Of a stretch of 64,000 nucleotides of DNA, positions 1-64,000 are shown piece by piece. The notes under the pieces were generated by a model that made no database searches, had not been told where the DNA came from, and saw only the letters and a program-made list of their open reading frames with translations. The stretch is taken from NCBI GenBank assembly GCA_905478325.1, contig CAJQIB010000027.1:33185-97184 (forward strand), in the 5' to 3' direction. Each line of letters begins with the position of its first letter. Position 1 is the stretch's first letter. This DNA is from an uncultured Flavobacteriales bacterium (GTDB taxonomy: Bacteria > Bacteroidota > Bacteroidia > Flavobacteriales_D > Sanyastnellaceae). The translations under genes and the position numbers were made by a program.

Positions 1-44
1 GAGAACAACAGTCCCAATTGTACGGATCAATCCTGCTAACATGT

Positions 45-2861
45 TTACTTGCTTAGGTACAAGTTACGTTCGCTATACACTTTTCGAAAGAATGGATCTT
101 TCAAATTCGGAATGAATTGAATGCCCTCGCCAGTAGATTTCATTTCAGGACCAAGCTCCTTGTTCACCTCAGGGAATTTCTCATAAGAGAAAACAGGAAT
201 CTTCACGGCATACCCTTCCAATTCTGGCTCGTGAGGCAAATCTTCCAGCTTCGCAGCCTTCAGCATCACCTTGGTTGCATGATTCACGTAAGGCTCACCG
301 TATGCTTTTGCAATAAAAGGAACGGTCCGCGAGGCTCGTGGATTTGCCTCAATGATATACACCTCATCGTCCTTCACGGCGAATTGGATATTGATTAACC
401 CCACTGTTTCCAGCGCAAGTGCGATGCGTTTGGTGTACTCTTCTATTTGGGTAATAATCAAATCTCCCAAATTGAAAGGCGGAAGAACAGCATAGCTGTC
501 TCCAGAGTGAATTCCCGCAGGCTCAATGTGCTGCATAATGCCAATGATGCGCACTTCCTTCCCATCACAAATCGCGTCAGCCTCACATTCGATGGCGCCA
601 TCGAGATAATGGTCTAACAGCACTTTGTTGTCCGGCATATCACGGAAAATCCCAATCACGTGCCGCTCCAGTTCTTCCTCATTGATAACAATCTTCATCC
701 GCTGTCCACCCAAAACATAACTTGGCCGAACCAAAAGCGGGAAGCCCAACTCCTTGCTCAAAGCGCTCGCCTCCTCAGTCGTTTCCACGACACCAAAATC
801 CGGGTATGGAACTCCGAGATCTCGTAGTAAAGAAGAGAACGACCCCCGGTCTTCAGCCAAGTCAAGAGCACGGTAGCTCGTTCCAATAATCGGAATACCA
901 AAACGCTCGAGTTTTTCGGCCAACTTGAGCGCAGTCTGTCCGCCAAATTGAACAATCACACCCTCGGGTTTTTCGTGCAGAATGATATCGTAGATGTGCT
1001 CCCAGAAAACAGGCTCGAAGTACAATTTGTCTGCTGTATCAAAATCAGTTGAAACCGTTTCTGGGTTGCAATTGATCATGATCGTCTCGTATCCACACTC
1101 TTTCGCAGCGAGAACACCGTGGACGCAGCAATAATCAAACTCAATGCCCTGGCCGATTCGATTCGGACCGCTTCCAAGGACCACTATTTTTTTCTGGTCG
1201 CTCCGAACGCTTTCGTTTTCGTCTTCAAACGTCGAGTAGTAGTAGGGTGTTTTTGCAGGGAATTCTGCAGCACATGTATCTACCAGCTTATAGGTTCGCG
1301 TAATTCCGCGTGAAGTTCTGTGCTCATGCACCGCTGACTCCAGACAATCAAACAAATGAGCAATCTGCCGGTCGGCATATCCTTTTTGTTTCGCTTCGCG
1401 CAGCAAGCTATCTGGAATTGTCGTCAACGTGAATTCACTGAGTACGTCCTCTAAATGAACCAACTCCTCAATCTGACGCAAGAACCACGGGTCAATCCTT
1501 GTGATCTCGTGCACCTTCCGGATGGAAATGCCCAATTTCATGGCATCGTACAGGTGGAACAGTCGATTCCAACTGGCATGCTTCAAGCTGTGTAAAATGG
1601 CATCGTGGTCACGAAGTTCCTTTCCATCACATCCCAATCCATTCCGTCCTATCTCAAGTGACTGGGCTGCTTTTTGCAACGCTTCTTGAAACGACCTTCC
1701 GATGGACATGACCTCTCCCACCGACTTCATCTGCAGACCGAGTTCACGGTTTGCTCCTTTGAATTTATCAAAGTTCCAACGCGGCACTTTCACGACGACA
1801 TAATCCAAGGTCGGTTCGAACATGGCACTGGTTGTGCCCGTGATTGGATTGGCCAGTTCATCTAAGTGGTATCCGATGGCCAACTTGGTCGCAATCTTCG
1901 CAATTGGATACCCGGTAGCTTTTGAGGCCAAGGCAGAAGATCTGCTCACCCGGGGATTGATTTCAATGGCGATGATATCCTCCCGCTCATCAGCTGAAAC
2001 GGCAAACTGCACATTGCATCCTCCAGCAAAGTCGCCAATGGAACGCATCATGTGAATCGCCATGTCCCGCATTCGTTGAAATGTGGTATCGCTCAACGTC
2101 ATAGCCGGCGCCACTGTTATGCTGTCGCCTGTATGGATCCCCATCGGATCAAAGTTTTCAATCGAGCATATGATCGTGACATTGTCATTGGAGTCGCGCA
2201 GCAACTCCAGCTCATACTCTTTCCACCCCATGACCGCTTTATCGATCATAACCTCGTGGATCGGGCTCAAATGCAGGCCGCGTGTCAACGCAGCGTCAAA
2301 CTCTTCCGGATCGTAAATAATGGCCGCACCACTTCCTCCGAGCGTATACGACGGCCGAATGCACAGCGGGAATCCAAATTGCTGTGCCGCTTCTTTTCCT
2401 TCGAGGAAACTTTTTGCCGTAGCCTGGGGAGCCATTGGGATCTTCAATTGCTCCATGAGCTTCCTGAACTTCTCCCGATTCTCCGTGATTTCAATCGCGG
2501 CGATATCCACTCCAATCATCTTCACGCCATACTCTTCCCACAGCCCCATCTCATCGCACTGAATGCACAAGTTAAGAGCCGTTTGTCCTCCCATGGTCGG
2601 CAAAACAGAGTCAATGGAATGCTTCTTTAGAATCTTTTCTATGGAAGCAGGTTCAAGCGGTTCTAGATACACATGGTCGGCAACGACAGGGTCTGTCATA
2701 ATGGTCGCCGGGTTCGAATTGATCAGTACAACTTCAATTCCCTCTTCGCGTAACGAACGAGCCGCTTGCGACCCCGCATAATCAAATTCACACGCTTGTC
2801 CGATGACAATAGGGCCGCTACCGATGAGTAGAACCGATTTGATGCTTTTGTCTTTGGGCAT
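45..2861 (-). CDS. carB: Carbamoyl-phosphate synthase large subunit
   Basis: This enzyme makes carbamoyl phosphate from bicarbonate, ammonia (channelled from CarA) and two ATP, for pyrimidine and arginine synthesis in the cytosol. The 938-residue protein shows both homologous ATP-grasp halves: the first starts at the N-terminal GSGPIVIGQACEFDYAG motif and carries TLGGSG, and the second starts near residue 560 with GSGPNRIGQGIEFDYC and carries VLGGQ. It ends shortly after the EMKSTGE motif. The usual large subunit is about 1,070 residues, so the C-terminal MGS-like domain that binds UMP and ornithine is absent. From memory, flavobacterial CarB proteins of about 950 residues look the same, so this is a lineage trait and not a truncation. 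The ATG at 2861 is preceded by a TAnnTTTG promoter about 75 nt upstream. No carA lies in the window. Confidence 0.96.
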   Translation of the reverse strand: MPKDKSIKSVLLIGSGPIVIGQACEFDYAGSQAARSLREEGIEVVLINSNPATIMTDPVVADHVYLEPLEPASIEKILKKHSIDSVLPTMGGQTALNLCIQCDEMGLWEEYGVKMIGVDIAAIEITENREKFRKLMEQLKIPMAPQATAKSFLEGKEAAQQFGFPLCIRPSYTLGGSGAAIIYDPEEFDAALTRGLHLSPIHEVMIDKAVMGWKEYELELLRDSNDNVTIICSIENFDPMGIHTGDSITVAPAMTLSDTTFQRMRDMAIHMMRSIGDFAGGCNVQFAVSADEREDIIAIEINPRVSRSSALASKATGYPIAKIATKLAIGYHLDELANPITGTTSAMFEPTLDYVVVKVPRWNFDKFKGANRELGLQMKSVGEVMSIGRSFQEALQKAAQSLEIGRNGLGCDGKELRDHDAILHSLKHASWNRLFHLYDAMKLGISIRKVHEITRIDPWFLRQIEELVHLEDVLSEFTLTTIPDSLLREAKQKGYADRQIAHLFDCLESAVHEHRTSRGITRTYKLVDTCAAEFPAKTPYYYSTFEDENESVRSDQKKIVVLGSGPNRIGQGIEFDYCCVHGVLAAKECGYETIMINCNPETVSTDFDTADKLYFEPVFWEHIYDIILHEKPEGVIVQFGGQTALKLAEKLERFGIPIIGTSYRALDLAEDRGSFSSLLRDLGVPYPDFGVVETTEEASALSKELGFPLLVRPSYVLGGQRMKIVINEEELERHVIGIFRDMPDNKVLLDHYLDGAIECEADAICDGKEVRIIGIMQHIEPAGIHSGDSYAVLPPFNLGDLIITQIEEYTKRIALALETVGLINIQFAVKDDEVYIIEANPRASRTVPFIAKAYGEPYVNHATKVMLKAAKLEDLPHEPELEGYAVKIPVFSYEKFPEVNKELGPEMKSTGEGIQFIPNLKDPFFRKVYSERNLYLSK

Positions 2862-2934
2862 TTTTTTTTTATCCGACTGCTGCAGCCTTGAAAAACGGCG
2901 ACAACGGTCGAGACGAAACGAGGAATTCCGAGCG

Positions 2935-2965
2935 CAAAACTAGCGCGTTAATTCGAACATCAAAA
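2935..2965 (-). promoter_or_regulatory. Bacteroidota-type promoter of carB
   Basis: On the minus strand, TTTTG at 2965-2961 is followed after 18 nt by TAGTTTTG at 2942-2935, an exact match to the Bacteroidota -7 consensus TAnnTTTG with an acceptable spacing from the -33 TTG. It would start a transcript about 65 nt before the carB ATG. This is a motif match only. Confidence 0.5.
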
Positions 2966-3039
2966 GCCCGATTCAATGACAATTTCAACGACCTATTCAC
3001 AATGCTGTCTGTTCTGCGAAAACACCCGAACTTTCAGCC

Positions 3040-3951
3040 ATGGAATTCGCTGCCGAAAAAGCACGGTCTGACCGGAAAACTTGGGCCAATCGCGGCTGGA
3101 ATCTAGAGTACACCATTGATTTCACTTCCCCTTCGGGGAGGCCTGCCGCACTCGATAGCCAAAGCAAAAAAAATCTCCGTGCCGTATTTGCATTGCACGG
3201 ATTTGCACGGCCATTAGAGGATTTCACTTCCTTCGCTCAGACATGGCCAGAACGATGTGCTTTCATCTCGGTGCATTTACCGCACCATGGCAAAAGCGGT
3301 CCAGATCTTGAAACACGGCCATTGGACGATGCGATTGAACCCGAAGACTTGCTGAAAATCCTTTGTGAAATAGCACTTCACGAAGGCGTCAGCGCATCAA
3401 AACCAGATCTCATCGGATACAGCATTGGGGGAAGAATAGCCCTCTCTTTGATCGCGACAGATCCTAAAAAATGGAACCGAGTCGTGCTACTCGCACCTGA
3501 CGGCCTCAAGCAATCTCCTTTTTATGGCCTGACAGTCCACACGCAATTAGGGAAAGCCCTTTGGTTTGCCATAGACACGCATAGTCAGGCTGTATTGCTT
3601 TGGAGTGATCGATTTTTGAAATGGAGGCTCTTGACTCCCCACATGCATGCATTTATCGCCTTTCACTTGTCATCACATTCCATGCGCATGGCGGTTTGGA
3701 ATGGCTGGCGGGCGCATCGAAAATGCTGGCCATCCTATCAGTCGCTTGCTTCAGCATTTAGCCAGACAGGAGGGACTATCGATCTTTTTTTCGGTATGCA
3801 CGACCGCATCATCCCTTTGAAAAACGGGAGGCGTTTGCGTCAAAAAACGAATTCCATGCCCCACGTAAACTTCCACTCCATCCCATCAGGTCATGGTATG
3901 TTGCGTGAAGACGTTTTGAAAATCATCATTCAACGTACCTTTAAGACATGA
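3040..3951 (+). CDS. Alpha/beta hydrolase family protein
   Basis: This is a 303-residue cytosolic alpha/beta-fold hydrolase of unknown substrate. It has the oxyanion-loop HG (about residues 53-54), the nucleophile elbow GYSIGG with Ser128, the acid in GMHDRIIP (Asp255) and the base in PSGHGML (His285), so the catalytic triad looks complete. There is no signal peptide. The stop codon overlaps the start of the following PcrB-like gene as ATGA, so the two are translationally coupled, and a role in lipid or isoprenoid metabolism is a reasonable guess. The start at 3040 is the first ATG. The first 40 residues are not conserved-looking, so a later start is possible. The upstream gene carB is divergent, and the 178-bp gap holds the carB promoter. 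Confidence 0.85.
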   Translation: MEFAAEKARSDRKTWANRGWNLEYTIDFTSPSGRPAALDSQSKKNLRAVFALHGFARPLEDFTSFAQTWPERCAFISVHLPHHGKSGPDLETRPLDDAIEPEDLLKILCEIALHEGVSASKPDLIGYSIGGRIALSLIATDPKKWNRVVLLAPDGLKQSPFYGLTVHTQLGKALWFAIDTHSQAVLLWSDRFLKWRLLTPHMHAFIAFHLSSHSMRMAVWNGWRAHRKCWPSYQSLASAFSQTGGTIDLFFGMHDRIIPLKNGRRLRQKTNSMPHVNFHSIPSGHGMLREDVLKIIIQRTFKT

Positions 3952-4715
3952 CGTGGCTTGAACAATTGCAATCGGACTCCTTAAATGGCACAAAGCGGTT
4001 AGCAGCCCTACTCGACCCAGACGACCTTCCCTCTGGCCGAGCGTGGTACGCTTTAATCGACCGAATCGAAGCATCCCCTGTGACGGATATTTTTATCGGA
4101 GGCAGCCTGTTGATCCGCAACAATGTCAGCGACATGATGCAGTCCATCCGCGAGCGCTTTTCAGGCAAAATCACGATTTTTCCGGGTTCGCCAGATCAAG
4201 TGATATCGGGTGCAGATGCTGTACTTTTTCTATCCGTGATCTCTGGAAGGAATCCCGATTTACTCATTGGAAGACACGTTGAATCGGCCATGCGCATCCG
4301 CCGATTGAGGATCGAAACCATTCCTACCGGATATCTACTCATCGGAGACGGGCCACTGACCACTGCGGCTTACATGAGTCAATCCATGCCCATCCCATCA
4401 GCCAAACCCGAAATTGCTGTTGCAACGGCTGTAGCAGGTGAGATGTTGGGACTTCGCGTCATGTTTGTTGATGCGGGCAGCGGAGCGAGTCAACCGGTTC
4501 CATTGAAAGCCATTGCATCCATTCGAAACCAGACAACGTGCCCATTGATTGTTGGCGGGGGCTTGAACGATGCCCCAAGCATTGAGGCCGCATGGCAAGC
4601 TGGTGCTGACCTTGTTGTCATCGGTTCCGCAATCGAAAACAAGCCGGAAGATTTGAATTGGCTTCCCAACCCAGCCGCTTTTCAGTCAAGAGGACTCGCT
4701 GACACCTGGAGCTAA
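3948..4715 (+). CDS. pcrB: Geranylgeranylglyceryl-phosphate synthase family (PcrB-like)
   Basis: This is a 255-residue TIM-barrel prenyltransferase of the GGGP synthase/PcrB family, which joins a polyprenyl diphosphate to glycerol-1-phosphate. Family hallmarks are visible: LLDPDD near residue 22, DIFIGGSLL near 50, FPGSPDQV near 77, a central ETIPTGYLLI, and the late phosphate-binding segments VDAGSGA and IVGGGLND followed by GADLVVIGSAIE. Bacteroidota carry such homologues. The physiological lipid product and chain length cannot be read from sequence. The ATG at 3948 overlaps the stop of the hydrolase gene (ATGA), marking a two-gene operon that converges on the TonB-dependent receptor gene 21 bp away. 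Confidence 0.88.
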   Translation: MTWLEQLQSDSLNGTKRLAALLDPDDLPSGRAWYALIDRIEASPVTDIFIGGSLLIRNNVSDMMQSIRERFSGKITIFPGSPDQVISGADAVLFLSVISGRNPDLLIGRHVESAMRIRRLRIETIPTGYLLIGDGPLTTAAYMSQSMPIPSAKPEIAVATAVAGEMLGLRVMFVDAGSGASQPVPLKAIASIRNQTTCPLIVGGGLNDAPSIEAAWQAGADLVVIGSAIENKPEDLNWLPNPAAFQSRGLADTWS

Positions 4716-4736
4716 CCTGAGCGCGATCCGATCGCT

Positions 4737-7040
4737 CTAAAACGAGACTTCCACAGAAAACATTCCGTTCCTACCAGCCTGAGGATACACGTAATTCTCT
4801 GTAGTCATCGCGTTGACGCCACCGAACAAATAACTATACGTCCATCCATTTGCGCTGTATTTGGCATTGAGGACATTGCGCAAGAAAGCGTTGAATGTGA
4901 CGCGCGTGCCCGAAGGACGCTCCCAACTCCACTGCAGCCGGATGTCTTGAACCGCATACGATTGTAGCGACCGACTATCTCTCGACGTGTTATCTAAATA
5001 TTGCTTTCCAACATACCGCGCTGCCCACTCCACTGTTCCTCGCGTTCTCCCGTCAGCTTTAGAACGGTCCCAAAAACGATAAGCTGCCACACTCGATGCT
5101 GTGAAGTTGGGAGCAAAGGCAATGTCCGTTGTTCCATGTTCCACTTCTACGACCGAAGGAAAGCCCTCATCGTAATCAGACAATATCTCCGTAAAGGAAT
5201 CGATCCGATTGAGGGACCATGTGGCCGTTCCCTGCCAGGTCACCCCTTCCTTTGGACGCCAGGCAGAAGACCACTCCAATCCAGCTCGGTAGCTGCGATC
5301 TACATTCTGTTGGATGGGACTTCCTGTATCATTCAACGCACCCGTCAGCACGAGTTGATTGTGATAACGCATGTAGAAAGCAACCGCCTGCAGCGACCAG
5401 GCTTTGCGATCATGCTCCCACCCCAACTCCCAATCGGTCATGGTCTCTGGGAGCGGCTTCTCCGAAGTGACCCGATCAACATAGTCTGTCCGAACCGGCT
5501 CTCGATTCCCTTGCGAAATGGAAGCGAAAAAACGATTAAAAGGAGACATCATCCAATCCATTCCAGCCTTCGGATTGAGAAAAAACAACCGGTCATTGAC
5601 CGCGAGCTGCGTCAAGTCATTATCTGTCCCTTCGATGGAATAAATGACTTGCCGGCCTTGCAGTTCCAATTGGGTGCGTATACGTCCCCCTCCCCAATCT
5701 TGCGTAAAACCAGCAAAGCCGTAACGGTCTGTTTTACTACCGACATTGGAGTAATACCGTGCACCCAGTTGCGTGCTGCCTGCATATTGCATCCATATAG
5801 GAACTCCAAAGTGTGCACCTTCATAATTGAATTCCCCTCCTCCCCACTTCATGGAAATCCGATCCCAAGACCGATGGGCATTGAGAGCCACACCTTTGTA
5901 GGCATTGTCCAACCAGCGACGTCGTATCACATCACCCGTTGCAATGGCCGAATCTCCAATGACCAAATCCGTTACGCCATAGAGGGACAGCTCAGCATCG
6001 GGTTTGTATTGTTCATAGTATCCCGAGCCCGCTGTATAATGCGCCGTTAACCCCAAATCCCAACCTCTCCATTCCTGATCCAAATGCAGTTGGTGGTGAT
6101 CTTGACGGTAGTCATCCACCTCGTCTTCATAGCGGTAGAAGTTGTGCTGTTCTCTTCTTTCGATCAAATCGGCTATCCGCGCTAAATCGTTTCCGTATCC
6201 ATATTCTCCACTTGAATTGGCCCAATCTAAAATTTCACTTTCAGTCCCCTCAATTGCGATTTGAGGAACCCCGTACCATGCTTGATAGGTGCGCTCATGG
6301 CCCAACATGGCCGTGTACGTGAGATGCCCTGTGTCCCACAGATATCCCAGCCCTAACTGCATGCTGGATAAATCACTGGAAGCACGGTCTACAAAACCAT
6401 TGGACACAATACGCGATGCTCTGCCTTCTATATAGAACCCATCGCCGACACGACCACTCGACCACTTCACCATGGATCGGGCACTCCCAAAAGACCCCGC
6501 TCCTAAGACCATTCTTCCCTTTGGTTTATGATCAAATGACAGTGTATTGAGGGCCACAGTCGCCCCGAAAGCCCCGGGACCGTTCGCCGAACTACCGACT
6601 CCCCGTTGCACTTGAAGTCCATCGACACTGCTCGATAAATCAGGCAAATCCACCCAATACACCTGATGTGATTCCGCGTCATTCAACGTAATCCCATTGA
6701 TCGTCACATTGATATGAGTTTGATCCGACCCTCGTATCCGCATGGAAGTGTACCCCACACCCGCTCCGGCATCGGAGGTCACCACAACTGACGGGGTATA
6801 CCGCAATAAAAAAGGCAAATCCAAAGAGCCATCCCGCTCCTCCAACATTGCCGAAGTAATCCGCAGGCTTGCAAACGGAGCACGTTCACTAAAGTGAGTG
6901 GTACTCACTGACGCTGGCAACAACTGGACTGTCATCAACGTACTGTCCAATTCAGAAGGCGAAATAGCTTGAGAATGGCTCACAGAAACACCTGAAAGAA
7001 TGGCAACCGTGAGAAGCGATAAAATGGGTAAATGCATCAT
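4737..7040 (-). CDS. TonB-dependent outer-membrane receptor, probable thiamine-family importer
   Basis: This is a 767-residue outer-membrane receptor. An N-terminal signal peptide ending near SHSQA is followed by a plug domain (LPFLLRYTPSVVV, then GVGYTSMRIRGSD and NVTINGITLNDAE, then LQVQRGVG) and a 22-strand-type barrel rich in alternating aromatic strands. The last residue is phenylalanine (MFSVEVSF), the usual barrel-assembly signal. Energy would come from TonB-ExbBD, not encoded here. The substrate clue is the TPP riboswitch 50 nt upstream: thiamine-repressed TonB receptors of Bacteroidota are known, so uptake of thiamine or a precursor is the best inference. There is no SusC-type N-terminal carboxypeptidase-like domain and no SusD partner. 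ATG at 7040 is followed directly by a second ATG. Confidence 0.9.
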   Translation of the reverse strand: MMHLPILSLLTVAILSGVSVSHSQAISPSELDSTLMTVQLLPASVSTTHFSERAPFASLRITSAMLEERDGSLDLPFLLRYTPSVVVTSDAGAGVGYTSMRIRGSDQTHINVTINGITLNDAESHQVYWVDLPDLSSSVDGLQVQRGVGSSANGPGAFGATVALNTLSFDHKPKGRMVLGAGSFGSARSMVKWSSGRVGDGFYIEGRASRIVSNGFVDRASSDLSSMQLGLGYLWDTGHLTYTAMLGHERTYQAWYGVPQIAIEGTESEILDWANSSGEYGYGNDLARIADLIERREQHNFYRYEDEVDDYRQDHHQLHLDQEWRGWDLGLTAHYTAGSGYYEQYKPDAELSLYGVTDLVIGDSAIATGDVIRRRWLDNAYKGVALNAHRSWDRISMKWGGGEFNYEGAHFGVPIWMQYAGSTQLGARYYSNVGSKTDRYGFAGFTQDWGGGRIRTQLELQGRQVIYSIEGTDNDLTQLAVNDRLFFLNPKAGMDWMMSPFNRFFASISQGNREPVRTDYVDRVTSEKPLPETMTDWELGWEHDRKAWSLQAVAFYMRYHNQLVLTGALNDTGSPIQQNVDRSYRAGLEWSSAWRPKEGVTWQGTATWSLNRIDSFTEILSDYDEGFPSVVEVEHGTTDIAFAPNFTASSVAAYRFWDRSKADGRTRGTVEWAARYVGKQYLDNTSRDSRSLQSYAVQDIRLQWSWERPSGTRVTFNAFLRNVLNAKYSANGWTYSYLFGGVNAMTTENYVYPQAGRNGMFSVEVSF

Positions 7041-7088
7041 TATTTTTAATTTATGACGCAGAAATGTCCGCTTTCACGAAGGCATTCA

Positions 7089-7173
7089 TGACAATCTCCC
7101 CTACCGGCATTATCCGTTCAGGTTCAAAGGGTATAATCTCAGCGCTCTATTAGGAGGCACCCCCGCATCGCAG
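7089..7173 (-). promoter_or_regulatory. TPP riboswitch (THI element)
   Basis: Read on the minus strand, this leader contains all the conserved THI-box blocks in order: GGGGGUGCC (7164-7156), CUGAGA (7142-7137), ACCC then UUUGAACCUGA (7134-7118), GGAUAAUGCC (7115-7106) and GUAGGGGA (7104-7097). A closing P1 helix of GCGAU with AUUGU is possible. It lies between a consensus promoter and the TonB-dependent receptor ATG, about 50 nt from the latter. No poly-U terminator stem follows, so control of translation initiation is more likely than attenuation. Thiamine diphosphate binding would switch the receptor off. Confidence 0.93.
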
Positions 7174-7205
7174 CAAATATATGGACGCGAAACAATAACT
7201 TGCAA
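7174..7205 (-). promoter_or_regulatory. Promoter for riboswitch and receptor transcript
   Basis: On the minus strand TTG (7205-7203) is followed after 21 nt by TATATTTG (7181-7174), an exact TAnnTTTG -7 element. Transcription would begin at about the first base of the TPP riboswitch, which supports both calls. It occupies the gap up to the divergent cysQ start. Confidence 0.65.
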
Positions 7206-7207
7206 CT

Positions 7208-7996
7208 ATGGAGCGCCCTCTAATTGAAGCTTTGATTGAAACAGCGATTCAAGCTGCCATCGATGCTTCGCGCGTCTTAATGGAACATCTTGAGAAACAC
7301 AATGAAGCCTTGGTCATTCGCGCCAAACGCGATGGAAGCCCTGTCTCAGCGGCGGACATGGCCTCGCATCAAATCATTGAATCCATCCTTTCCACGACCG
7401 ATATTCCAATCATTAGTGAAGAAGGGAGTCTCCCTCCATTTTCGGAACGACAACTTTGGCCTCTGTTTTGGTTGGTCGACCCCTTAGACGGAACCGAGTC
7501 GTATCTGCGTAACCGATCGGGCTTTGCTGTGAACATCGCTCTCTGCGATAAAAACGGGCCTTTCTTGGGCATTGTAGCAGATCCTCTCGCCCATTCTATG
7601 TACTACGGCGCGATTGGACTGGGCGCATTTCATCGGTCACTTGACCCCCATGCCGTGGGCGAAGTACTGATTTCAAAACCCGCAACAAAACCGTACTTAT
7701 TGGTTACGAGCTGGAACGAACCGCTGTCGTTGACCGAATTGCTTCCTGCCCATTTATCTCCAGAGGACTTTCGAAGCGAACCGGTGAGTGGAGCCCTTAA
7801 ATTTTGTCAGGTGGCAGCGGGCAAGGCTGATTTGCACGCACGTTCCGGTCCCTACATGGAGTGGGATTGCGCAGCAGGTGATGCCATTTTGCGCAGTCTG
7901 GGAATGGTGGTTCGAAGTCGCGACACCAATGAGCCCCTTCAGTACAACACGATGCACCTCCGTGTTGAAGGCCTGTGGGTGAGTCGAATCCCTTAG
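7208..7996 (+). CDS. cysQ: 3'(2'),5'-bisphosphate nucleotidase, CysQ-like
   Basis: This is a 262-residue Mg-dependent, lithium-sensitive-type phosphatase of the inositol monophosphatase superfamily. The CysQ branch removes the 3'-phosphate of PAP, recycling the by-product of sulfate assimilation. The three metal-site motifs are present: the acidic pair ISEEGS (residues 69-74), DPLDGTES (91-98) and MEWDCAAGDA (217-226). The residue after DPLDGT is E where many CysQ proteins have K, and WDCAAGD stands for the usual WDTAAGQ, so a sister phosphatase specificity is possible. The ATG at 7208 is close behind the divergent receptor promoter. No other sulfur-assimilation gene is nearby. It converges on rsgA with a 13-bp gap. 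Confidence 0.87.
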   Translation: MERPLIEALIETAIQAAIDASRVLMEHLEKHNEALVIRAKRDGSPVSAADMASHQIIESILSTTDIPIISEEGSLPPFSERQLWPLFWLVDPLDGTESYLRNRSGFAVNIALCDKNGPFLGIVADPLAHSMYYGAIGLGAFHRSLDPHAVGEVLISKPATKPYLLVTSWNEPLSLTELLPAHLSPEDFRSEPVSGALKFCQVAAGKADLHARSGPYMEWDCAAGDAILRSLGMVVRSRDTNEPLQYNTMHLRVEGLWVSRIP

Positions 7997-8009
7997 GGGA
8001 TTTTGATCT

Positions 8010-8996
8010 TCATCTGTACGAATTGGACTCGAACGTCTCGTACAACTCGATGTAATTGACGTACCGCTCTTCCGCAATTTCGCCTTCTTCAACGGCTTTC
8101 TTCACTGCACAATGCGGCTCATTTCGATGCAGACAATTGTGGAATTTACATCCATCCAGTTTTCTGAATATTTCCGGAAAATAATGATGCAAATGATCTC
8201 GTTCCAGATGCACCAGGCCGAAGCCTTTGATACCTGGAGTATCAATGATAAATCCTCCTGTAGACAACGGGAACATTTCTGCAAAGGTGGTGGTGTGCTT
8301 GCCTTTTTGATGGGCATCCGAGACTTCACCTGTTCGTAAATCCGTTCCAGGCAATAGCGCATTGATCAGGGTACTCTTGCCCACGCCACTGTGTCCAGAC
8401 AGGAGGTTCACACCTGATGCAGCCAGTTCTTGCGTCAAGGAATCCAAGCCCTCCCCCGTTGTTGCAGAAGTGCGCAGCGTGGGAATTCCTGCCAATTCGT
8501 ACACCGCTTCCAAATATTCCAACTGCGCTCTTTCCGGTGTCCCTTCAGCACAGACATCGACTTTATTGAATACGATGGTTACGGGAACTTGGTACGCATG
8601 AGCGGTGACCAAGAAACGATCCATAAATCCCGTACTCGTCGCTGGCTGAACCACCGTGGCAATCAGAAAAGCACGGTCCAAATTTGCCGCGACAACATGG
8701 GTTTCCTTCGACAGGTTCACCGATTTCCGAACCATGCTATTTCGCCGATCCAAGCGTTCCGTGATACTCCCTGTTTTTTCTTCGTCTTGCTTTTGAATCA
8801 ACACATAGTCTCCGACAGCTATGGGGTTTGTAGACCGTTCTCCTCGCAATCTCAGCTTGCCCTGTATCCGACACGATATGACCGTTCCGGTGGACAATTC
8901 CATCACCTCATACCACGACCCTGTTGACCGCAACACCAGTCCTTTAGGGCCTTGGTCTGCACCTTTTTTTGAAACATCCTTCGGAGACGGCTCCAT
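8010..8996 (-). CDS. rsgA: Small ribosomal subunit biogenesis GTPase RsgA
   Basis: RsgA is a circularly permuted GTPase that checks late 30S assembly. The 328-residue protein has an N-terminal OB fold, then the permuted motifs NKVD (about 144), GHSGVGKS (about 202) and DTPGIKGF, and a C-terminal zinc knuckle of the form C-x4-C-x-H-x5-C (CKFHNCLHRNEPHC). The start is taken as the ATG at 8996, which overlaps the stop of the upstream ABC ATPase gene as TGATG. A TTG three bases further upstream would add one residue but is less likely. The overlap implies translation coupled to the ABC gene. Confidence 0.95.
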   Translation of the reverse strand: MEPSPKDVSKKGADQGPKGLVLRSTGSWYEVMELSTGTVISCRIQGKLRLRGERSTNPIAVGDYVLIQKQDEEKTGSITERLDRRNSMVRKSVNLSKETHVVAANLDRAFLIATVVQPATSTGFMDRFLVTAHAYQVPVTIVFNKVDVCAEGTPERAQLEYLEAVYELAGIPTLRTSATTGEGLDSLTQELAASGVNLLSGHSGVGKSTLINALLPGTDLRTGEVSDAHQKGKHTTTFAEMFPLSTGGFIIDTPGIKGFGLVHLERDHLHHYFPEIFRKLDGCKFHNCLHRNEPHCAVKKAVEEGEIAEERYVNYIELYETFESNSYR

Positions 8997-9697
8997 CAAA
9001 CGGTTTTTGCTTTAAACACCGCTTCCAAACCGCCTTCTTGTGCTGTGAGAACAGCAGTCGCCTCATCCGCCACCAGCATGCCCTTTCGAATCAACACCAC
9101 CCGATCGCACATCGCTTCCACTTCCTGCATGATGTGCGTGGACAGGATGACGGTTCGCTTTTCACCAATGGTTCGGATTAAATTTCGAATGTCCTCTAAC
9201 TGAAGTGGATCAAGACCTGACGTTGGTTCATCGAGAATCAGAACTTCCGGGTTGTGAATCATGGCCTGCCCCAGTCCGACGCGTTGCCGAAACCCCTTGG
9301 ACAACTGGCCAATCAACTTGTGACACTCTGGCTCTAAACCCACCTCTACCAATACCTCTTCAGCACGATCTTTTGCTCGCTTTACCCCATGCGTTCCGGC
9401 GACATACTCTAAGTACTCCCGCACATACATATCCAAATGAAGTGGATTGTGTTCGGGCAAGTACCCCACACAGCGCTTGGCTTGAATCGGATCCTCAGAG
9501 ACATCGTGACCACACACAACAATCTTTCCTGACGTAGGCGGCAAGTACCCCGTAATGAGCCGCATCAGTGTCGACTTTCCAGCACCGTTGGGACCCAACA
9601 AGCCCAGAACCTGACCTGCAGGGATTTCTAAGTCCACAGAGGAGAGCGCAGCTTGGCTTCCAAAGTTCTTGGAAACGTGTTGAATTGAAATCGACAT
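8996..9697 (-). CDS. ABC transporter ATP-binding protein, GldA-like
   Basis: This is a 233-residue ABC ATPase with Walker A GPNGAGKS, Q-loop region VGYLPEHNPL, signature LSKGFRQRVG (a degenerate LSGGQ), Walker B VLILDEP and switch STHIMQEVE. The GYLPEHNPLH stretch and overall order resemble GldA, the ATPase of the GldAFG exporter of gliding flavobacteria. Flavobacterial GldA is longer (near 300 residues) and the permease genes gldF and gldG are not here, so GldA identity is probable but not proven. The ATG at 9697 is chosen over a TTG nine bases upstream. It is the first gene of a two-gene unit with rsgA. Confidence 0.82.
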   Translation of the reverse strand: MSISIQHVSKNFGSQAALSSVDLEIPAGQVLGLLGPNGAGKSTLMRLITGYLPPTSGKIVVCGHDVSEDPIQAKRCVGYLPEHNPLHLDMYVREYLEYVAGTHGVKRAKDRAEEVLVEVGLEPECHKLIGQLSKGFRQRVGLGQAMIHNPEVLILDEPTSGLDPLQLEDIRNLIRTIGEKRTVILSTHIMQEVEAMCDRVVLIRKGMLVADEATAVLTAQEGGLEAVFKAKTV

Positions 9698-9747
9698 CGG
9701 CCGCAATTTACGACCCTTTGCATTCTGCTTTTGCAGCTCTTTTCAGA

Positions 9748-9780
9748 ACAAAAAAGGCCACCCCAACGGGATGGCCTTTC
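9748..9780 (-). terminator. Intrinsic terminator downstream of groL
   Basis: On the minus strand, AAGGCCATCCC and GGGGTGGCCTT form a GC-rich stem (one mismatch, loop of about 3 nt) followed by a run of T. It lies 24 bp after the groL stop and before the next minus-strand gene, so it closes the chaperonin operon. Confidence 0.85.
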
Positions 9781-9803
9781 TTCACAATCAATGACTGTTT
9801 ACA

Positions 9804-11444
<1,641 letters not shown>

Positions 11445-11479
11445 TCAAATAATTGTAATCCGATGTGGATAATTGAATA

Positions 11480-11755
11480 TTAAACGATCGCCAAGATGTC
11501 GCTTTCACGCATCATCATGTAATCCTTGCCTTCCAACTGCAACTCTGTTCCAGAGTACTTGCCATAGAGCACCGTGTCTCCTACTTGAACCGTGATTGGT
11601 TCATCTGGCTTCCCGGGACCAGCAGCAATGACTGTTCCGCGTTGCGGCTTTTCTTTCGCTGTATCCGGAATGATGATTCCGCTTGCTGTCTTCTCTTCTG
11701 CCGCTGCGGGCTCAACAAGAACCCGATCTGCGAGAGGCTTGATATTCACTGACAT
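11480..11755 (-). CDS. groS: Co-chaperonin GroES (10 kDa)
   Basis: GroES caps the GroEL chamber as a heptamer. The 91-residue product has the expected [13 protein letters not shown] start, the mobile loop region [18 protein letters not shown] (about residues 20-37) and the [13 protein letters not shown] segment. It is first in the groS-groL operon. In the 195-bp leader no CIRCE element (TTAGCACTC-N9-GAGTGCTAA) is visible, so HrcA control is not supported. A short inverted repeat, CTGAC-N5-GTCAG, lies about 80 bp upstream at 11829-11843. Confidence 0.97.
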
Positions 11756-11876
11756 GAATCTTAGATTTTAAGTTATTTGAATCCGTTCCATCGATTTTCA
11801 TGCCAAAGGGATAACACTGCGAGGCATCTGACGCGGTGTCAGCCCGGGAGCAATCTTGTCAGCAATTCGAACGACC

Positions 11877-11921
11877 ACAAAAAAAATGACGTGACACCTA
11901 TGACAAGGTGACACGTCAGTT
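11877..11921 (-). terminator. Strong intrinsic terminator downstream of secG
   Basis: A 13-position stem (TGACGTG-A-CACCT against AGGTG-A-CACGTCA, a single A-A mismatch) with a 6-nt loop lies at 11887-11918. On the minus strand it is followed by eight T residues, and on the plus strand by a shorter T-rich run. It ends the long minus-strand run whose last gene is secG. Confidence 0.88.
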
Positions 11922-11950
11922 TAAAACGTCCAGAGAATCTGATTTCGCAA

Positions 11951-12253
11951 TCACTCCGCCAAAGGAGCGGCCGCTGCTGGCATTGCCGTAGCAGGCAAAA
12001 TACTTTCATCGATACCGACGTCCTCGTTCATGTTTCCGAAGAAAATCCCAGCCGCAATGCACAAGACAAACAATGTACTTGTCAAGACCCATGTCGCTTT
12101 CACGAGGAAATCTGTCGTTTTTTGAACTCCTCCGAATTGGCTTGCTCCTTGAAAACCTGTTGCCAAGCCTCCTCCTTTCGGGTTTTGGACTAAAATCACA
12201 GCTCCTAAGAGAAAGCACACAACCAAAATGACCGCCATCAAAAAATATCCCAT
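11951..12253 (-). CDS. secG: Preprotein translocase subunit SecG
   Basis: SecG is the small inner-membrane subunit that stimulates SecYEG translocation. The 100-residue product has two hydrophobic helices (about residues 3-22 and 52-71) joined by the conserved cytosolic loop NPKGGGLATGFQGASQFGG. The tail is rich in Ala and Pro. It is the last gene of the run that begins at 18289 and is followed by a strong terminator. A TPR-like gene and lptE lie just upstream, an arrangement common in Bacteroidota. Confidence 0.93.
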   Translation of the reverse strand: MGYFLMAVILVVCFLLGAVILVQNPKGGGLATGFQGASQFGGVQKTTDFLVKATWVLTSTLFVLCIAAGIFFGNMNEDVGIDESILPATAMPAAAAPLAE

Positions 12254-12279
12254 ATTTCCTTTATTTATCTTCGTTCAAA

Positions 12280-13167
12280 TCAAGCCAAACCTCCTTTGCC
12301 CAGCTTTTTCAATTGGGCTGCAAAATAAGTGCTTTTTGCCGGATTTTTCAATGCCAAAAGTTTATAAGCTTTCCTGGCCTTTCCGATTTGACCTTGCTTC
12401 GCATACAAACGCGCCATGGTTTCCGTCACCAAAGTGGCATCTTCAAGGACACTAGCCTGTGCCAAATCATGCACTCCTGGTGCCGTTTCACGCAAAGGTC
12501 CGATGCGCGGGTTCGTTGCAATAAACCGATCAATCAATGCCGCAGCATCCGCAGGTTTGTCAGCCTCTTTTCGTTCCACATGAGCGGTGGTGTCACCATA
12601 TTCTATTTCCAAGGCTCGCGCCGTTAACCAAGCCGAAAATGGACTTGACGCTGCATTTCTCAACCTCGTTTCGTCCGCCGCGCTGATCGCCTCTGTTGAC
12701 GCTACTGGACTTCCTGAATCCCATGAGTCCACATCTTTTTCAATGGATCGACCAATGGCAGAAATCAAGGCCTCACGCTCCATCGGGTCCTCCGCGTTGA
12801 GTCCGCTGGTTTCAGGAGATTCGAGATCAGCAGGCGCGACTAAAGCGGGCTCTTCATGGCTTGCCCACTCCGCTTCTGGCACTTCGGGAGCGGCCTCAAT
12901 TTGAGCATGAATTTCACGCGCTTCTTCGAGCAATTTCGTCCGTAAAATCAAATCAAACAGCGGCTGCCTCAACGATGAAGATGCTGCTGCTCGCATCAGA
13001 TCAACTTGCTGCTCAATGTGCCCTCCCACAGCGCTCGATCTCGCCAACAACATAGAAAACGCACCCGCATACGGATACTTTTTTACCCAATTGGACAGCC
13101 CGTCCCGGTCAGACAACAGCGTCTTCCCAGGTTCATCAATAAGTTCTTGCAGGCGTTGAATGTGCAT
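12280..13167 (-). CDS. TPR-like hypothetical protein between lptE and secG
   Basis: This is a 295-residue protein of unknown function with no signal peptide. The N-terminal third is helical, with a KYPYAGAFSMLLAR segment near residues 30-43. The middle (about 95-175) is acidic and low in complexity. The C-terminal part holds a helix pair, ETMARLYAKQGQIGKARKAY (about 246-265), that reads as a tetratricopeptide unit followed by a basic end (KKLGKGGLA). Such proteins occupy this position beside secG and lptE in other Bacteroidota, so it is probably a real scaffold-type protein. The ATG at 13167 lies 46 bp after the lptE stop. Confidence 0.75.
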   Translation of the reverse strand: MHIQRLQELIDEPGKTLLSDRDGLSNWVKKYPYAGAFSMLLARSSAVGGHIEQQVDLMRAAASSSLRQPLFDLILRTKLLEEAREIHAQIEAAPEVPEAEWASHEEPALVAPADLESPETSGLNAEDPMEREALISAIGRSIEKDVDSWDSGSPVASTEAISAADETRLRNAASSPFSAWLTARALEIEYGDTTAHVERKEADKPADAAALIDRFIATNPRIGPLRETAPGVHDLAQASVLEDATLVTETMARLYAKQGQIGKARKAYKLLALKNPAKSTYFAAQLKKLGKGGLA

Positions 13168-13213
13168 AGACGGTGGCTGGAGTTATTGACGGTCAATTTA
13201 ACCCATGCAGGCT

Positions 13214-13717
13214 TCACCAATTACCAAGTGTCGCATTGAATACATCTTGCGTCAATTGATCTCCAATTTCTTCGACCAACTGTTCTTCAATACTAAACAA
13301 GTCCAGTTCGCTGCTATAATCTGCAAACCGGCTAAACTGTCGATCAAAACTCAACGTTGGATCCAAGGTGTTTTGATACCGAACCAGCAGTCCTATGGTC
13401 AAGCGATTTGAAGCCGCAACTTCACCCCCTTGAACGTTGACAGGTGTCACGGTCCATTTAACAATGTCGGCCTCAAACATCAATTCCGCCTGTGACGACT
13501 GCAGCTTGAGTGTGGATTGTCTTTGGATCCGATCTCGCATTAACTCAGTTAACAGCAGCGCGCTAGAGGCAGAAGCCAATGGATTGACCGGGTTGAATCC
13601 GAAAACAGCAAATGTTTTAGCCCCTGATGTTTGGGCACCGTAGGGAGAGTAAACACCACAACCTAATCCAAATAACACGACCAATCCGGTGAGTATCCCT
13701 CTAAGTAAGCGGTTCAT
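13214..13717 (-). CDS. lptE: LPS-assembly lipoprotein LptE
   Basis: LptE plugs the LptD barrel and helps insert lipopolysaccharide into the outer leaflet. The 167-residue product is a lipoprotein: signal sequence with lipobox LFGLGC (Cys20). The mature part has the Bacteroidota LptE pattern, with GAKTFAVFGF near residue 32, a helix LLLTELMRDRIQRQS, then strands that include ADIVKWTVTPV and GLLVRYQNTLDP, and a C-terminal helix. Its ATG overlaps the stop of the sigma-54-type regulator gene (ATGA). No lptD is present here. Confidence 0.85.
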   Translation of the reverse strand: MNRLLRGILTGLVVLFGLGCGVYSPYGAQTSGAKTFAVFGFNPVNPLASASSALLLTELMRDRIQRQSTLKLQSSQAELMFEADIVKWTVTPVNVQGGEVAASNRLTIGLLVRYQNTLDPTLSFDRQFSRFADYSSELDLFSIEEQLVEEIGDQLTQDVFNATLGNW

Positions 13718-15015
13718 TTCAATCCGTATTCTTTGATTTTCCGATACAACGTGCGCTCTGAAATCCCCAATTCAAAGGCCGCATGCTTCCTCCGATTGCC
13801 ATGTTTCAATAGCGCTCTTCGAATCAACTCCTTTTCTGAGTCTTGCAGCGAAAGAATTTCTTCAACTTCTTCAACATCCACCACAGCCTGATCCCCAGAC
13901 CCGAGTTGCAAGTTCCCACTTCTACCTTGTGAAGCTGAAGAACCCTCTGGTTTAGAGTTCAAAACATCCATGTCCTCCATGAGCGAATCGGACTGTCGAG
14001 ACCTTCCCTCGGGAAGCCCTTTTGACGCGGGTGTGGATTGGTTAAAGAGTCGATCAATTAAAGCAGATTCTTCCGACCCAATGTCTCCACCTTTCTCCAA
14101 AAGGCCCATGACGAGTTTTTTCAAATCGTGCATTTCTTGGCGCAGATCAAAGAGGACTTTGTAAAGAACTTCGCGCTCGTTGAGCTGATCACCTTTGTCC
14201 GCGTGCTCATCCCGAACGGGCAAGCGGCTCCGATGCGATTCGGGCAAATACGTCAGTAGCGTGTCGGAATTGAGAAGCCTTTTACTTTCCAAAATGGACA
14301 TCTGCTCAGCGGTGTTCTTCAGCTGCCGAATGTTCCCAGGCCAAGGGTAATTTTCCAAGACTTCAATGGCATCCGGAGTCAGCGAAAGCGGAGGCATTTG
14401 ATACGTTTCGGAAAAATCAGTTGTGAATTTTCTAAAGAGCAAGTGAATGTCGGCCGCGCGCTCACGAAGAGGCGGAACTTGAATCGGCACTTGACTCAAT
14501 CGGTAGTACAGGTCTTCTCGGAATCTTCCTTTTTGGATGGCTTGATCAAACTCGACATTCGTAGCGGCCACAACGCGCACATCGGTTTTCTGCACTTTGG
14601 AAGAGCCCACTCGGATGAACTCTCCTGTCTCGAGAACCCGGAGCAACCTGACCTGGGTGGTCAGAGGCAACTCGGCCACTTCATCCAAAAAAACAGTCCC
14701 TCCGTTGGCCTCTTCGAAGTACCCTTTCCTCGACTCTGTGGCACCCGTGAACGAGCCTTTTTCATGCCCAAACAACTCAGAATCAATCGTTCCTTCTGGA
14801 ATCGCGCCGCAATTCACCGCGATGAACGGGCCGTGCTTGCGCGTTGAGAATTGATGTACAATCCGGGGGATGGCTTCTTTACCGACTCCACTTTCCCCCA
14901 GCACCAAAACGGAAATATCCGTTGGCGCCACTTGGGCGGCCACAGTGACAGCGCGGTCCAACGAGGGCGTGGTACCGATGATTCCAAATCTTCGTTTGAT
15001 GGAGAGTACATCCAT
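13714..15015 (-). CDS. Sigma-54-type AAA+ regulator with Fis-type HTH
   Basis: This 433-residue protein starts almost directly with the AAA+ enhancer-binding-protein core: Walker A GESGVGKE (40-47), the sigma-54-contacting loop as GSFTGA (87-92) in place of GAFTGA, Walker B GGTVFLDEV (105-113) and a Fis-type helix-turn-helix at the C-terminus (HAAFELGISERTLYRKI). There is no receiver, GAF or PAS domain, so the sensing input must come from a partner or from expression level. A variable linker (about 255-385) precedes the HTH. It lies between miaB and lptE, overlapping lptE, an arrangement I recall from other flavobacteria. Envelope-related targets are an inference. Confidence 0.88.
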   Translation of the reverse strand: MDVLSIKRRFGIIGTTPSLDRAVTVAAQVAPTDISVLVLGESGVGKEAIPRIVHQFSTRKHGPFIAVNCGAIPEGTIDSELFGHEKGSFTGATESRKGYFEEANGGTVFLDEVAELPLTTQVRLLRVLETGEFIRVGSSKVQKTDVRVVAATNVEFDQAIQKGRFREDLYYRLSQVPIQVPPLRERAADIHLLFRKFTTDFSETYQMPPLSLTPDAIEVLENYPWPGNIRQLKNTAEQMSILESKRLLNSDTLLTYLPESHRSRLPVRDEHADKGDQLNEREVLYKVLFDLRQEMHDLKKLVMGLLEKGGDIGSEESALIDRLFNQSTPASKGLPEGRSRQSDSLMEDMDVLNSKPEGSSASQGRSGNLQLGSGDQAVVDVEEVEEILSLQDSEKELIRRALLKHGNRRKHAAFELGISERTLYRKIKEYGLK

Positions 15016-15018
15016 GAA

Positions 15019-16473
15019 TCAGGCGTCCGCTTTATCCTGCGTTATTTCTCCGATCAGCGTTGCTACAGTGCAGCTCAGGGTTTTCACGTTGACATAGGTC
15101 CCTGGTTTTGCATCTTCTTTCGGAAATACTACGACCGTATTGTACGTATTGCGGCCAAAAAACTGGTCGTCCCTTTTTTTAGATGTTCCTTCAATGAGCA
15201 CCTTGTACGTTTTTCCCTTTTGCGCCAAAGTGCGCTCCGTGCCATGCACTCGTTGCAAGGTCATAATCTCTTGCAATCGCCGACTCTTGACATCCTCTGG
15301 AATGTCATTTTCAAATTTTCGTTCAGCCAATGTTCGTGGCCGTTCACTGTATTTGAACATGTAAGCCATTTCATACCGGACTTCACTCAACAGACTTAAC
15401 GTCTCTGCGTGCTCCTCTTCCGTTTCACCACAAAACCCCGTCATGATATCCGTCGAAATTGCACAATCTGGCATGATCCTGCGGATGGCCGCCATGCGAT
15501 CCATGTACCATTCTCTCGTGTAACCGCGGTTCATTCGTTTCAGGACTTCACTGTTCCCTGATTGAACCGGAAGGTGGACGTATTTGCACAGATTCTCATA
15601 CTTCGCCATCACATGAAGCACATCGTCCGTCATGTCTTTGGGGTGACTTGTTGAAAATCGGATGCGCAAATCGGGATTCACTTGGGCTACAAGCTCCATC
15701 AATTCAGCAAACCTTACCACCGGTTGATCCGGATCTTTAACCTGGCCTTTGATGTCCAAGTTCCATTTGTAGCTATCGACATTTTGACCAAGCAAGGTCA
15801 CTTCGCGATAGCCTGCCGCATACAACTCATGGGCTTCTCGGACAATGCTACCCGGATCTCGACTGCGTTCGCGCCCCCGTGTAAACGGAACGACACAAAA
15901 ACTGCACATGTTATCGCATCCACGCATAATACTAATAAAAGCAGTGACGCCATTGGTGTCCAAACGCACCGGACTGATCTCTGCATAGGTCTCTTCACGA
16001 CTGAGCAACACATTCACGGCTTTTTGTCCGCCATTGACTTGCTCCACCAAATTGGGGAGATCTCGATACGCATCCGGACCAACGACCAAATCAACTAGTT
16101 TTTCTTGTTCGAGAAGGCTTTCCTTCAAGCGTTCCGCCATGCATCCCAAAACTCCGACGACCAGGTGAGGACGTTCCGCTTTGGCCGATTTAAATTGACG
16201 CAGCCGTCCGCGAACACGCTGCTCCGCATTCTCTCGAATCGCGCATGTATTCAACAAGATTAAATCAGCTTCTTCTTCGTTGCGGGTGGTTGCAAAACCA
16301 GCCGCATCCAAAATACTCACGACAATTTCAGAATCAGAATAATTCATCTGACAGCCATAACTCTCCAAGTATAGCTTTCGGGTGTGGGTCGGTTGAGAGG
16401 CCACCACAACAGGCGCCCCTTGTAGCGACTCGTCGAGCAACTCGTGGCCTGAACCCCTTGGAGAATCTAACAT
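15019..16473 (-). CDS. miaB: tRNA-2-methylthio-N6-dimethylallyladenosine synthase MiaB
   Basis: MiaB is a radical-SAM methylthiotransferase that converts i6A37 to ms2i6A37 in tRNAs reading UNN codons. From the ATG at 16473 it has 484 residues: an N-terminal UPF0004 domain ([40 protein letters not shown], giving three Fe-S cysteines), the radical-SAM CxxxCxxC as [12 protein letters not shown], and a C-terminal TRAM domain ending at the stop. A GTG 72 bp upstream would add 24 non-conserved residues, so the ATG is preferred. It sits downstream of the small membrane-protein gene and just upstream of the sigma-54-type regulator. Confidence 0.96.
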
Positions 16474-16574
16474 GCGATGATTTCTTATTTTGTCTGTAAC
16501 GGAACAGCGAAAATAGGGCGATTCCGATGACTGACAGAATGTCACCTATTCAAATCGCGTAACGGGACGTTAAA

Positions 16575-16682
16575 TCACCCTAAAATTTCGAATCCGAAAT
16601 AAAAAAGAGCCAGCCAAAACAGCCCCTTCACCAAAAAGAAGAGAAAACCGATCCAGCCCAACCTCAACAGCCACTTTTTCAT
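16575..16682 (-). CDS. Small membrane protein, 35 residues
   Basis: The 35-residue reading frame starts MKKWLLRLGWIGFLFFLVKG and continues with a second strongly hydrophobic stretch to GFEILG, then TGA. Its pattern, a basic start then an almost unbroken helix with a central Lys-Gly, is what a single-pass or hairpin inner-membrane peptide looks like. The ATG overlaps the stop of the upstream glycosyltransferase-like gene as ATGA (16682-16679), the same coupling used at other junctions here, which argues that it is translated. I recall similar very short hydrophobic proteins in Bacteroidota genomes, but cannot name a family. Function is unknown. Confidence 0.6.
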   Translation of the reverse strand: MKKWLLRLGWIGFLFFLVKGLFWLALFYFGFEILG

Positions 16683-18289
16683 GGCTCCGAAATTAACACG
16701 GAACCAACGAAACCCTCTGATGCGCGTAAATCAAAGAGTCGAAAGGAGTGGTATCGAGACAGCGGAGCCGTCAACCAAGGACTCTTTGCATGTGCAGAAT
16801 ACCATTCTTCATCGTTGCAAACGAGCACATTAGCTCCTTGCAATACATCGGTAGCAATCCGTTCATCTCCTGACAACCCATCATCGTACAAATCGGTGAA
16901 TCCCCGGACATCCATTAAGGATAAGGTGATGTTCGGGCTGGGATCCGGAACTGAAATAACCCGATCAGTCCGCGCAATTCCCAAAGAACGTAGATGCTCC
17001 CCCATTCCTTCAATGCTTCCCAACCGACGATCGTAATCCCTGTGAAAGCGGTTCCAAATGTCCCGTTCACGCGCCGGAATAAACAGTTCTGACAACCAGC
17101 CTTTGGGAGCAGTGTGCTTCATGCGCGTCCTCAACCCGGCTTCCACAGCTTGAAAAATGAGTAGAGAAGGCAGAACAACCCGTACCAAAATCTTTCGAAT
17201 TCGCAATGAGCGCAACCACTCTTCCGGCCTGTAGAGCAGCCATGCTAAAACAACTGGAACCGCCAATTGAAATTCGAGGAGATAATAATCATGGACATCC
17301 AGGTTACTGAACCACAAAATGATGTATGCGACTAGCGCCAAACACAGTAAAACCGACGCAAAACCCAAATAGCTTCTCCGTGAGTTCACCTTCATTTTTA
17401 AATGACGGCCCATTGCAAATACCGCGACAATACATCCAACGCTAACGGCCCAGCGCACGTATCCATGGTACCACTGAGGAAGCATCAATTCCGTGAAAGA
17501 TGTCCACGTTGCTTTCGGGTCGATGGCGTCCCAAATAGGCCGAATCGTGGTGCAAAAATAAATACTGTCCATTCTAGCATTATAGGCCTGTGACCAAACA
17601 ACCCATGCCACTGCAATCACGAGAGGAATGGAAAGCATCCCAAGCCACTGAGGCTTCTGTTTCGCTTTAAAAAAGGCCAGTCCTATGGGAATCAACCCAA
17701 TCGCCATCGTAGGTCGAAACAACAGCGCCACCGTCAACGCCACCGTCGCTACGACCACATCTTTTGATCGACCATCCCTGAAATACCGGTACGACCACCA
17801 CCACCCCAAATAAACAAGCCCCAAAGCCGCGCCATTGACAAGGTAATTCGCGCCGTAAAACGCCATCAACGGCGAGACCATGACCATGCTCACCGCCCAT
17901 GCACTTGATCGCTTCCCAATCCACTCTCGACCCAGGAAATAAAGCGAAACCAGCCCCGCAAGCCACAGCAGCAGATGCATCCAACGCATCGTCCACGGAT
18001 GCAATCCAACCACCTTCCAAAGCTGCGCGTTCAACCAGTACGTTCCTGTAAATTCACCAACGGCCTCTCCACTGGAAGTCCCATGGATAAAATGCATGGC
18101 CGGTTCAAGCAGTCCTCGCCCCTCTTCGAAATAGTTCAATGCCAACGAGTAAGCATCGCATTGACGCCATTGATGCATCCCATAAGGCAGCTTTAAACCT
18201 ACTTCCGGCAAGAGGTAAACTACCGTGAGAATGACAAGACACCATCCGACTAACCATCGTTCCCAAGAAAGAAAAGGGTGTTTTTTCAT
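16679..18289 (-). CDS. Polytopic membrane protein, glycosyltransferase-39-like
   Basis: This is a 536-residue integral membrane protein with roughly ten or more hydrophobic helices through residue 390 and a soluble C-terminal domain of about 140 residues. The early periplasmic loop MHQWRQCDAYSLALNYFEEG resembles the first loop of PMT/ArnT-type (GT-C) glycosyltransferases, where acidic residues bind the lipid-linked sugar donor. The large first loop and the later FRPTMAIGLIPIG fit that fold. No precise substrate can be assigned. It is first in the minus-strand run that goes on to the 35-residue protein and miaB. The 137-bp gap to divergent topA must hold both promoters. Confidence 0.72.
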   Translation of the reverse strand: MKKHPFLSWERWLVGWCLVILTVVYLLPEVGLKLPYGMHQWRQCDAYSLALNYFEEGRGLLEPAMHFIHGTSSGEAVGEFTGTYWLNAQLWKVVGLHPWTMRWMHLLLWLAGLVSLYFLGREWIGKRSSAWAVSMVMVSPLMAFYGANYLVNGAALGLVYLGWWWSYRYFRDGRSKDVVVATVALTVALLFRPTMAIGLIPIGLAFFKAKQKPQWLGMLSIPLVIAVAWVVWSQAYNARMDSIYFCTTIRPIWDAIDPKATWTSFTELMLPQWYHGYVRWAVSVGCIVAVFAMGRHLKMKVNSRRSYLGFASVLLCLALVAYIILWFSNLDVHDYYLLEFQLAVPVVLAWLLYRPEEWLRSLRIRKILVRVVLPSLLIFQAVEAGLRTRMKHTAPKGWLSELFIPARERDIWNRFHRDYDRRLGSIEGMGEHLRSLGIARTDRVISVPDPSPNITLSLMDVRGFTDLYDDGLSGDERIATDVLQGANVLVCNDEEWYSAHAKSPWLTAPLSRYHSFRLFDLRASEGFVGSVLISEP

Positions 18290-18426
18290 AATCTCATAAG
18301 ACTCAAACGCATTTTAATTCAACCGGTCAACTCAAAGCGAAAGCCCAAAATAAGCGCAACAATTTCAATTGACTTTGCATTCGTCAGCATTCCATCCGTT
18401 TCTTTGCGACCGCTTTCAATTCCCCC

Positions 18427-20745
18427 ATGTCAAAAAATTTAGTCATCGTCGAGTCACCTGCCAAAGCAAAAACCATTGAAGGGTATTTGGGCAAAGACTT
18501 CACCGTAAAATCGAGTTACGGACACATCCGAGATCTTGCAAAAGGCAACGGAAGCATTGACATCGAAAAGGGTTTCGAACCGAACTATGTCGTCTCTGAA
18601 GACAAAGCACAGTTGGTCAAAGAATTGCAGAAAGCCGCGAAAAAGGCGGATGTGGTATGGCTCGCGACGGACGAGGACCGTGAGGGGGAGGCCATCTCTT
18701 GGCACTTGTACGAAACACTGAAACTAACGCAGGAAAACACCCGTCGAATCGTCTTCTCGGAAATCACGAAGTCTGCGATTCTAAAGTCCATTGAACATCC
18801 CCGAAAAGTCGATATCGACTTGGTGAATGCGCAACAAGCTCGGCGAATATTAGACCGGCTTGTCGGTTTCGACCTCAGTCCTGTTTTGTGGAAAAAAATC
18901 AAACCGGGACTCAGTGCCGGTCGGGTTCAATCGGTCGCTGTCCGCATCATTGTTGATCGCGAACGAGAAATTATGCGCTTCAACTCAGAAGCCTCTTTTC
19001 GGGTCGTTGGCGAATTCCAGTCTGCTGGTTTGCCCGTAAAAGCTGTTTTGAATAAGCGCTACAAGACCGAGGCAGAAGCGCTTGCTTTTTTGGAAGAAAG
19101 TGCTCCAGCTACGCATACCGTTTCTTCCATTGAAACGAAGCCTGCGAGCCGCAAGCCTGCTGCTCCGTTTACCACTTCAACGTTGCAACAAGAGGCTTCC
19201 AGAAAACTGGGCTTTTCCGTTTTGAAGACAATGCGTGTGGCGCAAACACTCTACGAAGCAGGCCACATCACGTACATGCGTACAGACAGTACCAACTTGA
19301 GTGATCTCGCCCTTGAACATGCAGAGAAAGTCATCGGAGACCTTTATGGTACGCAGTATCAAGAACGCAGACAATACACCGGGAAGAAAGCAAAAGGCGC
19401 ACAAGAGGCGCACGAGGCAGTCCGACCATCCGTTTTAGCGAGCAAGGAAGTTCAAGGAGAGCGCGATGCGCAACGTTTGTACGACTTGATCTGGAAACGG
19501 ACTGTTGCATCACAAATGGCGAATGCCAAGCTTCAGAACACCACGGCAATTATCAATGTATCCACTCGACCTGAAGTTTTCACAGCCAAAGGGCAGGTGA
19601 TTGAATTCGATGGTTTCCTCAAATTGTATTTGGAGGGCACGGATGATGAAGGCGAAGAGCAGGATAAAGACCGGCTGCCTGCGATGGAAGTCGATCAAGT
19701 CATGGATCGCGATCGCATTGTTGCTACTGAACGATTCAGCAAGCACCCTCCGCGCTATACCGAGGCCAGCCTCGTGAAGAACCTTGAAGAACTCGGGATT
19801 GGACGACCATCCACGTATGCTCCTACAATCAGTACGGTCCAAAACCGTGGCTATGTTGAGAAAAGAGACCAAGACGGCACTCCAAGAAACTACCGTGTTC
19901 TCGAACTGGTAAAGACCACAGTGACCCCCCGAACCGACACCGAGAATACGGGTGTTGAACGATCTAAATTGTTTCCAACGGACATTGGAATGGTTGTGAA
20001 CGACTTCTTGATCAAGCATTTCGAGGAGATCATGGATTTCAATTTCACGGCAGACGTGGAAGCGAAGTTTGACATCATCGCCCAGGGAGAGATGGACTGG
20101 CGGCACATGTTGAAAAACTTCTACGATGGGTTCAAGCTCAATGTCATAGAAACGTCGGAGAACGCAGAACGGGCGTCAGGTGAGCGCATTTTAGGCGAGC
20201 ACCCGGAAAAAGGAAAAACCATCTTGGTTCGGATTGGACGCTATGGTCCAATCGCTCAAATTGGAGCTTCCGATGATGAAGAAAAGGAATTCGCCTCCTT
20301 ACTTCCACATCAAAAATTGGAAACAATCACCTTGGACGAGGCCCTGGACTTATTCAAGTTGCCTCGTAAACTTGGGGAGTTTGAAGACAAGGTTGTGGTG
20401 GCCGCTATCGGAAGATTCGGACCCTATGTGCGGTATGACGGCAAGTTCGTATCCTTGAAAAAGGACAGTGACGATGATCCTTACACGATCACACTTGAGC
20501 GAGCCATTGAGTTGGTCAAGGCCAAGATAGAGGCTGATGCCAAAGCGTTGATCAAGGTTTTTGAAGAAGACGAGACGGTGCGCATCTTAGAGGGGCGTTA
20601 TGGCCCGTATATCAAGAACGGCAAGAAGAACGTCACCATTCCAAAAACCGAGGATGCCCATGCGATCGACTGGGCGCGAGCACAAGAATTGATTGAAGAG
20701 CACGCAAAGAAACCACCGCGCTCAAAGGGACGGAAAAAGAGCTGA
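18427..20745 (+). CDS. topA: DNA topoisomerase I
   Basis: This type IA topoisomerase relaxes negative supercoils. The 772-residue protein has the N-terminal Toprim domain (VESPAKAKTIEGYLG, then TDEDREGEAI), the catalytic Tyr283 in GHITYMRTDST, and the IGRPSTYAPTI segment near residue 460. In place of Cys4 zinc fingers, the C-terminus carries three cysteine-free repeats of the GRYGP type (GRYGPIAQIG, GRFGPYVRYDGKFV, GRYGPYIKNGKKNV), then a basic tail. Such repeats are the usual C-terminal architecture in Bacteroidota. It stands upstream of the arginase-fold gene and the gld operon, a conserved flavobacterial order as far as I recall. Confidence 0.97.
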   Translation: MSKNLVIVESPAKAKTIEGYLGKDFTVKSSYGHIRDLAKGNGSIDIEKGFEPNYVVSEDKAQLVKELQKAAKKADVVWLATDEDREGEAISWHLYETLKLTQENTRRIVFSEITKSAILKSIEHPRKVDIDLVNAQQARRILDRLVGFDLSPVLWKKIKPGLSAGRVQSVAVRIIVDREREIMRFNSEASFRVVGEFQSAGLPVKAVLNKRYKTEAEALAFLEESAPATHTVSSIETKPASRKPAAPFTTSTLQQEASRKLGFSVLKTMRVAQTLYEAGHITYMRTDSTNLSDLALEHAEKVIGDLYGTQYQERRQYTGKKAKGAQEAHEAVRPSVLASKEVQGERDAQRLYDLIWKRTVASQMANAKLQNTTAIINVSTRPEVFTAKGQVIEFDGFLKLYLEGTDDEGEEQDKDRLPAMEVDQVMDRDRIVATERFSKHPPRYTEASLVKNLEELGIGRPSTYAPTISTVQNRGYVEKRDQDGTPRNYRVLELVKTTVTPRTDTENTGVERSKLFPTDIGMVVNDFLIKHFEEIMDFNFTADVEAKFDIIAQGEMDWRHMLKNFYDGFKLNVIETSENAERASGERILGEHPEKGKTILVRIGRYGPIAQIGASDDEEKEFASLLPHQKLETITLDEALDLFKLPRKLGEFEDKVVVAAIGRFGPYVRYDGKFVSLKKDSDDDPYTITLERAIELVKAKIEADAKALIKVFEEDETVRILEGRYGPYIKNGKKNVTIPKTEDAHAIDWARAQELIEEHAKKPPRSKGRKKS

Positions 20746-20841
20746 TCGCCTCGATTAGCCGCGTCGCAATCCACCCCACCGTGTCAGCAACCTTTTGAAT
20801 GCACCGCATCAAAGGGACTTCGAATCGATGAACTTCGCTGC

Positions 20842-22014
20842 ATGACGGATGGTATTTATGATCTTTTTGAATCGGTTCACACACCTCACTATACAAATGC
20901 CGAGGGTTCGCAGCGGATCGCGGATCGCATCGATGTGCATCGATTTGACCACCGCCCGGAATTGGAAGGGGTCCGAGTGGCATTGTTTGGCATACTCGAT
21001 GGACGACGATCGGGAGACAACGAAGGGTGTGCTGACGCTCCTCAAGCAATTCGAGAGTGCCTCTATCGCCTAACACCACATGGCAGTTGGCAAGCAACCG
21101 TAGATCTTGGCGACCTCCGACCAGGTTTAACTGAAGAGGATACAGCCGCTGCTGTGGAATCAGTCGCCTCTGAGCTGATTCAAATGGGAATCATCCCGCT
21201 GGTAATCGGAGGAGGACAGGACCTGACCGTGTCATTGTACAAGGCACTTGAAATTCTGGGACAGCCTGCACAGGTCGTCACATTGGATGCTCGCCTCGAC
21301 TTCGGTGCAGACCCCGAACACGTCACATCCCTGAACTTCATGAACGATGTCATTCTTCATGAGCCCAACTTCCTGTTTAACTACACCAATCTGGGTCATC
21401 AAGGCTACCTCACCGATCCCGACACCCTCGAGTTGCTTGAAAAAATGCAATTCGAGGCATTACGGCTTGGTACCGTTCAAGGAAATATAGAAGAAATGGA
21501 ACCCATCCTGCGAGATGCAGACTTGGTCTCCATTGATTGCGGGGTGATTCGCGCGTCAGACCACCCGGCTCATGCACATGCCGGCCCAAATGGGCTCAGC
21601 GCTGCCTCAGCCTGTCAACTGGCTCGCTACGCAGGCATGAGCGACCGCCTCAAGGTGTTCGGAATTTTCGAGCACAACCGTTCGCTTGACAACCGAGACC
21701 ACGGCTCCCAACTCGCGGGTCAAATCCTCTGGCATGCTCTTGACGGGATTTTCGCTCAAAAAGCAGACTACCCCAAGTGTTCCGTTGAAGAATACACACG
21801 CTATGTCGTTGACCTAGCAGAGGTTGATCAAGCTGTGATTTTCCACAAAAGCGGACGCAGTGATCGGTGGTGGATGGAGGTCCCCTATCCCTTGAAAAAA
21901 GGCAATCAAATGCAACGATCACACTTCGTCAGCTGCTCATATCGCGATTACGAATCTGCGTCAAAAGGTGAAATGCCCGATCGCTGGTGGAACACATTTC
22001 AGCGGTTAGGATGA
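20842..22014 (+). CDS. Arginase/formimidoylglutamase-fold protein, metal site degenerate
   Basis: This is a 390-residue protein of the ureohydrolase (arginase, agmatinase, HutG) fold, usually annotated as formimidoylglutamase. The metal motifs can be aligned but are broken: GGDHS reads GGGQD (123-127, His to Gln126), DAHxD reads DARLD (149-153, His to Arg151), and SxDxDxxDP reads SIDCGVIRASD (230-240, second Asp to Gly234). Three of six Mn ligands are therefore lost, and catalysis by the usual mechanism is unlikely. From memory, flavobacterial homologues beside topA and gldK share these changes, so it looks like a conserved pseudoenzyme linked to the T9SS locus. The ATG at 20842 is the first in frame. 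Confidence 0.85.
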   Translation: MTDGIYDLFESVHTPHYTNAEGSQRIADRIDVHRFDHRPELEGVRVALFGILDGRRSGDNEGCADAPQAIRECLYRLTPHGSWQATVDLGDLRPGLTEEDTAAAVESVASELIQMGIIPLVIGGGQDLTVSLYKALEILGQPAQVVTLDARLDFGADPEHVTSLNFMNDVILHEPNFLFNYTNLGHQGYLTDPDTLELLEKMQFEALRLGTVQGNIEEMEPILRDADLVSIDCGVIRASDHPAHAHAGPNGLSAASACQLARYAGMSDRLKVFGIFEHNRSLDNRDHGSQLAGQILWHALDGIFAQKADYPKCSVEEYTRYVVDLAEVDQAVIFHKSGRSDRWWMEVPYPLKKGNQMQRSHFVSCSYRDYESASKGEMPDRWWNTFQRLG

Positions 22015-22150
22015 GATTTTGGGACAGAAAACGCAGCAGAAATCAAGGAGATTTAAAGACTGCGTCCTCCAAGTTTACGAATTTCTCTATATTAGCGTTC
22101 TTGAGCGCAGACCTATCTGCACTTAACCTGCTGAAACACAATTAGTTAAT

Positions 22151-23110
22151 ATGAATCGCTATCTCCTTTTGGTTTGTGCTATTGCCGCATACGGCACATC
22201 GATCCACGCACAACAAGACCCGCAATTCACTCAGTGGTTCATGGAACCTGCCTCGTTCAACCCTGCAGTTGCTGGAAATAGTGACCTCACTTGTGTCTCG
22301 GGTAATTACCGAAATCAATGGCAGGGACTGGATCGTGACCCGAATACATCCATGTTGACTGCCCATACTTTTGTCGACCAATTGAAAGGAGGTGTCTTGC
22401 TCTCATTTTACAATGATGCGCTGGGACAAGAAACCAACAACATGGCTCGTCTTGGATATGCGTACCACTTGGAGCCTTTGTCCAATGGCGCCATCGTAAG
22501 TGTTGGTTTAGCAGCTTCTATGTTCAGCAAAACGCTGGGCAACGATTGGATCGCAATTGATGATTACATGCTGGATTCAGCGATACCGGATAATGAAACG
22601 AGTTCCAGTGCCATTGACGTGGACTTCGGAATCTTCATTCGCAAGCCAGGTTCTTTTTACGCAGGGATATCAGCGACTCATCTGCTCGAACAAGAGCTCG
22701 AAGGACTGAGCATCAATCCGCGGCGTCACCTTTACTTCATGGGCGGCTACGACTACCCGTTGGATGGAGACTATTTGGTTTTGCGAGCCAACGTCTTGGC
22801 AAAAACAGATTTTAGCGCAACCATTCAAGACATCAATGTGAATGTTCTTTGGGACAACATGATTTGGGCCGGTGTTTCATACCGACCGGGAGATGCCGTC
22901 GCTCCTACCATTGGCATCGAGTACGCCATGGAAGACAAGCAGAGAAACAGCTACTCCAAGCAAGTTTTTCGCTTGGGATATTCCTACGACGCCACGACTT
23001 CTGAACTTAGTAATTACTCCGATGGCTCTCACGAAGTTTTCCTAAGCTACTGTTTCAAATTCCAGACGATTCCTGCCATAAACCGATTAGCGAATCCTCG
23101 TTTTCTCTAG
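22151..23110 (+). CDS. PorP/SprF family T9SS outer-membrane protein
   Basis: This is a 319-residue outer-membrane protein of the PorP/SprF family. A signal peptide ends near IHAQ, followed by the family start QDPQFTQWFMEPASFNPAVAG, the motif NYRNQWQGLD and paired beta strands to the C-terminus. Members interact with the T9SS motor or anchor specific cargo (SprF with SprB in Flavobacterium, PorP in Porphyromonas). It precedes gldK by 73 bp, which fits the core PorP-type role with GldKLMN better than a cargo-specific role, because no giant adhesin gene is adjacent. Confidence 0.9.
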   Translation: MNRYLLLVCAIAAYGTSIHAQQDPQFTQWFMEPASFNPAVAGNSDLTCVSGNYRNQWQGLDRDPNTSMLTAHTFVDQLKGGVLLSFYNDALGQETNNMARLGYAYHLEPLSNGAIVSVGLAASMFSKTLGNDWIAIDDYMLDSAIPDNETSSSAIDVDFGIFIRKPGSFYAGISATHLLEQELEGLSINPRRHLYFMGGYDYPLDGDYLVLRANVLAKTDFSATIQDINVNVLWDNMIWAGVSYRPGDAVAPTIGIEYAMEDKQRNSYSKQVFRLGYSYDATTSELSNYSDGSHEVFLSYCFKFQTIPAINRLANPRFL

Positions 23111-23119
23111 TGTGACATA

Positions 23120-23139
23120 CGAAAGAGCAACTCTTTTCG
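23120..23139 (+). other. Intercistronic hairpin between porP/sprF-like gene and gldK
   Basis: CGAAAGAG and CTCTTTTCG flank a 3-nt loop ten bases after the PorP/SprF stop. No T run follows the stem, so it is more likely an mRNA 3'-end stabiliser or a weak attenuator than a full terminator. Confidence 0.35.
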
Positions 23140-23183
23140 GTTATTACACGTACACTTCATCTGGATACTAGCCTGCAAGCAAA

Positions 23184-24551
23184 ATGAAAAATATCCTCAT
23201 CATACTCATAGCCGCCTCCACTTTAGTGGGCTGTTATGCTGGCCCCCAAGGGGAACTCGTCGGTGTCATACCTCGAGAACAGTGGATTCAAGTCAACCCG
23301 TATGGGATGAATTACATCCATCTCGGGTCTTACACCATGGGACCAAGCGACCAAGACGTTCCTTTCGCGTTAAACACGCGATCAAAAACGGTTACGGTTC
23401 CTGCATTTTATGCCGACGTGCATGAAATATCAAACAACGAATACCGTCAGTTCGTCACGTATGTGAAGGACTCTCTTTTCCGTAACACGTTAGCTGAAGA
23501 CGACCAAGAAGCCTACTTCAATGCCGAAGACAATCTGGGCCGTGAGCTGGATCGCTTCATTGATAAAGGATACATTCTCAATTGGGAGACTGAAATCAAC
23601 TGGGAAGACGAGGATATTTTTGATTTACTCTACGATGAGTATTTCCTGCAAGGTTCTGATCAATTCTACAACCGTGCAGAATTTGATACGCGGAAATTAA
23701 ACTACCGCTACTGGTGGATCAATTTCGATGCCGCTGCGAGTAAAGAAACACAAGATGAAGAATTTGGAGAGGTCAATAGCCTAAACCAGCTTCACTCCAT
23801 TCGCGGTCATGGAGATCGATCACAATTCGTCATCGAGGAGACCATTAACATTTATCCTGACACGTTGGTGTGGGTGCGTGACTACTCCTATGGATTCAAT
23901 GAACCTTTGGCTGATAAGTATTTCTGGCATCCGGCCTTTGATGATTATCCAGTCGTTGGTGTCACCTGGAGTCAAGCGAAGGCATTCAATGCCTGGAGAA
24001 CGCAAATAATGAATGAATGGCGCGGTAAAAATGGCCAGTCCGATGTATCTCGTTTTCGTCTTCCTACTGAAGCCGAATGGGAATACGCTGCGCGGGGCGG
24101 ATTGGAGTTGAGTCCCTATCCTTGGGGCGGACCGTATATGAGGAATGCACAAGGATGTCCGCTCGCTAACTTCAAGCCAATGCGAGGTGACTATGTGGAA
24201 GACGGTGGCGATTATACCGTGCCGATTGCTAGCTTCACTCCGAATGACTATGGACTGTATCAAATGGCAGGCAACGTTTCAGAATGGACAAGTACGGCCT
24301 ACGACGAAACGGTCTATGAGTTTGCTCATGACTTGAGTCCTGAATATGCATACAATGCCACTGTTGATGACCCTCCTGCATTGCATCGCAAGGTCATTCG
24401 AGGCGGTTCTTGGAAAGACATTGGATACTATTGTCAGACTGGAACACGTTCTTTTGAATACAGAGACACCAGCAAGGCATATGTCGGCTTTCGAAGCGTC
24501 ATGAGTTACCTCGGACGAGGTAAGAGCGGTGATCCCGAAGAATGGAATTAA
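23184..24551 (+). CDS. gldK: T9SS ring lipoprotein GldK
   Basis: GldK (PorK) is an outer-membrane lipoprotein that, with GldN, forms the large periplasmic ring of the type IX secretion system. The 455-residue product has a lipobox ending LVGCYAG (Cys17) and a formylglycine-generating-enzyme/sulfatase-modifying-type domain spread over the mature protein: MNYIHLGSYTMG near residue 42, EISNNEYRQFV, PVVGVTWSQAKAFNAWR, RLPTEAEWEYAARGG, NVSEWTSTAYDE and a late VIRGGSWKD. The fold is used here structurally and not for catalysis. It heads gldK-gldL-gldM-gldN on one strand. Confidence 0.96.
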   Translation: MKNILIILIAASTLVGCYAGPQGELVGVIPREQWIQVNPYGMNYIHLGSYTMGPSDQDVPFALNTRSKTVTVPAFYADVHEISNNEYRQFVTYVKDSLFRNTLAEDDQEAYFNAEDNLGRELDRFIDKGYILNWETEINWEDEDIFDLLYDEYFLQGSDQFYNRAEFDTRKLNYRYWWINFDAAASKETQDEEFGEVNSLNQLHSIRGHGDRSQFVIEETINIYPDTLVWVRDYSYGFNEPLADKYFWHPAFDDYPVVGVTWSQAKAFNAWRTQIMNEWRGKNGQSDVSRFRLPTEAEWEYAARGGLELSPYPWGGPYMRNAQGCPLANFKPMRGDYVEDGGDYTVPIASFTPNDYGLYQMAGNVSEWTSTAYDETVYEFAHDLSPEYAYNATVDDPPALHRKVIRGGSWKDIGYYCQTGTRSFEYRDTSKAYVGFRSVMSYLGRGKSGDPEEWN

Positions 24552-24556
24552 AAGTC

Positions 24557-24589
24557 GGTCAAACCATCAATGACTCAGCATTGATGACC
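24557..24589 (+). other. Intercistronic hairpin between gldK and gldL
   Basis: CATCAAT (24565-24571) and ATTGATG (24580-24586) form a 7-bp stem with an 8-nt loop, extended by GGT and ACC across a bulge. No T run follows. It could set the stoichiometry of GldK against GldLM by protecting or attenuating the message. Confidence 0.4.
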
Positions 24590-24631
24590 GCATTGAATAT
24601 AGAATTGAAACCACTTAGAGCGTAATAGAGC

Positions 24632-25396
24632 ATGAAACCAGGAAGCAAAGGCTGGAAGAATTTGATGGCGAAGATGTACGGCATTGGAGCATCTGTCGTT
24701 ATTATAGGAGCATTATTTAAAATTCAACACTGGCCTGGTGCAGGTCCTATGTTGGTGTTAGGTTTGGGAACAGAAGCCATTATCTTCTTCTTCTCTGCAT
24801 TCGAGAAGCCACATGAAGAGCCCGATTGGTCATTGGTTTATCCCGAATTAGCTACTCCTGCCGATGGTTCTAAGCCAAAGAAAGGGACCATTACGGGGCA
24901 ACTTGACGATATGCTTGCTGAAGCCAATATTGAGCCTGCCTTACTCGATCGTTTAAGTGATGGCATGCGCCATCTAGGAGATCAAGCAGAAAAAATGGGC
25001 AAAGCCTCAGATGTATCTACCGCCGCTCAGGATTACGGAGATGCGCTGAGTTCAGCTTCCAAACGCGTTAACGAACTTGCAGATAATTATGGCGCTGTAA
25101 GCGAATCGCTCACCGGTCTGAAAGACGCGCAAGTTTTAGGTGATTCTGTAGGTACCGCAATGAAGACCATGACCGAAAACTTGACTTCTTTAAACGATAT
25201 GTACGGTTCTCAACTGGAGCAGCTTGCTGTCAACAAAGAACTCTACAGCAACATGGGCGAATTGGTTAAGAATTTGGGCGACTCCATCGAGGATACCAAA
25301 TTGTATAAAGAAAACATCGCGCAGTTGTCTAAGAATTTGGCTTCTCTCAACACGGTCTATTCCAACATGTTGAATGCCATGGGCAAGCAGGGTTAA
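24632..25396 (+). CDS. gldL: T9SS/gliding motor protein GldL
   Basis: GldL is the inner-membrane part of the proton-motive-force-driven GldLM rotary motor that powers type IX secretion and gliding. The 254-residue protein starts cytosolic, then has two transmembrane helices (about residues 16-32 and 40-55) with the family segment LFKIQHWPGAGPMLVLGLGTEA. It carries the acidic residue of the second helix (TEAIIFFFSAFE) thought to take part in proton flow. A long helical cytosolic domain follows, with a coiled-coil-like C-terminus. It is followed by gldM after 33 bp. Confidence 0.96.
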   Translation: MKPGSKGWKNLMAKMYGIGASVVIIGALFKIQHWPGAGPMLVLGLGTEAIIFFFSAFEKPHEEPDWSLVYPELATPADGSKPKKGTITGQLDDMLAEANIEPALLDRLSDGMRHLGDQAEKMGKASDVSTAAQDYGDALSSASKRVNELADNYGAVSESLTGLKDAQVLGDSVGTAMKTMTENLTSLNDMYGSQLEQLAVNKELYSNMGELVKNLGDSIEDTKLYKENIAQLSKNLASLNTVYSNMLNAMGKQG

Positions 25397-25429
25397 TGCC
25401 TTGTTCAAACCATAGCTAAAAACAAACAC

Positions 25430-27145
25430 ATGGCTGGAGGAAAAGAAACACCAAGGCAGAAAATGATCGGGATGATGTACCTCGTACTCACCGCTCTGCT
25501 CGCCTTGAACATATCCAAAGAAGTCTTAAACGGCTTCGTTAAAGTGGAAAATAGTCTACTTACCACCCAAGGAACCTTGAGTGCCAAAGTAAACGAGACC
25601 AATACTGAACTGGAAGTCAAGTACGCCCAGAATCAAGAAAAAGTAAAGCCTTTTCGTGATCAAGCTACCAAAGTGAATAAGTCGTCCGATGACTTGATTG
25701 CATACATCATGGAATTGAAAGCGCGCGCGATGGCTTCATCAACCGGCGATTATAAGGAACAAGAAGCCACCAATTTTGATGGCTTTTTAGGCAAGGATGA
25801 GAACGGACGAGATACCGTACTGAATCTAGCGTACATCGCTCAGAAAGATGAATACATGGCGTTGACCGAGTTCATGGTCGGAGGAGCACCCAACGCCCCA
25901 AAGGAAGGTGAGTGGACTGCTCTGCAACTGCGACAAAGCATGGAGTCGTATCGAGATGAACTCAAAGCCATATCGTTCAAAGACAATCAAGGCGTGACCC
26001 GAACATTGCCTCCGAATCTTTTGGAACAACTTGATGAAACGTTCCTGTTTGGGACTGAAATGGAAGATGGCAAAGAAGTCCTTTGGGAAGCTGCTAATTT
26101 CTATGACGTGCCGCTGGCGGCAGTCATGCCTTTGATGACCAAGATGACTTTGGACATTCAAGACATTCAGGAAGACATCTTGTCGTGGCTGCTTGGGAGT
26201 GTGGACGCGAAGTCTTACAAATTCACCAACCTGCTCCCCCTAGTCGTTCCGGAATCAAACTACATCTTACGAGGTGATAGTTTCCGAGCGAATGTGTTGC
26301 TCGCTGCTTTTGACGGGACCAACCCTCCTGAATTTTACGTCGATGCACAGAAATTCAACGGAAGAGATTCTTCAATGTTGGACTTTGCAAGCATCGAATC
26401 TCTTCCGATTGGAACAGATGGTTTAGGTAAGCTTCGTATTTCAACAAAGGGCATGGCATTGGGCGATGTCAATTACAAGGGACTCATTCGGTTCCAAGGA
26501 CCAGACGGAAACATTGAACCGTATCCATTTTATACGCCTTCATTCACTGTAGCAGAGCCCGCCCTCGTGGTCTCTCCAACGAAAATGAATGTCTTCTATC
26601 GTGGACTGCCCAATCCGGTTGAAGTTTCTGTTCCCGGAGTAGCCGGTGACGCTCTTGAAGTTCGGATTAGCGGGGACAACAAAATCAAAAAGCAGCCTGA
26701 TGGCTCATACGTTGTCGATCCAGGAAAAGTCACCGAAGCGAAGATTACAGTAACTGCGACAATGCCTGATGGGTCGAAGAAAACCTTACCTGCACGCGAT
26801 TTTCGTGTCAAAAGAATTCCTGATCCAGTCCCCTCTTTTGCAGGCAAAACACCCTCTGATCGTTTGATTAGTAAGAACACGCTCCTCGGAGCTCCGGGTG
26901 TCAGTGCGAAAATGGAAAACTTTGACTTCGATGTAAAAGTTACCGTTAAGAGCTTCAGTATCTCAGTTAGCCGTGACGGAACATTGGTCGAGAAAAAATC
27001 AAATAGCAATCGCTTGTCATCTGACATGAGCGAACTTTTGAAGCGCGTAGGTCGTGGAAATGTTATTTACATTGAGGACATCGTCGTTTCTATGCCCGAC
27101 GGCACTGAACGTCAGCTTGCCCCAATGAAATTGAAAGTATCCTGA
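25430..27145 (+). CDS. gldM: T9SS/gliding motor protein GldM
   Basis: GldM pairs with GldL: one N-terminal membrane helix sits in the motor, and an elongated periplasmic shaft reaches the GldKN ring. The 571-residue product begins MAGGKETPRQKMIGMMYLVL, with the single helix at about 13-32 and a conserved Arg-Gln-Lys stretch before it. Four periplasmic domains follow, the last ending QLAPMKLKVS. Length exceeds the Flavobacterium johnsoniae protein (about 513) modestly. Spacing to gldN is 14 bp. Confidence 0.96.
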   Translation: MAGGKETPRQKMIGMMYLVLTALLALNISKEVLNGFVKVENSLLTTQGTLSAKVNETNTELEVKYAQNQEKVKPFRDQATKVNKSSDDLIAYIMELKARAMASSTGDYKEQEATNFDGFLGKDENGRDTVLNLAYIAQKDEYMALTEFMVGGAPNAPKEGEWTALQLRQSMESYRDELKAISFKDNQGVTRTLPPNLLEQLDETFLFGTEMEDGKEVLWEAANFYDVPLAAVMPLMTKMTLDIQDIQEDILSWLLGSVDAKSYKFTNLLPLVVPESNYILRGDSFRANVLLAAFDGTNPPEFYVDAQKFNGRDSSMLDFASIESLPIGTDGLGKLRISTKGMALGDVNYKGLIRFQGPDGNIEPYPFYTPSFTVAEPALVVSPTKMNVFYRGLPNPVEVSVPGVAGDALEVRISGDNKIKKQPDGSYVVDPGKVTEAKITVTATMPDGSKKTLPARDFRVKRIPDPVPSFAGKTPSDRLISKNTLLGAPGVSAKMENFDFDVKVTVKSFSISVSRDGTLVEKKSNSNRLSSDMSELLKRVGRGNVIYIEDIVVSMPDGTERQLAPMKLKVS

Positions 27146-27159
27146 TAAAATCAGAAAAC

Positions 27160-28017
27160 ATGCGAGTATACACTTCTTCACTTTTGATGATGATCTCTTG
27201 CTTATTCGTCCTGACGAGTACAGCACAGGTATCCAATGTTCTTGACGGGGCCTACGTTAAGGAATCCAATATCACCAAACGAGTTGTGCCTTACCCGTAT
27301 CTCCGTGAGGCCGATGTGATGTACACCAAAAGAATCTGGCAACAGGTGGATTTACGCGAGAAAATGAACCATCCGTTCTACTATCCTGTCAAGCCCATCG
27401 CTGATCGCAAGAGTCTTTTCGATGTGATTCGTCAAGCGTTATTGGTTGAAGGCTCTTTGGTTGCTTACAGCACCGGTCCTGCTGGTGATGATGACGAGTT
27501 CCGATATCCCTTTTCACCCAACCAGGTCGATTCTGTACTCAACCCTACAGTGTTGATTCCAGAGTTTGATTTGGACACAGGAGAGAAGATTGGAGACCGT
27601 CCAGAACAACGTCCAATTGAATCCCAAGCGATCACAAAGTACCTCGTGAAGGAAGATTGGATTTGGGATCGTCAACGAGGAGAACGGTATGTTCGGATCA
27701 TAGGGATCGCGCCGCTTTGGCAAGAAACTGATGAAGAAGGCGAATTGAAAGCCCCTCAAACGCTATTCTGGTTATACTACCCAGAGTGTCGTTATGTATT
27801 CGCCAATGCGGAAGCTTACAATCCGATGAACGACTCGCAAAGACGTACGTTCGAAGATTTATTTCAGAAGCGATTCTTCAACAGCTTCATCGTAAAAGAG
27901 TCCAACGTATACGACCGTTCGATCGCGAGCTATGCTCTCGGACTCGATGCCCTAGCTGAATCACAGCGCATCAAACACGACTTGTTCTTGCTGGAACATG
28001 ATTTATGGCATTATTAA
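27160..28017 (+). CDS. gldN: T9SS periplasmic ring protein GldN
   Basis: GldN (PorN) joins GldK in the periplasmic ring and contacts the GldM shaft. The 285-residue product has a signal peptide ending near STAQ, then the family signature NVLDGAYVKESNITKRVVPY, the ADVMYTKRIWQQVDLREKMN segment and a conserved C-terminal helical region (MNDSQRRTFEDLFQKRFF, SNVYDRSIASYALG). It is the last gene of the gld operon, and a strong terminator follows 18 bp after the stop. Confidence 0.96.
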   Translation: MRVYTSSLLMMISCLFVLTSTAQVSNVLDGAYVKESNITKRVVPYPYLREADVMYTKRIWQQVDLREKMNHPFYYPVKPIADRKSLFDVIRQALLVEGSLVAYSTGPAGDDDEFRYPFSPNQVDSVLNPTVLIPEFDLDTGEKIGDRPEQRPIESQAITKYLVKEDWIWDRQRGERYVRIIGIAPLWQETDEEGELKAPQTLFWLYYPECRYVFANAEAYNPMNDSQRRTFEDLFQKRFFNSFIVKESNVYDRSIASYALGLDALAESQRIKHDLFLLEHDLWHY

Positions 28018-28034
28018 GAAAATTGCAACTGCAT

Positions 28035-28070
28035 AAAAAGCCGATTCCACGTGGAGTCGGCTTTTTTTTT
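28035..28070 (+). terminator. Intrinsic terminator of the gldKLMN operon
   Basis: AAAAAGCCGA-T-TCC and GGA-G-TCGGC form a strong stem over ACGT, followed by ten T residues. A-runs on the other side give it partial activity in both directions, but only the plus-strand operon needs it. Confidence 0.92.
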
Positions 28071-28102
28071 ATGCCAATTGATGACCGACCTTTGCACCAC
28101 GT

Positions 28103-30079
28103 ATGCTGAATATTTCCAACGTCTCTGTCCACTTTGGACAACGCACTCTTTTTGAATCCCTGGATCTTTTCGTTGGAAAACGAGAGCGGGTTGGTCTTGT
28201 AGGTCGCAACGGAGCCGGAAAGTCGACGCTTCTCCGCATTATTGCGGGTGAGACAAAGCCGACCACGGGCAACATCATCATGCCGAACGGCGCACAAATT
28301 GGTTACCTCGCTCAGGAGATGGTACACAATGAAAACGCCACGATCATTGAAGAGGCCAGCAGTGCTTTTGAGGAGGCCAAAGATTTAGAGAAGCAAGTCG
28401 AGGAGCTGTCCAAGCAACTCAGCGAACGGGAAGACTACGAATCCAAGGAGTATGCGCAAATCATTGAAGATTTGACTAGCGCGAATGAACGCATCGACTT
28501 GATCGGTGGTTCAAGCCTAGAAGAGCAAGTACAAAGGATCCTGCAAGGTCTTGGCTTTTCATCGTCCGACATGGATCGGAAAATGAGTGAGTTCTCTGGA
28601 GGATGGAAGATGCGCGTTGAACTCGCCAAGCTCTTGTTGCGCAATCCAGATTTGCTGTTATTGGATGAGCCGACCAACCATTTAGATCTCGAAAGCATCG
28701 AATGGTTGGAGAATTTCCTGATGCAATCTTCGAGTGGAATCATTTTGATTTCTCACGACAGGACGTTTTTGGACAACCTGACCACGCGCACAGTAGAAAT
28801 TACACCGCTCAAGCTTTTCGATCACAAGGCATCCTTCACAGCCTATCAGGCATGGAGAGAAGACGACCGTGCCCGACAAGAACAAGCGGTTAAAAACCAA
28901 CAGAAATACATTGAAGAGACCGAGATCCTGATCAATAAGTTCAGAGCGAAGAAGAACAAAGCAGCCTTCGCTCAATCCTTGATTAAGAAGCTCGACAAAC
29001 TCGAACGACTTGAAGTCGACTCGGCAGACAAGCAGGACATTCGCTTTCGATTTCCCAAAGCCCCGCGCTCCGGAAAAGTGAGCATCGAATCTTCCAACCT
29101 CAGTAAATCTTTCGGTGAGCTTCAGGTCTTTAAAAATCTCGACTTCATCTTAGCGAGACAAGAAAAAGTTGCCCTCGTTGGTAAAAATGGAGCTGGAAAA
29201 ACAACGCTGACTCGGATTTTTATGGATCTCGAGACCTCTGAAGGCGAGATGAATATTGGTCACAACGTTGACATCGGTTACTACGCTCAAAACCAGGCCG
29301 AAGAGTTGGATGGCAACCTCACCGTTTTTGAAACGCTCGACGAAGTTGCCGTTGGTGATATTCGCAGTCAACTGAGAAGCATCTTGGGCGCATTCCTATT
29401 TTCAGGGGACGATGCTGAGAAAAAAGTGAAGGTCCTTTCGGGTGGTGAAAAAGCACGATTGGCTTTGTGCAAACTGCTCTTACACCCCTACAATCTTCTC
29501 ATTCTTGACGAGCCTACCAACCACTTGGACATTCGTGCTAAAGGCGTTTTGAAAGATGCTTTACGCGCTTATGACGGCACATTGATTGTTGTGTCCCATG
29601 ATCGGGATTTTCTTTCAGATTTAACGGAGCTCGTTTATGAAGTCACGCCTACGGGATTAAAGCAATACATCGGTGACATCAAGCAGTTCTTGCACGCCAA
29701 ACACGCGGCAAGCATCCGTGCGTATGAAGCGGGAAAGGCCCAGAACATTCACATTTCTAAGGATCCGAAGAAAAAGTCTACCGACACGCAACAGCAGGCC
29801 AAGAGCAACACCCCAGACGATGGCCTCAGCTATGCTGAGAAAAAAACGCGTGGTAAGCTTGAACGTAAGTTGCGCAACCAGCTTAAAAAACAAGAGGGGA
29901 TTATCCAATCTAAAGAGGCCGAAACCAAAGCTTTGGACGCCGAAATCGCCGGTGTAGATACAAACAATCGGCAGCGGTTGACAGAACTTGCCTACCAGTA
30001 CGAAACGGTTCAACGAGAGCTCAACGAAGCCATGGAAACATGGACCGAAACGGGCGTTTTACTCGAAGAGTTTAGTTGA
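28103..30079 (+). CDS. ABC-F family ATPase (YdiF/Uup-type)
   Basis: This is a soluble tandem ABC ATPase of 658 residues, with no transmembrane part. Two nucleotide-binding domains are visible: the first with GRNGAGKS near 38, signature FSGGWKMRVELA and LLLLDEPTNHLDLES; the second with GKNGAGKT near 357, signature LSGGEKARLALC and LLILDEPTNHLDIRA. Between them lies a charged P-site-tRNA-interaction linker (about 250-310). The protein ends in a coiled-coil arm of about 70 residues after an alkaline hinge. ABC-F proteins act on the ribosome, and the C-terminal coil fits the Uup/YdiF branch. Antibiotic resistance cannot be inferred. It has its own transcription unit after the gldN terminator. Confidence 0.92.
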   Translation: MLNISNVSVHFGQRTLFESLDLFVGKRERVGLVGRNGAGKSTLLRIIAGETKPTTGNIIMPNGAQIGYLAQEMVHNENATIIEEASSAFEEAKDLEKQVEELSKQLSEREDYESKEYAQIIEDLTSANERIDLIGGSSLEEQVQRILQGLGFSSSDMDRKMSEFSGGWKMRVELAKLLLRNPDLLLLDEPTNHLDLESIEWLENFLMQSSSGIILISHDRTFLDNLTTRTVEITPLKLFDHKASFTAYQAWREDDRARQEQAVKNQQKYIEETEILINKFRAKKNKAAFAQSLIKKLDKLERLEVDSADKQDIRFRFPKAPRSGKVSIESSNLSKSFGELQVFKNLDFILARQEKVALVGKNGAGKTTLTRIFMDLETSEGEMNIGHNVDIGYYAQNQAEELDGNLTVFETLDEVAVGDIRSQLRSILGAFLFSGDDAEKKVKVLSGGEKARLALCKLLLHPYNLLILDEPTNHLDIRAKGVLKDALRAYDGTLIVVSHDRDFLSDLTELVYEVTPTGLKQYIGDIKQFLHAKHAASIRAYEAGKAQNIHISKDPKKKSTDTQQQAKSNTPDDGLSYAEKKTRGKLERKLRNQLKKQEGIIQSKEAETKALDAEIAGVDTNNRQRLTELAYQYETVQRELNEAMETWTETGVLLEEFS

Positions 30080-30177
30080 TTATATGGTAGATTTTGTTGA
30101 AAAGCTCTGTGCATAAGTCCAGTCAGAATCTGCATTATACGCTTTCGTAGACGCAACCCTTAGCGGAATTTCGTCGT

Positions 30178-31119
30178 ATGCATCATATGAAGTCATTCGT
30201 CCTATCTTTTGTTATGTCCGCTATGGCAGTCTTCGCATGCGGTCAGTCCTCTCCACTATCCGCAGGATTCCATATTGGAGGGTCCAATTATCTCGGTGAA
30301 ATTGGAGGAAAGTTCGATCCTCGGGCCTCTGTCTTAGACGCCAACATCATTACCACATCACCCTCTGCAGGGGTGTTTCTGAGGTATGCGGCCAATGATC
30401 GCGTCCGTGTATCAGGTGAAGTCAACTACGTGCATATCCGCCAGTCAGATAGCAATGCGGAGGACCCAGCGCGACAAGCTCGGAACCTTAACTTTCGCAA
30501 TCGCATGTTTGAATTTGGATTTCGAAGTGATTTCACGGTCTTCAGTATCTCCAATCGACAGGGCATGCGCGATTACACAAGACCCGGAAGGCTCTCCTTC
30601 AATGTCTTTGTGTTCACAGGATGTTATGGCGTATTGCACAATCCACAAGCACGGGTCACACACGATCCAGACAACCAGTGGGGCGATCGTTGGTTCGACT
30701 TGCGCCCATTGCGCACGGAAGGCCAAGTGGAAGAATACGCAACCATTATAGCAGCGATACCATTGGGAATCGGAATGGAATTTGGAATGGGCAATGGCTG
30801 GACCATGGGAGTAGAAGCTTCCTGGAGAGGCACGTTCACCGATTACCTCGATGACATTTCAGGCATGTACGCCGATCCAACTGCACTGACGCCTCTGGCA
30901 GAAGCGATCAGCAGCCAATCAAGCGAGGCTGTGATTGCGTCCATCAATGATCCTGGAACAGGAAATGTAGGCAACCACCGATACAGCGAAGGCGGCACCT
31001 ATAGAGGAAACCCGGAGACCAACGATTCGTACGGCACGATTCAGTTCACGTTCGCGAAATCCATCGATACGCGCACGTCTTTTGAGCGCGCGTTGGATCA
31101 CATCTCCCGACGCCGCTAA
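30178..31119 (+). CDS. Outer-membrane beta-barrel protein, DUF6089-like
   Basis: This is a 313-residue secreted protein with a signal peptide (MKSFVLSFVMSAMAVFACGQ) and a start of the mature part, GFHIGGSNYLGEIGG, that recalls the DUF6089 outer-membrane barrel family of Bacteroidota. It continues as alternating strands and loops with no Cys cluster. The ATG at 30178 is listed, but the one at 30187 gives a more typical signal peptide. No T9SS C-terminal domain is present. Function is unknown. It converges on rluD with 14 bp between stops. Confidence 0.75.
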   Translation: MHHMKSFVLSFVMSAMAVFACGQSSPLSAGFHIGGSNYLGEIGGKFDPRASVLDANIITTSPSAGVFLRYAANDRVRVSGEVNYVHIRQSDSNAEDPARQARNLNFRNRMFEFGFRSDFTVFSISNRQGMRDYTRPGRLSFNVFVFTGCYGVLHNPQARVTHDPDNQWGDRWFDLRPLRTEGQVEEYATIIAAIPLGIGMEFGMGNGWTMGVEASWRGTFTDYLDDISGMYADPTALTPLAEAISSQSSEAVIASINDPGTGNVGNHRYSEGGTYRGNPETNDSYGTIQFTFAKSIDTRTSFERALDHISRRR

Positions 31120-31133
31120 TCAAGCGACTCGGA

Positions 31134-32210
31134 TCAAGCGAGATAGGATCTCCAACGATCCAAAATCTGCTCAAAGTCTTCTGGCAATGGGGTTTCGAAT
31201 GCCATTCGATCCCCGCTTTCAGGGTGTGTAAACACCAATGAACGCGCATGCAATGCTTGCCTCGGGAGAATCTCGAAGCAGTTGTGCAAGAAAGAGCGGT
31301 ATTTCCCTCCTAGAACCCCTTTAACGGGTCTGTTCCCTCCGTACTGTACATCGCCAAACAACGGATGCCCCATGTGCTGCATGTGCACGCGGATTTGATG
31401 CGTGCGCCCTGTTTCCAGTTTGCATTCAACCAATGTAACGGGACCCAGACGTTCGAGCACCGAATAATGGGTTACAGCATGCTTGCCTTCATGACCATCT
31501 GGGAATACGGTTTGGACTCTGCGGTCTCGGTGATTTCGGCCGATGTGTCCTTCAATGGTTCCATCCTCATCCAAGTCACCCCACACCAATGCCAAATAGC
31601 GCCGTTCTACCGTACGTTCAAAAAATTGGAGGCTGAGATGGGCCATGGCCTGCTCCGTCTTCCCTAAGACCATTACACCCGTCGTGTCCTTGTCCAATCG
31701 ATGAATTAAACCCGGACGCGGAATGCTTTCCACATCATCCTCTCGCTTTAAAGGAGTCGATGTATCCGGAGGCAATTCAACGTGCTGCTGCATCAAATGC
31801 CAGGCCACTCCATGCACCAAGGTGCCCGTGTAATTTCCATTGCCTGGGTGAACTACCATCCCGGCCGGTTTGACCAAGACAAGCACTTCGGGATCTTCAT
31901 GTAGAATCTCCAAGTCCATTTGTTCCGGTATCAGCTTAAAGATCCGAACTGGTTTGGGAAACTCTACGGTGACGACATCCTCACTCTTTACCTTAAAGTT
32001 AGGCTTAACCGATTCGCCGTTTACACGGACATATCCCGATTTCGCTGCTGTTTGCAACTTCGATCGTGACATTTGTCCGATCAAATTCGTTACAAATTTA
32101 TCGACTCGAAGAGGTTGCTGACCTGCGTCCGCAACCAATCGGTGGTGTTCAAAAAGCTCTTCAGTCTCGGTCTCTTCTGCCCCTAAATTGGGCGGTAAAT
32201 CTTCTACCAT
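31134..32210 (-). CDS. rluD: Ribosomal large subunit pseudouridine synthase, RluD-like
   Basis: This is a 358-residue RluA-family pseudouridine synthase acting on 23S rRNA. An S4 RNA-binding domain lies near residues 38-100 (LRVDKFVTNLIGQMSRSKLQ), then the catalytic domain with the active-site motif IHRLDKDTTGVMVL (catalytic Asp), the LVKPAGMVVHPG segment and GRTHQIRVHMQHMGHPLFGD. The N-terminus is about 30 residues longer and acidic. It is last in a probable purL, PASTA protein, T9SS cargo and rluD run, one base after the cargo stop. Confidence 0.93.
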   Translation of the reverse strand: MVEDLPPNLGAEETETEELFEHHRLVADAGQQPLRVDKFVTNLIGQMSRSKLQTAAKSGYVRVNGESVKPNFKVKSEDVVTVEFPKPVRIFKLIPEQMDLEILHEDPEVLVLVKPAGMVVHPGNGNYTGTLVHGVAWHLMQQHVELPPDTSTPLKREDDVESIPRPGLIHRLDKDTTGVMVLGKTEQAMAHLSLQFFERTVERRYLALVWGDLDEDGTIEGHIGRNHRDRRVQTVFPDGHEGKHAVTHYSVLERLGPVTLVECKLETGRTHQIRVHMQHMGHPLFGDVQYGGNRPVKGVLGGKYRSFLHNCFEILPRQALHARSLVFTHPESGDRMAFETPLPEDFEQILDRWRSYLA

Positions 32211-32211
32211 A

Positions 32212-34209
32212 TTATTGAATCAGAACACGTGCTGAGAACCCCTCGCTATGCTGCAGGATATAGATTCCTGGAGCCCTATTCATCGTTGAAATGGAGTGCA
32301 GTCCTGGGGTAACCCAATTTCCTGCATCTACCCGTTGACCGTGCACATTCCACAACTCCCAATTTCCAGGGAGCTGAACCACCGCATTGAGTGTGCCTGC
32401 TGCCGAAGGATTGGGATAGACGTAAAGTGCGCGATCCAACCCATTCGGCTCCTCTATTGCTGACCAAATTTCCTCTTTTCCTGCGCGCAATACAGGGCGG
32501 ATCATGACCGTTCCTGGAATTTCGGATGAAATCCAAGAACCACCGAGACCGAGTTGATAATGCACCTCTCCGAGATTGGCGTTGGTGTTTTTATCCAGCC
32601 CAAAGTTGAGCATGGCATCGTTGGCTTGGACCAATCCCACATGAACAATCCCGTCGACCGGAATCGGGTCATCATATGCGTAGAAGGCAAACAAATCGTA
32701 GCCGTCCGTAAAATATTGAGGTGTATGAAATTCGTAATTCTCACCTAGTTGTTGAGCCGGCATACCGGAGCTATCACTCCATGCGCGAAGCAAAAACGTT
32801 TCCAAATCCGAATTGGTGTAGTACGGTGTAAAGTGGATGGCCAACCCCAACAAGGTATCTGGCTCTGCTATAGGAAAACGAACCGCCAACTTTCCTCCTG
32901 TCGCCGTCAAGGAGTACGCTTTTTCAGCAGAGCCATCGTCATACGCATAATCGTTCGAGAAGACTTGCTGAAAGGCAATACTATCGTTGTCCACGACGCC
33001 TACTTTTTCAGTGTGGAGCAACCCAATACTGCTTTCCCAGAAGCTCACATCAAATATGGCGCAGGTGTCATTGACGGTGTCGTCGAAGACGAAGTCATCG
33101 CCTTGTGGGTTGCTTCCAATGTACATCCCTGTGGTAAAGACACTTTCAGGGAGCACGTTTGTGTTCTGAAAGAAATTCGGGAATTCCATTGTGTTGTCCT
33201 CGTATCGCACTGAAAAGCCAGTAAACACATTGTCCGCTTGTGTCGTACTCAAATTGCGTTGCAATAGCGTCAAACTATCGCGCATAAAGAACACCGGGTT
33301 TTCTTGAAAATGAGTCCATGGCATGCGCGTGAAATCACGAAGCAACGTATTCTCAGGTCGCATAATGGCTACCTCACTGACCACCTCAAAGGTTTCAGGA
33401 TCAATCTGATCATTCAGAAGCACATAGTCGATGTGCCACAAATCAACATTTCCTCCCATCGCTCCATAATTCCGAAAACGAAATTGAAATCCATTCGTTA
33501 AATGCATGGGCTGATCGACAGGAACAAAAAAGCGTTCGAACGAAACAGAAGACACACTATCCGTTGACCACACTTCAGTCCAAAAAACCTCTCCTGAAAC
33601 ATCATCCACGGACTTGAACTCCAGAATCAACTTGTCTTCAAAAGGTTCTGGAGCATTGCCCAGTCCTCCTCCTTCAACATAAAACATCACGTGTACATTG
33701 GATTCAGGGAAGTAGCCATTGAGCGCTAGTGGCAACGACGTCAACGTATCGCACCAGCCGGGCGTATTCACATCAACAAAACTGTACGGATATCCCGATG
33801 CATTCAAACCATCCAACGTGGCCACACCGATGGTGGGAGCCCCTATCGCAAAAGTCTGTGTAATGCGGGCTGAAGTGTCCGACCAATGGTGGTAAAATTC
33901 GTATCCTGCTCCTTCACTATTGGGCAATGAAGGCGTGGAGAAATCGTCGAAAAATGGCAAGGACATACTCCCTCCTCGTGGCAGCACAGAGACGTTACCC
34001 GCCTGATGCGAAGTACGCTTCCCCTTGGGCATAGCAACAAATTGCAAATCTCGCTCTTGCTCTACTGACACATTCCGCTCTTCAACCTCCGTCTGCTGCA
34101 CAGGCAATGTCGACTGCGCTATGGCTGGGCGGCATGATCCAACTGCCCAGCATACTGCCATCACCAAGACGGCGTGAGATTGAATCGATGTAATGTTAAC
34201 CCTTTGCAT
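32212..34209 (-). CDS. Secreted protein with T9SS type A sorting domain
   Basis: This is a 665-residue exported protein of unknown function. The signal peptide ends near AIAQ. The middle part reads like extracellular jelly-roll/MAM-type modules (FFDDFSTPSLPNSEGAGYEF, then DKLILEFKSVD and WHIDYVLLND), with three or four beta-sandwich blocks. The last 75 residues are a type A C-terminal sorting domain: YVYPNPS, then WELWNVHGQRV, and a final GIYILQ...VLIQ. It should be carried across the outer membrane by the GldKLMN system encoded in this window. ATG 34209 is preferred to a TTG 15 bases upstream. It lies between the PASTA gene and rluD. Confidence 0.88.
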   Translation of the reverse strand: MQRVNITSIQSHAVLVMAVCWAVGSCRPAIAQSTLPVQQTEVEERNVSVEQERDLQFVAMPKGKRTSHQAGNVSVLPRGGSMSLPFFDDFSTPSLPNSEGAGYEFYHHWSDTSARITQTFAIGAPTIGVATLDGLNASGYPYSFVDVNTPGWCDTLTSLPLALNGYFPESNVHVMFYVEGGGLGNAPEPFEDKLILEFKSVDDVSGEVFWTEVWSTDSVSSVSFERFFVPVDQPMHLTNGFQFRFRNYGAMGGNVDLWHIDYVLLNDQIDPETFEVVSEVAIMRPENTLLRDFTRMPWTHFQENPVFFMRDSLTLLQRNLSTTQADNVFTGFSVRYEDNTMEFPNFFQNTNVLPESVFTTGMYIGSNPQGDDFVFDDTVNDTCAIFDVSFWESSIGLLHTEKVGVVDNDSIAFQQVFSNDYAYDDGSAEKAYSLTATGGKLAVRFPIAEPDTLLGLAIHFTPYYTNSDLETFLLRAWSDSSGMPAQQLGENYEFHTPQYFTDGYDLFAFYAYDDPIPVDGIVHVGLVQANDAMLNFGLDKNTNANLGEVHYQLGLGGSWISSEIPGTVMIRPVLRAGKEEIWSAIEEPNGLDRALYVYPNPSAAGTLNAVVQLPGNWELWNVHGQRVDAGNWVTPGLHSISTMNRAPGIYILQHSEGFSARVLIQ

Positions 34210-34220
34210 GCGAATGAAAT

Positions 34221-35027
34221 TCAATTGTTACGAGGGCCCCTTTTTGAGGCATCTCCCGGTAGACCAAGGTACAAATCTAACTCTGTGCCAGCCGGCACTT
34301 TTTTGACATTGGTCGCTCTCAAATGCTGATTGAGTACGCGGGAATTCAAGGAGTCCGAAGCATCCTCACATGACGTGGAATATTCGACCAAACCAAGGCT
34401 CAATTGAGCACGTGTCAGCTGGTGCCGCGCCGAGTCGAGCGGCTGTCCAATCAGGTTGGGAATTGAGACCAATTCATCTGTTGTTGTGCCTGAAATAAGC
34501 CTAACACGGCTGCCTCGAGGGATTCGGCTATCCACCGACAACATGTTCCCTCTTCTGTTTTCAACCCGGATAACCCTACCCACCAGTGAAACATTGGGCT
34601 CCATGCGTTCTTCCACTTGAAATCCTTTGTTCTCTAAGATGATGCGAGCAATGGCCAAATCTTGGCCTTCCGATACACCTACTCGTTCGTTGGGAGGGGT
34701 GCTTCGGTATGTACTTACATATATTTTTCTGCCCGATTTTATTCCGGACCCCGGTGGCGGCATTTGTTCGATTACTTCGAAAGCCCGACCCTCTCGACTG
34801 TAAACACTGTCCAAATGAATCACTTCTAACCCCAATGCATTCAAACTTTCCGTAGCATCCTGAAGTAGCAAACCCCGTATTTCCGGAACCTCCATAGACT
34901 CCCCATGGCGGCTATAAAAATGCAAGAAAACCCACATCCCTCCGAGCACAATCGCCCAGACCCAGCCCAAGCGATAGACCGCCCTTAAAAACGTTCGACT
35001 AAATAGGAATAGGAGCCAGTTTTTCAT
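34221..35027 (-). CDS. Membrane-anchored PASTA-domain protein
   Basis: This is a 268-residue protein with one N-terminal membrane helix (about 16-37) and three periplasmic PASTA repeats. The first begins MEVPEIRGLLLQDATESL, the second runs through VSEGQDLAIARIILENKGF, and the third begins VSIPNLIGQPLDSARHQL. There is no kinase or transpeptidase domain. PASTA repeats bind peptidoglycan fragments in other proteins, so a wall-sensing or scaffolding role is plausible. The ATG at 35027 (MKNWLLF) is chosen over a TTG six bases upstream. Its 3' end runs close to the T9SS cargo gene, and purL is upstream by 52 bp. Confidence 0.88.
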   Translation of the reverse strand: MKNWLLFLFSRTFLRAVYRLGWVWAIVLGGMWVFLHFYSRHGESMEVPEIRGLLLQDATESLNALGLEVIHLDSVYSREGRAFEVIEQMPPPGSGIKSGRKIYVSTYRSTPPNERVGVSEGQDLAIARIILENKGFQVEERMEPNVSLVGRVIRVENRRGNMLSVDSRIPRGSRVRLISGTTTDELVSIPNLIGQPLDSARHQLTRAQLSLGLVEYSTSCEDASDSLNSRVLNQHLRATNVKKVPAGTELDLYLGLPGDASKRGPRNN

Positions 35028-35079
35028 GGGCAATCAGAACGTGATTTCAGAGACATTCGTATGAGCTTGTTTAAAATTC

Positions 35080-37323
35080 TTATCCCATCATTTCCTCTTC
35101 CAAGGCATTGTCAAACGTGTTACGCCATTCTGCACAAAAGCCAAAAGCGTGATTGTCAATTTCAATTTTCCCTTTTGTCACGTGGCCTAGCAACACCACT
35201 GGAATGTTATATTCTTCAATGGCGTCTAACAAGGTGTCTTGCTGCATTTCCGTGCATGTGACCACGATGCGACTTTGGCCCTCACCAAACAAGAAGGCAT
35301 CCAAACGAATCTCATCATCCGTGACGATATCAAAGCCCAAACCGTTGGGCATGGCCATCTCCAAAAGAGAAACGAACAAACCTCCATCCGCCACATCGTG
35401 CGCGGCTTCGATACACCCTCTATGAATCGCCGTTCGGACACACTCCTGAACTTTCCCCTCCGCGTCAATATTGAAATGAGGTGCCGGTGATTTTTTGACT
35501 CCTACAATTGAGCTCAAATACTCCGAGGCATTGATGCACGAAGTGGATTCTCCAAGCAAGAAAATCAGCTCGCCCTTCTCTTTAAAATCGAGTGACATGT
35601 GATGCTTTCTGTCTTCCATGATTCCCACCATCCCAATGGTTGGGGTTGGAAAGACTGCAATTGCGGTACCATCCGGTTGAGCCGATTGGTTATAAAAGCT
35701 CACATTCCCGCCAGTGACCGGCGTATTGAAGTGACGGCAAGCGCGGCTCATCCCTTGAATAGCGTGTACAAACTGCCAATACACCTCAGGGTTGTGGGGA
35801 TTGCCAAAATTCAAACAGTTCGTAATCGCACTCGGTACCGCTCCGGTACAACTGATATTTCGCGCAGCTTCAGCAACGGCAATGGCAGTTCCAATTTCAG
35901 GATCCATGTCCACGTATCGTGCATTGCAATCCACGGTCAGCGCCAACGCTTTTTCTGTCCCACGAACACGTACGACACTCGCATCAGATGGACGATTGGT
36001 GTTGCGGTTCAAGGTTCCAACCATGCTATCGTATTGCTCCCAAACCCATCGTTTCGATGCGATGTTCGGGTTCTCCACGAGTTGTTCTGCTATGGCCATC
36101 GCTTCCTCAATCGTCGGAACGGGAACGGTATCGGGGTTCCATGCCTGTGCTTCTGCATACCATGCTGGCTCTGCATACTCTCGGTCATAGACCGGTGCGC
36201 CTCCGCCTAACACCAACGTATCACCGGGAACCTCTGCAACAAGCTCTCCGTCCTTGAAGTAACGCAATTGATTGCCTTCAGTGACCACACCAATTTCTAC
36301 AGCATGCAAGTCCCATTTGTCAAAGATGCCCTCTACCAAAGCCTCCTGGCCCTTATCAACGACAACCAGCATCCGCTCTTGAGATTCACTCAACAAGATT
36401 TCAAAGGGCTCCATGTCTTGCTGACGCAAAGGCACTTTGTCCAAGTGAATGTCCATGGCCACCTCTCCTGCTGCAGACATTTCAGAAGTTGAACAGGTGA
36501 TGCCTGCCGCGCCCATGTCTTGCATACCACGTACCGCATCCGTTGCCGCCAATTCCAGCGTCGCTTCCAACAACAACTTCTCTTGGAAAGGATCTCCCAC
36601 TTGAACTGCAGGTAAATCGTCTGCGCTTTCCGCCGTGATGTCTTTGGAAGCAAAAGAAGCTCCTTGAATACCGTCCTTTCCCGTTGCAGAGCCAACGATA
36701 TACACTGGATTACCAATTCCCGTAGCCGTCGCACTGATAATCTTATCGGTTTCTAAAATCCCCACGGACATCGCATTCACCAGAGGGTTCACTTGATAGC
36801 ACGGGTCAAAAAACAGCTCCCCTCCTACAATCGGCACACCAAAGCTGTTGCCATAATCTCCAATCCCTTTCACCACTCCCTCGAGCAGCCATTTCGTTCT
36901 CGGATGATCCAAACTTCCGAATCGCAAGCTGTTCAATTGCGCAATCGGGCGGGCACCCATCGTGAAAATATCCCGATTGATTCCCCCTACTCCTGTTGCT
37001 GCGCCTTGGTAAGGCTCTAGTGCCGACGGGTGGTTGTGTGATTCGATTTTGAATGCGCAACCCAAACCTCCTCCGATATCAACGATCCCCGCGTTCTCTT
37101 CACCGGCCTTTACCAGCATGTGGTCTCCATCTTTTGGAAGAGTCTTTAACCACTTGATGGAGTTCTTGTACGAACAATGCTCGCTCCACATGACAGAATA
37201 AATGCACATCTCCGTGAAATTGGGTGTGCGGCCCATGATGGATTTGATTTTATCAAATTCATCAGAAGTAAGGCCCATTTCTTGAGCCTGATCAAGTGTA
37301 GCAATGGCTGTTGAGGCTTGCAT
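35080..37323 (-). CDS. purL: Phosphoribosylformylglycinamidine synthase subunit PurL
   Basis: PurL amidates FGAR to FGAM with ATP, the fourth step of purine synthesis. At 747 residues it is the small type that works with PurQ and PurS, unlike the 1,300-residue fused enterobacterial form. Visible motifs are YSVMWSEHCSYKNS near residue 43, GIVDIGGGLGCAFKIESHNHP, GAATGVGGINRDIF and the second-half glycine-rich segments. PurQ and PurS are not in the window. A -7 element and a perfect short palindrome lie in the leader. Confidence 0.97.
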   Translation of the reverse strand: MQASTAIATLDQAQEMGLTSDEFDKIKSIMGRTPNFTEMCIYSVMWSEHCSYKNSIKWLKTLPKDGDHMLVKAGEENAGIVDIGGGLGCAFKIESHNHPSALEPYQGAATGVGGINRDIFTMGARPIAQLNSLRFGSLDHPRTKWLLEGVVKGIGDYGNSFGVPIVGGELFFDPCYQVNPLVNAMSVGILETDKIISATATGIGNPVYIVGSATGKDGIQGASFASKDITAESADDLPAVQVGDPFQEKLLLEATLELAATDAVRGMQDMGAAGITCSTSEMSAAGEVAMDIHLDKVPLRQQDMEPFEILLSESQERMLVVVDKGQEALVEGIFDKWDLHAVEIGVVTEGNQLRYFKDGELVAEVPGDTLVLGGGAPVYDREYAEPAWYAEAQAWNPDTVPVPTIEEAMAIAEQLVENPNIASKRWVWEQYDSMVGTLNRNTNRPSDASVVRVRGTEKALALTVDCNARYVDMDPEIGTAIAVAEAARNISCTGAVPSAITNCLNFGNPHNPEVYWQFVHAIQGMSRACRHFNTPVTGGNVSFYNQSAQPDGTAIAVFPTPTIGMVGIMEDRKHHMSLDFKEKGELIFLLGESTSCINASEYLSSIVGVKKSPAPHFNIDAEGKVQECVRTAIHRGCIEAAHDVADGGLFVSLLEMAMPNGLGFDIVTDDEIRLDAFLFGEGQSRIVVTCTEMQQDTLLDAIEEYNIPVVLLGHVTKGKIEIDNHAFGFCAEWRNTFDNALEEEMMG

Positions 37324-37342
37324 TTTCGCGTGTTTTAGCGCT

Positions 37343-37374
37343 CAAAAATACGCCTGCGAAACACGGTTTCCGTG
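37343..37374 (-). promoter_or_regulatory. purL promoter with overlapping palindrome
   Basis: On the minus strand, TATTTTTG at 37350-37343 is an exact TAnnTTTG -7 element, 20 nt before the purL ATG. No clear -33 TTG is present. Instead a perfect inverted repeat CACGG-AAA-CCGTG (37374-37362) sits in the spacer, where a repressor or activator could act. This is a motif observation only. Confidence 0.4.
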
Positions 37375-37461
37375 CGGAATCGAATGCATTTGTTCACCAT
37401 TTCCAAAGACGTTGTGAATGAACTCCATTTGCTCGGTGTCTCGTGTTGTATTTTCGGCGGC

Positions 37462-37914
37462 ATGAGAGCAGTCATTCAACGCGTTCAATCAGGGAGCGTT
37501 GCCATCGCAGGCAATACCGTGGGGGCCATTCAAAAGGGCCTTGTCATCTTGTTGGGAGTCGAAGATGCCGACGGAATCGACGACGTCAATTGGCTCGCCG
37601 CCAAGGTTGCAGCCCTCCGAATCTTCTCGGACAACGATGGGAAAATGAATCTGTCCGTGAGAGACCTGGATGGAGAAGCCTTGGTCATCAGCCAATTCAC
37701 ATTGCATGCCTCCATAAAAAAAGGAACCCGTCCAAGCTTTGTGCGCGCCGCCCCACCCGAACATGCCATCCCGCTCTATGAAGCTTTTCTCGAAACACTC
37801 GAACGTGAAATGGACAAACCCGTTGAGCGCGGTCAATTTGGCGCAGACATGCAGGTTTCCTTGATCAATGACGGTCCGGTCACCATTTGGATTGATACAC
37901 AGAACAAATCATGA
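37462..37914 (+). CDS. dtd: D-aminoacyl-tRNA deacylase
   Basis: DTD removes D-amino acids (and glycine from tRNA-Ala) from mischarged tRNAs. The start is set at the ATG at 37462, giving 150 residues that begin [15 protein letters not shown], the usual family N-terminus. An in-frame ATG 90 bp upstream would add 30 unrelated residues. The two active-site motifs are present: SQFTLHA followed by KKGTRPSF, and the cross-subunit NDGPVT. The stop overlaps the start of the MazG-like gene as ATGA, so the two housekeeping genes are coupled. Confidence 0.95.
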
Positions 37915-38255
37915 GCACCCCTTCCCCTTCCTTGCGTGAAGCGCAAGACCAAGTGGACCAATGGATTAAAACCATTGGCGTTCGCTATTTCAGCGAATTG
38001 ACCAACCTCGCCATTCTCACAGAAGAAGTCGGAGAGTTGGCACGCATTATCGCACGAAAATTCGGCGACCAAAGTGAAAAACCCTCGGATCGTGGCGCAG
38101 ACCTCGGCGACGAAATGGCCGATGTCCTGTGGGTTTTAATGGCACTAGCCAATCAAACTGGCGTGGATCTATCCGATGCCCTAGCCCGCAACATCGAAAA
38201 AAAAACACAGCGTGATGCGGAACGTCACCGCAACAATCCCAAACTCCACTCTTAA
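37911..38255 (+). CDS. MazG-like nucleotide pyrophosphohydrolase
   Basis: This is a 114-residue all-alpha NTP pyrophosphohydrolase of the MazG/dCTPase superfamily, which cleaves NTPs to NMP and pyrophosphate. The Mg-binding pattern is visible: [13 protein letters not shown] (EExxE, about residues 36-40) and [13 protein letters not shown] (ExxD type, about 64-76). It is a single-domain, short form. The substrate (house-cleaning of damaged nucleotides or (p)ppGpp-type) cannot be told. Coupled by ATGA overlap to dtd, it precedes the BNR-repeat gene by 3 bp. Confidence 0.88.
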
Positions 38256-38258
38256 TCC

Positions 38259-41162
38259 ATGGCACGTATCCTCACTCTTTGTTTGATCGCCTCCATTGGA
38301 CTGCTCGCTGACGCACACGGCCAACGGTCCACAACCACATTGGATCCAACGCCTTCATCCGAGCGACTCACCGCTGCAAGTGACCGCCAAACCGCTGCAA
38401 ACAACAGTTGGACTTCCGGACTGCCCTTGCGCTGTGTTGGCCCGACGATTATGAGTGGCCGCGTTTCCGATATCGCTGTAGCTCCCGGGGACGGCAGCGA
38501 GTTTTATGTAGCCTACGCTTCGGGAGGCCTGTGGCACACGCTCAATAACGGAACGAGCTTTGAGCCGCTTTTTGACCAAGCCCTCAGCATCACACTGGGA
38601 GCTGTAGCATTGCATGCGGAAACTCAGCGTTTATGGGCCGGAACAGGCGAAGTAAATTCATCCCGAAGCTCCTATGCTGGAACGGGTGTCTACATCAGTG
38701 ACGACCGTGGCGACACGTGGGAACATCGCGGATTGGAGGATACACAGCACATAGGACGCATCGAATTGCACCCGACCAATGGCGACATCGCTTGGGTTGC
38801 TGCACTGGGACCGCTGTATTCAAAAAACACCTCAGGAGGGGTTTACCGCACCCTCAACGGAGGACTGGACTGGACGTGTGTGCTGGCCATTGATGGCTTG
38901 GACAATCGAGCAGGCGCAGTGGATTTGATCCTCGACCCATCGGACTCCAACCACTTGTTCGCCTCGACGTGGGACCGCACGCGTCGTGCTTGGAACTTCA
39001 CCGGAAACGGACCCGGATCCGGTATCTGGGAATCCCGCGATGGCGGAGACACCTGGATTGAATTGAGTGCGCTGGATGGATTTCCAAATCTCGCAAGCAC
39101 CGGACGCATAGGGCTTGCATGGCACCCGGGTGCCCAACAATTGTTCGCTTTTGTTGACAACCAGGCCGCGTTACCTGACTCCACTTCCACCATGGAAAAC
39201 GAAAACCAAGACTACGAAGCATCCTTGTTTACAGACATGACTGTCGAGGAGTTTGCAGTATTGGACACGGCAAAACTGGAACGCTTTCTTGAAGATAATG
39301 ATTTTCCAGAATCGGACGACGCGACCTCTCTCTTTCAGCGAATCGCTAAAAGAACATTGCATCCCAGTGCGCTCCACGACTACTTAACCGACGGCAACAA
39401 AGCCCTTTTCGAAGCAGACATCGTCGGGACAGAGGTCTACCGATTGGGATTCCTCGAGGGAGAAGCAACCTCTTGGAACAGAACCCACTCAACACCACTT
39501 GAGGACGTCGGCTATACCTATGGCTACTATTTCGGCATGATCGAGGTTGACCCCAACAATGCAGATCGGCTCTGGATTGCCGGTGTTCCTTTGATTGAAT
39601 CCTTAGACGGCGGGGCAACGTGGAAATCGTTGGGAGCACCCAACGTCCATGTCGACCACCACCATCTGTGGGCGAATCCGGCGCGTGAAGGACACCTCAT
39701 CAACGGCAATGACGGCGGCGTCAACATCTCTTGGGACGGCGGAGAAAACTGGATTAAATGCAATAGCCCCGCAGTGGGACAATTCTATGCCATTGAAGTG
39801 GATAACGCGGAGCCCTACAACATCTACGGCGGTCTGCAAGACAACGGGACATGGGTTGGCCCTTCCAATTATCGCTACTCAAAGGGCTGGCATCAACGCG
39901 GAAAATACCCTTGGGAAGAACTCAGCGGAGGAGATGGAATGCAAATCGAGGTGGATCCGCGCGATCCCAACATCGTCTTTACTGGATCCCAGTTTGGTTG
40001 GTACAACCGCATTGATCGGCAAAACGACGACTATACCAGCTTACATCCCAAACATGAATTGGGCGAGACACCGTTGCGGTGGAATTGGCAAACACCCATT
40101 TGGTTAAGCCGACACCAACCGGACATTCTATACATGGCGTCCAACCGGCTGCACCGCTCTTTTGATCAAGGCGAAAACTGGGAAACTCTCAGCACCGACC
40201 TCACGCGCGGCGGGCGCAGCGGCAACGTCCCCTTTGGGACCATCACCTCCTTGCACGAGAGCCCGCTGCGATTTGGGCAACTCGCCGTTGGGACAGATGA
40301 TGGGCTCATCGAGATATCACGGGATGGCGGAAATACATGGAACGCGCTCACCTCCCCGATTCCTCAAAACACGAAACGAAACGAGTTGCTGTGGGTGAGT
40401 GAGGTCCTATGGAGTCACCACCACGAACAGCGTCTCTACGTTGCCTTGAATGGCTATCGTCTGGACCATTTTGATTCCTGGATTTTCATGACCGAAAACG
40501 ATGGTCGCACATGGACTCGACTCGGAGGCAACGACCTGCCCTGCGAACCGGTGAACGCCTTGGCGGAAAGCGCTTCTCGTGAAGGCACTTTGTTTGCCGG
40601 TACCGATGGCGGAGCATACGTCTCCTTCAACGACGGAAGCAACTGGAGTGCGATTCACCCTGATTTACCTGCCGTTCCCGTTCATGATTTGGTGATTCAA
40701 GAACGCGAAAACGAGCTGGTCATTGGCACCCACGGGCGCAGCATTTGGGTCCTTGAATTGGATGCCATGTGGAAGCACTGGGATGCTTCTGAATTGTGGA
40801 GCGATGCCATTCCTGCAGCTTTCGTGTTATCCGAGATTGAAACGGTAGAATTCGATGAGCAGTGGGGTGAACGAGGATGGTCATGGTCTGAACCTCGGGA
40901 TGTAACGGCCGATGTCGATGCCTTTAGCCCAGAACCAATCACTGCACATTGGGTCATCACAAACGACAGCACAGAAACCACATGGATAGGCGATACCATC
41001 CAGCTTTTTCGGGGTTGGCAATCCCTTTCAATCCCCTTGAAATTACAGACCTCCCCAGAAGTTGAATTCATTCAACCTGGCTCATACATCGTCTCGCTCT
41101 ACACGGATTCCGCAACGCCTTTAGCAACTTCAAGCCTGCTGATCGGAACGAAGGACGATTAA
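38259..41162 (+). CDS. Secreted VPS10/BNR-repeat (sialidase-like) protein
   Basis: This is a 967-residue exported protein with a signal peptide ending ADAHGQ. It contains at least eight Asp-box-like motifs of the S-x-D-x-G-x-T-W type (ISDDRGDTWE, SRDGGDTWIE, SLDGGATWK, SWDGGENWI, SFDQGENWE, SRDGGNTWN, TENDGRTWTR, SFNDGSNWS), spaced as in a VPS10/sortilin-like ten-bladed propeller. Such proteins in Bacteroidota are often named glycosyl hydrolases without proof. There is no T9SS C-terminal domain. The C-terminal 130 residues form a beta-sandwich-like part. It follows the MazG-like gene closely and converges on nadE with a 4-base overlap of stop codons. Confidence 0.83.
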   Translation: MARILTLCLIASIGLLADAHGQRSTTTLDPTPSSERLTAASDRQTAANNSWTSGLPLRCVGPTIMSGRVSDIAVAPGDGSEFYVAYASGGLWHTLNNGTSFEPLFDQALSITLGAVALHAETQRLWAGTGEVNSSRSSYAGTGVYISDDRGDTWEHRGLEDTQHIGRIELHPTNGDIAWVAALGPLYSKNTSGGVYRTLNGGLDWTCVLAIDGLDNRAGAVDLILDPSDSNHLFASTWDRTRRAWNFTGNGPGSGIWESRDGGDTWIELSALDGFPNLASTGRIGLAWHPGAQQLFAFVDNQAALPDSTSTMENENQDYEASLFTDMTVEEFAVLDTAKLERFLEDNDFPESDDATSLFQRIAKRTLHPSALHDYLTDGNKALFEADIVGTEVYRLGFLEGEATSWNRTHSTPLEDVGYTYGYYFGMIEVDPNNADRLWIAGVPLIESLDGGATWKSLGAPNVHVDHHHLWANPAREGHLINGNDGGVNISWDGGENWIKCNSPAVGQFYAIEVDNAEPYNIYGGLQDNGTWVGPSNYRYSKGWHQRGKYPWEELSGGDGMQIEVDPRDPNIVFTGSQFGWYNRIDRQNDDYTSLHPKHELGETPLRWNWQTPIWLSRHQPDILYMASNRLHRSFDQGENWETLSTDLTRGGRSGNVPFGTITSLHESPLRFGQLAVGTDDGLIEISRDGGNTWNALTSPIPQNTKRNELLWVSEVLWSHHHEQRLYVALNGYRLDHFDSWIFMTENDGRTWTRLGGNDLPCEPVNALAESASREGTLFAGTDGGAYVSFNDGSNWSAIHPDLPAVPVHDLVIQERENELVIGTHGRSIWVLELDAMWKHWDASELWSDAIPAAFVLSEIETVEFDEQWGERGWSWSEPRDVTADVDAFSPEPITAHWVITNDSTETTWIGDTIQLFRGWQSLSIPLKLQTSPEVEFIQPGSYIVSLYTDSATPLATSSLLIGTKDD

Positions 41163-41965
41163 GAAACTGAGAACCGGACTTCTTGTGAGATGAGACACAC
41201 TGGAATGGGATTCATCTTGTGCTGATTGGCCTGGTGCATGCGCCGGTAAATCGTCATAACCTCTTGCTGCCTCGAACTCCATGGGTCCGATGCATCACCC
41301 ACGTGATCCATGGCCCACTCTAATTCTGGATACGTTGCTCCGATTTGCATTTCGTCGGTGCGTTCATCCCCCCACAAACCATCGGTTGGAGCAGCGCGCT
41401 GTATGCTTTCTGGAACCTCCAAGTGTTTTCCGAGCGCAAAAACCTCGGTCTTCATTAAGTCAGCAATGGGACTCAAGTCAACTCCACCGTCTCCATATTT
41501 CGTGTAGAAGCCTACCCCAAAGTCTTCCACTTTATTGCCTGTTCCTACAACCAGCGCTCGATTCTGCGACGCCAACGCATACAATGCCGTCATGCGCAAA
41601 CGTGCTCGCGCGTTGGCCAATACCAGCCCCTGAGTAACCTCATCATCGTGCGGCACCACCGAACGAAATGCCTCATACGTCCCAGTTAAATCCGTGGACA
41701 CTCTGCGCACCTCTGGGTACGCATCAACCAAATGAGCCATGTGCTCCCTTGCGCGACTGACTTGATCAGGATGCTGATGAATCGGTAACTCCACCACCCA
41801 AGTCGGCAGTCCTGTTCGCGCGCACAACGCAGAGGTTACAGCGGAATCAATCCCGCCACTCACTCCAATAACCCATCCGGATTGACCCGATTTTGACGCG
41901 TAATCGGTGAGCCATTGAACGATGTGATCCGCTACGCGACCTGCTTGAAATTCAGTTGTTTTCAT
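41159..41965 (-). CDS. nadE: NAD(+) synthase, ammonia-dependent type
   Basis: NadE adenylates and amidates nicotinic acid adenine dinucleotide to NAD. The 268-residue protein is the short form without a glutaminase domain, so it uses ammonia or a partner. It has the N-type ATP-pyrophosphatase P-loop SGGIDS (36-41), a GTGNKVEDFGVGFYTKYGDGG segment in the centre, LIADLMKT-type SPIADLMKTEVF and the late PTDGLWGDERTDE. It is adjacent to the PorT-like gene and divergent from gldB-gldC, matching the nadE-gldB-gldC neighbourhood described for Flavobacterium johnsoniae. Confidence 0.95.
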   Translation of the reverse strand: MKTTEFQAGRVADHIVQWLTDYASKSGQSGWVIGVSGGIDSAVTSALCARTGLPTWVVELPIHQHPDQVSRAREHMAHLVDAYPEVRRVSTDLTGTYEAFRSVVPHDDEVTQGLVLANARARLRMTALYALASQNRALVVGTGNKVEDFGVGFYTKYGDGGVDLSPIADLMKTEVFALGKHLEVPESIQRAAPTDGLWGDERTDEMQIGATYPELEWAMDHVGDASDPWSSRQQEVMTIYRRMHQANQHKMNPIPVCLISQEVRFSVS

Positions 41966-41968
41966 TGC

Positions 41969-42796
41969 TTAAAACATCAATCCTACCAGTAACTCGAGTT
42001 GCCCTGACTTTCCGGACATTCCAACAGCTTGCGGCTCCATCATGGTCCCGTCATCCGTTTTGTACAGCACCCCATCCGCCTCCGTGCCTTGCACCACATT
42101 CAAGTCTTCATATTGATTGCGGATACCCACATTGTACCGAATGCCCAACGCAAGCGCCGTCGTTCCGGTAAACCGTCTTTCCAATCCCAATCCGACAATC
42201 AGCGCAGGACGAAAAAGCCGCGTTTGTTCTACCAAACTGATGTCAGTGGGTGATTCTGGCAGTACCGCGGCATTCAACGCAGGTTCCCATAGTTGAGTAG
42301 AATCATTGAGAAGCGCCACGGTTGTCCGCCTTTCTGCTCCCTCCGCACGCACGTTCAGACCCAATCCCAAACCAAATTGACCCCAATACGTGGTATAGCC
42401 AATTTCTTTGGTCCGCATTTTAAAGGTCAACGGTAGCTCGACATATTGGAGCCGCTGGGTGAGCTCAACCCGATCAATTGCAGAGGGCTGATTTGCCTGA
42501 TTGGAAGCAAAGTATGCAATCACGCCGCCGGTATGAAAGACATTGATCCCGGTGCCGATGGCGTACGTTTCCGTGAATTTGGCATCAAAAATGAATCCGT
42601 AACCAAAGTGCATCGAGGAAGACACTGACTCATGTGAAAAGTCACGGGGAACAGCAAAACCCGTATTCGGAGAAAGGGTTAGACCCAAATGGAACCCTTG
42701 ACCCAATGATACGGTTGCCACGAGCACCATTGCGCCAAGACCAACTCCTTTATAAGTCGTCGATAGAAAAGTCAAAAAGCGATGGGACTGCTTCAT
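41969..42796 (-). CDS. Outer-membrane beta-barrel protein, PorT-like
   Basis: This is a 275-residue protein with an N-terminal hydrophobic segment ending near SLGQ and an eight-strand-type barrel pattern. The block RLQYVELPLTFKMRTKEIGY (about residues 115-134), with GINVFHTGG before it, matches the PorT/outer-membrane barrel family that includes the T9SS accessory protein PorT (SprT). Whether this copy is PorT itself or one of many paralogues cannot be decided from sequence. It lies 3 bp from nadE, in the same direction, with a 53-bp divergent gap to gldB. Context beside gld genes favours a secretion role. Confidence 0.72.
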   Translation of the reverse strand: MKQSHRFLTFLSTTYKGVGLGAMVLVATVSLGQGFHLGLTLSPNTGFAVPRDFSHESVSSSMHFGYGFIFDAKFTETYAIGTGINVFHTGGVIAYFASNQANQPSAIDRVELTQRLQYVELPLTFKMRTKEIGYTTYWGQFGLGLGLNVRAEGAERRTTVALLNDSTQLWEPALNAAVLPESPTDISLVEQTRLFRPALIVGLGLERRFTGTTALALGIRYNVGIRNQYEDLNVVQGTEADGVLYKTDDGTMMEPQAVGMSGKSGQLELLVGLMF

Positions 42797-42849
42797 CTTT
42801 GTGTTTGTCCAAAACTAACGCGGAAGATCCTGCGATATTTGAATTCTAC

Positions 42850-43914
42850 ATGTCAATTCTCACCATAGTTTGTTCAAGAAACAATCTCCAAGCACTGCTC
42901 GTGTTTGCACTCCTTGTATCCTTGGGTTCATGCACGCAAGACCCTTGGGCCGTCGATACGGATCACGTTGAACTCAGCACGCCTTGGAAGCCGTTGGATT
43001 TAATGGCGGTGCTTTCCACCTTGCCAGAAGACAGCACACAAGCCTCCGAATTCTACGCGCAACAGACAGGCCAATTTGGAGCGATCTACGTGGAAGACAT
43101 CTTGAGAATTGGACCATCAGAAAGTCCAACCACCGCTTTCGAATTGCGCAATTTCGCCAACCACCCGGAGGTGCAACCCATTTCCCAGGCCATCGATTCT
43201 ATCAGTGGCACCGCCGCATCCAAATCGGCCCATTCCGAAACACTTCAACAAGCCTTTAAACGATTCCACGCGCACTTCCCGGACGACTCCATCCCTCAAT
43301 TGGTTTGGATGAATAGCGGGTTCAACCACGCTGTGTTTCCGACGCCCCAGCATCTCGGCATCGGATTGGAGTGGTTTCTAGGCGCAGGTCATCCGCTCGT
43401 TCAAACATTGCCCACACACATGTTCCCCGCCTACCAACGGGAACGCATGGAGCCCAATCGCATTGCAGCCACCGCGATGCGAGGTTGGCTTTTGGTGCAC
43501 TTCAGCGACCCTTGGTATGCCCCTAAGACCTGTGCAGATGAGATGCTGTTCTGGGGCAAGTCACTGTTTATTCTTGAGCAACTCATGCCCAACACCCCTC
43601 CGCATCTTTTGATGGATTGGACCGCATCCGATTGGAATTGGGCGCTTGAAAACGAGCGGCAAGTTTGGGTTGAAATGCAGCCGCAAGGCGAATTGTTTGA
43701 GACCAACCGGCAAAAGTTTGGCCGATGGTTCAACGAAGGGCCATTTACCCGGGCAGCCTCTATCCCTCAAGAAAGTCCCGATCGGCTCGGAGCCTGGATC
43801 GGGTGGAACGCTGTCAGCGACTACATGAATGAGCACCCCGAAACGTCTCTAAGTGATTTGATGCAGACCACCGATCCACTTCCTGTTTTAAAAGCGTACC
43901 GACCGGACCGTTGA
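42850..43914 (+). CDS. gldB: Gliding motility lipoprotein GldB
   Basis: GldB is a lipoprotein needed for gliding in Flavobacterium, of unclear biochemical role. From the ATG at 42850 the product has 354 residues, with a lipobox VSLGSC (Cys28). The longer frame runs 72 codons into the divergent barrel gene and is rejected. The mature part is mostly helical, with the family-like segments FKRFHAHFPDD, IGLEWFLGAGHPLVQTLP and EMLFWGKSLFILEQLMP. GldB resembles zincin-like peptidase folds, but no HExxH motif is seen. It is followed by gldC (stop and start within a few bases). Confidence 0.88.
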   Translation: MSILTIVCSRNNLQALLVFALLVSLGSCTQDPWAVDTDHVELSTPWKPLDLMAVLSTLPEDSTQASEFYAQQTGQFGAIYVEDILRIGPSESPTTAFELRNFANHPEVQPISQAIDSISGTAASKSAHSETLQQAFKRFHAHFPDDSIPQLVWMNSGFNHAVFPTPQHLGIGLEWFLGAGHPLVQTLPTHMFPAYQRERMEPNRIAATAMRGWLLVHFSDPWYAPKTCADEMLFWGKSLFILEQLMPNTPPHLLMDWTASDWNWALENERQVWVEMQPQGELFETNRQKFGRWFNEGPFTRAASIPQESPDRLGAWIGWNAVSDYMNEHPETSLSDLMQTTDPLPVLKAYRPDR

Positions 43915-43946
43915 TGTCCGAACTTTGCACCCAACCTTTTTCAATC

Positions 43947-44282
43947 ATGGCCGAATCCAACATCCACATCACCGTCTCAACCGACGAAAACAAGGTGCCC
44001 TCCAAAATTATATGGACCGCAGAAGACGGTCAAGTCAATAACCGGGAAGCCAAAGCGATGGCATTGTCCATGTGGGACGAGCAAGATGGGACTGCCATGC
44101 GCATGGACTTGTGGACCAAGGAAATGAGTGTCGAAGAAATGCAGCATTTCGTCTGCCAAACCATGATGACGCTAGCAGACACCTTTGAGCGTGCAACCAG
44201 CGATCAAGAACACGCCGGGGCTATTCGTGGATTCACAGAAGAATTGGCCAAGCGCCTGGGCGTGCTCAAGACGGGCTCGTAA
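43947..44282 (+). CDS. gldC: Gliding motility protein GldC
   Basis: This is a small cytosolic protein required for normal gliding. The ATG at 43947 gives 111 residues beginning MAESNIHITVSTDENKVP, the length and start of known GldC proteins. An earlier ATG at 43914 (overlapping the gldB stop as TGATG) would add 11 residues. The segments EDGQVNNREAKAMALSMWD and RMDLWTKEMSVEEMQHF are typical of the family. It is coupled to gldB and converges on engB 14 bp away. No enzymatic activity is known. Confidence 0.92.
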   Translation: MAESNIHITVSTDENKVPSKIIWTAEDGQVNNREAKAMALSMWDEQDGTAMRMDLWTKEMSVEEMQHFVCQTMMTLADTFERATSDQEHAGAIRGFTEELAKRLGVLKTGS

Positions 44283-44296
44283 CTCTGCGAGACATC

Positions 44297-44914
44297 TCAG
44301 ATGTTCTCATACAACGCATTGGTCTGCTCAATGAAACGGAGCAACTCTTCGCGTCCATCTCCTTTTTCAGCACTTGTAATGTATACCGGAGGCATCCGAT
44401 GCCACTGCTTGAGCATTTCAGCCTCATAGACCGGCAGAAACGCTGCACGTTCCGTTTGATTCAACTTGTCCACTTTGGTGAAGACCATCACAAAAGCCAA
44501 GTTGTTCTCTGCCATCCATGTCATGAACTCCATATCCACTTTCTGCGGTGGATGCCGGCTATCCAAGAGCATCATCACGCACATCAAATTGGCGCGGTTT
44601 GTCAAAAACTGTTCACTGGTGCGCTGCCATTTTCTACGGCTGGACTTGCTGACTTTGGCATACCCAAAGCCAGGAAGGTCGACCAAGTACCAACAGGTTT
44701 CCCGTTCCAAGTTGATGGCAAAGTGATTGATCAACTGGGTCTTTCCGGGGGTGCCTGATATTTTAGCCAGGCTATTGCGGTGAGCGAGCATGTTGATCAA
44801 GGAAGACTTGCCCACGTTGGACCGACCAATAAACGCATACTCCGGAAAATTCGGTGCCGGACACTCTTGCGGGTGCGCACTGGACTTCATAAACTCAGCA
44901 GTGTGTACTTCCAT
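44297..44914 (-). CDS. engB: Ribosome biogenesis GTPase EngB (YihA/YsxC)
   Basis: EngB is an essential TRAFAC GTPase in late 50S assembly. The 205-residue protein shows all G motifs: G1 GRSNVGKSS (30-38), G2 T in GTPGKTQLIN, G3 DLPGFGYA, G4 TKVDK and G5 SAEKGDG. It lies two bases downstream of the hydrolase gene on the same strand. The arrangement gldC, engB, hydrolase and mraZ is seen in flavobacteria as I recall. Confidence 0.96.
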   Translation of the reverse strand: MEVHTAEFMKSSAHPQECPAPNFPEYAFIGRSNVGKSSLINMLAHRNSLAKISGTPGKTQLINHFAINLERETCWYLVDLPGFGYAKVSKSSRRKWQRTSEQFLTNRANLMCVMMLLDSRHPPQKVDMEFMTWMAENNLAFVMVFTKVDKLNQTERAAFLPVYEAEMLKQWHRMPPVYITSAEKGDGREELLRFIEQTNALYENI

Positions 44915-44916
44915 AA

Positions 44917-45696
44917 TTATCCGTGCGCGTTACCAATTCCTCGTCCTGCAAACCACGCATCCAGAATTGTATTGAACTGCTTGGGATGCTCCATCATGGG
45001 CGCATGACCACATTCATCAATCCAAAACAAGTCGCTATCAGGAAATCCAGCATGAAACTCTTCGGCTACTTCTGGAGGTGTAATGATGTCATTTTTTCCC
45101 CAGATTAAACAAACAGGAATGTTCATGGATGGCAAATCCTTCGACATGTTGTGGCGAATCGCACTTTTCGCGATGGCCAAAATCCGTAGAATTTTCTCTC
45201 GGCTGTTGACCGCTTCAAAACACTCATCAACCAACGCATCGGTTGCGTGCTTTGGATCAAAGAACGTCACCGCCACCTTGTCCCGTATAAAGGTCTTGTC
45301 CTCTCTTCGCGGGAAACTGTTGCCAAATGCATTTTCATACAACCCGCTGCTCGCCGTGAGCGACAAGGACGCCACACGATCCAAATTGTCTCGCGTAAAG
45401 ATCAGACCGACGTGACCGCCCAAGCTATTTCCCAGAAGATGGACTTTTTCCAGCGCTAGCTCATCGACAAAACCCTCTATGTGCTTGGCAAGGTTCTTCG
45501 CGCTCGTGCTGAGCATGGGCAATTCGTAGATCGGGAGCATCGGAATGATGACACGAAAGCGATCTGAAAAATGATCAAATACGTCTGCGAAATTGCTCAA
45601 CGCTCCAAAGAGACCGTGGAGCACAACGAGTGGCTCGCCGCTTCCAGCCTCGACGTATTTGTATTCCCCGCGTTCAATGATGGTGAGTGGTTCCAT
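44917..45696 (-). CDS. Alpha/beta hydrolase upstream of engB
   Basis: This is a 259-residue cytosolic hydrolase of the alpha/beta fold. The start is placed at ATG 45696 (MEPLTIIERGEYKYVEAG). The alternative TTG start further upstream adds 16 unrelated residues. The catalytic set is nucleophile GNSLGGH (Ser91), acid WGKNDIITP and base DECGHAPM, with VVLHGLFG forming the oxyanion hole. The substrate is unknown, and an esterase or lipase-like activity is the broad guess. It is transcribed away from the dcw cluster, so its promoter must lie in the same 294-bp gap that carries the DnaA-like boxes and the MraZ repeats. Confidence 0.85.
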   Translation of the reverse strand: MEPLTIIERGEYKYVEAGSGEPLVVLHGLFGALSNFADVFDHFSDRFRVIIPMLPIYELPMLSTSAKNLAKHIEGFVDELALEKVHLLGNSLGGHVGLIFTRDNLDRVASLSLTASSGLYENAFGNSFPRREDKTFIRDKVAVTFFDPKHATDALVDECFEAVNSREKILRILAIAKSAIRHNMSKDLPSMNIPVCLIWGKNDIITPPEVAEEFHAGFPDSDLFWIDECGHAPMMEHPKQFNTILDAWFAGRGIGNAHG

Positions 45697-45800
45697 GAGT
45701 GATGTTTTGCGTCTTTGTGTCCTCTCCAGAAAACATTCGTGCAAAGGAACACCATGATTTCACGGGAAAACGAATAAAAAACGAGGCTGTTCCACGCTCG

Positions 45801-45920
45801 ACTGTTCACAATTTCTGTGGATAACGTGTGAATAACGCAATTCTCCACCATTCCCCACGAATCACTTAACCCGCGTCAGCGCTGAATAACCGTCTCTTTT
45901 AACGAAAAGACTTTTCCACA
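45801..45920. promoter_or_regulatory. DnaA-box cluster upstream of mraZ (candidate origin or DnaA control site)
   Basis: In the 294-bp gap between divergent genes, two exact matches to the DnaA consensus TTATNCACA lie in tandem on the minus strand, 11 bp apart: TTATCCACA (45824-45816) and TTATTCACA (45835-45827). On the plus strand there are one single-mismatch box, TTTTCCACA (45912-45920), and one two-mismatch box, CTGTTCACA (45802-45810). TTCTCCACC (45841-45849) is a further weak match. The cluster ends exactly where the MraZ repeats begin. It could be oriC or a site where DnaA regulates the division cluster. The rest of the gap holds no gene that I can support. Confidence 0.55.
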
Positions 45921-45960
45921 AAGTGGGAGAAAGTGGCGATTAATGGGAGAAAGTGGGAAA
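45921..45960 (+). promoter_or_regulatory. MraZ operator: four 10-bp repeats
   Basis: Four consecutive decamers stand in perfect 10-bp phase: AAGTGGGAGA (45921), AAGTGGCGAT (45931), TAATGGGAGA (45941) and AAGTGGGAAA (45951). Each contains the TGGG or GTGG core known from MraZ binding sites in Escherichia coli and Mycoplasma. They lie 30 bp before the mraZ ATG, so MraZ should autoregulate the dcw operon here. Confidence 0.85.
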
Positions 45961-45990
45961 TTCTAGATATTTTTGAAAAGCGAATCAGCC

Positions 45991-46476
45991 ATGCTCAATC
46001 TACTCGGAGAATACAAGTGTAAAATCGATGTCAAAGGACGTCTGATGTTTCCTGCGCGCCTCCGTCGTCAGCTTGAATTGATCTTGCACCACGGCCTGGT
46101 AGTGAACCGTGACATCTTTGAAGACTGCCTCGTCATTTACCCGCAACCGGAGTGGGACAAGGTCAACAATGAGATGTCACGCTTGAGCCGATACAATCGC
46201 AAGCACCAGCTCTTCCAGCGAAAATTCATGAAGGGGGCAACGCACGTAGAGCTAGATGGCTCAGGCCGTGTCAACCTCCCTGCTCTTTTATTGGAACACG
46301 CAGGAATTGATGTCCAAGAGGACAATGAAGTCATCGTATCAGGGCTTGGAGAGAAAATCGAAATCTGGAGCAAGGCTCGTTACGGCCAATCCGTCTTGGA
46401 TGATTCTGAAGATTTTGACTTCGGTGATTTGGCTGAAGAAGTACGACGCGACCTCGAACCAGGCAGCGAGAACTGA
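45991..46476 (+). CDS. mraZ: Transcriptional regulator MraZ
   Basis: MraZ is an AbrB-fold ring-forming DNA-binding protein that controls its own dcw operon. The 161-residue product has two half-domains with the family signatures GEYKCKIDVKGRLMFPARLR (residues 5-24) and ATHVELDGSGRVNLPALLL (about 83-101). ATG 45991 (MLNLLGEY) is chosen. A TTG 18 bases upstream is less likely. Its presumed targets, four phased repeats, lie just upstream. rsmH follows two bases after the stop. Confidence 0.95.
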   Translation: MLNLLGEYKCKIDVKGRLMFPARLRRQLELILHHGLVVNRDIFEDCLVIYPQPEWDKVNNEMSRLSRYNRKHQLFQRKFMKGATHVELDGSGRVNLPALLLEHAGIDVQEDNEVIVSGLGEKIEIWSKARYGQSVLDDSEDFDFGDLAEEVRRDLEPGSEN

Positions 46477-46478
46477 GC

Positions 46479-47429
46479 ATGAGTACTTCCGTTTACCATA
46501 TCCCCGTTCTGCCTGAGGCTAGCCTCACAGGACTAGGACTCGACACCCGGAAGAACGGACGATTCGTTGATGCGACTTTTGGAGGTGGCGGACACACCCG
46601 ACTCATGCTGGATCAGCTCGATGAAAACGCCTACATCTACGGATTCGATCAAGACCCCGACGCCCAGGCCAACATTCCTGACGACCCTCGTTTTCAGTTG
46701 ATCCCTGAGAACTTTCGTTTTATCCGCAACTTCCTGCGCCTCTCAGGAGTGCGTGAGGTGGACGGCATCTTAGCAGATCTCGGGGTTTCCTCGCATCAAT
46801 TTGATCAAGCAGAACGGGGTTTTTCGATTCGAGGTGAAGCGCCTTTGGACATGCGAATGAACTCTAAGAAAGGCAAAAGCGCTGCCGATTTAATTGCGGA
46901 ATGTTCGCCGATCGAATTGACCCGGATTTTTCGGCAATACGGAGAAATCAATCGCCCCGACAAAGCCGCTTATGCGGTGGAACGCGCGCGAGAATCTCAG
47001 CGTATCACAACAACGCGCCAGCTCATGGACGCCCTCGTTGGCCAAGCTCCAAGAGGCCGTGAAAACAAATTCTTCGCGCAGGTATTCCAAGCACTTCGCA
47101 TTGAAGTCAATGATGAAATGGGCGCATTGCGCAGTTTACTCGAGTCGTCCATTGAACTCCTTCCGGAAGGAGGACGGCTCGTCGTGATCTCTTACCATAG
47201 CCTTGAAGACCGCTTGGTCAAGCACTTCATGCGTTCAGGAAACTTCGAAGATGAATTGCATCGTGATTTCAAGGGACAACTGCTTGCTCCATTTGACCTC
47301 ATTGCCCGCAAAGCCATTGTAGCCGATGCGGATGAAATTGAAGTCAATCCACGCTCTAGAAGCGCTAGACTTCGCATCGCACAGCGCACAGGATATTCTC
47401 CAGAACCATCCAAAACGGATGCCACATGA
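46479..47429 (+). CDS. rsmH: 16S rRNA (cytosine-1402-N4)-methyltransferase RsmH
   Basis: RsmH (MraW) methylates C1402 of 16S rRNA with S-adenosylmethionine. The 316-residue product has the SAM-binding motif DATFGGGGHT (31-40), YGFDQDPDA, the signature ILADLGVSSHQFD and the late VISYHSLEDRLVKHF. It lies second in the dcw cluster. The ftsL start overlaps its stop as ATGA, so synthesis is coupled. Confidence 0.97.
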   Translation: MSTSVYHIPVLPEASLTGLGLDTRKNGRFVDATFGGGGHTRLMLDQLDENAYIYGFDQDPDAQANIPDDPRFQLIPENFRFIRNFLRLSGVREVDGILADLGVSSHQFDQAERGFSIRGEAPLDMRMNSKKGKSAADLIAECSPIELTRIFRQYGEINRPDKAAYAVERARESQRITTTRQLMDALVGQAPRGRENKFFAQVFQALRIEVNDEMGALRSLLESSIELLPEGGRLVVISYHSLEDRLVKHFMRSGNFEDELHRDFKGQLLAPFDLIARKAIVADADEIEVNPRSRSARLRIAQRTGYSPEPSKTDAT

Positions 47430-48058
47430 AGTCATTCCTGCGTCGAATCACAAAAGGAAAAGAGAGCCAATCTGCTCCAGTAGCGAAGGGCAATCGCGTG
47501 CTTTCAGAAAAAGAAATTGCCGTACAGCAAGAACAACTTCAGGAACAACGCGCTCAAGCAGCAGCGAGACAACGCGCCATCCTATCCGCTCAAAAACAGG
47601 GCCCTCGGAACCACCCCAAAACGCATAGCGATGCGCAACCTCGTGTTGAGAAGCCTTCGTTCTGGAAACGATTCTCCTCAAAACGGAAGAAGCCAGACCC
47701 TCAGGTTCGCGCCGCAAAGCAAAAAAAGAACGCCATCGGCCCTGTCATCCGGGACCTCTTAAGCGGCGAGTTCTTAACCAAAGAAGGCGTCACCCGCCAC
47801 ATCCCCTATCTGCTATTCATCAGCGCCCTGTTCGTGGTGTATATCGCGATGGGATATCAGTTCGAACGCATTGAGCGTGAGAAGATGAAAAAGAAGGAAC
47901 GCATCGAAGAATTGAGCGCAGAGTTCAAAACACTTCAAGCTGATTTCGAAAGCCGCCTGCAACAGAGCAGCGTTGAGAGGAACATCGCGGACCTCGGCCT
48001 CATCCAGCCCGTTGAGCCTCCCTACTTGCTCGAACAAATCGTCCCAGCGCAACCATGA
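47426..48058 (+). CDS. ftsL: FtsL-like division protein with long cytosolic N-terminus
   Basis: This single-pass membrane protein lies at the ftsL position. One helix (about 126-143) is followed by a leucine-zipper-like periplasmic coiled coil (about 145-183) and the NIADLGLIQPVEPP stretch that Bacteroidota FtsL proteins show. At 210 residues it is about twice the usual length. The excess is a positively charged, Gln-rich cytosolic N-terminus (1-125) with low sequence complexity. It overlaps rsmH and ftsI by four bases each (ATGA). FtsL helps activate septal synthesis through FtsWI. Confidence 0.82.
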   Translation: MKSFLRRITKGKESQSAPVAKGNRVLSEKEIAVQQEQLQEQRAQAAARQRAILSAQKQGPRNHPKTHSDAQPRVEKPSFWKRFSSKRKKPDPQVRAAKQKKNAIGPVIRDLLSGEFLTKEGVTRHIPYLLFISALFVVYIAMGYQFERIEREKMKKKERIEELSAEFKTLQADFESRLQQSSVERNIADLGLIQPVEPPYLLEQIVPAQP

Positions 48059-50181
48059 AAAACCAGCACGAAATATCATTCCGTGGCTGGCTCGTTTTTG
48101 CTGCATTCGTGATGCTTGGACTTTCCGTGTTCGGTCGCATTCTCTGGATTCAGAGCGCAGAACACGAACAATGGAAAACCATCGGAGAACGGTTTGAAAG
48201 CAGTGTGCGCTCCATTGAACCTTCTCGCGGACAGATTTACGCTTCCAACGGAAGCGTACTCGCTACTTCGGTTCCTGTATATGAAGTCAGATGGGACAGC
48301 AAAAGCGAAGCCATCCAGTGGGATCAATTCGACCGGGATCTTGACAGCTTGTGCAGGGGGCTCAGCCGTATTCTCCAGAGCCACACCGCCAGTGAATACC
48401 GCGAAATCTTGCGGAGCGGTCGCAACGCAGGCCGCCGCAATGTTCTGATCGCGCGACGCGCTAGTTATTTGCAACAAAAGGCGTTGGTTGAATTGCCTTT
48501 TGTTCGCCTCGGTCGCTTTAAAAGCGGTTTTACGTTTGCGCGCAACGAAGTCCGAAGGAGACCCTTTGGGGACCTCGCAGGACGCACCGTAGGAATCGAT
48601 CGAGAAGAAAATCGGGTTGGCCTTGAAGGAAGTTGGAACGAGTCTCTTGCAGGAGTGACCGGCAAGCAACTGCAACGCCGCATTTCAGGTGGTGATTGGA
48701 TGCCCGTTTCCGATGAATTCATCATCGAGCCACAAGCTGGACTGGATGTGATTTCAACCATTGATATGCACCTGCAAGATGTCGCCTCACGCGCACTTGA
48801 AAAGCAACTTTTGAATCACAATGCCGCTTGGGGCACCGCCATTCTCATGGAGGTGGCAACAGGGAAAATCCGAGCAATGGCCAACCTGACCAGAGACGGC
48901 GATGGCACCGGCGACCAACCTCCTGTTTATTATGAGTCCTACAACCATGCGATTGGTACTGCTGTAGAACCGGGATCAACGTTCAAGCTAGCCTCGCTCA
49001 TGGCCGCGATGGAAGCGGGCGGAATTCAACCTGAAGATGAGATTGACACAGGCAAAGGCGTGGCGACCTTTCATGGACGTAAAATGTCGGACTCCAACGC
49101 GGACGAAGGGGGAAATGGCATCATCGATTTGGAACAGGTATTCGCACTGAGTTCGAACGTTGGAACTGCACTCACCATCAAAAAGGCATTCGACGACCGA
49201 CCACAAGTATTCTTGGATGCTTTGGACCGCATTGGCGTAAGCAATCCCACAGGCGTGCTCTTGAACGGAGAGGCTCAGCCACAAGTCTACAAAACGGCCG
49301 GTGACGACCTCTGGTCCAAGATTTCCTTGACCCAAATGGCCATTGGTTACGAATTGACTCAGACGCCATTGCAAACATTGGCCCTGTTCAATGCGGTTGC
49401 CAACAACGGGACGATGGTTCGGCCGCAGTTGGTTGAACGCACCGAACACAATGGACAAACTGTGACGCAATTCGGCACAGAAGTCATTCGTAAAAAAGTC
49501 TGTTCCTCCTCCACTTTGGAGACTTGCCAGCAGATGATGCGCAGTGCAGCTGACCCCGAAGGAAACGGCACTGCACAATACATTTTTGCGAAGAGTCCAT
49601 ACCGCGTTGCGGGCAAAACAGGCACCGCGCGCATTGCAGGGCCCAATGGATATGACGGGCGGTACCGCGCATCCTTCGCTGGGTATTTTCCCGCAGAAAA
49701 CCCGCGCTACTCCTGCATTGTTGTCATCGCTGACACCCGCAGCGGAGCGTATTACGGTTCCACCATTGCCTGTCCTGTTTTCAGAGACGTTGCCAACAAA
49801 GTCTACGCGACAGACCCCACGTTCCACCACACCACAACGGGACCACTGGCCAAAACACCTCATTTGCCCGGGTCAAAAGATGGAGCAAAGCCCGACCTCA
49901 TCGCATTGTACGATGCGCTGGAATTGCCCTACACAGCAACCGGGGAATCGGATTGGGTTTCCGTTGAAACCGCTTCTGAACAGGCTGCATTAACTGAACG
50001 CTTGATCGACCCCAATCACGTCCCTGATGTCCGCGGAATGGGATTACGGGATGCCCTGTACCTCTTAGAAAATGCCGGATTAAACGTGCAAACCGATGGC
50101 GCAGGAACGGTTCGCCGACAATCCATTAAACCGGGGACCGCACTACGCGCTCGCCAAACCATCACCCTCGAACTCTCCTGA
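48055..50181 (+). CDS. ftsI: Septal penicillin-binding protein with PASTA domain (FtsI/SpoVD-type)
   Basis: This is a transpeptidase that cross-links septal peptidoglycan. It has an N-terminal membrane anchor (about 12-32), a dimerisation domain, and a transpeptidase domain with all three motifs: SxxK as STFK (Ser308, Lys311), SSN (366-368) and KTGT (521-524). The C-terminal 65 residues form one PASTA domain (HVPDVRGMGLRDALYLLENAG). At 708 residues it is longer than E. coli FtsI (588) mainly because of PASTA. Its place between ftsL and murE supports the FtsI identity. The ATG overlaps the ftsL stop. Confidence 0.95.
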   Translation: MKNQHEISFRGWLVFAAFVMLGLSVFGRILWIQSAEHEQWKTIGERFESSVRSIEPSRGQIYASNGSVLATSVPVYEVRWDSKSEAIQWDQFDRDLDSLCRGLSRILQSHTASEYREILRSGRNAGRRNVLIARRASYLQQKALVELPFVRLGRFKSGFTFARNEVRRRPFGDLAGRTVGIDREENRVGLEGSWNESLAGVTGKQLQRRISGGDWMPVSDEFIIEPQAGLDVISTIDMHLQDVASRALEKQLLNHNAAWGTAILMEVATGKIRAMANLTRDGDGTGDQPPVYYESYNHAIGTAVEPGSTFKLASLMAAMEAGGIQPEDEIDTGKGVATFHGRKMSDSNADEGGNGIIDLEQVFALSSNVGTALTIKKAFDDRPQVFLDALDRIGVSNPTGVLLNGEAQPQVYKTAGDDLWSKISLTQMAIGYELTQTPLQTLALFNAVANNGTMVRPQLVERTEHNGQTVTQFGTEVIRKKVCSSSTLETCQQMMRSAADPEGNGTAQYIFAKSPYRVAGKTGTARIAGPNGYDGRYRASFAGYFPAENPRYSCIVVIADTRSGAYYGSTIACPVFRDVANKVYATDPTFHHTTTGPLAKTPHLPGSKDGAKPDLIALYDALELPYTATGESDWVSVETASEQAALTERLIDPNHVPDVRGMGLRDALYLLENAGLNVQTDGAGTVRRQSIKPGTALRARQTITLELS

Positions 50182-50187
50182 TTTCTC

Positions 50188-51645
50188 ATGAAGCTATTGA
50201 AAGACATCCTTTACGGAACGCGGATTCAAGAAATCACTGGAAGCACCCATGTGGCCATCGAAGACGTTGCTTTTGATAGCCGTAAGGTCAAGGCGTTTAG
50301 CCTCTTTGTGGCCGTTCCCGGAACGAAAGTAGACGGACACGACTACATCGATCAAGCCATCGAAAATGGCGCAATCGCAATCGTAGCAGAGCGGTTACCT
50401 GAAGAAAAAAAGGAAGGGATTGCCTACATCCGAGTTCACGATGCAGCTGCGTCGCTCGGCCCCATTGCAGCGAGTTATTACGATCATCCGAGCGCATCCA
50501 TGAAGGTCATTGCTGTGACCGGAACCAACGGAAAGACGACCACCGTAAGCTTATTGTACCAGCTTTTCCGTTCGATGGGACGAAAAACAGGGATGTTCAG
50601 CACCGTGGAGAACCGCATTCTGGACCAAACCATTCCGGCGACGCACACCACCCCAGACGCCCTGCAAATGCAGCGACTTTTCAGGGACATGGCGGATGCT
50701 GGTTGCCGCTATGTTTTCATGGAAGCAAGCTCTCATAGCATCCACCAGCACCGCTTGGCAGGCACGCAACTGACAGGAGCCGTATTCACGAACATCACAC
50801 ACGAGCACCTCGATTACCACGGAAATTTCAATGGCTACATCCAAGCAAAAAAAGGCTTGTTTGACCAACTCAACAGCGAAGCGTTTGCACTCTACAACCA
50901 CGACGACCCCCACGGAATGGACATGATCCATGACACCAAGGGGCGGATTGTAGATTATGCCCTCACCTCCATGGCTGATTACCGTGGACGCATCGTTGAA
51001 AATCAGCTCAACGGATTGCACTTGAATCTTGCCGGCCACGATGTGTACTCCCGGTTGATTGGGGGCTTCAATGCCTACAACCTACTCGCTGTGTATGCCG
51101 TGACGCAAGAACTCGGAATGGAGACCATGGAAGTGCTCACCCACCTCTCCATGTTGAAGCCTCCTGCAGGCCGTTTTGAACAAGTCGCGGCACCGATCGG
51201 CGTGACCGCAGTGGTGGATTTCGCGCATACGCCGGATGCCTTAGACAATGTACTGAAAACCATCGATTCGTTCCGTACCGGCACAACGCAAGTGATTACC
51301 GTGGTGGGCTGTGGAGGAGATCGCGACCCGAGCAAGCGCCCGGCCATGGCGCAAGTCGCTACCAAATGGAGTGATCGCGTCTTCCTGACTTCTGACAACC
51401 CCCGGAGTGAAGAGCCAGACGAAATTATTGAAGAAATGCGCAAAGGACTCGACCCCATTGACGCACGAAAATGCATTGCCATCGCAAACCGCCGTGAAGC
51501 CATCCGCATGGCCGCTCAATTGACGCAGAGCGGAGACATTCTCCTCGTTGCTGGTAAAGGGCATGAAACCTACCAGGAAATTCAAGGCATCCGCCATGAG
51601 TTTGATGACCGCGTTGAACTCGTTAACGCATTCAATCCCGCCTGA
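50188..51645 (+). CDS. murE: UDP-MurNAc-L-Ala-D-Glu:meso-DAP ligase MurE
   Basis: MurE adds the third residue of the peptidoglycan stem peptide. The 485-residue ligase has the ATP site TGTNGKTT (111-118), a substrate segment HEHLDYHG near 205, the carbamylated lysine region QAKKGLF (about 219-225), and the DNPR motif (403-406), which is diagnostic of meso-diaminopimelate specificity. The wall is therefore expected to be DAP-type, as in other Bacteroidota. It overlaps mraY as TGATG. Confidence 0.96.
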
Positions 51646-52913
51646 TGCTCTATCATCTCTTCACATACCTCGACCAACTGTGGGATCTCCCCGGAGCAGG
51701 CTTGTTCCAGTTTATCTCGTTCCGTGCCGCTTTGAGTTTGATGACATCCCTGGTGATCGGCATCTTATTCGGCAAGCGCATTATTGAATGGTTGCAAATG
51801 CAGCAGGTCGGAGAAATCGTTCGGGACCTCGGTTTAGAAGGCCAGATGAACAAGCAAGGGACTCCAACGATGGGGGGCTTGATCATTCTTGCGGCCATCA
51901 TCATTCCGACGCTCTTGTTTGCAGATTTATGCAACATCTACACCCAAATGATGCTGCTCGTGACGGTGTGGTTGGGTGCCATTGGTTTTCTCGATGACTA
52001 CATCAAGGTGTTCAAGAAAAACAAAGACGGTCTTGCGGGTCGTTTCAAAATCATTGGTCAGGTTGGCGTTGGTTTAATCGTTGGCGCCATCATGTGGTGG
52101 CATCCGGATGTGACCATTAAAGATCCAGCCGATCGACAGTTTGTTGGACAGACCATAGAAATGACGGCTACCGATGGGCAGACGTTCGCCGTATTCGATC
52201 CACAGGGTGGGCAGACAATTTGGGAGGCCAAGAAGTCCTCACAAACGACGGTTCCTTTCATTAAAGACAACAACTTCGATTACGCTTGGCTCGTCGAGTG
52301 GATGGGACCGTATGCCATCGGATGGGGATGGATCGTCTTCATACCCATGGTGATTTTGATTGTCACGGCGGTCTCCAACGGAGCCAACTTGACCGATGGC
52401 ATCGATGGTCTTGCGACAGGAACAAGCGCCATCATCGGGCTTGGGCTTGCCGTGCTTGCTTACGTCAGTTCCAATGTGGTCATCGCCGATTATCTCAACA
52501 TCGTTTACATCCCATTGTCTGAAGAACTCGTGGTCTTCATCGCTGCATTTGTTGGAGGTTGCATCGCATTCCTGTGGTACAATGCCTATCCAGCACAAGT
52601 CTTCATGGGAGACACCGGAAGCTTAGCATTGGGCGGAATCATCGCTGCATTCGCTATTGCCATCCGTAAAGAATTGCTCCTGCCGATTCTGTGCGGCATT
52701 TTCCTCATCGAAAATCTCTCCGTGGTCATGCAAGTAGCGTGGTTTCGACACACACGGAAAAAGTATGGCGAAGGAAGACGGGTTTTTCTCATGGCACCGC
52801 TTCATCACCACTACCAGAAGCTCAACATCCCCGAATCCAAGATCACCGCGCGCTTCTGGATTGTCGGCATTCTGTTGGCCGTGATCACCATTGTTACCCT
52901 CAAAGTCCGCTAA
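51645..52913 (+). CDS. mraY: Phospho-MurNAc-pentapeptide translocase MraY
   Basis: MraY moves phospho-MurNAc-pentapeptide to undecaprenyl phosphate (lipid I). The 422-residue protein has about ten transmembrane helices, the catalytic Asp pair in GFLDDYIK (117-118), [10 protein letters not shown] (248-257) and [11 protein letters not shown] near the end. Relative to the 360-residue E. coli enzyme it carries a hydrophilic insert of roughly 60 residues (about 155-215) between helices, which would face the periplasm. I recall such an insert in other Bacteroidota. MurE and MraY overlap. murD begins 6 bp later. Confidence 0.96.
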
Positions 52914-52919
52914 TTCATC

Positions 52920-54356
52920 ATGACATCAGCACGACTACCCATTCTTGGAGCAGGTGAAAGCGGCGTTGGAGCTGCCCGACTCGCGCTGCTCAACGGTTTT
53001 GAACCGTGGGTAAGCGACGCAGGAGAAGGGGTGCTCGCCATGCGAGAAGAATTGGACAAGCACGGCATTGACCATGAATTCAATGGCCATTCAAACGATG
53101 CCATTCTAGAAGCAGCAAAAGCGTTGGGCTGGGTTATCAAAAGCCCTGGAATTCCAGAAACTGCTCCACTCATTGAACACCTTCGTGCAGAGGGAATCGA
53201 TGTCATCAGCGAAATTGAATTCGCCAGCAGACATGCTCAAAAGGAGAATGAGCAGGTCATCGCTATCACAGGTGCCAACGGAAAAACCACAACGACTTCT
53301 CTGGTGGCCGCGCTCTTGAAAGATGCCGGAAAAAACGTTGCATGCGTTGGAAATATTGGCAAAAGCTGGGCACGTGATCTGGCCGAGCGCGATCAGCCGG
53401 CAGCATACCAGGTGGTCGAAGTCAGCAGTTTTCAACTTGATGGCATCACCTCCTTTCGTCCAAACATTGCCATCCTGCTCAACATCACGCCAGACCACCT
53501 CGATCGGTATGCGGATGACATCGCTCGCTATGCCGATGCCAAATGGCGCATCACCGCTTACCAAACCAAGGAAGACATCTTGGTCATCAATGCCGAAGAC
53601 GACTTGTCCATGGAGCGCTGGAAATCTTCAGCAAAAAATCACGGCACGCAAGCTCGCGTCGTTGCCGTGTCCACTAGAAAAAACCTCAATGCATTGCGAA
53701 AAAGCCTTCACAAACAAGGATTGCATCCTTGGGCTGTCGCAGGAGTAGACCAGAGCAAACGACCCGAACGATTCACGATTCACATACCTCAACAAAAACC
53801 ATTTACCATGACCATCCAAGAATTGGCATTGCAGGGAAAACACAACCTGTACAACAGCATGGCCGCAAGCGTAGCGGCACGAGTTCTCGACTTGCGTAGC
53901 GAAGGCATCCGAGAGAGCCTCTCTCAATTTGACGCCATAGAACACCGCATGGAGTTCGTAAAAGAAGTGAACCAAATCAAATTCATCAACGACTCCAAAG
54001 CCACGAACGTGAACAGTGCTTGGTTTGCCCTTGAGAGCATGCGCGGTCCCGTCATCTGGATTGCAGGAGGCGTCGATAAAGGCAACGATTACAGCTCACT
54101 GCTCCATTTGGTATCCAGTAAAGTCGATCACTTGATTTGCTTGGGCAAGAACAACGAAACGCTTCTCTCCACATTTGGAGATCGCGTTGAAACCACACAC
54201 GAAGTTGAGGATGCCAATGCCGCCGTTCAGCTGGCATATGATTTGGGAATGCCCGGACACAGTGTACTGCTCTCGCCTGCTTGTGCGAGTTTCGACTTGT
54301 TCGGATCGTATGAAGAACGTGGACATGCGTTCAAAGCTGCTGTTAGGGGTCTCTAA
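52920..54356 (+). CDS. murD: UDP-MurNAc-L-alanine:D-glutamate ligase MurD
   Basis: MurD adds D-glutamate to UDP-MurNAc-L-alanine in the cytosol. The 478-residue ligase starts with the nucleotide-fold LPILGAGESGVGAAR, has the ATP site GANGKTTT (118-125), a middle ITPDHLDRY segment and the C-terminal ligase domain with NDSKATN and SPACASFD. It is about 40 residues longer than the E. coli enzyme. It lies between mraY and ftsW, with 2-6 bp gaps. Confidence 0.96.
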   Translation: MTSARLPILGAGESGVGAARLALLNGFEPWVSDAGEGVLAMREELDKHGIDHEFNGHSNDAILEAAKALGWVIKSPGIPETAPLIEHLRAEGIDVISEIEFASRHAQKENEQVIAITGANGKTTTTSLVAALLKDAGKNVACVGNIGKSWARDLAERDQPAAYQVVEVSSFQLDGITSFRPNIAILLNITPDHLDRYADDIARYADAKWRITAYQTKEDILVINAEDDLSMERWKSSAKNHGTQARVVAVSTRKNLNALRKSLHKQGLHPWAVAGVDQSKRPERFTIHIPQQKPFTMTIQELALQGKHNLYNSMAASVAARVLDLRSEGIRESLSQFDAIEHRMEFVKEVNQIKFINDSKATNVNSAWFALESMRGPVIWIAGGVDKGNDYSSLLHLVSSKVDHLICLGKNNETLLSTFGDRVETTHEVEDANAAVQLAYDLGMPGHSVLLSPACASFDLFGSYEERGHAFKAAVRGL

Positions 54357-54358
54357 AC

Positions 54359-55654
54359 ATGGGCCTTCTTTCGCATGAACAAGCCGCTTCAAGCGGCAAC
54401 TCGACACTGCACAAACGCATCGGCGCCTGGCTCGAAGGAGACAAGGTCATTTGGATGGTCACCTTGATCCTCAGCTTGTGTTCGCTGCTAGCAGTCTACA
54501 GTGCCATATCGTCTTTGGCTTACAAAACCGATGGCAGTTCATTGCGTTTCTTATTCAAGCAGGGAATCATGCTCAGCATTGGCTGGGGCGTCATGTTGCT
54601 CACGCACAAAGTGAATTTTCGCTATTTCTCACGGATATCGCAAGTTCTCATTTGGGTGGCAGGGATATTGTTGATTTTAACCCTGATTTTCGGAGCCGAC
54701 ATCAACGAAGCCAAACGGTGGCTGCGGATTCCTTTTGTGGGATTGACTCTTCAGACTTCTGATTTCGCAAAGGTTGTTTTGGTCACATTCGTGGCAAGAG
54801 AGTTGACACAACGGCGCATGCAATTGCATGATTTCAGAAACGGTGTCATGCCCATACTCATACCCATCGCGGTCATCTGCGGGTTGATACTGCCCGCTGA
54901 CTTTTCTACGGCCGCCATGCTCGCCATCGTCTGTGTCGGTATGCTCTTTATCGGCGGAATTCCATGGAGACACCTGTTCCGGATTGCCGGATTTGGAGTC
55001 ATTGCCTTGGTCGTTTTGTATGGGGTTGGAAAAACGGCTCCGGAAGTCTTGCCTCGTTTTGGAACGTGGGCTGGTCGGATTGAGCGCTTCGCAGGCATTG
55101 ACAAAGCAGCCGAAGGCGACGCCTTGGATTATCAGATTGAATTGGCTCAAGTCGCCATCAACCGAGGTGGTTTGCTGCCGCATGGACCTGGAACAGGAAC
55201 CTCGCGCAATTTCCTTCCCCACCCTTATTCTGACATGATTTATGCCTTCATTATTGAGGAATGGGGTGCGATCATGGGCGGTTTAGGGCTGGTTATGCTC
55301 TACCTCATCCTCCTCTTTAGAACAATCAGGATATCCACGCGATGTCCGAGGCATTTCGGAGGATTGCTCGCTATGGGGCTTGGGATTCTCCTTGTTTTCC
55401 AAGCCATGATCAATATGGCCGTTGCCGTGAGGCTCTTCCCCACTACAGGACAACCCCTGCCTTTGGTCTCATACGGAGGAACCTCCATGGTCTTTACATG
55501 CTTGGCGATTGGAATGATTTTAGCGGTGAGTCGATCGGTCACCGATCCAAAAGGATGGGAAAAAACGAGCGATGCAATGGACGCTCGAGACCATGAACGT
55601 GGGACGGGCAATCGTTTTATTGAACCCGAAAACTCCGCCACCAGTGAGCGCTAA
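54359..55654 (+). CDS. ftsW: Septal glycosyltransferase FtsW
   Basis: FtsW is the SEDS-family lipid II polymerase of the septum. The 431-residue protein has about ten helices and the SEDS hallmarks: SDFAKVVLV near residue 138, the long loop with AINRGGLLPHGPGTGTSRNFLPH ending in SDMIYAFIIEEWG (catalytic-region Asp, then Glu), and a late LPLVSYGGTSM. A hydrophilic C-terminal tail of about 45 residues is cytosolic. The murG start overlaps its 3' end. Confidence 0.95.
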   Translation: MGLLSHEQAASSGNSTLHKRIGAWLEGDKVIWMVTLILSLCSLLAVYSAISSLAYKTDGSSLRFLFKQGIMLSIGWGVMLLTHKVNFRYFSRISQVLIWVAGILLILTLIFGADINEAKRWLRIPFVGLTLQTSDFAKVVLVTFVARELTQRRMQLHDFRNGVMPILIPIAVICGLILPADFSTAAMLAIVCVGMLFIGGIPWRHLFRIAGFGVIALVVLYGVGKTAPEVLPRFGTWAGRIERFAGIDKAAEGDALDYQIELAQVAINRGGLLPHGPGTGTSRNFLPHPYSDMIYAFIIEEWGAIMGGLGLVMLYLILLFRTIRISTRCPRHFGGLLAMGLGILLVFQAMINMAVAVRLFPTTGQPLPLVSYGGTSMVFTCLAIGMILAVSRSVTDPKGWEKTSDAMDARDHERGTGNRFIEPENSATSER

Positions 55655-56789
55655 CACATCACTGAAACGGGTGGTTATATCCGGAGGTGGAACCGGGGGG
55701 CACATTCACCCGGCACTTGCCATTGCCGATGAAATTATCCGGAGACATCCCCAATGTGACATTCAATTCGTGGGGGCCATTGGACGGATGGAGATGGAAA
55801 AGGTCCCGCTTGCCGGCTACCCCATCACCGGGTTATGGATTACGGGGATCGATCGAAACTGGAAAAGCCTGCGCAATCTGCTCTTTCCATTTAAATTGAT
55901 TCACAGCTTGATTCACGCCAACCGCTTGATTCGCAAGTGGAAGCCCCAAATCGCAATCGGAGTCGGGGGCTTTGCCAGTGGGCCTTTGCTTCAAAGAGCC
56001 TCTGTCAAGAAAATCCCCACCCTCATACAGGAACAAAATTCATTTCCGGGAATCACCAATCGAATCCTTGCCAAAAGAGTCGACCGTATCTGCGCAGGAT
56101 TCCCCGGACTCGATCGCTGGTTTCCCGCAGACCGCATCGTTGAAACTGGCAACCCATTGCGGGAGCGCGTTGCGGCTCTGGCGAATACCATGGAAGACGA
56201 GGAACTGAGCCGAGCATGCCTCCATTTTGGATTCGACGACGATCGCCCATTGGTCTTTGTCATGGGGGGGAGTTTGGGTGCTCTTTCCATGAACAAAGCG
56301 GTGCAACACCTGTGCGAAGAACACGCCAACGGCCTGCCTTTTAATGTCCTCTGGCAATGCGGCGGACGTTACGAAACCACCTGCAAAGCGTGGTTGGAAT
56401 CACAAACAACTGCGGCCTCTGCCCAGATTCGCTGCCATGGGTTCATTGACCGCATGGATTGGGCCTATGCCGCAGCTGACGTGATCGCGAGCCGAGCTGG
56501 CGCCATGTCCATTGCCGAACTGGCGTTGGTCGGAAAGCCCACTATTTTGGTGCCCTCCCCCTTTGTCGCTGAAGACCATCAAACCCGCAATGCGGAATCC
56601 CTCAGCGAACGTGGGGGAGCCATTTTACTCAAGGATCAGCACGTAGTAGAACGATTGGGAGATGCTTTAAAAAACCTGCTTGAAGACACGGAAAAAAGCC
56701 AGTTGATGTCAAAGTCAATACAACAATCTGCTCGACCAGATGCCGCGGCTCGTGTTGTGGATACCATTGAATCACTCATTGAGTTGTGA
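55644..56789 (+). CDS. murG: Undecaprenyldiphospho-MurNAc-pentapeptide GlcNAc transferase MurG
   Basis: MurG (GT28) transfers GlcNAc to lipid I, giving lipid II. The conserved N-terminus is VVISGGGTGGHIHPALAIA, and the C-terminal acceptor region shows MGGSLGA and SRAGAMSIAE. The start is uncertain: ATG codons at 55572 and 55593 lie 60 to 80 bases inside ftsW, whereas a GTG at 55644 gives a 381-residue protein whose first residues precede GGGTGGH by the usual dozen. The GTG is preferred and overlaps ftsW by 11 bases. It is followed by murC 9 bp later. Confidence 0.93.
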   Translation: MSANTSLKRVVISGGGTGGHIHPALAIADEIIRRHPQCDIQFVGAIGRMEMEKVPLAGYPITGLWITGIDRNWKSLRNLLFPFKLIHSLIHANRLIRKWKPQIAIGVGGFASGPLLQRASVKKIPTLIQEQNSFPGITNRILAKRVDRICAGFPGLDRWFPADRIVETGNPLRERVAALANTMEDEELSRACLHFGFDDDRPLVFVMGGSLGALSMNKAVQHLCEEHANGLPFNVLWQCGGRYETTCKAWLESQTTAASAQIRCHGFIDRMDWAYAAADVIASRAGAMSIAELALVGKPTILVPSPFVAEDHQTRNAESLSERGGAILLKDQHVVERLGDALKNLLEDTEKSQLMSKSIQQSARPDAAARVVDTIESLIEL

Positions 56790-56798
56790 GTTTTTGTC

Positions 56799-58214
56799 AT
56801 GCAATTGAATTCCATTTCCACCGCGTATTTCATCGGCATCGGAGGCATCGGAATGAGTGCTCTCGCACGCTACTTAAAACGCAAACATGCGATCCGTGTT
56901 GCAGGATATGATCGCGTTCCTTCGGATGTAACCGCTGCTTTGGAAGCCGAAGGCATTGAAGTCTACTACAATCAGAACGTGGTGCCTGAAGACATTGCTT
57001 CGCTCCCTCCAGCATCCATTTTAGTGATCCGTACGCCCGCGGTTTCCTTGGATCACCCTCATCACCAAACTTTTGAGGAGCGAGGAGTCCGTATCATCAA
57101 GCGTAGCGAACTGCTCGGGCACATTGCACAGGAAACCCCCACGCTAGCCGTTGCTGGAACCCACGGTAAAACGACAACCACTGCCATGCTCGCCCACTTG
57201 TTGGACGGCTGTCCCGGTAAATGCAATGCCTTTCTCGGGGGAATCGCCACGGGGATTGAATCCAATCTGTACCTGAATGATGGCGCTCCTTGGACCGTTG
57301 TAGAGGCGGACGAGTTTGACCGCAGTTTTCTCCATCTACACCCCGAACATGCCGTGATCACCAGCTTGGACCCTGACCACCTCGATGTGTATGGCAGCGA
57401 AAAAGCCTTCCAAGAGGCCTTTCTCTCGTTCTCCCGCCAAGTCAGTCAAGGATGTCTGATTCACGCTGACGTCGATTGGGTTGGCGAGGAAAATGAACGC
57501 TACGGCATTGCTTCCAACCGCGAAGACACAGCACATTGGACCTATGCTGCAGTGGCTCCTCGTGTCCACAAAGATGTCTGGACGGCAGACGTCAAATTGG
57601 GTGCTGAATGGGTGGAAGGCGTGACCTTTCCAATGCCCGGACTTCACAACGTATCCAATGCCTTGGCCGCACTTGCTTTGGCACATCGAGCAGGGGCGCC
57701 AATGGACATTTGCATTCAACGACTGAAAACATTCAAAGGCATCAACCGGCGATTCACCTACCACATTCGAGAAGAATTTGGCGTGTACATCGATGATTAT
57801 GCCCACCATCCTTCAGAATTGAATGCGGCCATTGAAGCTGCCCGAGCGCAGCATCCAGGCAAAGAAATAACGGGCATTTTTCAACCCCATCTCTTCAGCA
57901 GAACACGCGATCATATGATCGAATTTGGAGCTGTTTTGAGTCAATTGGATCGTGTCATCTTACTCCCAATTTATGCGGCAAGGGAACAGCCCATTCCGGG
58001 AATCGATTCACAAACGCTGTTTGAAAACATCCCGAACCCCTCCAAACATCTCATCGATTCCGAACGGATATTCGATTGCTTGAAAGCGCATCCACCTGAA
58101 GTGCTGATGACATTGGGAGCCGGAGACATCGACCGGAGTGTAATCCCAGTGAAACAGTGGCTTCTGGAGGATGATAATCGATTCAAAAAAATAAAGACAA
58201 CGCCCTCTCCATGA
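56799..58214 (+). CDS. murC: UDP-MurNAc:L-alanine ligase MurC
   Basis: MurC adds the first residue of the stem peptide. The 471-residue protein has an N-terminal Rossmann part (FIGIGGIGMSALA), the ATP site GTHGKTTT (120-127), EADEFDRSFLHL, the DDYAHHPSE motif near 330 and a C-terminal FQPHLFSRT region. Its stop overlaps the ftsQ start (ATGA). Confidence 0.96.
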   Translation: MQLNSISTAYFIGIGGIGMSALARYLKRKHAIRVAGYDRVPSDVTAALEAEGIEVYYNQNVVPEDIASLPPASILVIRTPAVSLDHPHHQTFEERGVRIIKRSELLGHIAQETPTLAVAGTHGKTTTTAMLAHLLDGCPGKCNAFLGGIATGIESNLYLNDGAPWTVVEADEFDRSFLHLHPEHAVITSLDPDHLDVYGSEKAFQEAFLSFSRQVSQGCLIHADVDWVGEENERYGIASNREDTAHWTYAAVAPRVHKDVWTADVKLGAEWVEGVTFPMPGLHNVSNALAALALAHRAGAPMDICIQRLKTFKGINRRFTYHIREEFGVYIDDYAHHPSELNAAIEAARAQHPGKEITGIFQPHLFSRTRDHMIEFGAVLSQLDRVILLPIYAAREQPIPGIDSQTLFENIPNPSKHLIDSERIFDCLKAHPPEVLMTLGAGDIDRSVIPVKQWLLEDDNRFKKIKTTPSP

Positions 58215-58942
58215 TTCAACGCCTCCTACCCATCGCCATGTCCATCGTCCTCTTGGGGACTACCGGAACATTGGTTGGGTTTGCGTTGCACGCGGAGAAG
58301 GAAGTGACCTACCTCGGATTGGATGTGGATGTGGATGAGATCAAAGGCATGTTCTTTGTCGATGCTGCAGGTGTCCGTGATGCCATCCTTGCACAAGACA
58401 GCATCCAAGGATCTTGGATCGAATCCGTATCACTCCAGCAAGTGGACGCATGGGTTCACTCCATTCCAGCAGTCGATAACGTCGAGGTCTATCCCGGTCT
58501 CGACCGGATTTTACACGTACGTGTTTCACAAAAAGAACCGGTCGCGCGGTTGCACATCGGCCCAGACGAACCTGATGTGTATATCGACACCGAAGGAGCC
58601 GCCCTCCCCTTGTCTCCGTACTTCACTGCACGGGTGCCCATCATCCATGCACAATCCTTGGAGCATGCGTCCGTCGCGTTCTCATTGATTCAGTCCACCT
58701 GCAAAGACCCCCTGTGGTCCGCCTTCATTGACCAAGTGCAAGTCACCGAGGACGGAGGGTTGGAAATCATCCCGCGGATTGGAGGAGCCCGCATTGCCTT
58801 GGGCGATACCTCCCAACTCGATTCAAAATTGAACAATCTATTGACCTTCTACCGGGAGCAAATCCGTAGAGGCAATTTGAACGAATACCAACGCATCAAC
58901 TTGGCCTTTGCAGGCCAGGTGGTGGCTCAACGCTATTATTAA
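58211..58942 (+). CDS. ftsQ: Cell division protein FtsQ
   Basis: FtsQ/DivIB is a bitopic divisome protein with one N-terminal helix (about 5-25) and a periplasmic part. At 243 residues it is typical for the phylum. Segments such as IPAVDNVEVYPGLDRILHVRVSQKEPVARL (about 85-114) fit the POTRA-to-beta-domain junction, and the C-terminal LTFYREQIRRGNLNEYQRINLAF is the usual end. It lies between murC and ftsA. Identity rests on position plus this pattern, because sequence conservation is low. Confidence 0.88.
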   Translation: MIQRLLPIAMSIVLLGTTGTLVGFALHAEKEVTYLGLDVDVDEIKGMFFVDAAGVRDAILAQDSIQGSWIESVSLQQVDAWVHSIPAVDNVEVYPGLDRILHVRVSQKEPVARLHIGPDEPDVYIDTEGAALPLSPYFTARVPIIHAQSLEHASVAFSLIQSTCKDPLWSAFIDQVQVTEDGGLEIIPRIGGARIALGDTSQLDSKLNNLLTFYREQIRRGNLNEYQRINLAFAGQVVAQRYY

Positions 58943-58956
58943 GTCAACGCAATACA

Positions 58957-60246
58957 ATGGAAATGGAAGAACAAGCCCACAATGACGAATTGGTCGTCGG
59001 ACTCGATATCGGAACAACCAAAATTGCTTGCTTCGTAGGCCGTCGGAACGAACATGGAAAAATTGAAATCCTTGGCTACGGAAAAAGTGAGTCCGTTGGT
59101 GTGTCACGAGGCGTCGTTGCCAACATCGAACGTACCGTCGAATCAATCCGCAAGGCCATCGATGAAGCGGAACGCACATCTGGCGTCGCCATTGAAGTCG
59201 TCAACGTAGGCATTGCAGGGCAGCACATCAAGAGTCAGCAAACACGCGGACAGCGAACCCGCGATGACCTGGAGTCCGAAATCAGCAACGAGGATATCCA
59301 AGCGCTGATTCAGGATATGTACAAGCAAGTCATGCAGCCTGGCGAAGAAATCCTGCACGTGCTTCCTCAGGAATACACAGTTGACAACGAGCAAGGCATC
59401 AAAGAGCCTGTGGGCATGAGCGGCATTCGATTGGAAGCCAATTTTCACCTCATCATCGGCCAGATTGCCGCAATCCGCAACATCTATCGCTGCATTCAAA
59501 AGGCCAACCTTACAGTCGATCAACTGATCTTGGAGCCCTTGGCGTCATCAGCCGCTGTTTTGAGCGAGGAAGAAAAAGAAGCCGGTGTCGCTTTGGTCGA
59601 CATTGGTGGCGGTACCACTGACATTGCCATTTTTCAAGATGGAATCATTCGGCACACCGCGGTTATTCCTTTTGGAGGCAACGTATTGACTGAAGACATC
59701 CGCCAAGGATGCCTCATCATGAAAAAACAAGCGGAACAACTCAAGCAGCGCTTTGGATCGGCCATCTCCACAGAGATGAAAGACAATGAAATCGTCTGTA
59801 TTCCTGGCTTGCAAGGACGCAACGCTCGCGAGATCAGCCTGAAAAATCTTGCTGCCATCATCGAAGCGCGCATGACTGAAATCATCGAGCATGTTCACTT
59901 TGAAATCAGAAATTCTGGTTTTTCCGATCAACTGATTGGCGGGGTCGTCCTGACCGGTGGCGGTTCGCAGTTGCGTCACGTCACCCAACTTTTTCAATAC
60001 GTCACTGGATTGGACTGCCGCGTTGGCTATCCGAGTGAACACCTCGCCGAAGCTCCTGACGCGCAAGCCACTGCCCCTAGTTTCGCAACGGGAGTTGGCC
60101 TCGTCATCAAAGGATACGATCGCTTAGCTCCTAAAAGCGACTCCATCAAGGCCGACGATATCCGGAAGGATGCCGAAAAGTCTCAACACATGCGGCTTAT
60201 TGACAAGCTCAAGAATTACTTCGTCGAAGAAGAAGAGGAAGACTGA
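58957..60246 (+). CDS. ftsA: Cell division protein FtsA
   Basis: FtsA is the actin-like membrane tether of FtsZ. The 429-residue protein has phosphate-1 GLDIGTTKIACFVG (about 15-28), the 1C SHS2-type subdomain, VDIGGGTTDIAIF near residue 213, VLTGGGSQLRHV near 330, and a C-terminal amphipathic membrane-targeting helix (MRLIDKLKNYFVEEEEED). It starts 14 bp after ftsQ. ftsZ follows 46 bp after its stop. Confidence 0.96.
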   Translation: MEMEEQAHNDELVVGLDIGTTKIACFVGRRNEHGKIEILGYGKSESVGVSRGVVANIERTVESIRKAIDEAERTSGVAIEVVNVGIAGQHIKSQQTRGQRTRDDLESEISNEDIQALIQDMYKQVMQPGEEILHVLPQEYTVDNEQGIKEPVGMSGIRLEANFHLIIGQIAAIRNIYRCIQKANLTVDQLILEPLASSAAVLSEEEKEAGVALVDIGGGTTDIAIFQDGIIRHTAVIPFGGNVLTEDIRQGCLIMKKQAEQLKQRFGSAISTEMKDNEIVCIPGLQGRNAREISLKNLAAIIEARMTEIIEHVHFEIRNSGFSDQLIGGVVLTGGGSQLRHVTQLFQYVTGLDCRVGYPSEHLAEAPDAQATAPSFATGVGLVIKGYDRLAPKSDSIKADDIRKDAEKSQHMRLIDKLKNYFVEEEEED

Positions 60247-60292
60247 ATCCTTCCTGTATTAAAGAATATCTCATTCCCTGAATTCTCCATTC

Positions 60293-62047
60293 ATGAACGA
60301 TCACAACAACCCACCAGATTCAAAGGCTATTTCGCATGCTCCCATTAAAGTCATTGGAGTCGGCGGCGGCGGTTCAAATGCCGTTAACACGATGTACAAC
60401 CGCGGAATAACCGGGGTCGACTTCATCGTTTGCAATACCGATGCGCAAGCTTTGGATGCCAGTCCAGTACCCGTTAAAATCCAATTGGGAGCAACACTCA
60501 CTCGAGGACAAGGCGCCGGATCATTGCCTGAAGTTGGCCGCAATGCCGCTATCGAATCCTTGGACGACGTGAAAGACTTGATTGGTGAAGATACCAGCAT
60601 GGTCTTCATCACCGCAGGAATGGGCGGAGGCACCGGAACGGGTGCAGCCCCCGTCATCGCGCAAGCTGCGCGTGAGATGAACATTCTTACAGTCGGCATC
60701 GTCACCGTCCCCTTCCTATTTGAAGGAAGACGAAGAACAGATCAAGCCAACAAAGGGCTCGCTGAGATGCGCGACGCCGTGGACACCTTGCTCATCATTC
60801 GCAATGACAAATTGCGGGAATTGTACGGCAACCTGACCATAAGAAAAGCCTTTGCCAACGCAGACGAGATCTTGTGCACAGCAGCCAAAGGCATTGCGGA
60901 AGTGATCACATTGACTGGAGAAATCAATGTGGACATGAACGATGTCAATACCGTTATGCGCAACTCAGGTCGTGCCATCATGGGGTCAGGCGTTGCCTCA
61001 GGAGAAGGGCGCGCGAGCACGGCGGTAAGCGAAGCGCTTGAATCACCACTACTCAATGACTGCGACATTACAGGGGCCAACTTCGTCTTGCTCAATATCA
61101 CATTCGGTACGGAGGAAATCTTGATGGATGAGATCATGGAAATCACCGACATCATTCAAGATTCTGCGGGACAATCCGCTGAGGTAATCTGGGGATATGG
61201 TGTGGATGCTTCGCTTGAAGATGATCTCTGTGTCACTGTCATTGCGACCGGCTTTAAAGGACAAGACCTGGACAGTTCTGCACGCGTGGCTGCTCCCAAG
61301 AAAATCATGCATTTGGATGAAGACCGCGAAGTGAAAACGCCCATCCAACCGGTACAACAGCAAGCACAGGAACCTCAAGACCGTGAGCCCTACTTGCGTT
61401 CAACAGAAGCAACGGAAGCCGTCACGTCACAGGATGAAACGGACACTTTTGACTTTGTAGGCGTCGAAGACACGAGCGAAGAAAGCACAGAGGATGATTC
61501 AGGATTGCATTTTCAATTGATCAAAAACGAGGAAGAAACGGACGATCCGGCTCCCTCCATTGCTCCCAATCCGGGGAACGAAACGCCTGAAATCACGGTG
61601 TACACGTTGGACAGTGAACCTTTGCCTTTGACCTCCGATACTCCTGACTTGGAAGGAATCAACTTCCAAGAAAAGCCGAAACCGATTAAAAAATCGGATG
61701 TGCCGGCAACTCCACCTCTTTCTTTCACAGGAATTTCCCGTGACACTGAAGAGCCAAAACCCAGCGCTAAACCGGCATACACTGCCCCTGCCGATGCCGC
61801 CAAGACCCATGTCAACCGCACACAACGCATCCAGCAATACACACGGAAATTAAAAACTCCCGGGGGACTAGCCGACTTGGAAGCTGAACCTGCATTCAAG
61901 CGACGGCATGTCGTCTTGGATGATGTGGATCATTCTTCAACTTCTAAAGTAAGCCGTTTCAATCTGAGCGAAACCGTCGATGAAGAGGGCGAAAGCCACA
62001 TCGAATTGCGCAACGACAATCCATTTCTACACGACAACGTCGATTGA
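60293..62047 (+). CDS. ftsZ: Cell division GTPase FtsZ with long C-terminal linker
   Basis: FtsZ polymerises into the Z ring. Residues 1-330 hold the tubulin-like core with VIGVGGGGSNAVN (20-32), the tubulin signature GGGTGTGAAP (111-120) and the T7-loop region NVDMNDVNTVM. From about 335 to 570 runs a disordered acidic linker, making the protein 584 residues against 383 in E. coli. It ends in the conserved NPFLHDN peptide, which binds FtsA. Such long linkers are usual in Bacteroidota. The stop is followed at once by the yqeY-like gene. Confidence 0.97.
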   Translation: MNDHNNPPDSKAISHAPIKVIGVGGGGSNAVNTMYNRGITGVDFIVCNTDAQALDASPVPVKIQLGATLTRGQGAGSLPEVGRNAAIESLDDVKDLIGEDTSMVFITAGMGGGTGTGAAPVIAQAAREMNILTVGIVTVPFLFEGRRRTDQANKGLAEMRDAVDTLLIIRNDKLRELYGNLTIRKAFANADEILCTAAKGIAEVITLTGEINVDMNDVNTVMRNSGRAIMGSGVASGEGRASTAVSEALESPLLNDCDITGANFVLLNITFGTEEILMDEIMEITDIIQDSAGQSAEVIWGYGVDASLEDDLCVTVIATGFKGQDLDSSARVAAPKKIMHLDEDREVKTPIQPVQQQAQEPQDREPYLRSTEATEAVTSQDETDTFDFVGVEDTSEESTEDDSGLHFQLIKNEEETDDPAPSIAPNPGNETPEITVYTLDSEPLPLTSDTPDLEGINFQEKPKPIKKSDVPATPPLSFTGISRDTEEPKPSAKPAYTAPADAAKTHVNRTQRIQQYTRKLKTPGGLADLEAEPAFKRRHVVLDDVDHSSTSKVSRFNLSETVDEEGESHIELRNDNPFLHDNVD

Positions 62048-62049
62048 TC

Positions 62050-62508
62050 ATGTCCCTATACACCACCATATCTGATGGCATCAAAGATGCCATGCGTGCC
62101 AAAGACAAGGAGCGTCTATCTGCACTTCGAGACGTCAAGAGTAAGCTGATGCTCGAAGCCACCAAAACAGGTGTTGACGGCGATGCGATTGAAGATGCCA
62201 AAGCCATGGCCATCTTGAACAAATTGTACAAGCAGCGCACCGAAACCGCGACCTTATACGCGGAACAAGGAAGGCCTGATCTTGAAGCAGAGGAAAGAGC
62301 ACAAGCCGCCGTTATTGAGGCTTACCTGCCCCAGCAACTCAGTGAAGAGGAAATTGAGCAACGTGTCAAAACCATCCTCGCTGAGATGGGAGCGACATCC
62401 ATGGCAGATATGGGTCGGGCGATGGGAGCGGCAAATGCTGCCATGTCTGGTCAAGCCGACGGAAAAATCATTTCTCGCTTCGTCAAAGCCGCTCTTCAAA
62501 ACAACTAA
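62050..62508 (+). CDS. GatB/YqeY domain protein
   Basis: This is a small helical protein (152 residues from ATG 62050) of the YqeY family, which matches the tRNA-binding tail domain of GatB. Typical features are ISDGIKDAMRAKDKERLSALR near the start, EAYLPQQLSEEEI near 95 and a final GKIISRFVKAAL. A role in tRNA or amidotransferase biology is suspected but unproven. A TTG six bases upstream overlaps the ftsZ stop, and the ATG is preferred. It closes the dcw-linked run. Confidence 0.92.
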   Translation: MSLYTTISDGIKDAMRAKDKERLSALRDVKSKLMLEATKTGVDGDAIEDAKAMAILNKLYKQRTETATLYAEQGRPDLEAEERAQAAVIEAYLPQQLSEEEIEQRVKTILAEMGATSMADMGRAMGAANAAMSGQADGKIISRFVKAALQNN

Positions 62509-62539
62509 TCAATGAGTTGTTAGCGTTTGTGAAACGCAA

Positions 62540-62568
62540 TTGCCAAGTAGGCAATGCGGTTACCTTCG
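62540..62568 (+). promoter_or_regulatory. Possible promoter of the YceI lipoprotein gene
   Basis: TTG (62540-62542) and TACCTTCG (62561-62568, one mismatch to TAnnTTTG) are 18 nt apart and would start transcription about 45 nt before the ATG. A small inverted repeat TTGCC-N5-GGCAA overlaps the -33 element and could be an operator. Confidence 0.35.
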
Positions 62569-62621
62569 CGGTTCGCAAAACAGTTTACTTCCGGTTCAAC
62601 CTCTCATTCAAATTCCGCCTC

Positions 62622-63296
62622 ATGAAGTTTTTTAATTATTCCACCCTCTCTGCCTTGATCGTTGCCGGTGCATTGCTCTCTTGCAACCAACCAGCCACTG
62701 AAGAAAGTATCGCTGAGGCCAAGCCTGAAGAAACGGGAGAAATCAAGGTCGTATCGACGCTTTCATTTCCTGATGGCAAATACATTGTTGACAACGGCAC
62801 AAGCACGTGCAATTGGGTTGGAAAAGAAGCCTCAGGATCAAGTCACACCGGTGACATTGGCTTCCACAAAGGAAGCATCAGCATTCTAAACAATGCATTC
62901 GGTTCCGCATTTGTTGGTATCAACATGAATAGCATCAATTGCACCGATTTAGACGAAGGAGGAAAAGAACGACTCGAAGGCCACCTGAAATCCGATGATT
63001 TCTTTGGCACTGAGCAACACCCCTACGCATTGCTAGCTGTAGAGGCTGTCAAAACAAAGGGAACAGAATCCGTAGCGGTAGGGAAACTAACGATCAAAGG
63101 CATCACGCAACCGGTAGGCTTTCCAATCACCATGCAACAGGATGGCGATGACATTATCGTGGATGGCACATTGACATTCGATCGTTCTGATTTCGATGTT
63201 CGATTTCGTTCTGACAAGTGGTTTTCAGACCTCGGAGATAAGCTCATCTACAACGACATTGACTTGACAGTTCACATTGAGGCTCGACCCGAGTGA
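62622..63296 (+). CDS. YceI-family lipoprotein
   Basis: This is a 224-residue lipoprotein (signal peptide, lipobox ending ALLSC, Cys21) with a YceI-type lipocalin-like barrel that binds isoprenoid or similar amphipathic ligands. Barrel landmarks are YIVDNGTSTCNWVGKEASGSSHTG near residue 55, the helix-turn GFHKGSISI, and a late VDGTLTFDRSDFDVRFRSDKW. ATG 62622 is chosen. The frame is open 105 bases further back, but that part has no protein-like start. A strong terminator follows, so it is a single-gene unit. Confidence 0.88.
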   Translation: MKFFNYSTLSALIVAGALLSCNQPATEESIAEAKPEETGEIKVVSTLSFPDGKYIVDNGTSTCNWVGKEASGSSHTGDIGFHKGSISILNNAFGSAFVGINMNSINCTDLDEGGKERLEGHLKSDDFFGTEQHPYALLAVEAVKTKGTESVAVGKLTIKGITQPVGFPITMQQDGDDIIVDGTLTFDRSDFDVRFRSDKWFSDLGDKLIYNDIDLTVHIEARPE

Positions 63297-63311
63297 ACGC
63301 AATCATCAATT

Positions 63312-63356
63312 GAGAAAAGGGCCCAAGCGCAACACTGCGCTTGGGCCCTTTGCGTT
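63312..63356 (+). terminator. Perfect 16-bp hairpin terminator
   Basis: AAAGGGCCCAAGCGCA and its exact reverse complement flank an ACAC loop (63316-63351). The A and T ends supply short tracts on both sides. It lies 19 bp after the YceI stop. Confidence 0.85.
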
Positions 63357-63392
63357 GAATAGCTATATCTTTCTGCCACAATAAGACGTGAC

Positions 63393-64000
63393 ATGCGTTG
63401 GACAAATTATTTCACACACCCCGGAGACAACCGGTACTATGTCTTTGCCTTTGGGGAAGAGCTGCACGCCAATGCCTTTGAAAAACGTTTGAACGATTTA
63501 GGGATCGACCATGAAAGGCATCTCGAAACTGCGGAAGGTCACTCAACCGGCCGCAATGAATGGCTCTTTGGAGTACACCGTGATTATTTCAAAAAGGCCC
63601 TGGAAGCGAATCACTTGGTGCATGCTGAATTTCGAGATAAGTTCATTCCGGTGTCCGGTGTCCGGTGGAGCCTCCTCATTGGCACCTTGGCCGTTATTCT
63701 CTTCGCTCTTGCTGGAGCATGGACGCAGCGTGCTCAAGCGCAGACCATGCCAAATGGCAACAACTGGCAAATCGCCGTATCCACGACTTGGCTTACCCCA
63801 ATCGAAGCGCTCGGCGGTGAGCCCGTTACCGTTTCTGAAGATGGCCTCGATCTAGATTGGACACCAACCGGAGGAAGCAGTTTTGGCGTGCGCTTGTTGC
63901 GTCGGTTTCCCTCAGCTTGGAGCATTGAAACCGGGCTGGAAACAGTCCGCTACACCTCTGATTGGTCCTTGACTTTCCACCCTGGGTTTGACACTCCACA
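63393..64000 (+). CDS. Partial gene: cytosolic domain, membrane segment, barrel-like region (3' end outside window)
   Basis: An open frame starts at ATG 63393 (MRWTNYFTHPGDNRYYVFAF) and runs to the window edge with no stop, 202 codons so far. Residues 1-88 form a soluble, charged domain (EWLFGVHRDYFKKALEAN). Residues about 94-118 are hydrophobic, ending AQAQ, like a signal peptide with an AxA cleavage site. The rest (about 119-202) reads like outer-membrane strands (FGVRLLRRFPSAWSIETGLE, then VRYTSDWSLTF). A possible promoter (TATCTTTC) lies 25 bp upstream. Family not recognised. The end of the gene cannot be seen. Confidence 0.7.
   Translation, partial: MRWTNYFTHPGDNRYYVFAFGEELHANAFEKRLNDLGIDHERHLETAEGHSTGRNEWLFGVHRDYFKKALEANHLVHAEFRDKFIPVSGVRWSLLIGTLAVILFALAGAWTQRAQAQTMPNGNNWQIAVSTTWLTPIEALGGEPVTVSEDGLDLDWTPTGGSSFGVRLLRRFPSAWSIETGLETVRYTSDWSLTFHPGFDTP

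Follow-up and report, generated by a model that had tools for sequence, protein, structure and literature searches.

DnaA-type boxes beside predicted MraZ operator units upstream of the division gene cluster in an uncultured Flavobacteriales bacterium and its relatives in Bacteroidia

Genes and sites in the gap upstream of mraZ

We analysed a window of 64,000 nucleotides, positions 33185-97184 of contig C27 in the draft genome of an uncultured Flavobacteriales bacterium (2.375 Mb, 59 contigs). Its MraZ shares 93% identity with that of a MAG of an uncultured member of Flavobacteriales (L315), in keeping with this placement. Within this window, a gap of 294 bp (43% GC) separates mraZ, which heads a division and cell-wall cluster, from a divergent alpha/beta hydrolase gene. 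The genes and sites at the locus are as follows (window coordinates).

44297..44914, minus strand: GTPase gene (PF01926, E=2.6e-19)
44917..45696, minus strand: alpha/beta hydrolase gene, divergent from mraZ, start codon chosen at 45694-45696 (PF00561, E=7.6e-19)
45742..45749, minus strand: possible -7 element of the divergent promoter, TTCCTTTG (weak; one mismatch to TAnnTTTG)
45803..45811, minus strand: weak DnaA-like site TTGTGAACA (TGTTCACAA on the plus strand), 13 bp from the tandem, start to start
45816..45824, minus strand: DnaA-type box 1, TTATCCACA (exact match)
45827..45835, minus strand: DnaA-type box 2, TTATTCACA, 11 bp from box 1 (exact match)
45912..45920, plus strand: DnaA-type box 3, TTTTCCACA, abutting the MraZ units (from sequence and conservation)
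45921..45960, plus strand: four 10-bp MraZ-type operator units, AAGTGGGAGA AAGTGGCGAT TAATGGGAGA AAGTGGGAAA (from sequence)
45968..45975, plus strand: likely -7 element of the mraZ promoter, TATTTTTG (from sequence and conservation)
45991..46476, plus strand: mraZ, 161 aa, ATG at 45991 (PF02381, E=2.4e-27)
46479..62047, plus strand: division and cell-wall cluster from rsmH (46479; PF01795 in this first gene) to ftsZ (60293-62047; PF00091/PF12327)

The names of the genes between rsmH and ftsZ are our own assignments, made from the translations, and the GTPase is presumably of the YihA/EngB type. The GTPase and hydrolase genes perhaps form a single operon.

A preliminary description of this DNA had reported two exact TTATNCACA boxes 11 bp apart on the minus strand, a one-mismatch box ending at 45920 and weaker ones, all in a gap between divergent genes and touching MraZ repeats. 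These sites are present. The exact boxes lie at 45816-45824 and 45827-45835, the one-mismatch box is TTTTCCACA on the plus strand at 45912-45920 and abuts the MraZ units, and the gap is flanked by the hydrolase gene on the minus strand and mraZ on the plus strand. We examined one of the weaker sites, TGTTCACAA at 45803-45811, and found it strongly conserved in an alignment of the genus.

The window holds five exact boxes against a shuffle mean of 1.25, a count reached in 2 of 100 shuffles, while the 27 exact boxes of the whole 2.375 Mb draft fall below the 36 matches of a control motif read backwards. Among these 27, the tandem in the gap is the only pair within 20 bp. Random placement gave such a pair in 143 of 20,000 simulations (0.006 pairs expected), which bears out the earlier statement that two exact boxes so close together are unlikely by chance. 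For the relaxed motif TTWTNCACA the window shows no clear enrichment (nine matches, shuffle mean 5.83, with 13 of 100 shuffles reaching nine), and a one-mismatch box alone therefore means little. When A or C is admitted at position 6 (TTWTNMACA), a choice made after relatives had been seen, the 294-bp gap contains three boxes against a shuffle mean of 0.12, and none of 2000 shuffles reached three. The gap thus holds a cluster of DnaA boxes of the kind found in bacterial origins. Elsewhere in the window, an exact TTATCCACA lies at 11464-11472 on the minus strand, 22 bases upstream of a frame that we take to be groEL (9804-11441, minus strand), and another lies inside this frame at 10462-10470 on the plus strand.

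MraZ sites in Mollicutes are given as AAAGTG[T/G] (PMC8475190). The units at 45921-45960 are tandem TGG units with a 10-bp period directly upstream of mraZ, as in MraZ operators, and are a predicted MraZ operator on the basis of their sequence.

The -7 consensus in Bacteroidota is TAnnTTTG, at a typical distance from the transcription start. Sigma-70-type promoters are not expected in this phylum, and a scan of that type gave no match. Using the consensus and its distance, we place the likely transcription start of mraZ near 45982. Box 3 would then lie near -66 and the MraZ units would run from -61 to -22, over the expected place of the -33 element.

Skew around mraZ and the gap beside rpiB

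The preliminary description had offered two readings of the gap, the first being that it is the replication origin of this chromosome. The tandem with its third box, the divergent flanking genes and the absence of any other close pair of exact boxes from the genome all favor an origin here, and the same tandem recurs in one relative (G034) in a gap beside rpiB, discussed below. An origin is expected to show a switch from negative to positive GC skew, and no such switch was found at mraZ. Over 19 kb to the left of mraZ on C27, third-codon-position skew was -0.18 for genes on the plus strand and -0.11 for those on the minus strand. The 18 kb to the right have no minus-strand genes, and the plus-strand genes there, divided into two bins, gave -0.26 and -0.27; skew at four-fold sites agreed with these values. 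In the relatives G011 and G013, for which the right side of mraZ was read (to 33 kb in G011), skew was negative in genes of both strands. It was negative on both sides of mraZ in G025, G031 and G032, the right side in G032 being devoid of minus-strand genes. In G028 it passed from near zero to negative and not to positive, and the flat profile of G029 was uninformative. By a crude pattern the gap showed no DnaA-trio-like run, and its 40 bp of lowest GC content (27.5%) fall on the mraZ promoter.

The 16S rRNA gene of this genome lies on the same contig as mraZ, at C27:725-2243 on the minus strand. rRNA genes usually run with replication, and this orientation fits right-to-left replication across the contig. 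No 16S match was obtained in G032, where rRNA position consequently gave no marker of the origin.

Bacteroidetes origins are described as commonly distant from dnaA in a Prevotella paper (PMC4755523), and a figure legend gives 'oriC (mnmG)' for a member of Flavobacteriaceae (PMC12843772). In the present genome mnmG lies at C28:64684-66531. About 7 kb from its start we found an AT-rich gap of 325 bp (C28:71418-71742, 35% GC) that separates a minus-strand gene, which we take from its sequence to be rpiB, from a plus-strand gene. Here the skew switches. Four-fold-site skew was -0.24 in plus-strand and -0.38 in minus-strand genes over the 10.6 kb to the left of the gap, and +0.22 and +0.13 (the latter from few sites) over the 9.6 kb to its right, where the contig ends. 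The cumulative minimum over the 56 kb read was at C28:72000.

Among relatives, G011 switches cleanly at the same gap, from -0.18/-0.17 to +0.11/+0.17. G001 has its cumulative minimum at the gap (C3:87000) with four-fold values of mixed sign, and G018 and G020 are positive to the right of it over the 2.6 and 1.9 kb read. The local cumulative minimum falls within the gap in G036 and G023 and 64 bp beyond it in G029. Four other stretches in the same comparison have no rpiB gap, G034 shows no clear switch, and in the shorter pieces read first the local minima of G011, G020 and G034 lay to the left of mnmG. The complete genome G032 has a different gene order, with the skew minimum on the other side of mnmG. 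Its switch, at about 3.645 Mb, is within 7 kb of mnmG (3.639-3.641 Mb) and about 0.77 Mb from mraZ at 2.871 Mb. These positions come from sampling at 20 places followed by a continuous reading of 3.497-3.690 Mb, in a genome where skew is weak and sampling was coarse.

The GC-skew minimum, which the preliminary description had put forward as the check on its origin reading, thus lies elsewhere both in the contigs of this genome and in G032. With skew negative on both sides of mraZ and a switch beside rpiB on C28, we reject the origin at mraZ on skew and regard it as extremely improbable. The gap at mraZ has 43% GC, the one on C28 35%. The switch at the rpiB gap of this genome is a firm observation. 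C28:71418-71742 is likely to be the origin of this genome, and a switch at the rpiB gap is likely to be general in the family.

Two other candidates were rejected. The dnaA gene of this genome (L001, on C12 of G000) has no nearby exact box, and in G032 dnaA, at 1.983 Mb, sits within the stretch (about 1.4-2.1 Mb) over which positive skew gives way to negative. The region upstream of dnaA in the present genome is long and AT-rich; as it lacks an exact DnaA box, autoregulation through canonical boxes is not apparent. A site downstream of glmS, suggested by tandems in G029 and G033, was compared in ten genomes (the contig of G011 ends in glmS). The first 420 bp there contain no box in this genome, in G049 or in others of the ten, nor is this the place where skew switches.

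The boxes in the rpiB gaps resemble those at mraZ in some relatives. The gap of G036 contains five TTWTNMACA boxes, all with A at position 6, three of them TTATGAACA and two overlapping TTATAAACA on opposite strands, a number reached in none of 2000 shuffles. G034 has the tandem TGTTTAAAACATGTTAATAG and three boxes in 320 bp (10 of 2000 shuffles). The single TTWTNMACA in the rpiB gap of this genome is no more than chance would give (469 of 2000 shuffles); by eye, this gap shares GTTGATAGC and TGTTTAAAAC with the mraZ tandems or rpiB gaps of relatives. The Bacteroidota origin near mnmG and the mraZ gap have a box type (G036) and a tandem (G034) in common, whereas the skew switch, the AT-rich gap and the rpiB/mnmG context belong to the former and not to mraZ.

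Conservation of the boxes from genus to class

The preliminary description had proposed searching the same gap in related genomes for conserved boxes. The boxes are conserved in the genus, and the type of box 3 recurs across much of the class. A search of 60 genomes, this one included, gave a MraZ match in 57. We aligned the gap from 19 sequences of the genus, this one and 18 relatives, which are not independent of each other (pairwise identity 0.49-0.98, mean 0.63); L004, at 88 bp, was too short and was omitted. The mean majority fraction per column was 0.91 for the half-site, 0.92 for the tandem (45816-45837), 0.99 for box 3 and 0.93 for the MraZ units, and 0.57 and 0.61 for the two spacers. 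Seven of the eight columns of the half-site TGTTCACA are identical and the eighth stands at 0.95, while seven of the eight columns of the TATTTTTG element are invariant. Box 2 varies in the genus as CTATTCACA, CTATCAACA or CTATTAACA, and the tandem drifts from TGTGGATAACGTGTGAATA to TGTTGAAAACRTGTTRATA with its columns kept.

A loose pattern of the tandem matched once each in 18 of 22 genus genomes (this one included), all 18 matches being upstream of mraZ, against three matches in the 22 genomes for the pattern read backwards. Of the four exceptions, G001 is one base off and G012 is on a contig that begins 88 bp upstream of mraZ. The other two, G005 and G015, gave no mraZ match, and G015 has one loose match elsewhere. 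Six of 15 other genomes of the family carry the loose tandem at mraZ, as do none of 23 genomes from other families, in which forward and control matches are about equally frequent. At mraZ the tandem pair is thus restricted to the family and absent from some of its members. Copies of the tandem module were also seen in other places, upstream of an HU-type gene in G026 (C6:57263, L052) and just downstream of glmS in G029 (C36:114205, L076) and G033 (C1:23158, L053); these may be other DnaA targets, moved modules or chance.

Box 3 reaches much further. We collected 97 mraZ promoters, 35 from the family, 22 from other families of the order and 40 from other families of the class with one genome each. 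For the class beyond the order, we picked the 40 families by hand from 149 genomes, leaving aside f16, f18, f19, f22, f31, f33, f34 and f43 among others, and L004 with its 88 bp stayed in the count. Arrays of TGG units at 10-bp steps were found in 95 of the 97 promoters, with at least three units in 76, compared with about 3 of 97 in shuffles. L169 (f62) and L198 (f15) have no array by our rule and are excluded from the 95 promoters and 50 families considered below; L198 has forward boxes upstream of mraZ and L169 a reverse one. A forward TTWTNMACA lies within 35 bp 5' of the array in 74 of the 95 promoters and a box on the other strand in 11, so that 83 have one in either orientation. By family, 30 of the 50 sampled have a forward box (20 have none) and 39 a box on either strand (11 have none). 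In 4000 of the 30,240 column permutations of the motif, the mean was 0.40 families for forward boxes and 0.85 for either strand, with maxima of 24 and 29; the best permuted motifs are near-copies that overlap the true one.

The box also keeps its distance from the array. In 51 of the 74 promoters the box lies 3 bp before the first TGG, and in 8 it lies 2 or 4 bp before it; another 12 have it at 12-14 bp and the remaining 3 at 23 bp, so that every distance is within one base of a 10-bp step. In all 30 forward-box families the box lies 2-4, 12-14 or 22-24 bp before the first TGG. Outside the family the distance is 3 bp in 23 of 40 promoters, and 16 of the 30 families have a member at exactly 3 bp. 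With places restricted to 3 or 13 bp, 20 of the 50 families have the box, a number that none of the 30,239 other permutations reached (mean 0.06, best 18). When promoters were aligned on the array only, with no box assumed, the columns read about TTWTCAAMA at 0.2-0.6 bits each, no sharper than their A-rich neighbors.

A composite pattern of box and MraZ units at strict spacing matched in 71 of 395 class genomes, versus 3 for its backward control. As the pattern contains the MraZ units, this excess is no test of the box alone; the permutation tests, with loose and with strict places, address the box separately. When named genomes were scanned, the composite matched at least 118 stretches. Among the matches listed, a frame called MraZ-like by a short motif test lies directly downstream in 111, six are too near an end and one has no such frame. 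Among the genera listed are Flavobacterium, Tenacibaculum, Polaribacter, Pontibacter and Rufibacter; a further record carries the title Verrucomicrobia. The box forms among the matches listed are TTATTAACA (54), TTATCAACA (43), TTATCCACA (10), TTTTCAACA (7) and others (4). In several relatives from the order (L150, L152, L155 and L157) we noticed by eye reverse MraZ-type units (CCCACTT...), which may form a second operator about 80-120 bp 5' of the forward array.

Such a fixed register is also compatible with recognition of the site by MraZ or a partner. The 9-mers would then not be DnaA sites at all, box 3 forming part of the operator of MraZ or its partner and the tandem serving another regulator. 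The constancy of the 3-bp distance in 51 of 74 promoters speaks for this, as does the fact that the commonest forms are not TTATNCACA, from which TTATTAACA and TTATCAACA depart at position 6 and TTTTCAACA at two positions. Several observations go against it. The variable columns (W at 3, N at 5, A or C at 6) agree with what the rpiB gap of G036 shows, where the boxes have A at position 6 and a variable position 5. Canonical TTATCCACA or TTATTCACA stands upstream of mraZ in several lineages, and the box is reversed in some families. The mraZ promoter of E. coli, like the one described here, has MraZ repeats directly upstream of mraZ, but its sole TTWTNMACA within 434 bp upstream is at -244 on the minus strand and not beside the repeats. 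We consider this alternative unlikely.

A predicted DnaA-MraZ operator of the division cluster

The second reading in the preliminary description was a DnaA site tying initiator level to expression from mraZ to ftsZ. This emerges as the best reading, and one that applies more widely than was proposed, supported by the deep conservation of the boxes, their fixed register with the MraZ units and the occurrence of the same box type in the rpiB gaps of some relatives. Boxes in the promoter region are conserved in relatives, as in DnaA-controlled promoters, and the DnaA of this genome carries the DNA-binding domain PF08299. DnaA boxes with as many as three mismatches from the consensus can function in B. 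subtilis (PMC4447404). We consider it likely that the mraZ gap is a composite DnaA-MraZ control region of the division and cell-wall cluster and not an origin.

DnaA would bind box 3 (45912-45920), directly upstream of the four MraZ units and in helical register with them. A second DnaA site, made up of the tandem (45816-45835) and the half-site (45803-45811), would lie about 75-110 bp further upstream, between the divergent promoters. MraZ on 45921-45960 would cover the expected -33 element and so repress. DnaA beside it may add to repression, or may displace MraZ and help RNA polymerase. Transcription from mraZ to ftsZ would thereby follow the amount or the ATP state of DnaA through the replication cycle. 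That DnaA is the bound protein, that it acts with MraZ and with which sign are points that we infer from the arrangement of the sites.

The boxes might instead titrate or reactivate DnaA and stand in this promoter by chance. Sites of this type are known as datA and DARS. That three to four boxes stand within about 120 bp at a distance from the origin defined by skew could be read in this way. The boxes are few, though, the tandem is not found at mraZ outside the family, and a register with the MraZ units across the class would lack a reason. We hold such a role to be very unlikely.

In outline, it is known that DnaA can control division genes. DnaA binds the promoters of ftsZ in Caulobacter and ftsL in B. 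subtilis (PMC8203912). The promoter studied here is predicted to share with them the binding of DnaA at a division gene; MraZ sites are unmentioned in the section of that article concerned, whereas here the box stands in fixed register with MraZ units. The same section states that DnaA boxes upstream of ftsZ in E. coli do not act on ftsZ transcription, so boxes near division genes may do nothing. Another parallel is the E. coli mioC promoter, where an MraZ site overlaps a DnaA box according to a passage of PMC4446571 citing Eraso et al. 2014. Both promoters combine DnaA and MraZ sites, but mioC adjoins oriC, whereas the present arrangement belongs to mraZ and the division cluster, is remote from the skew switch and has been retained in much of the class. 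None of the titles, abstracts and passages covered by our literature search shows a division cluster whose MraZ operator has a DnaA box set in register with it; subscription papers were thinly covered, which makes this weak evidence of novelty.

The boxes at mraZ look like an old and widely kept link between replication and division. More tentatively, and with somewhat less than even confidence, we suggest that Bacteroidia may have inherited an ancestral DnaA-MraZ operator, set in helical register, through which the cluster would read out the state of the initiator directly. A register of box and MraZ units over much of the class would provide a definite and testable site of replication-division coupling in culturable species. 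If the ancestral operator is real, it would give one general answer to how initiation and division are coupled in Bacteroidia.
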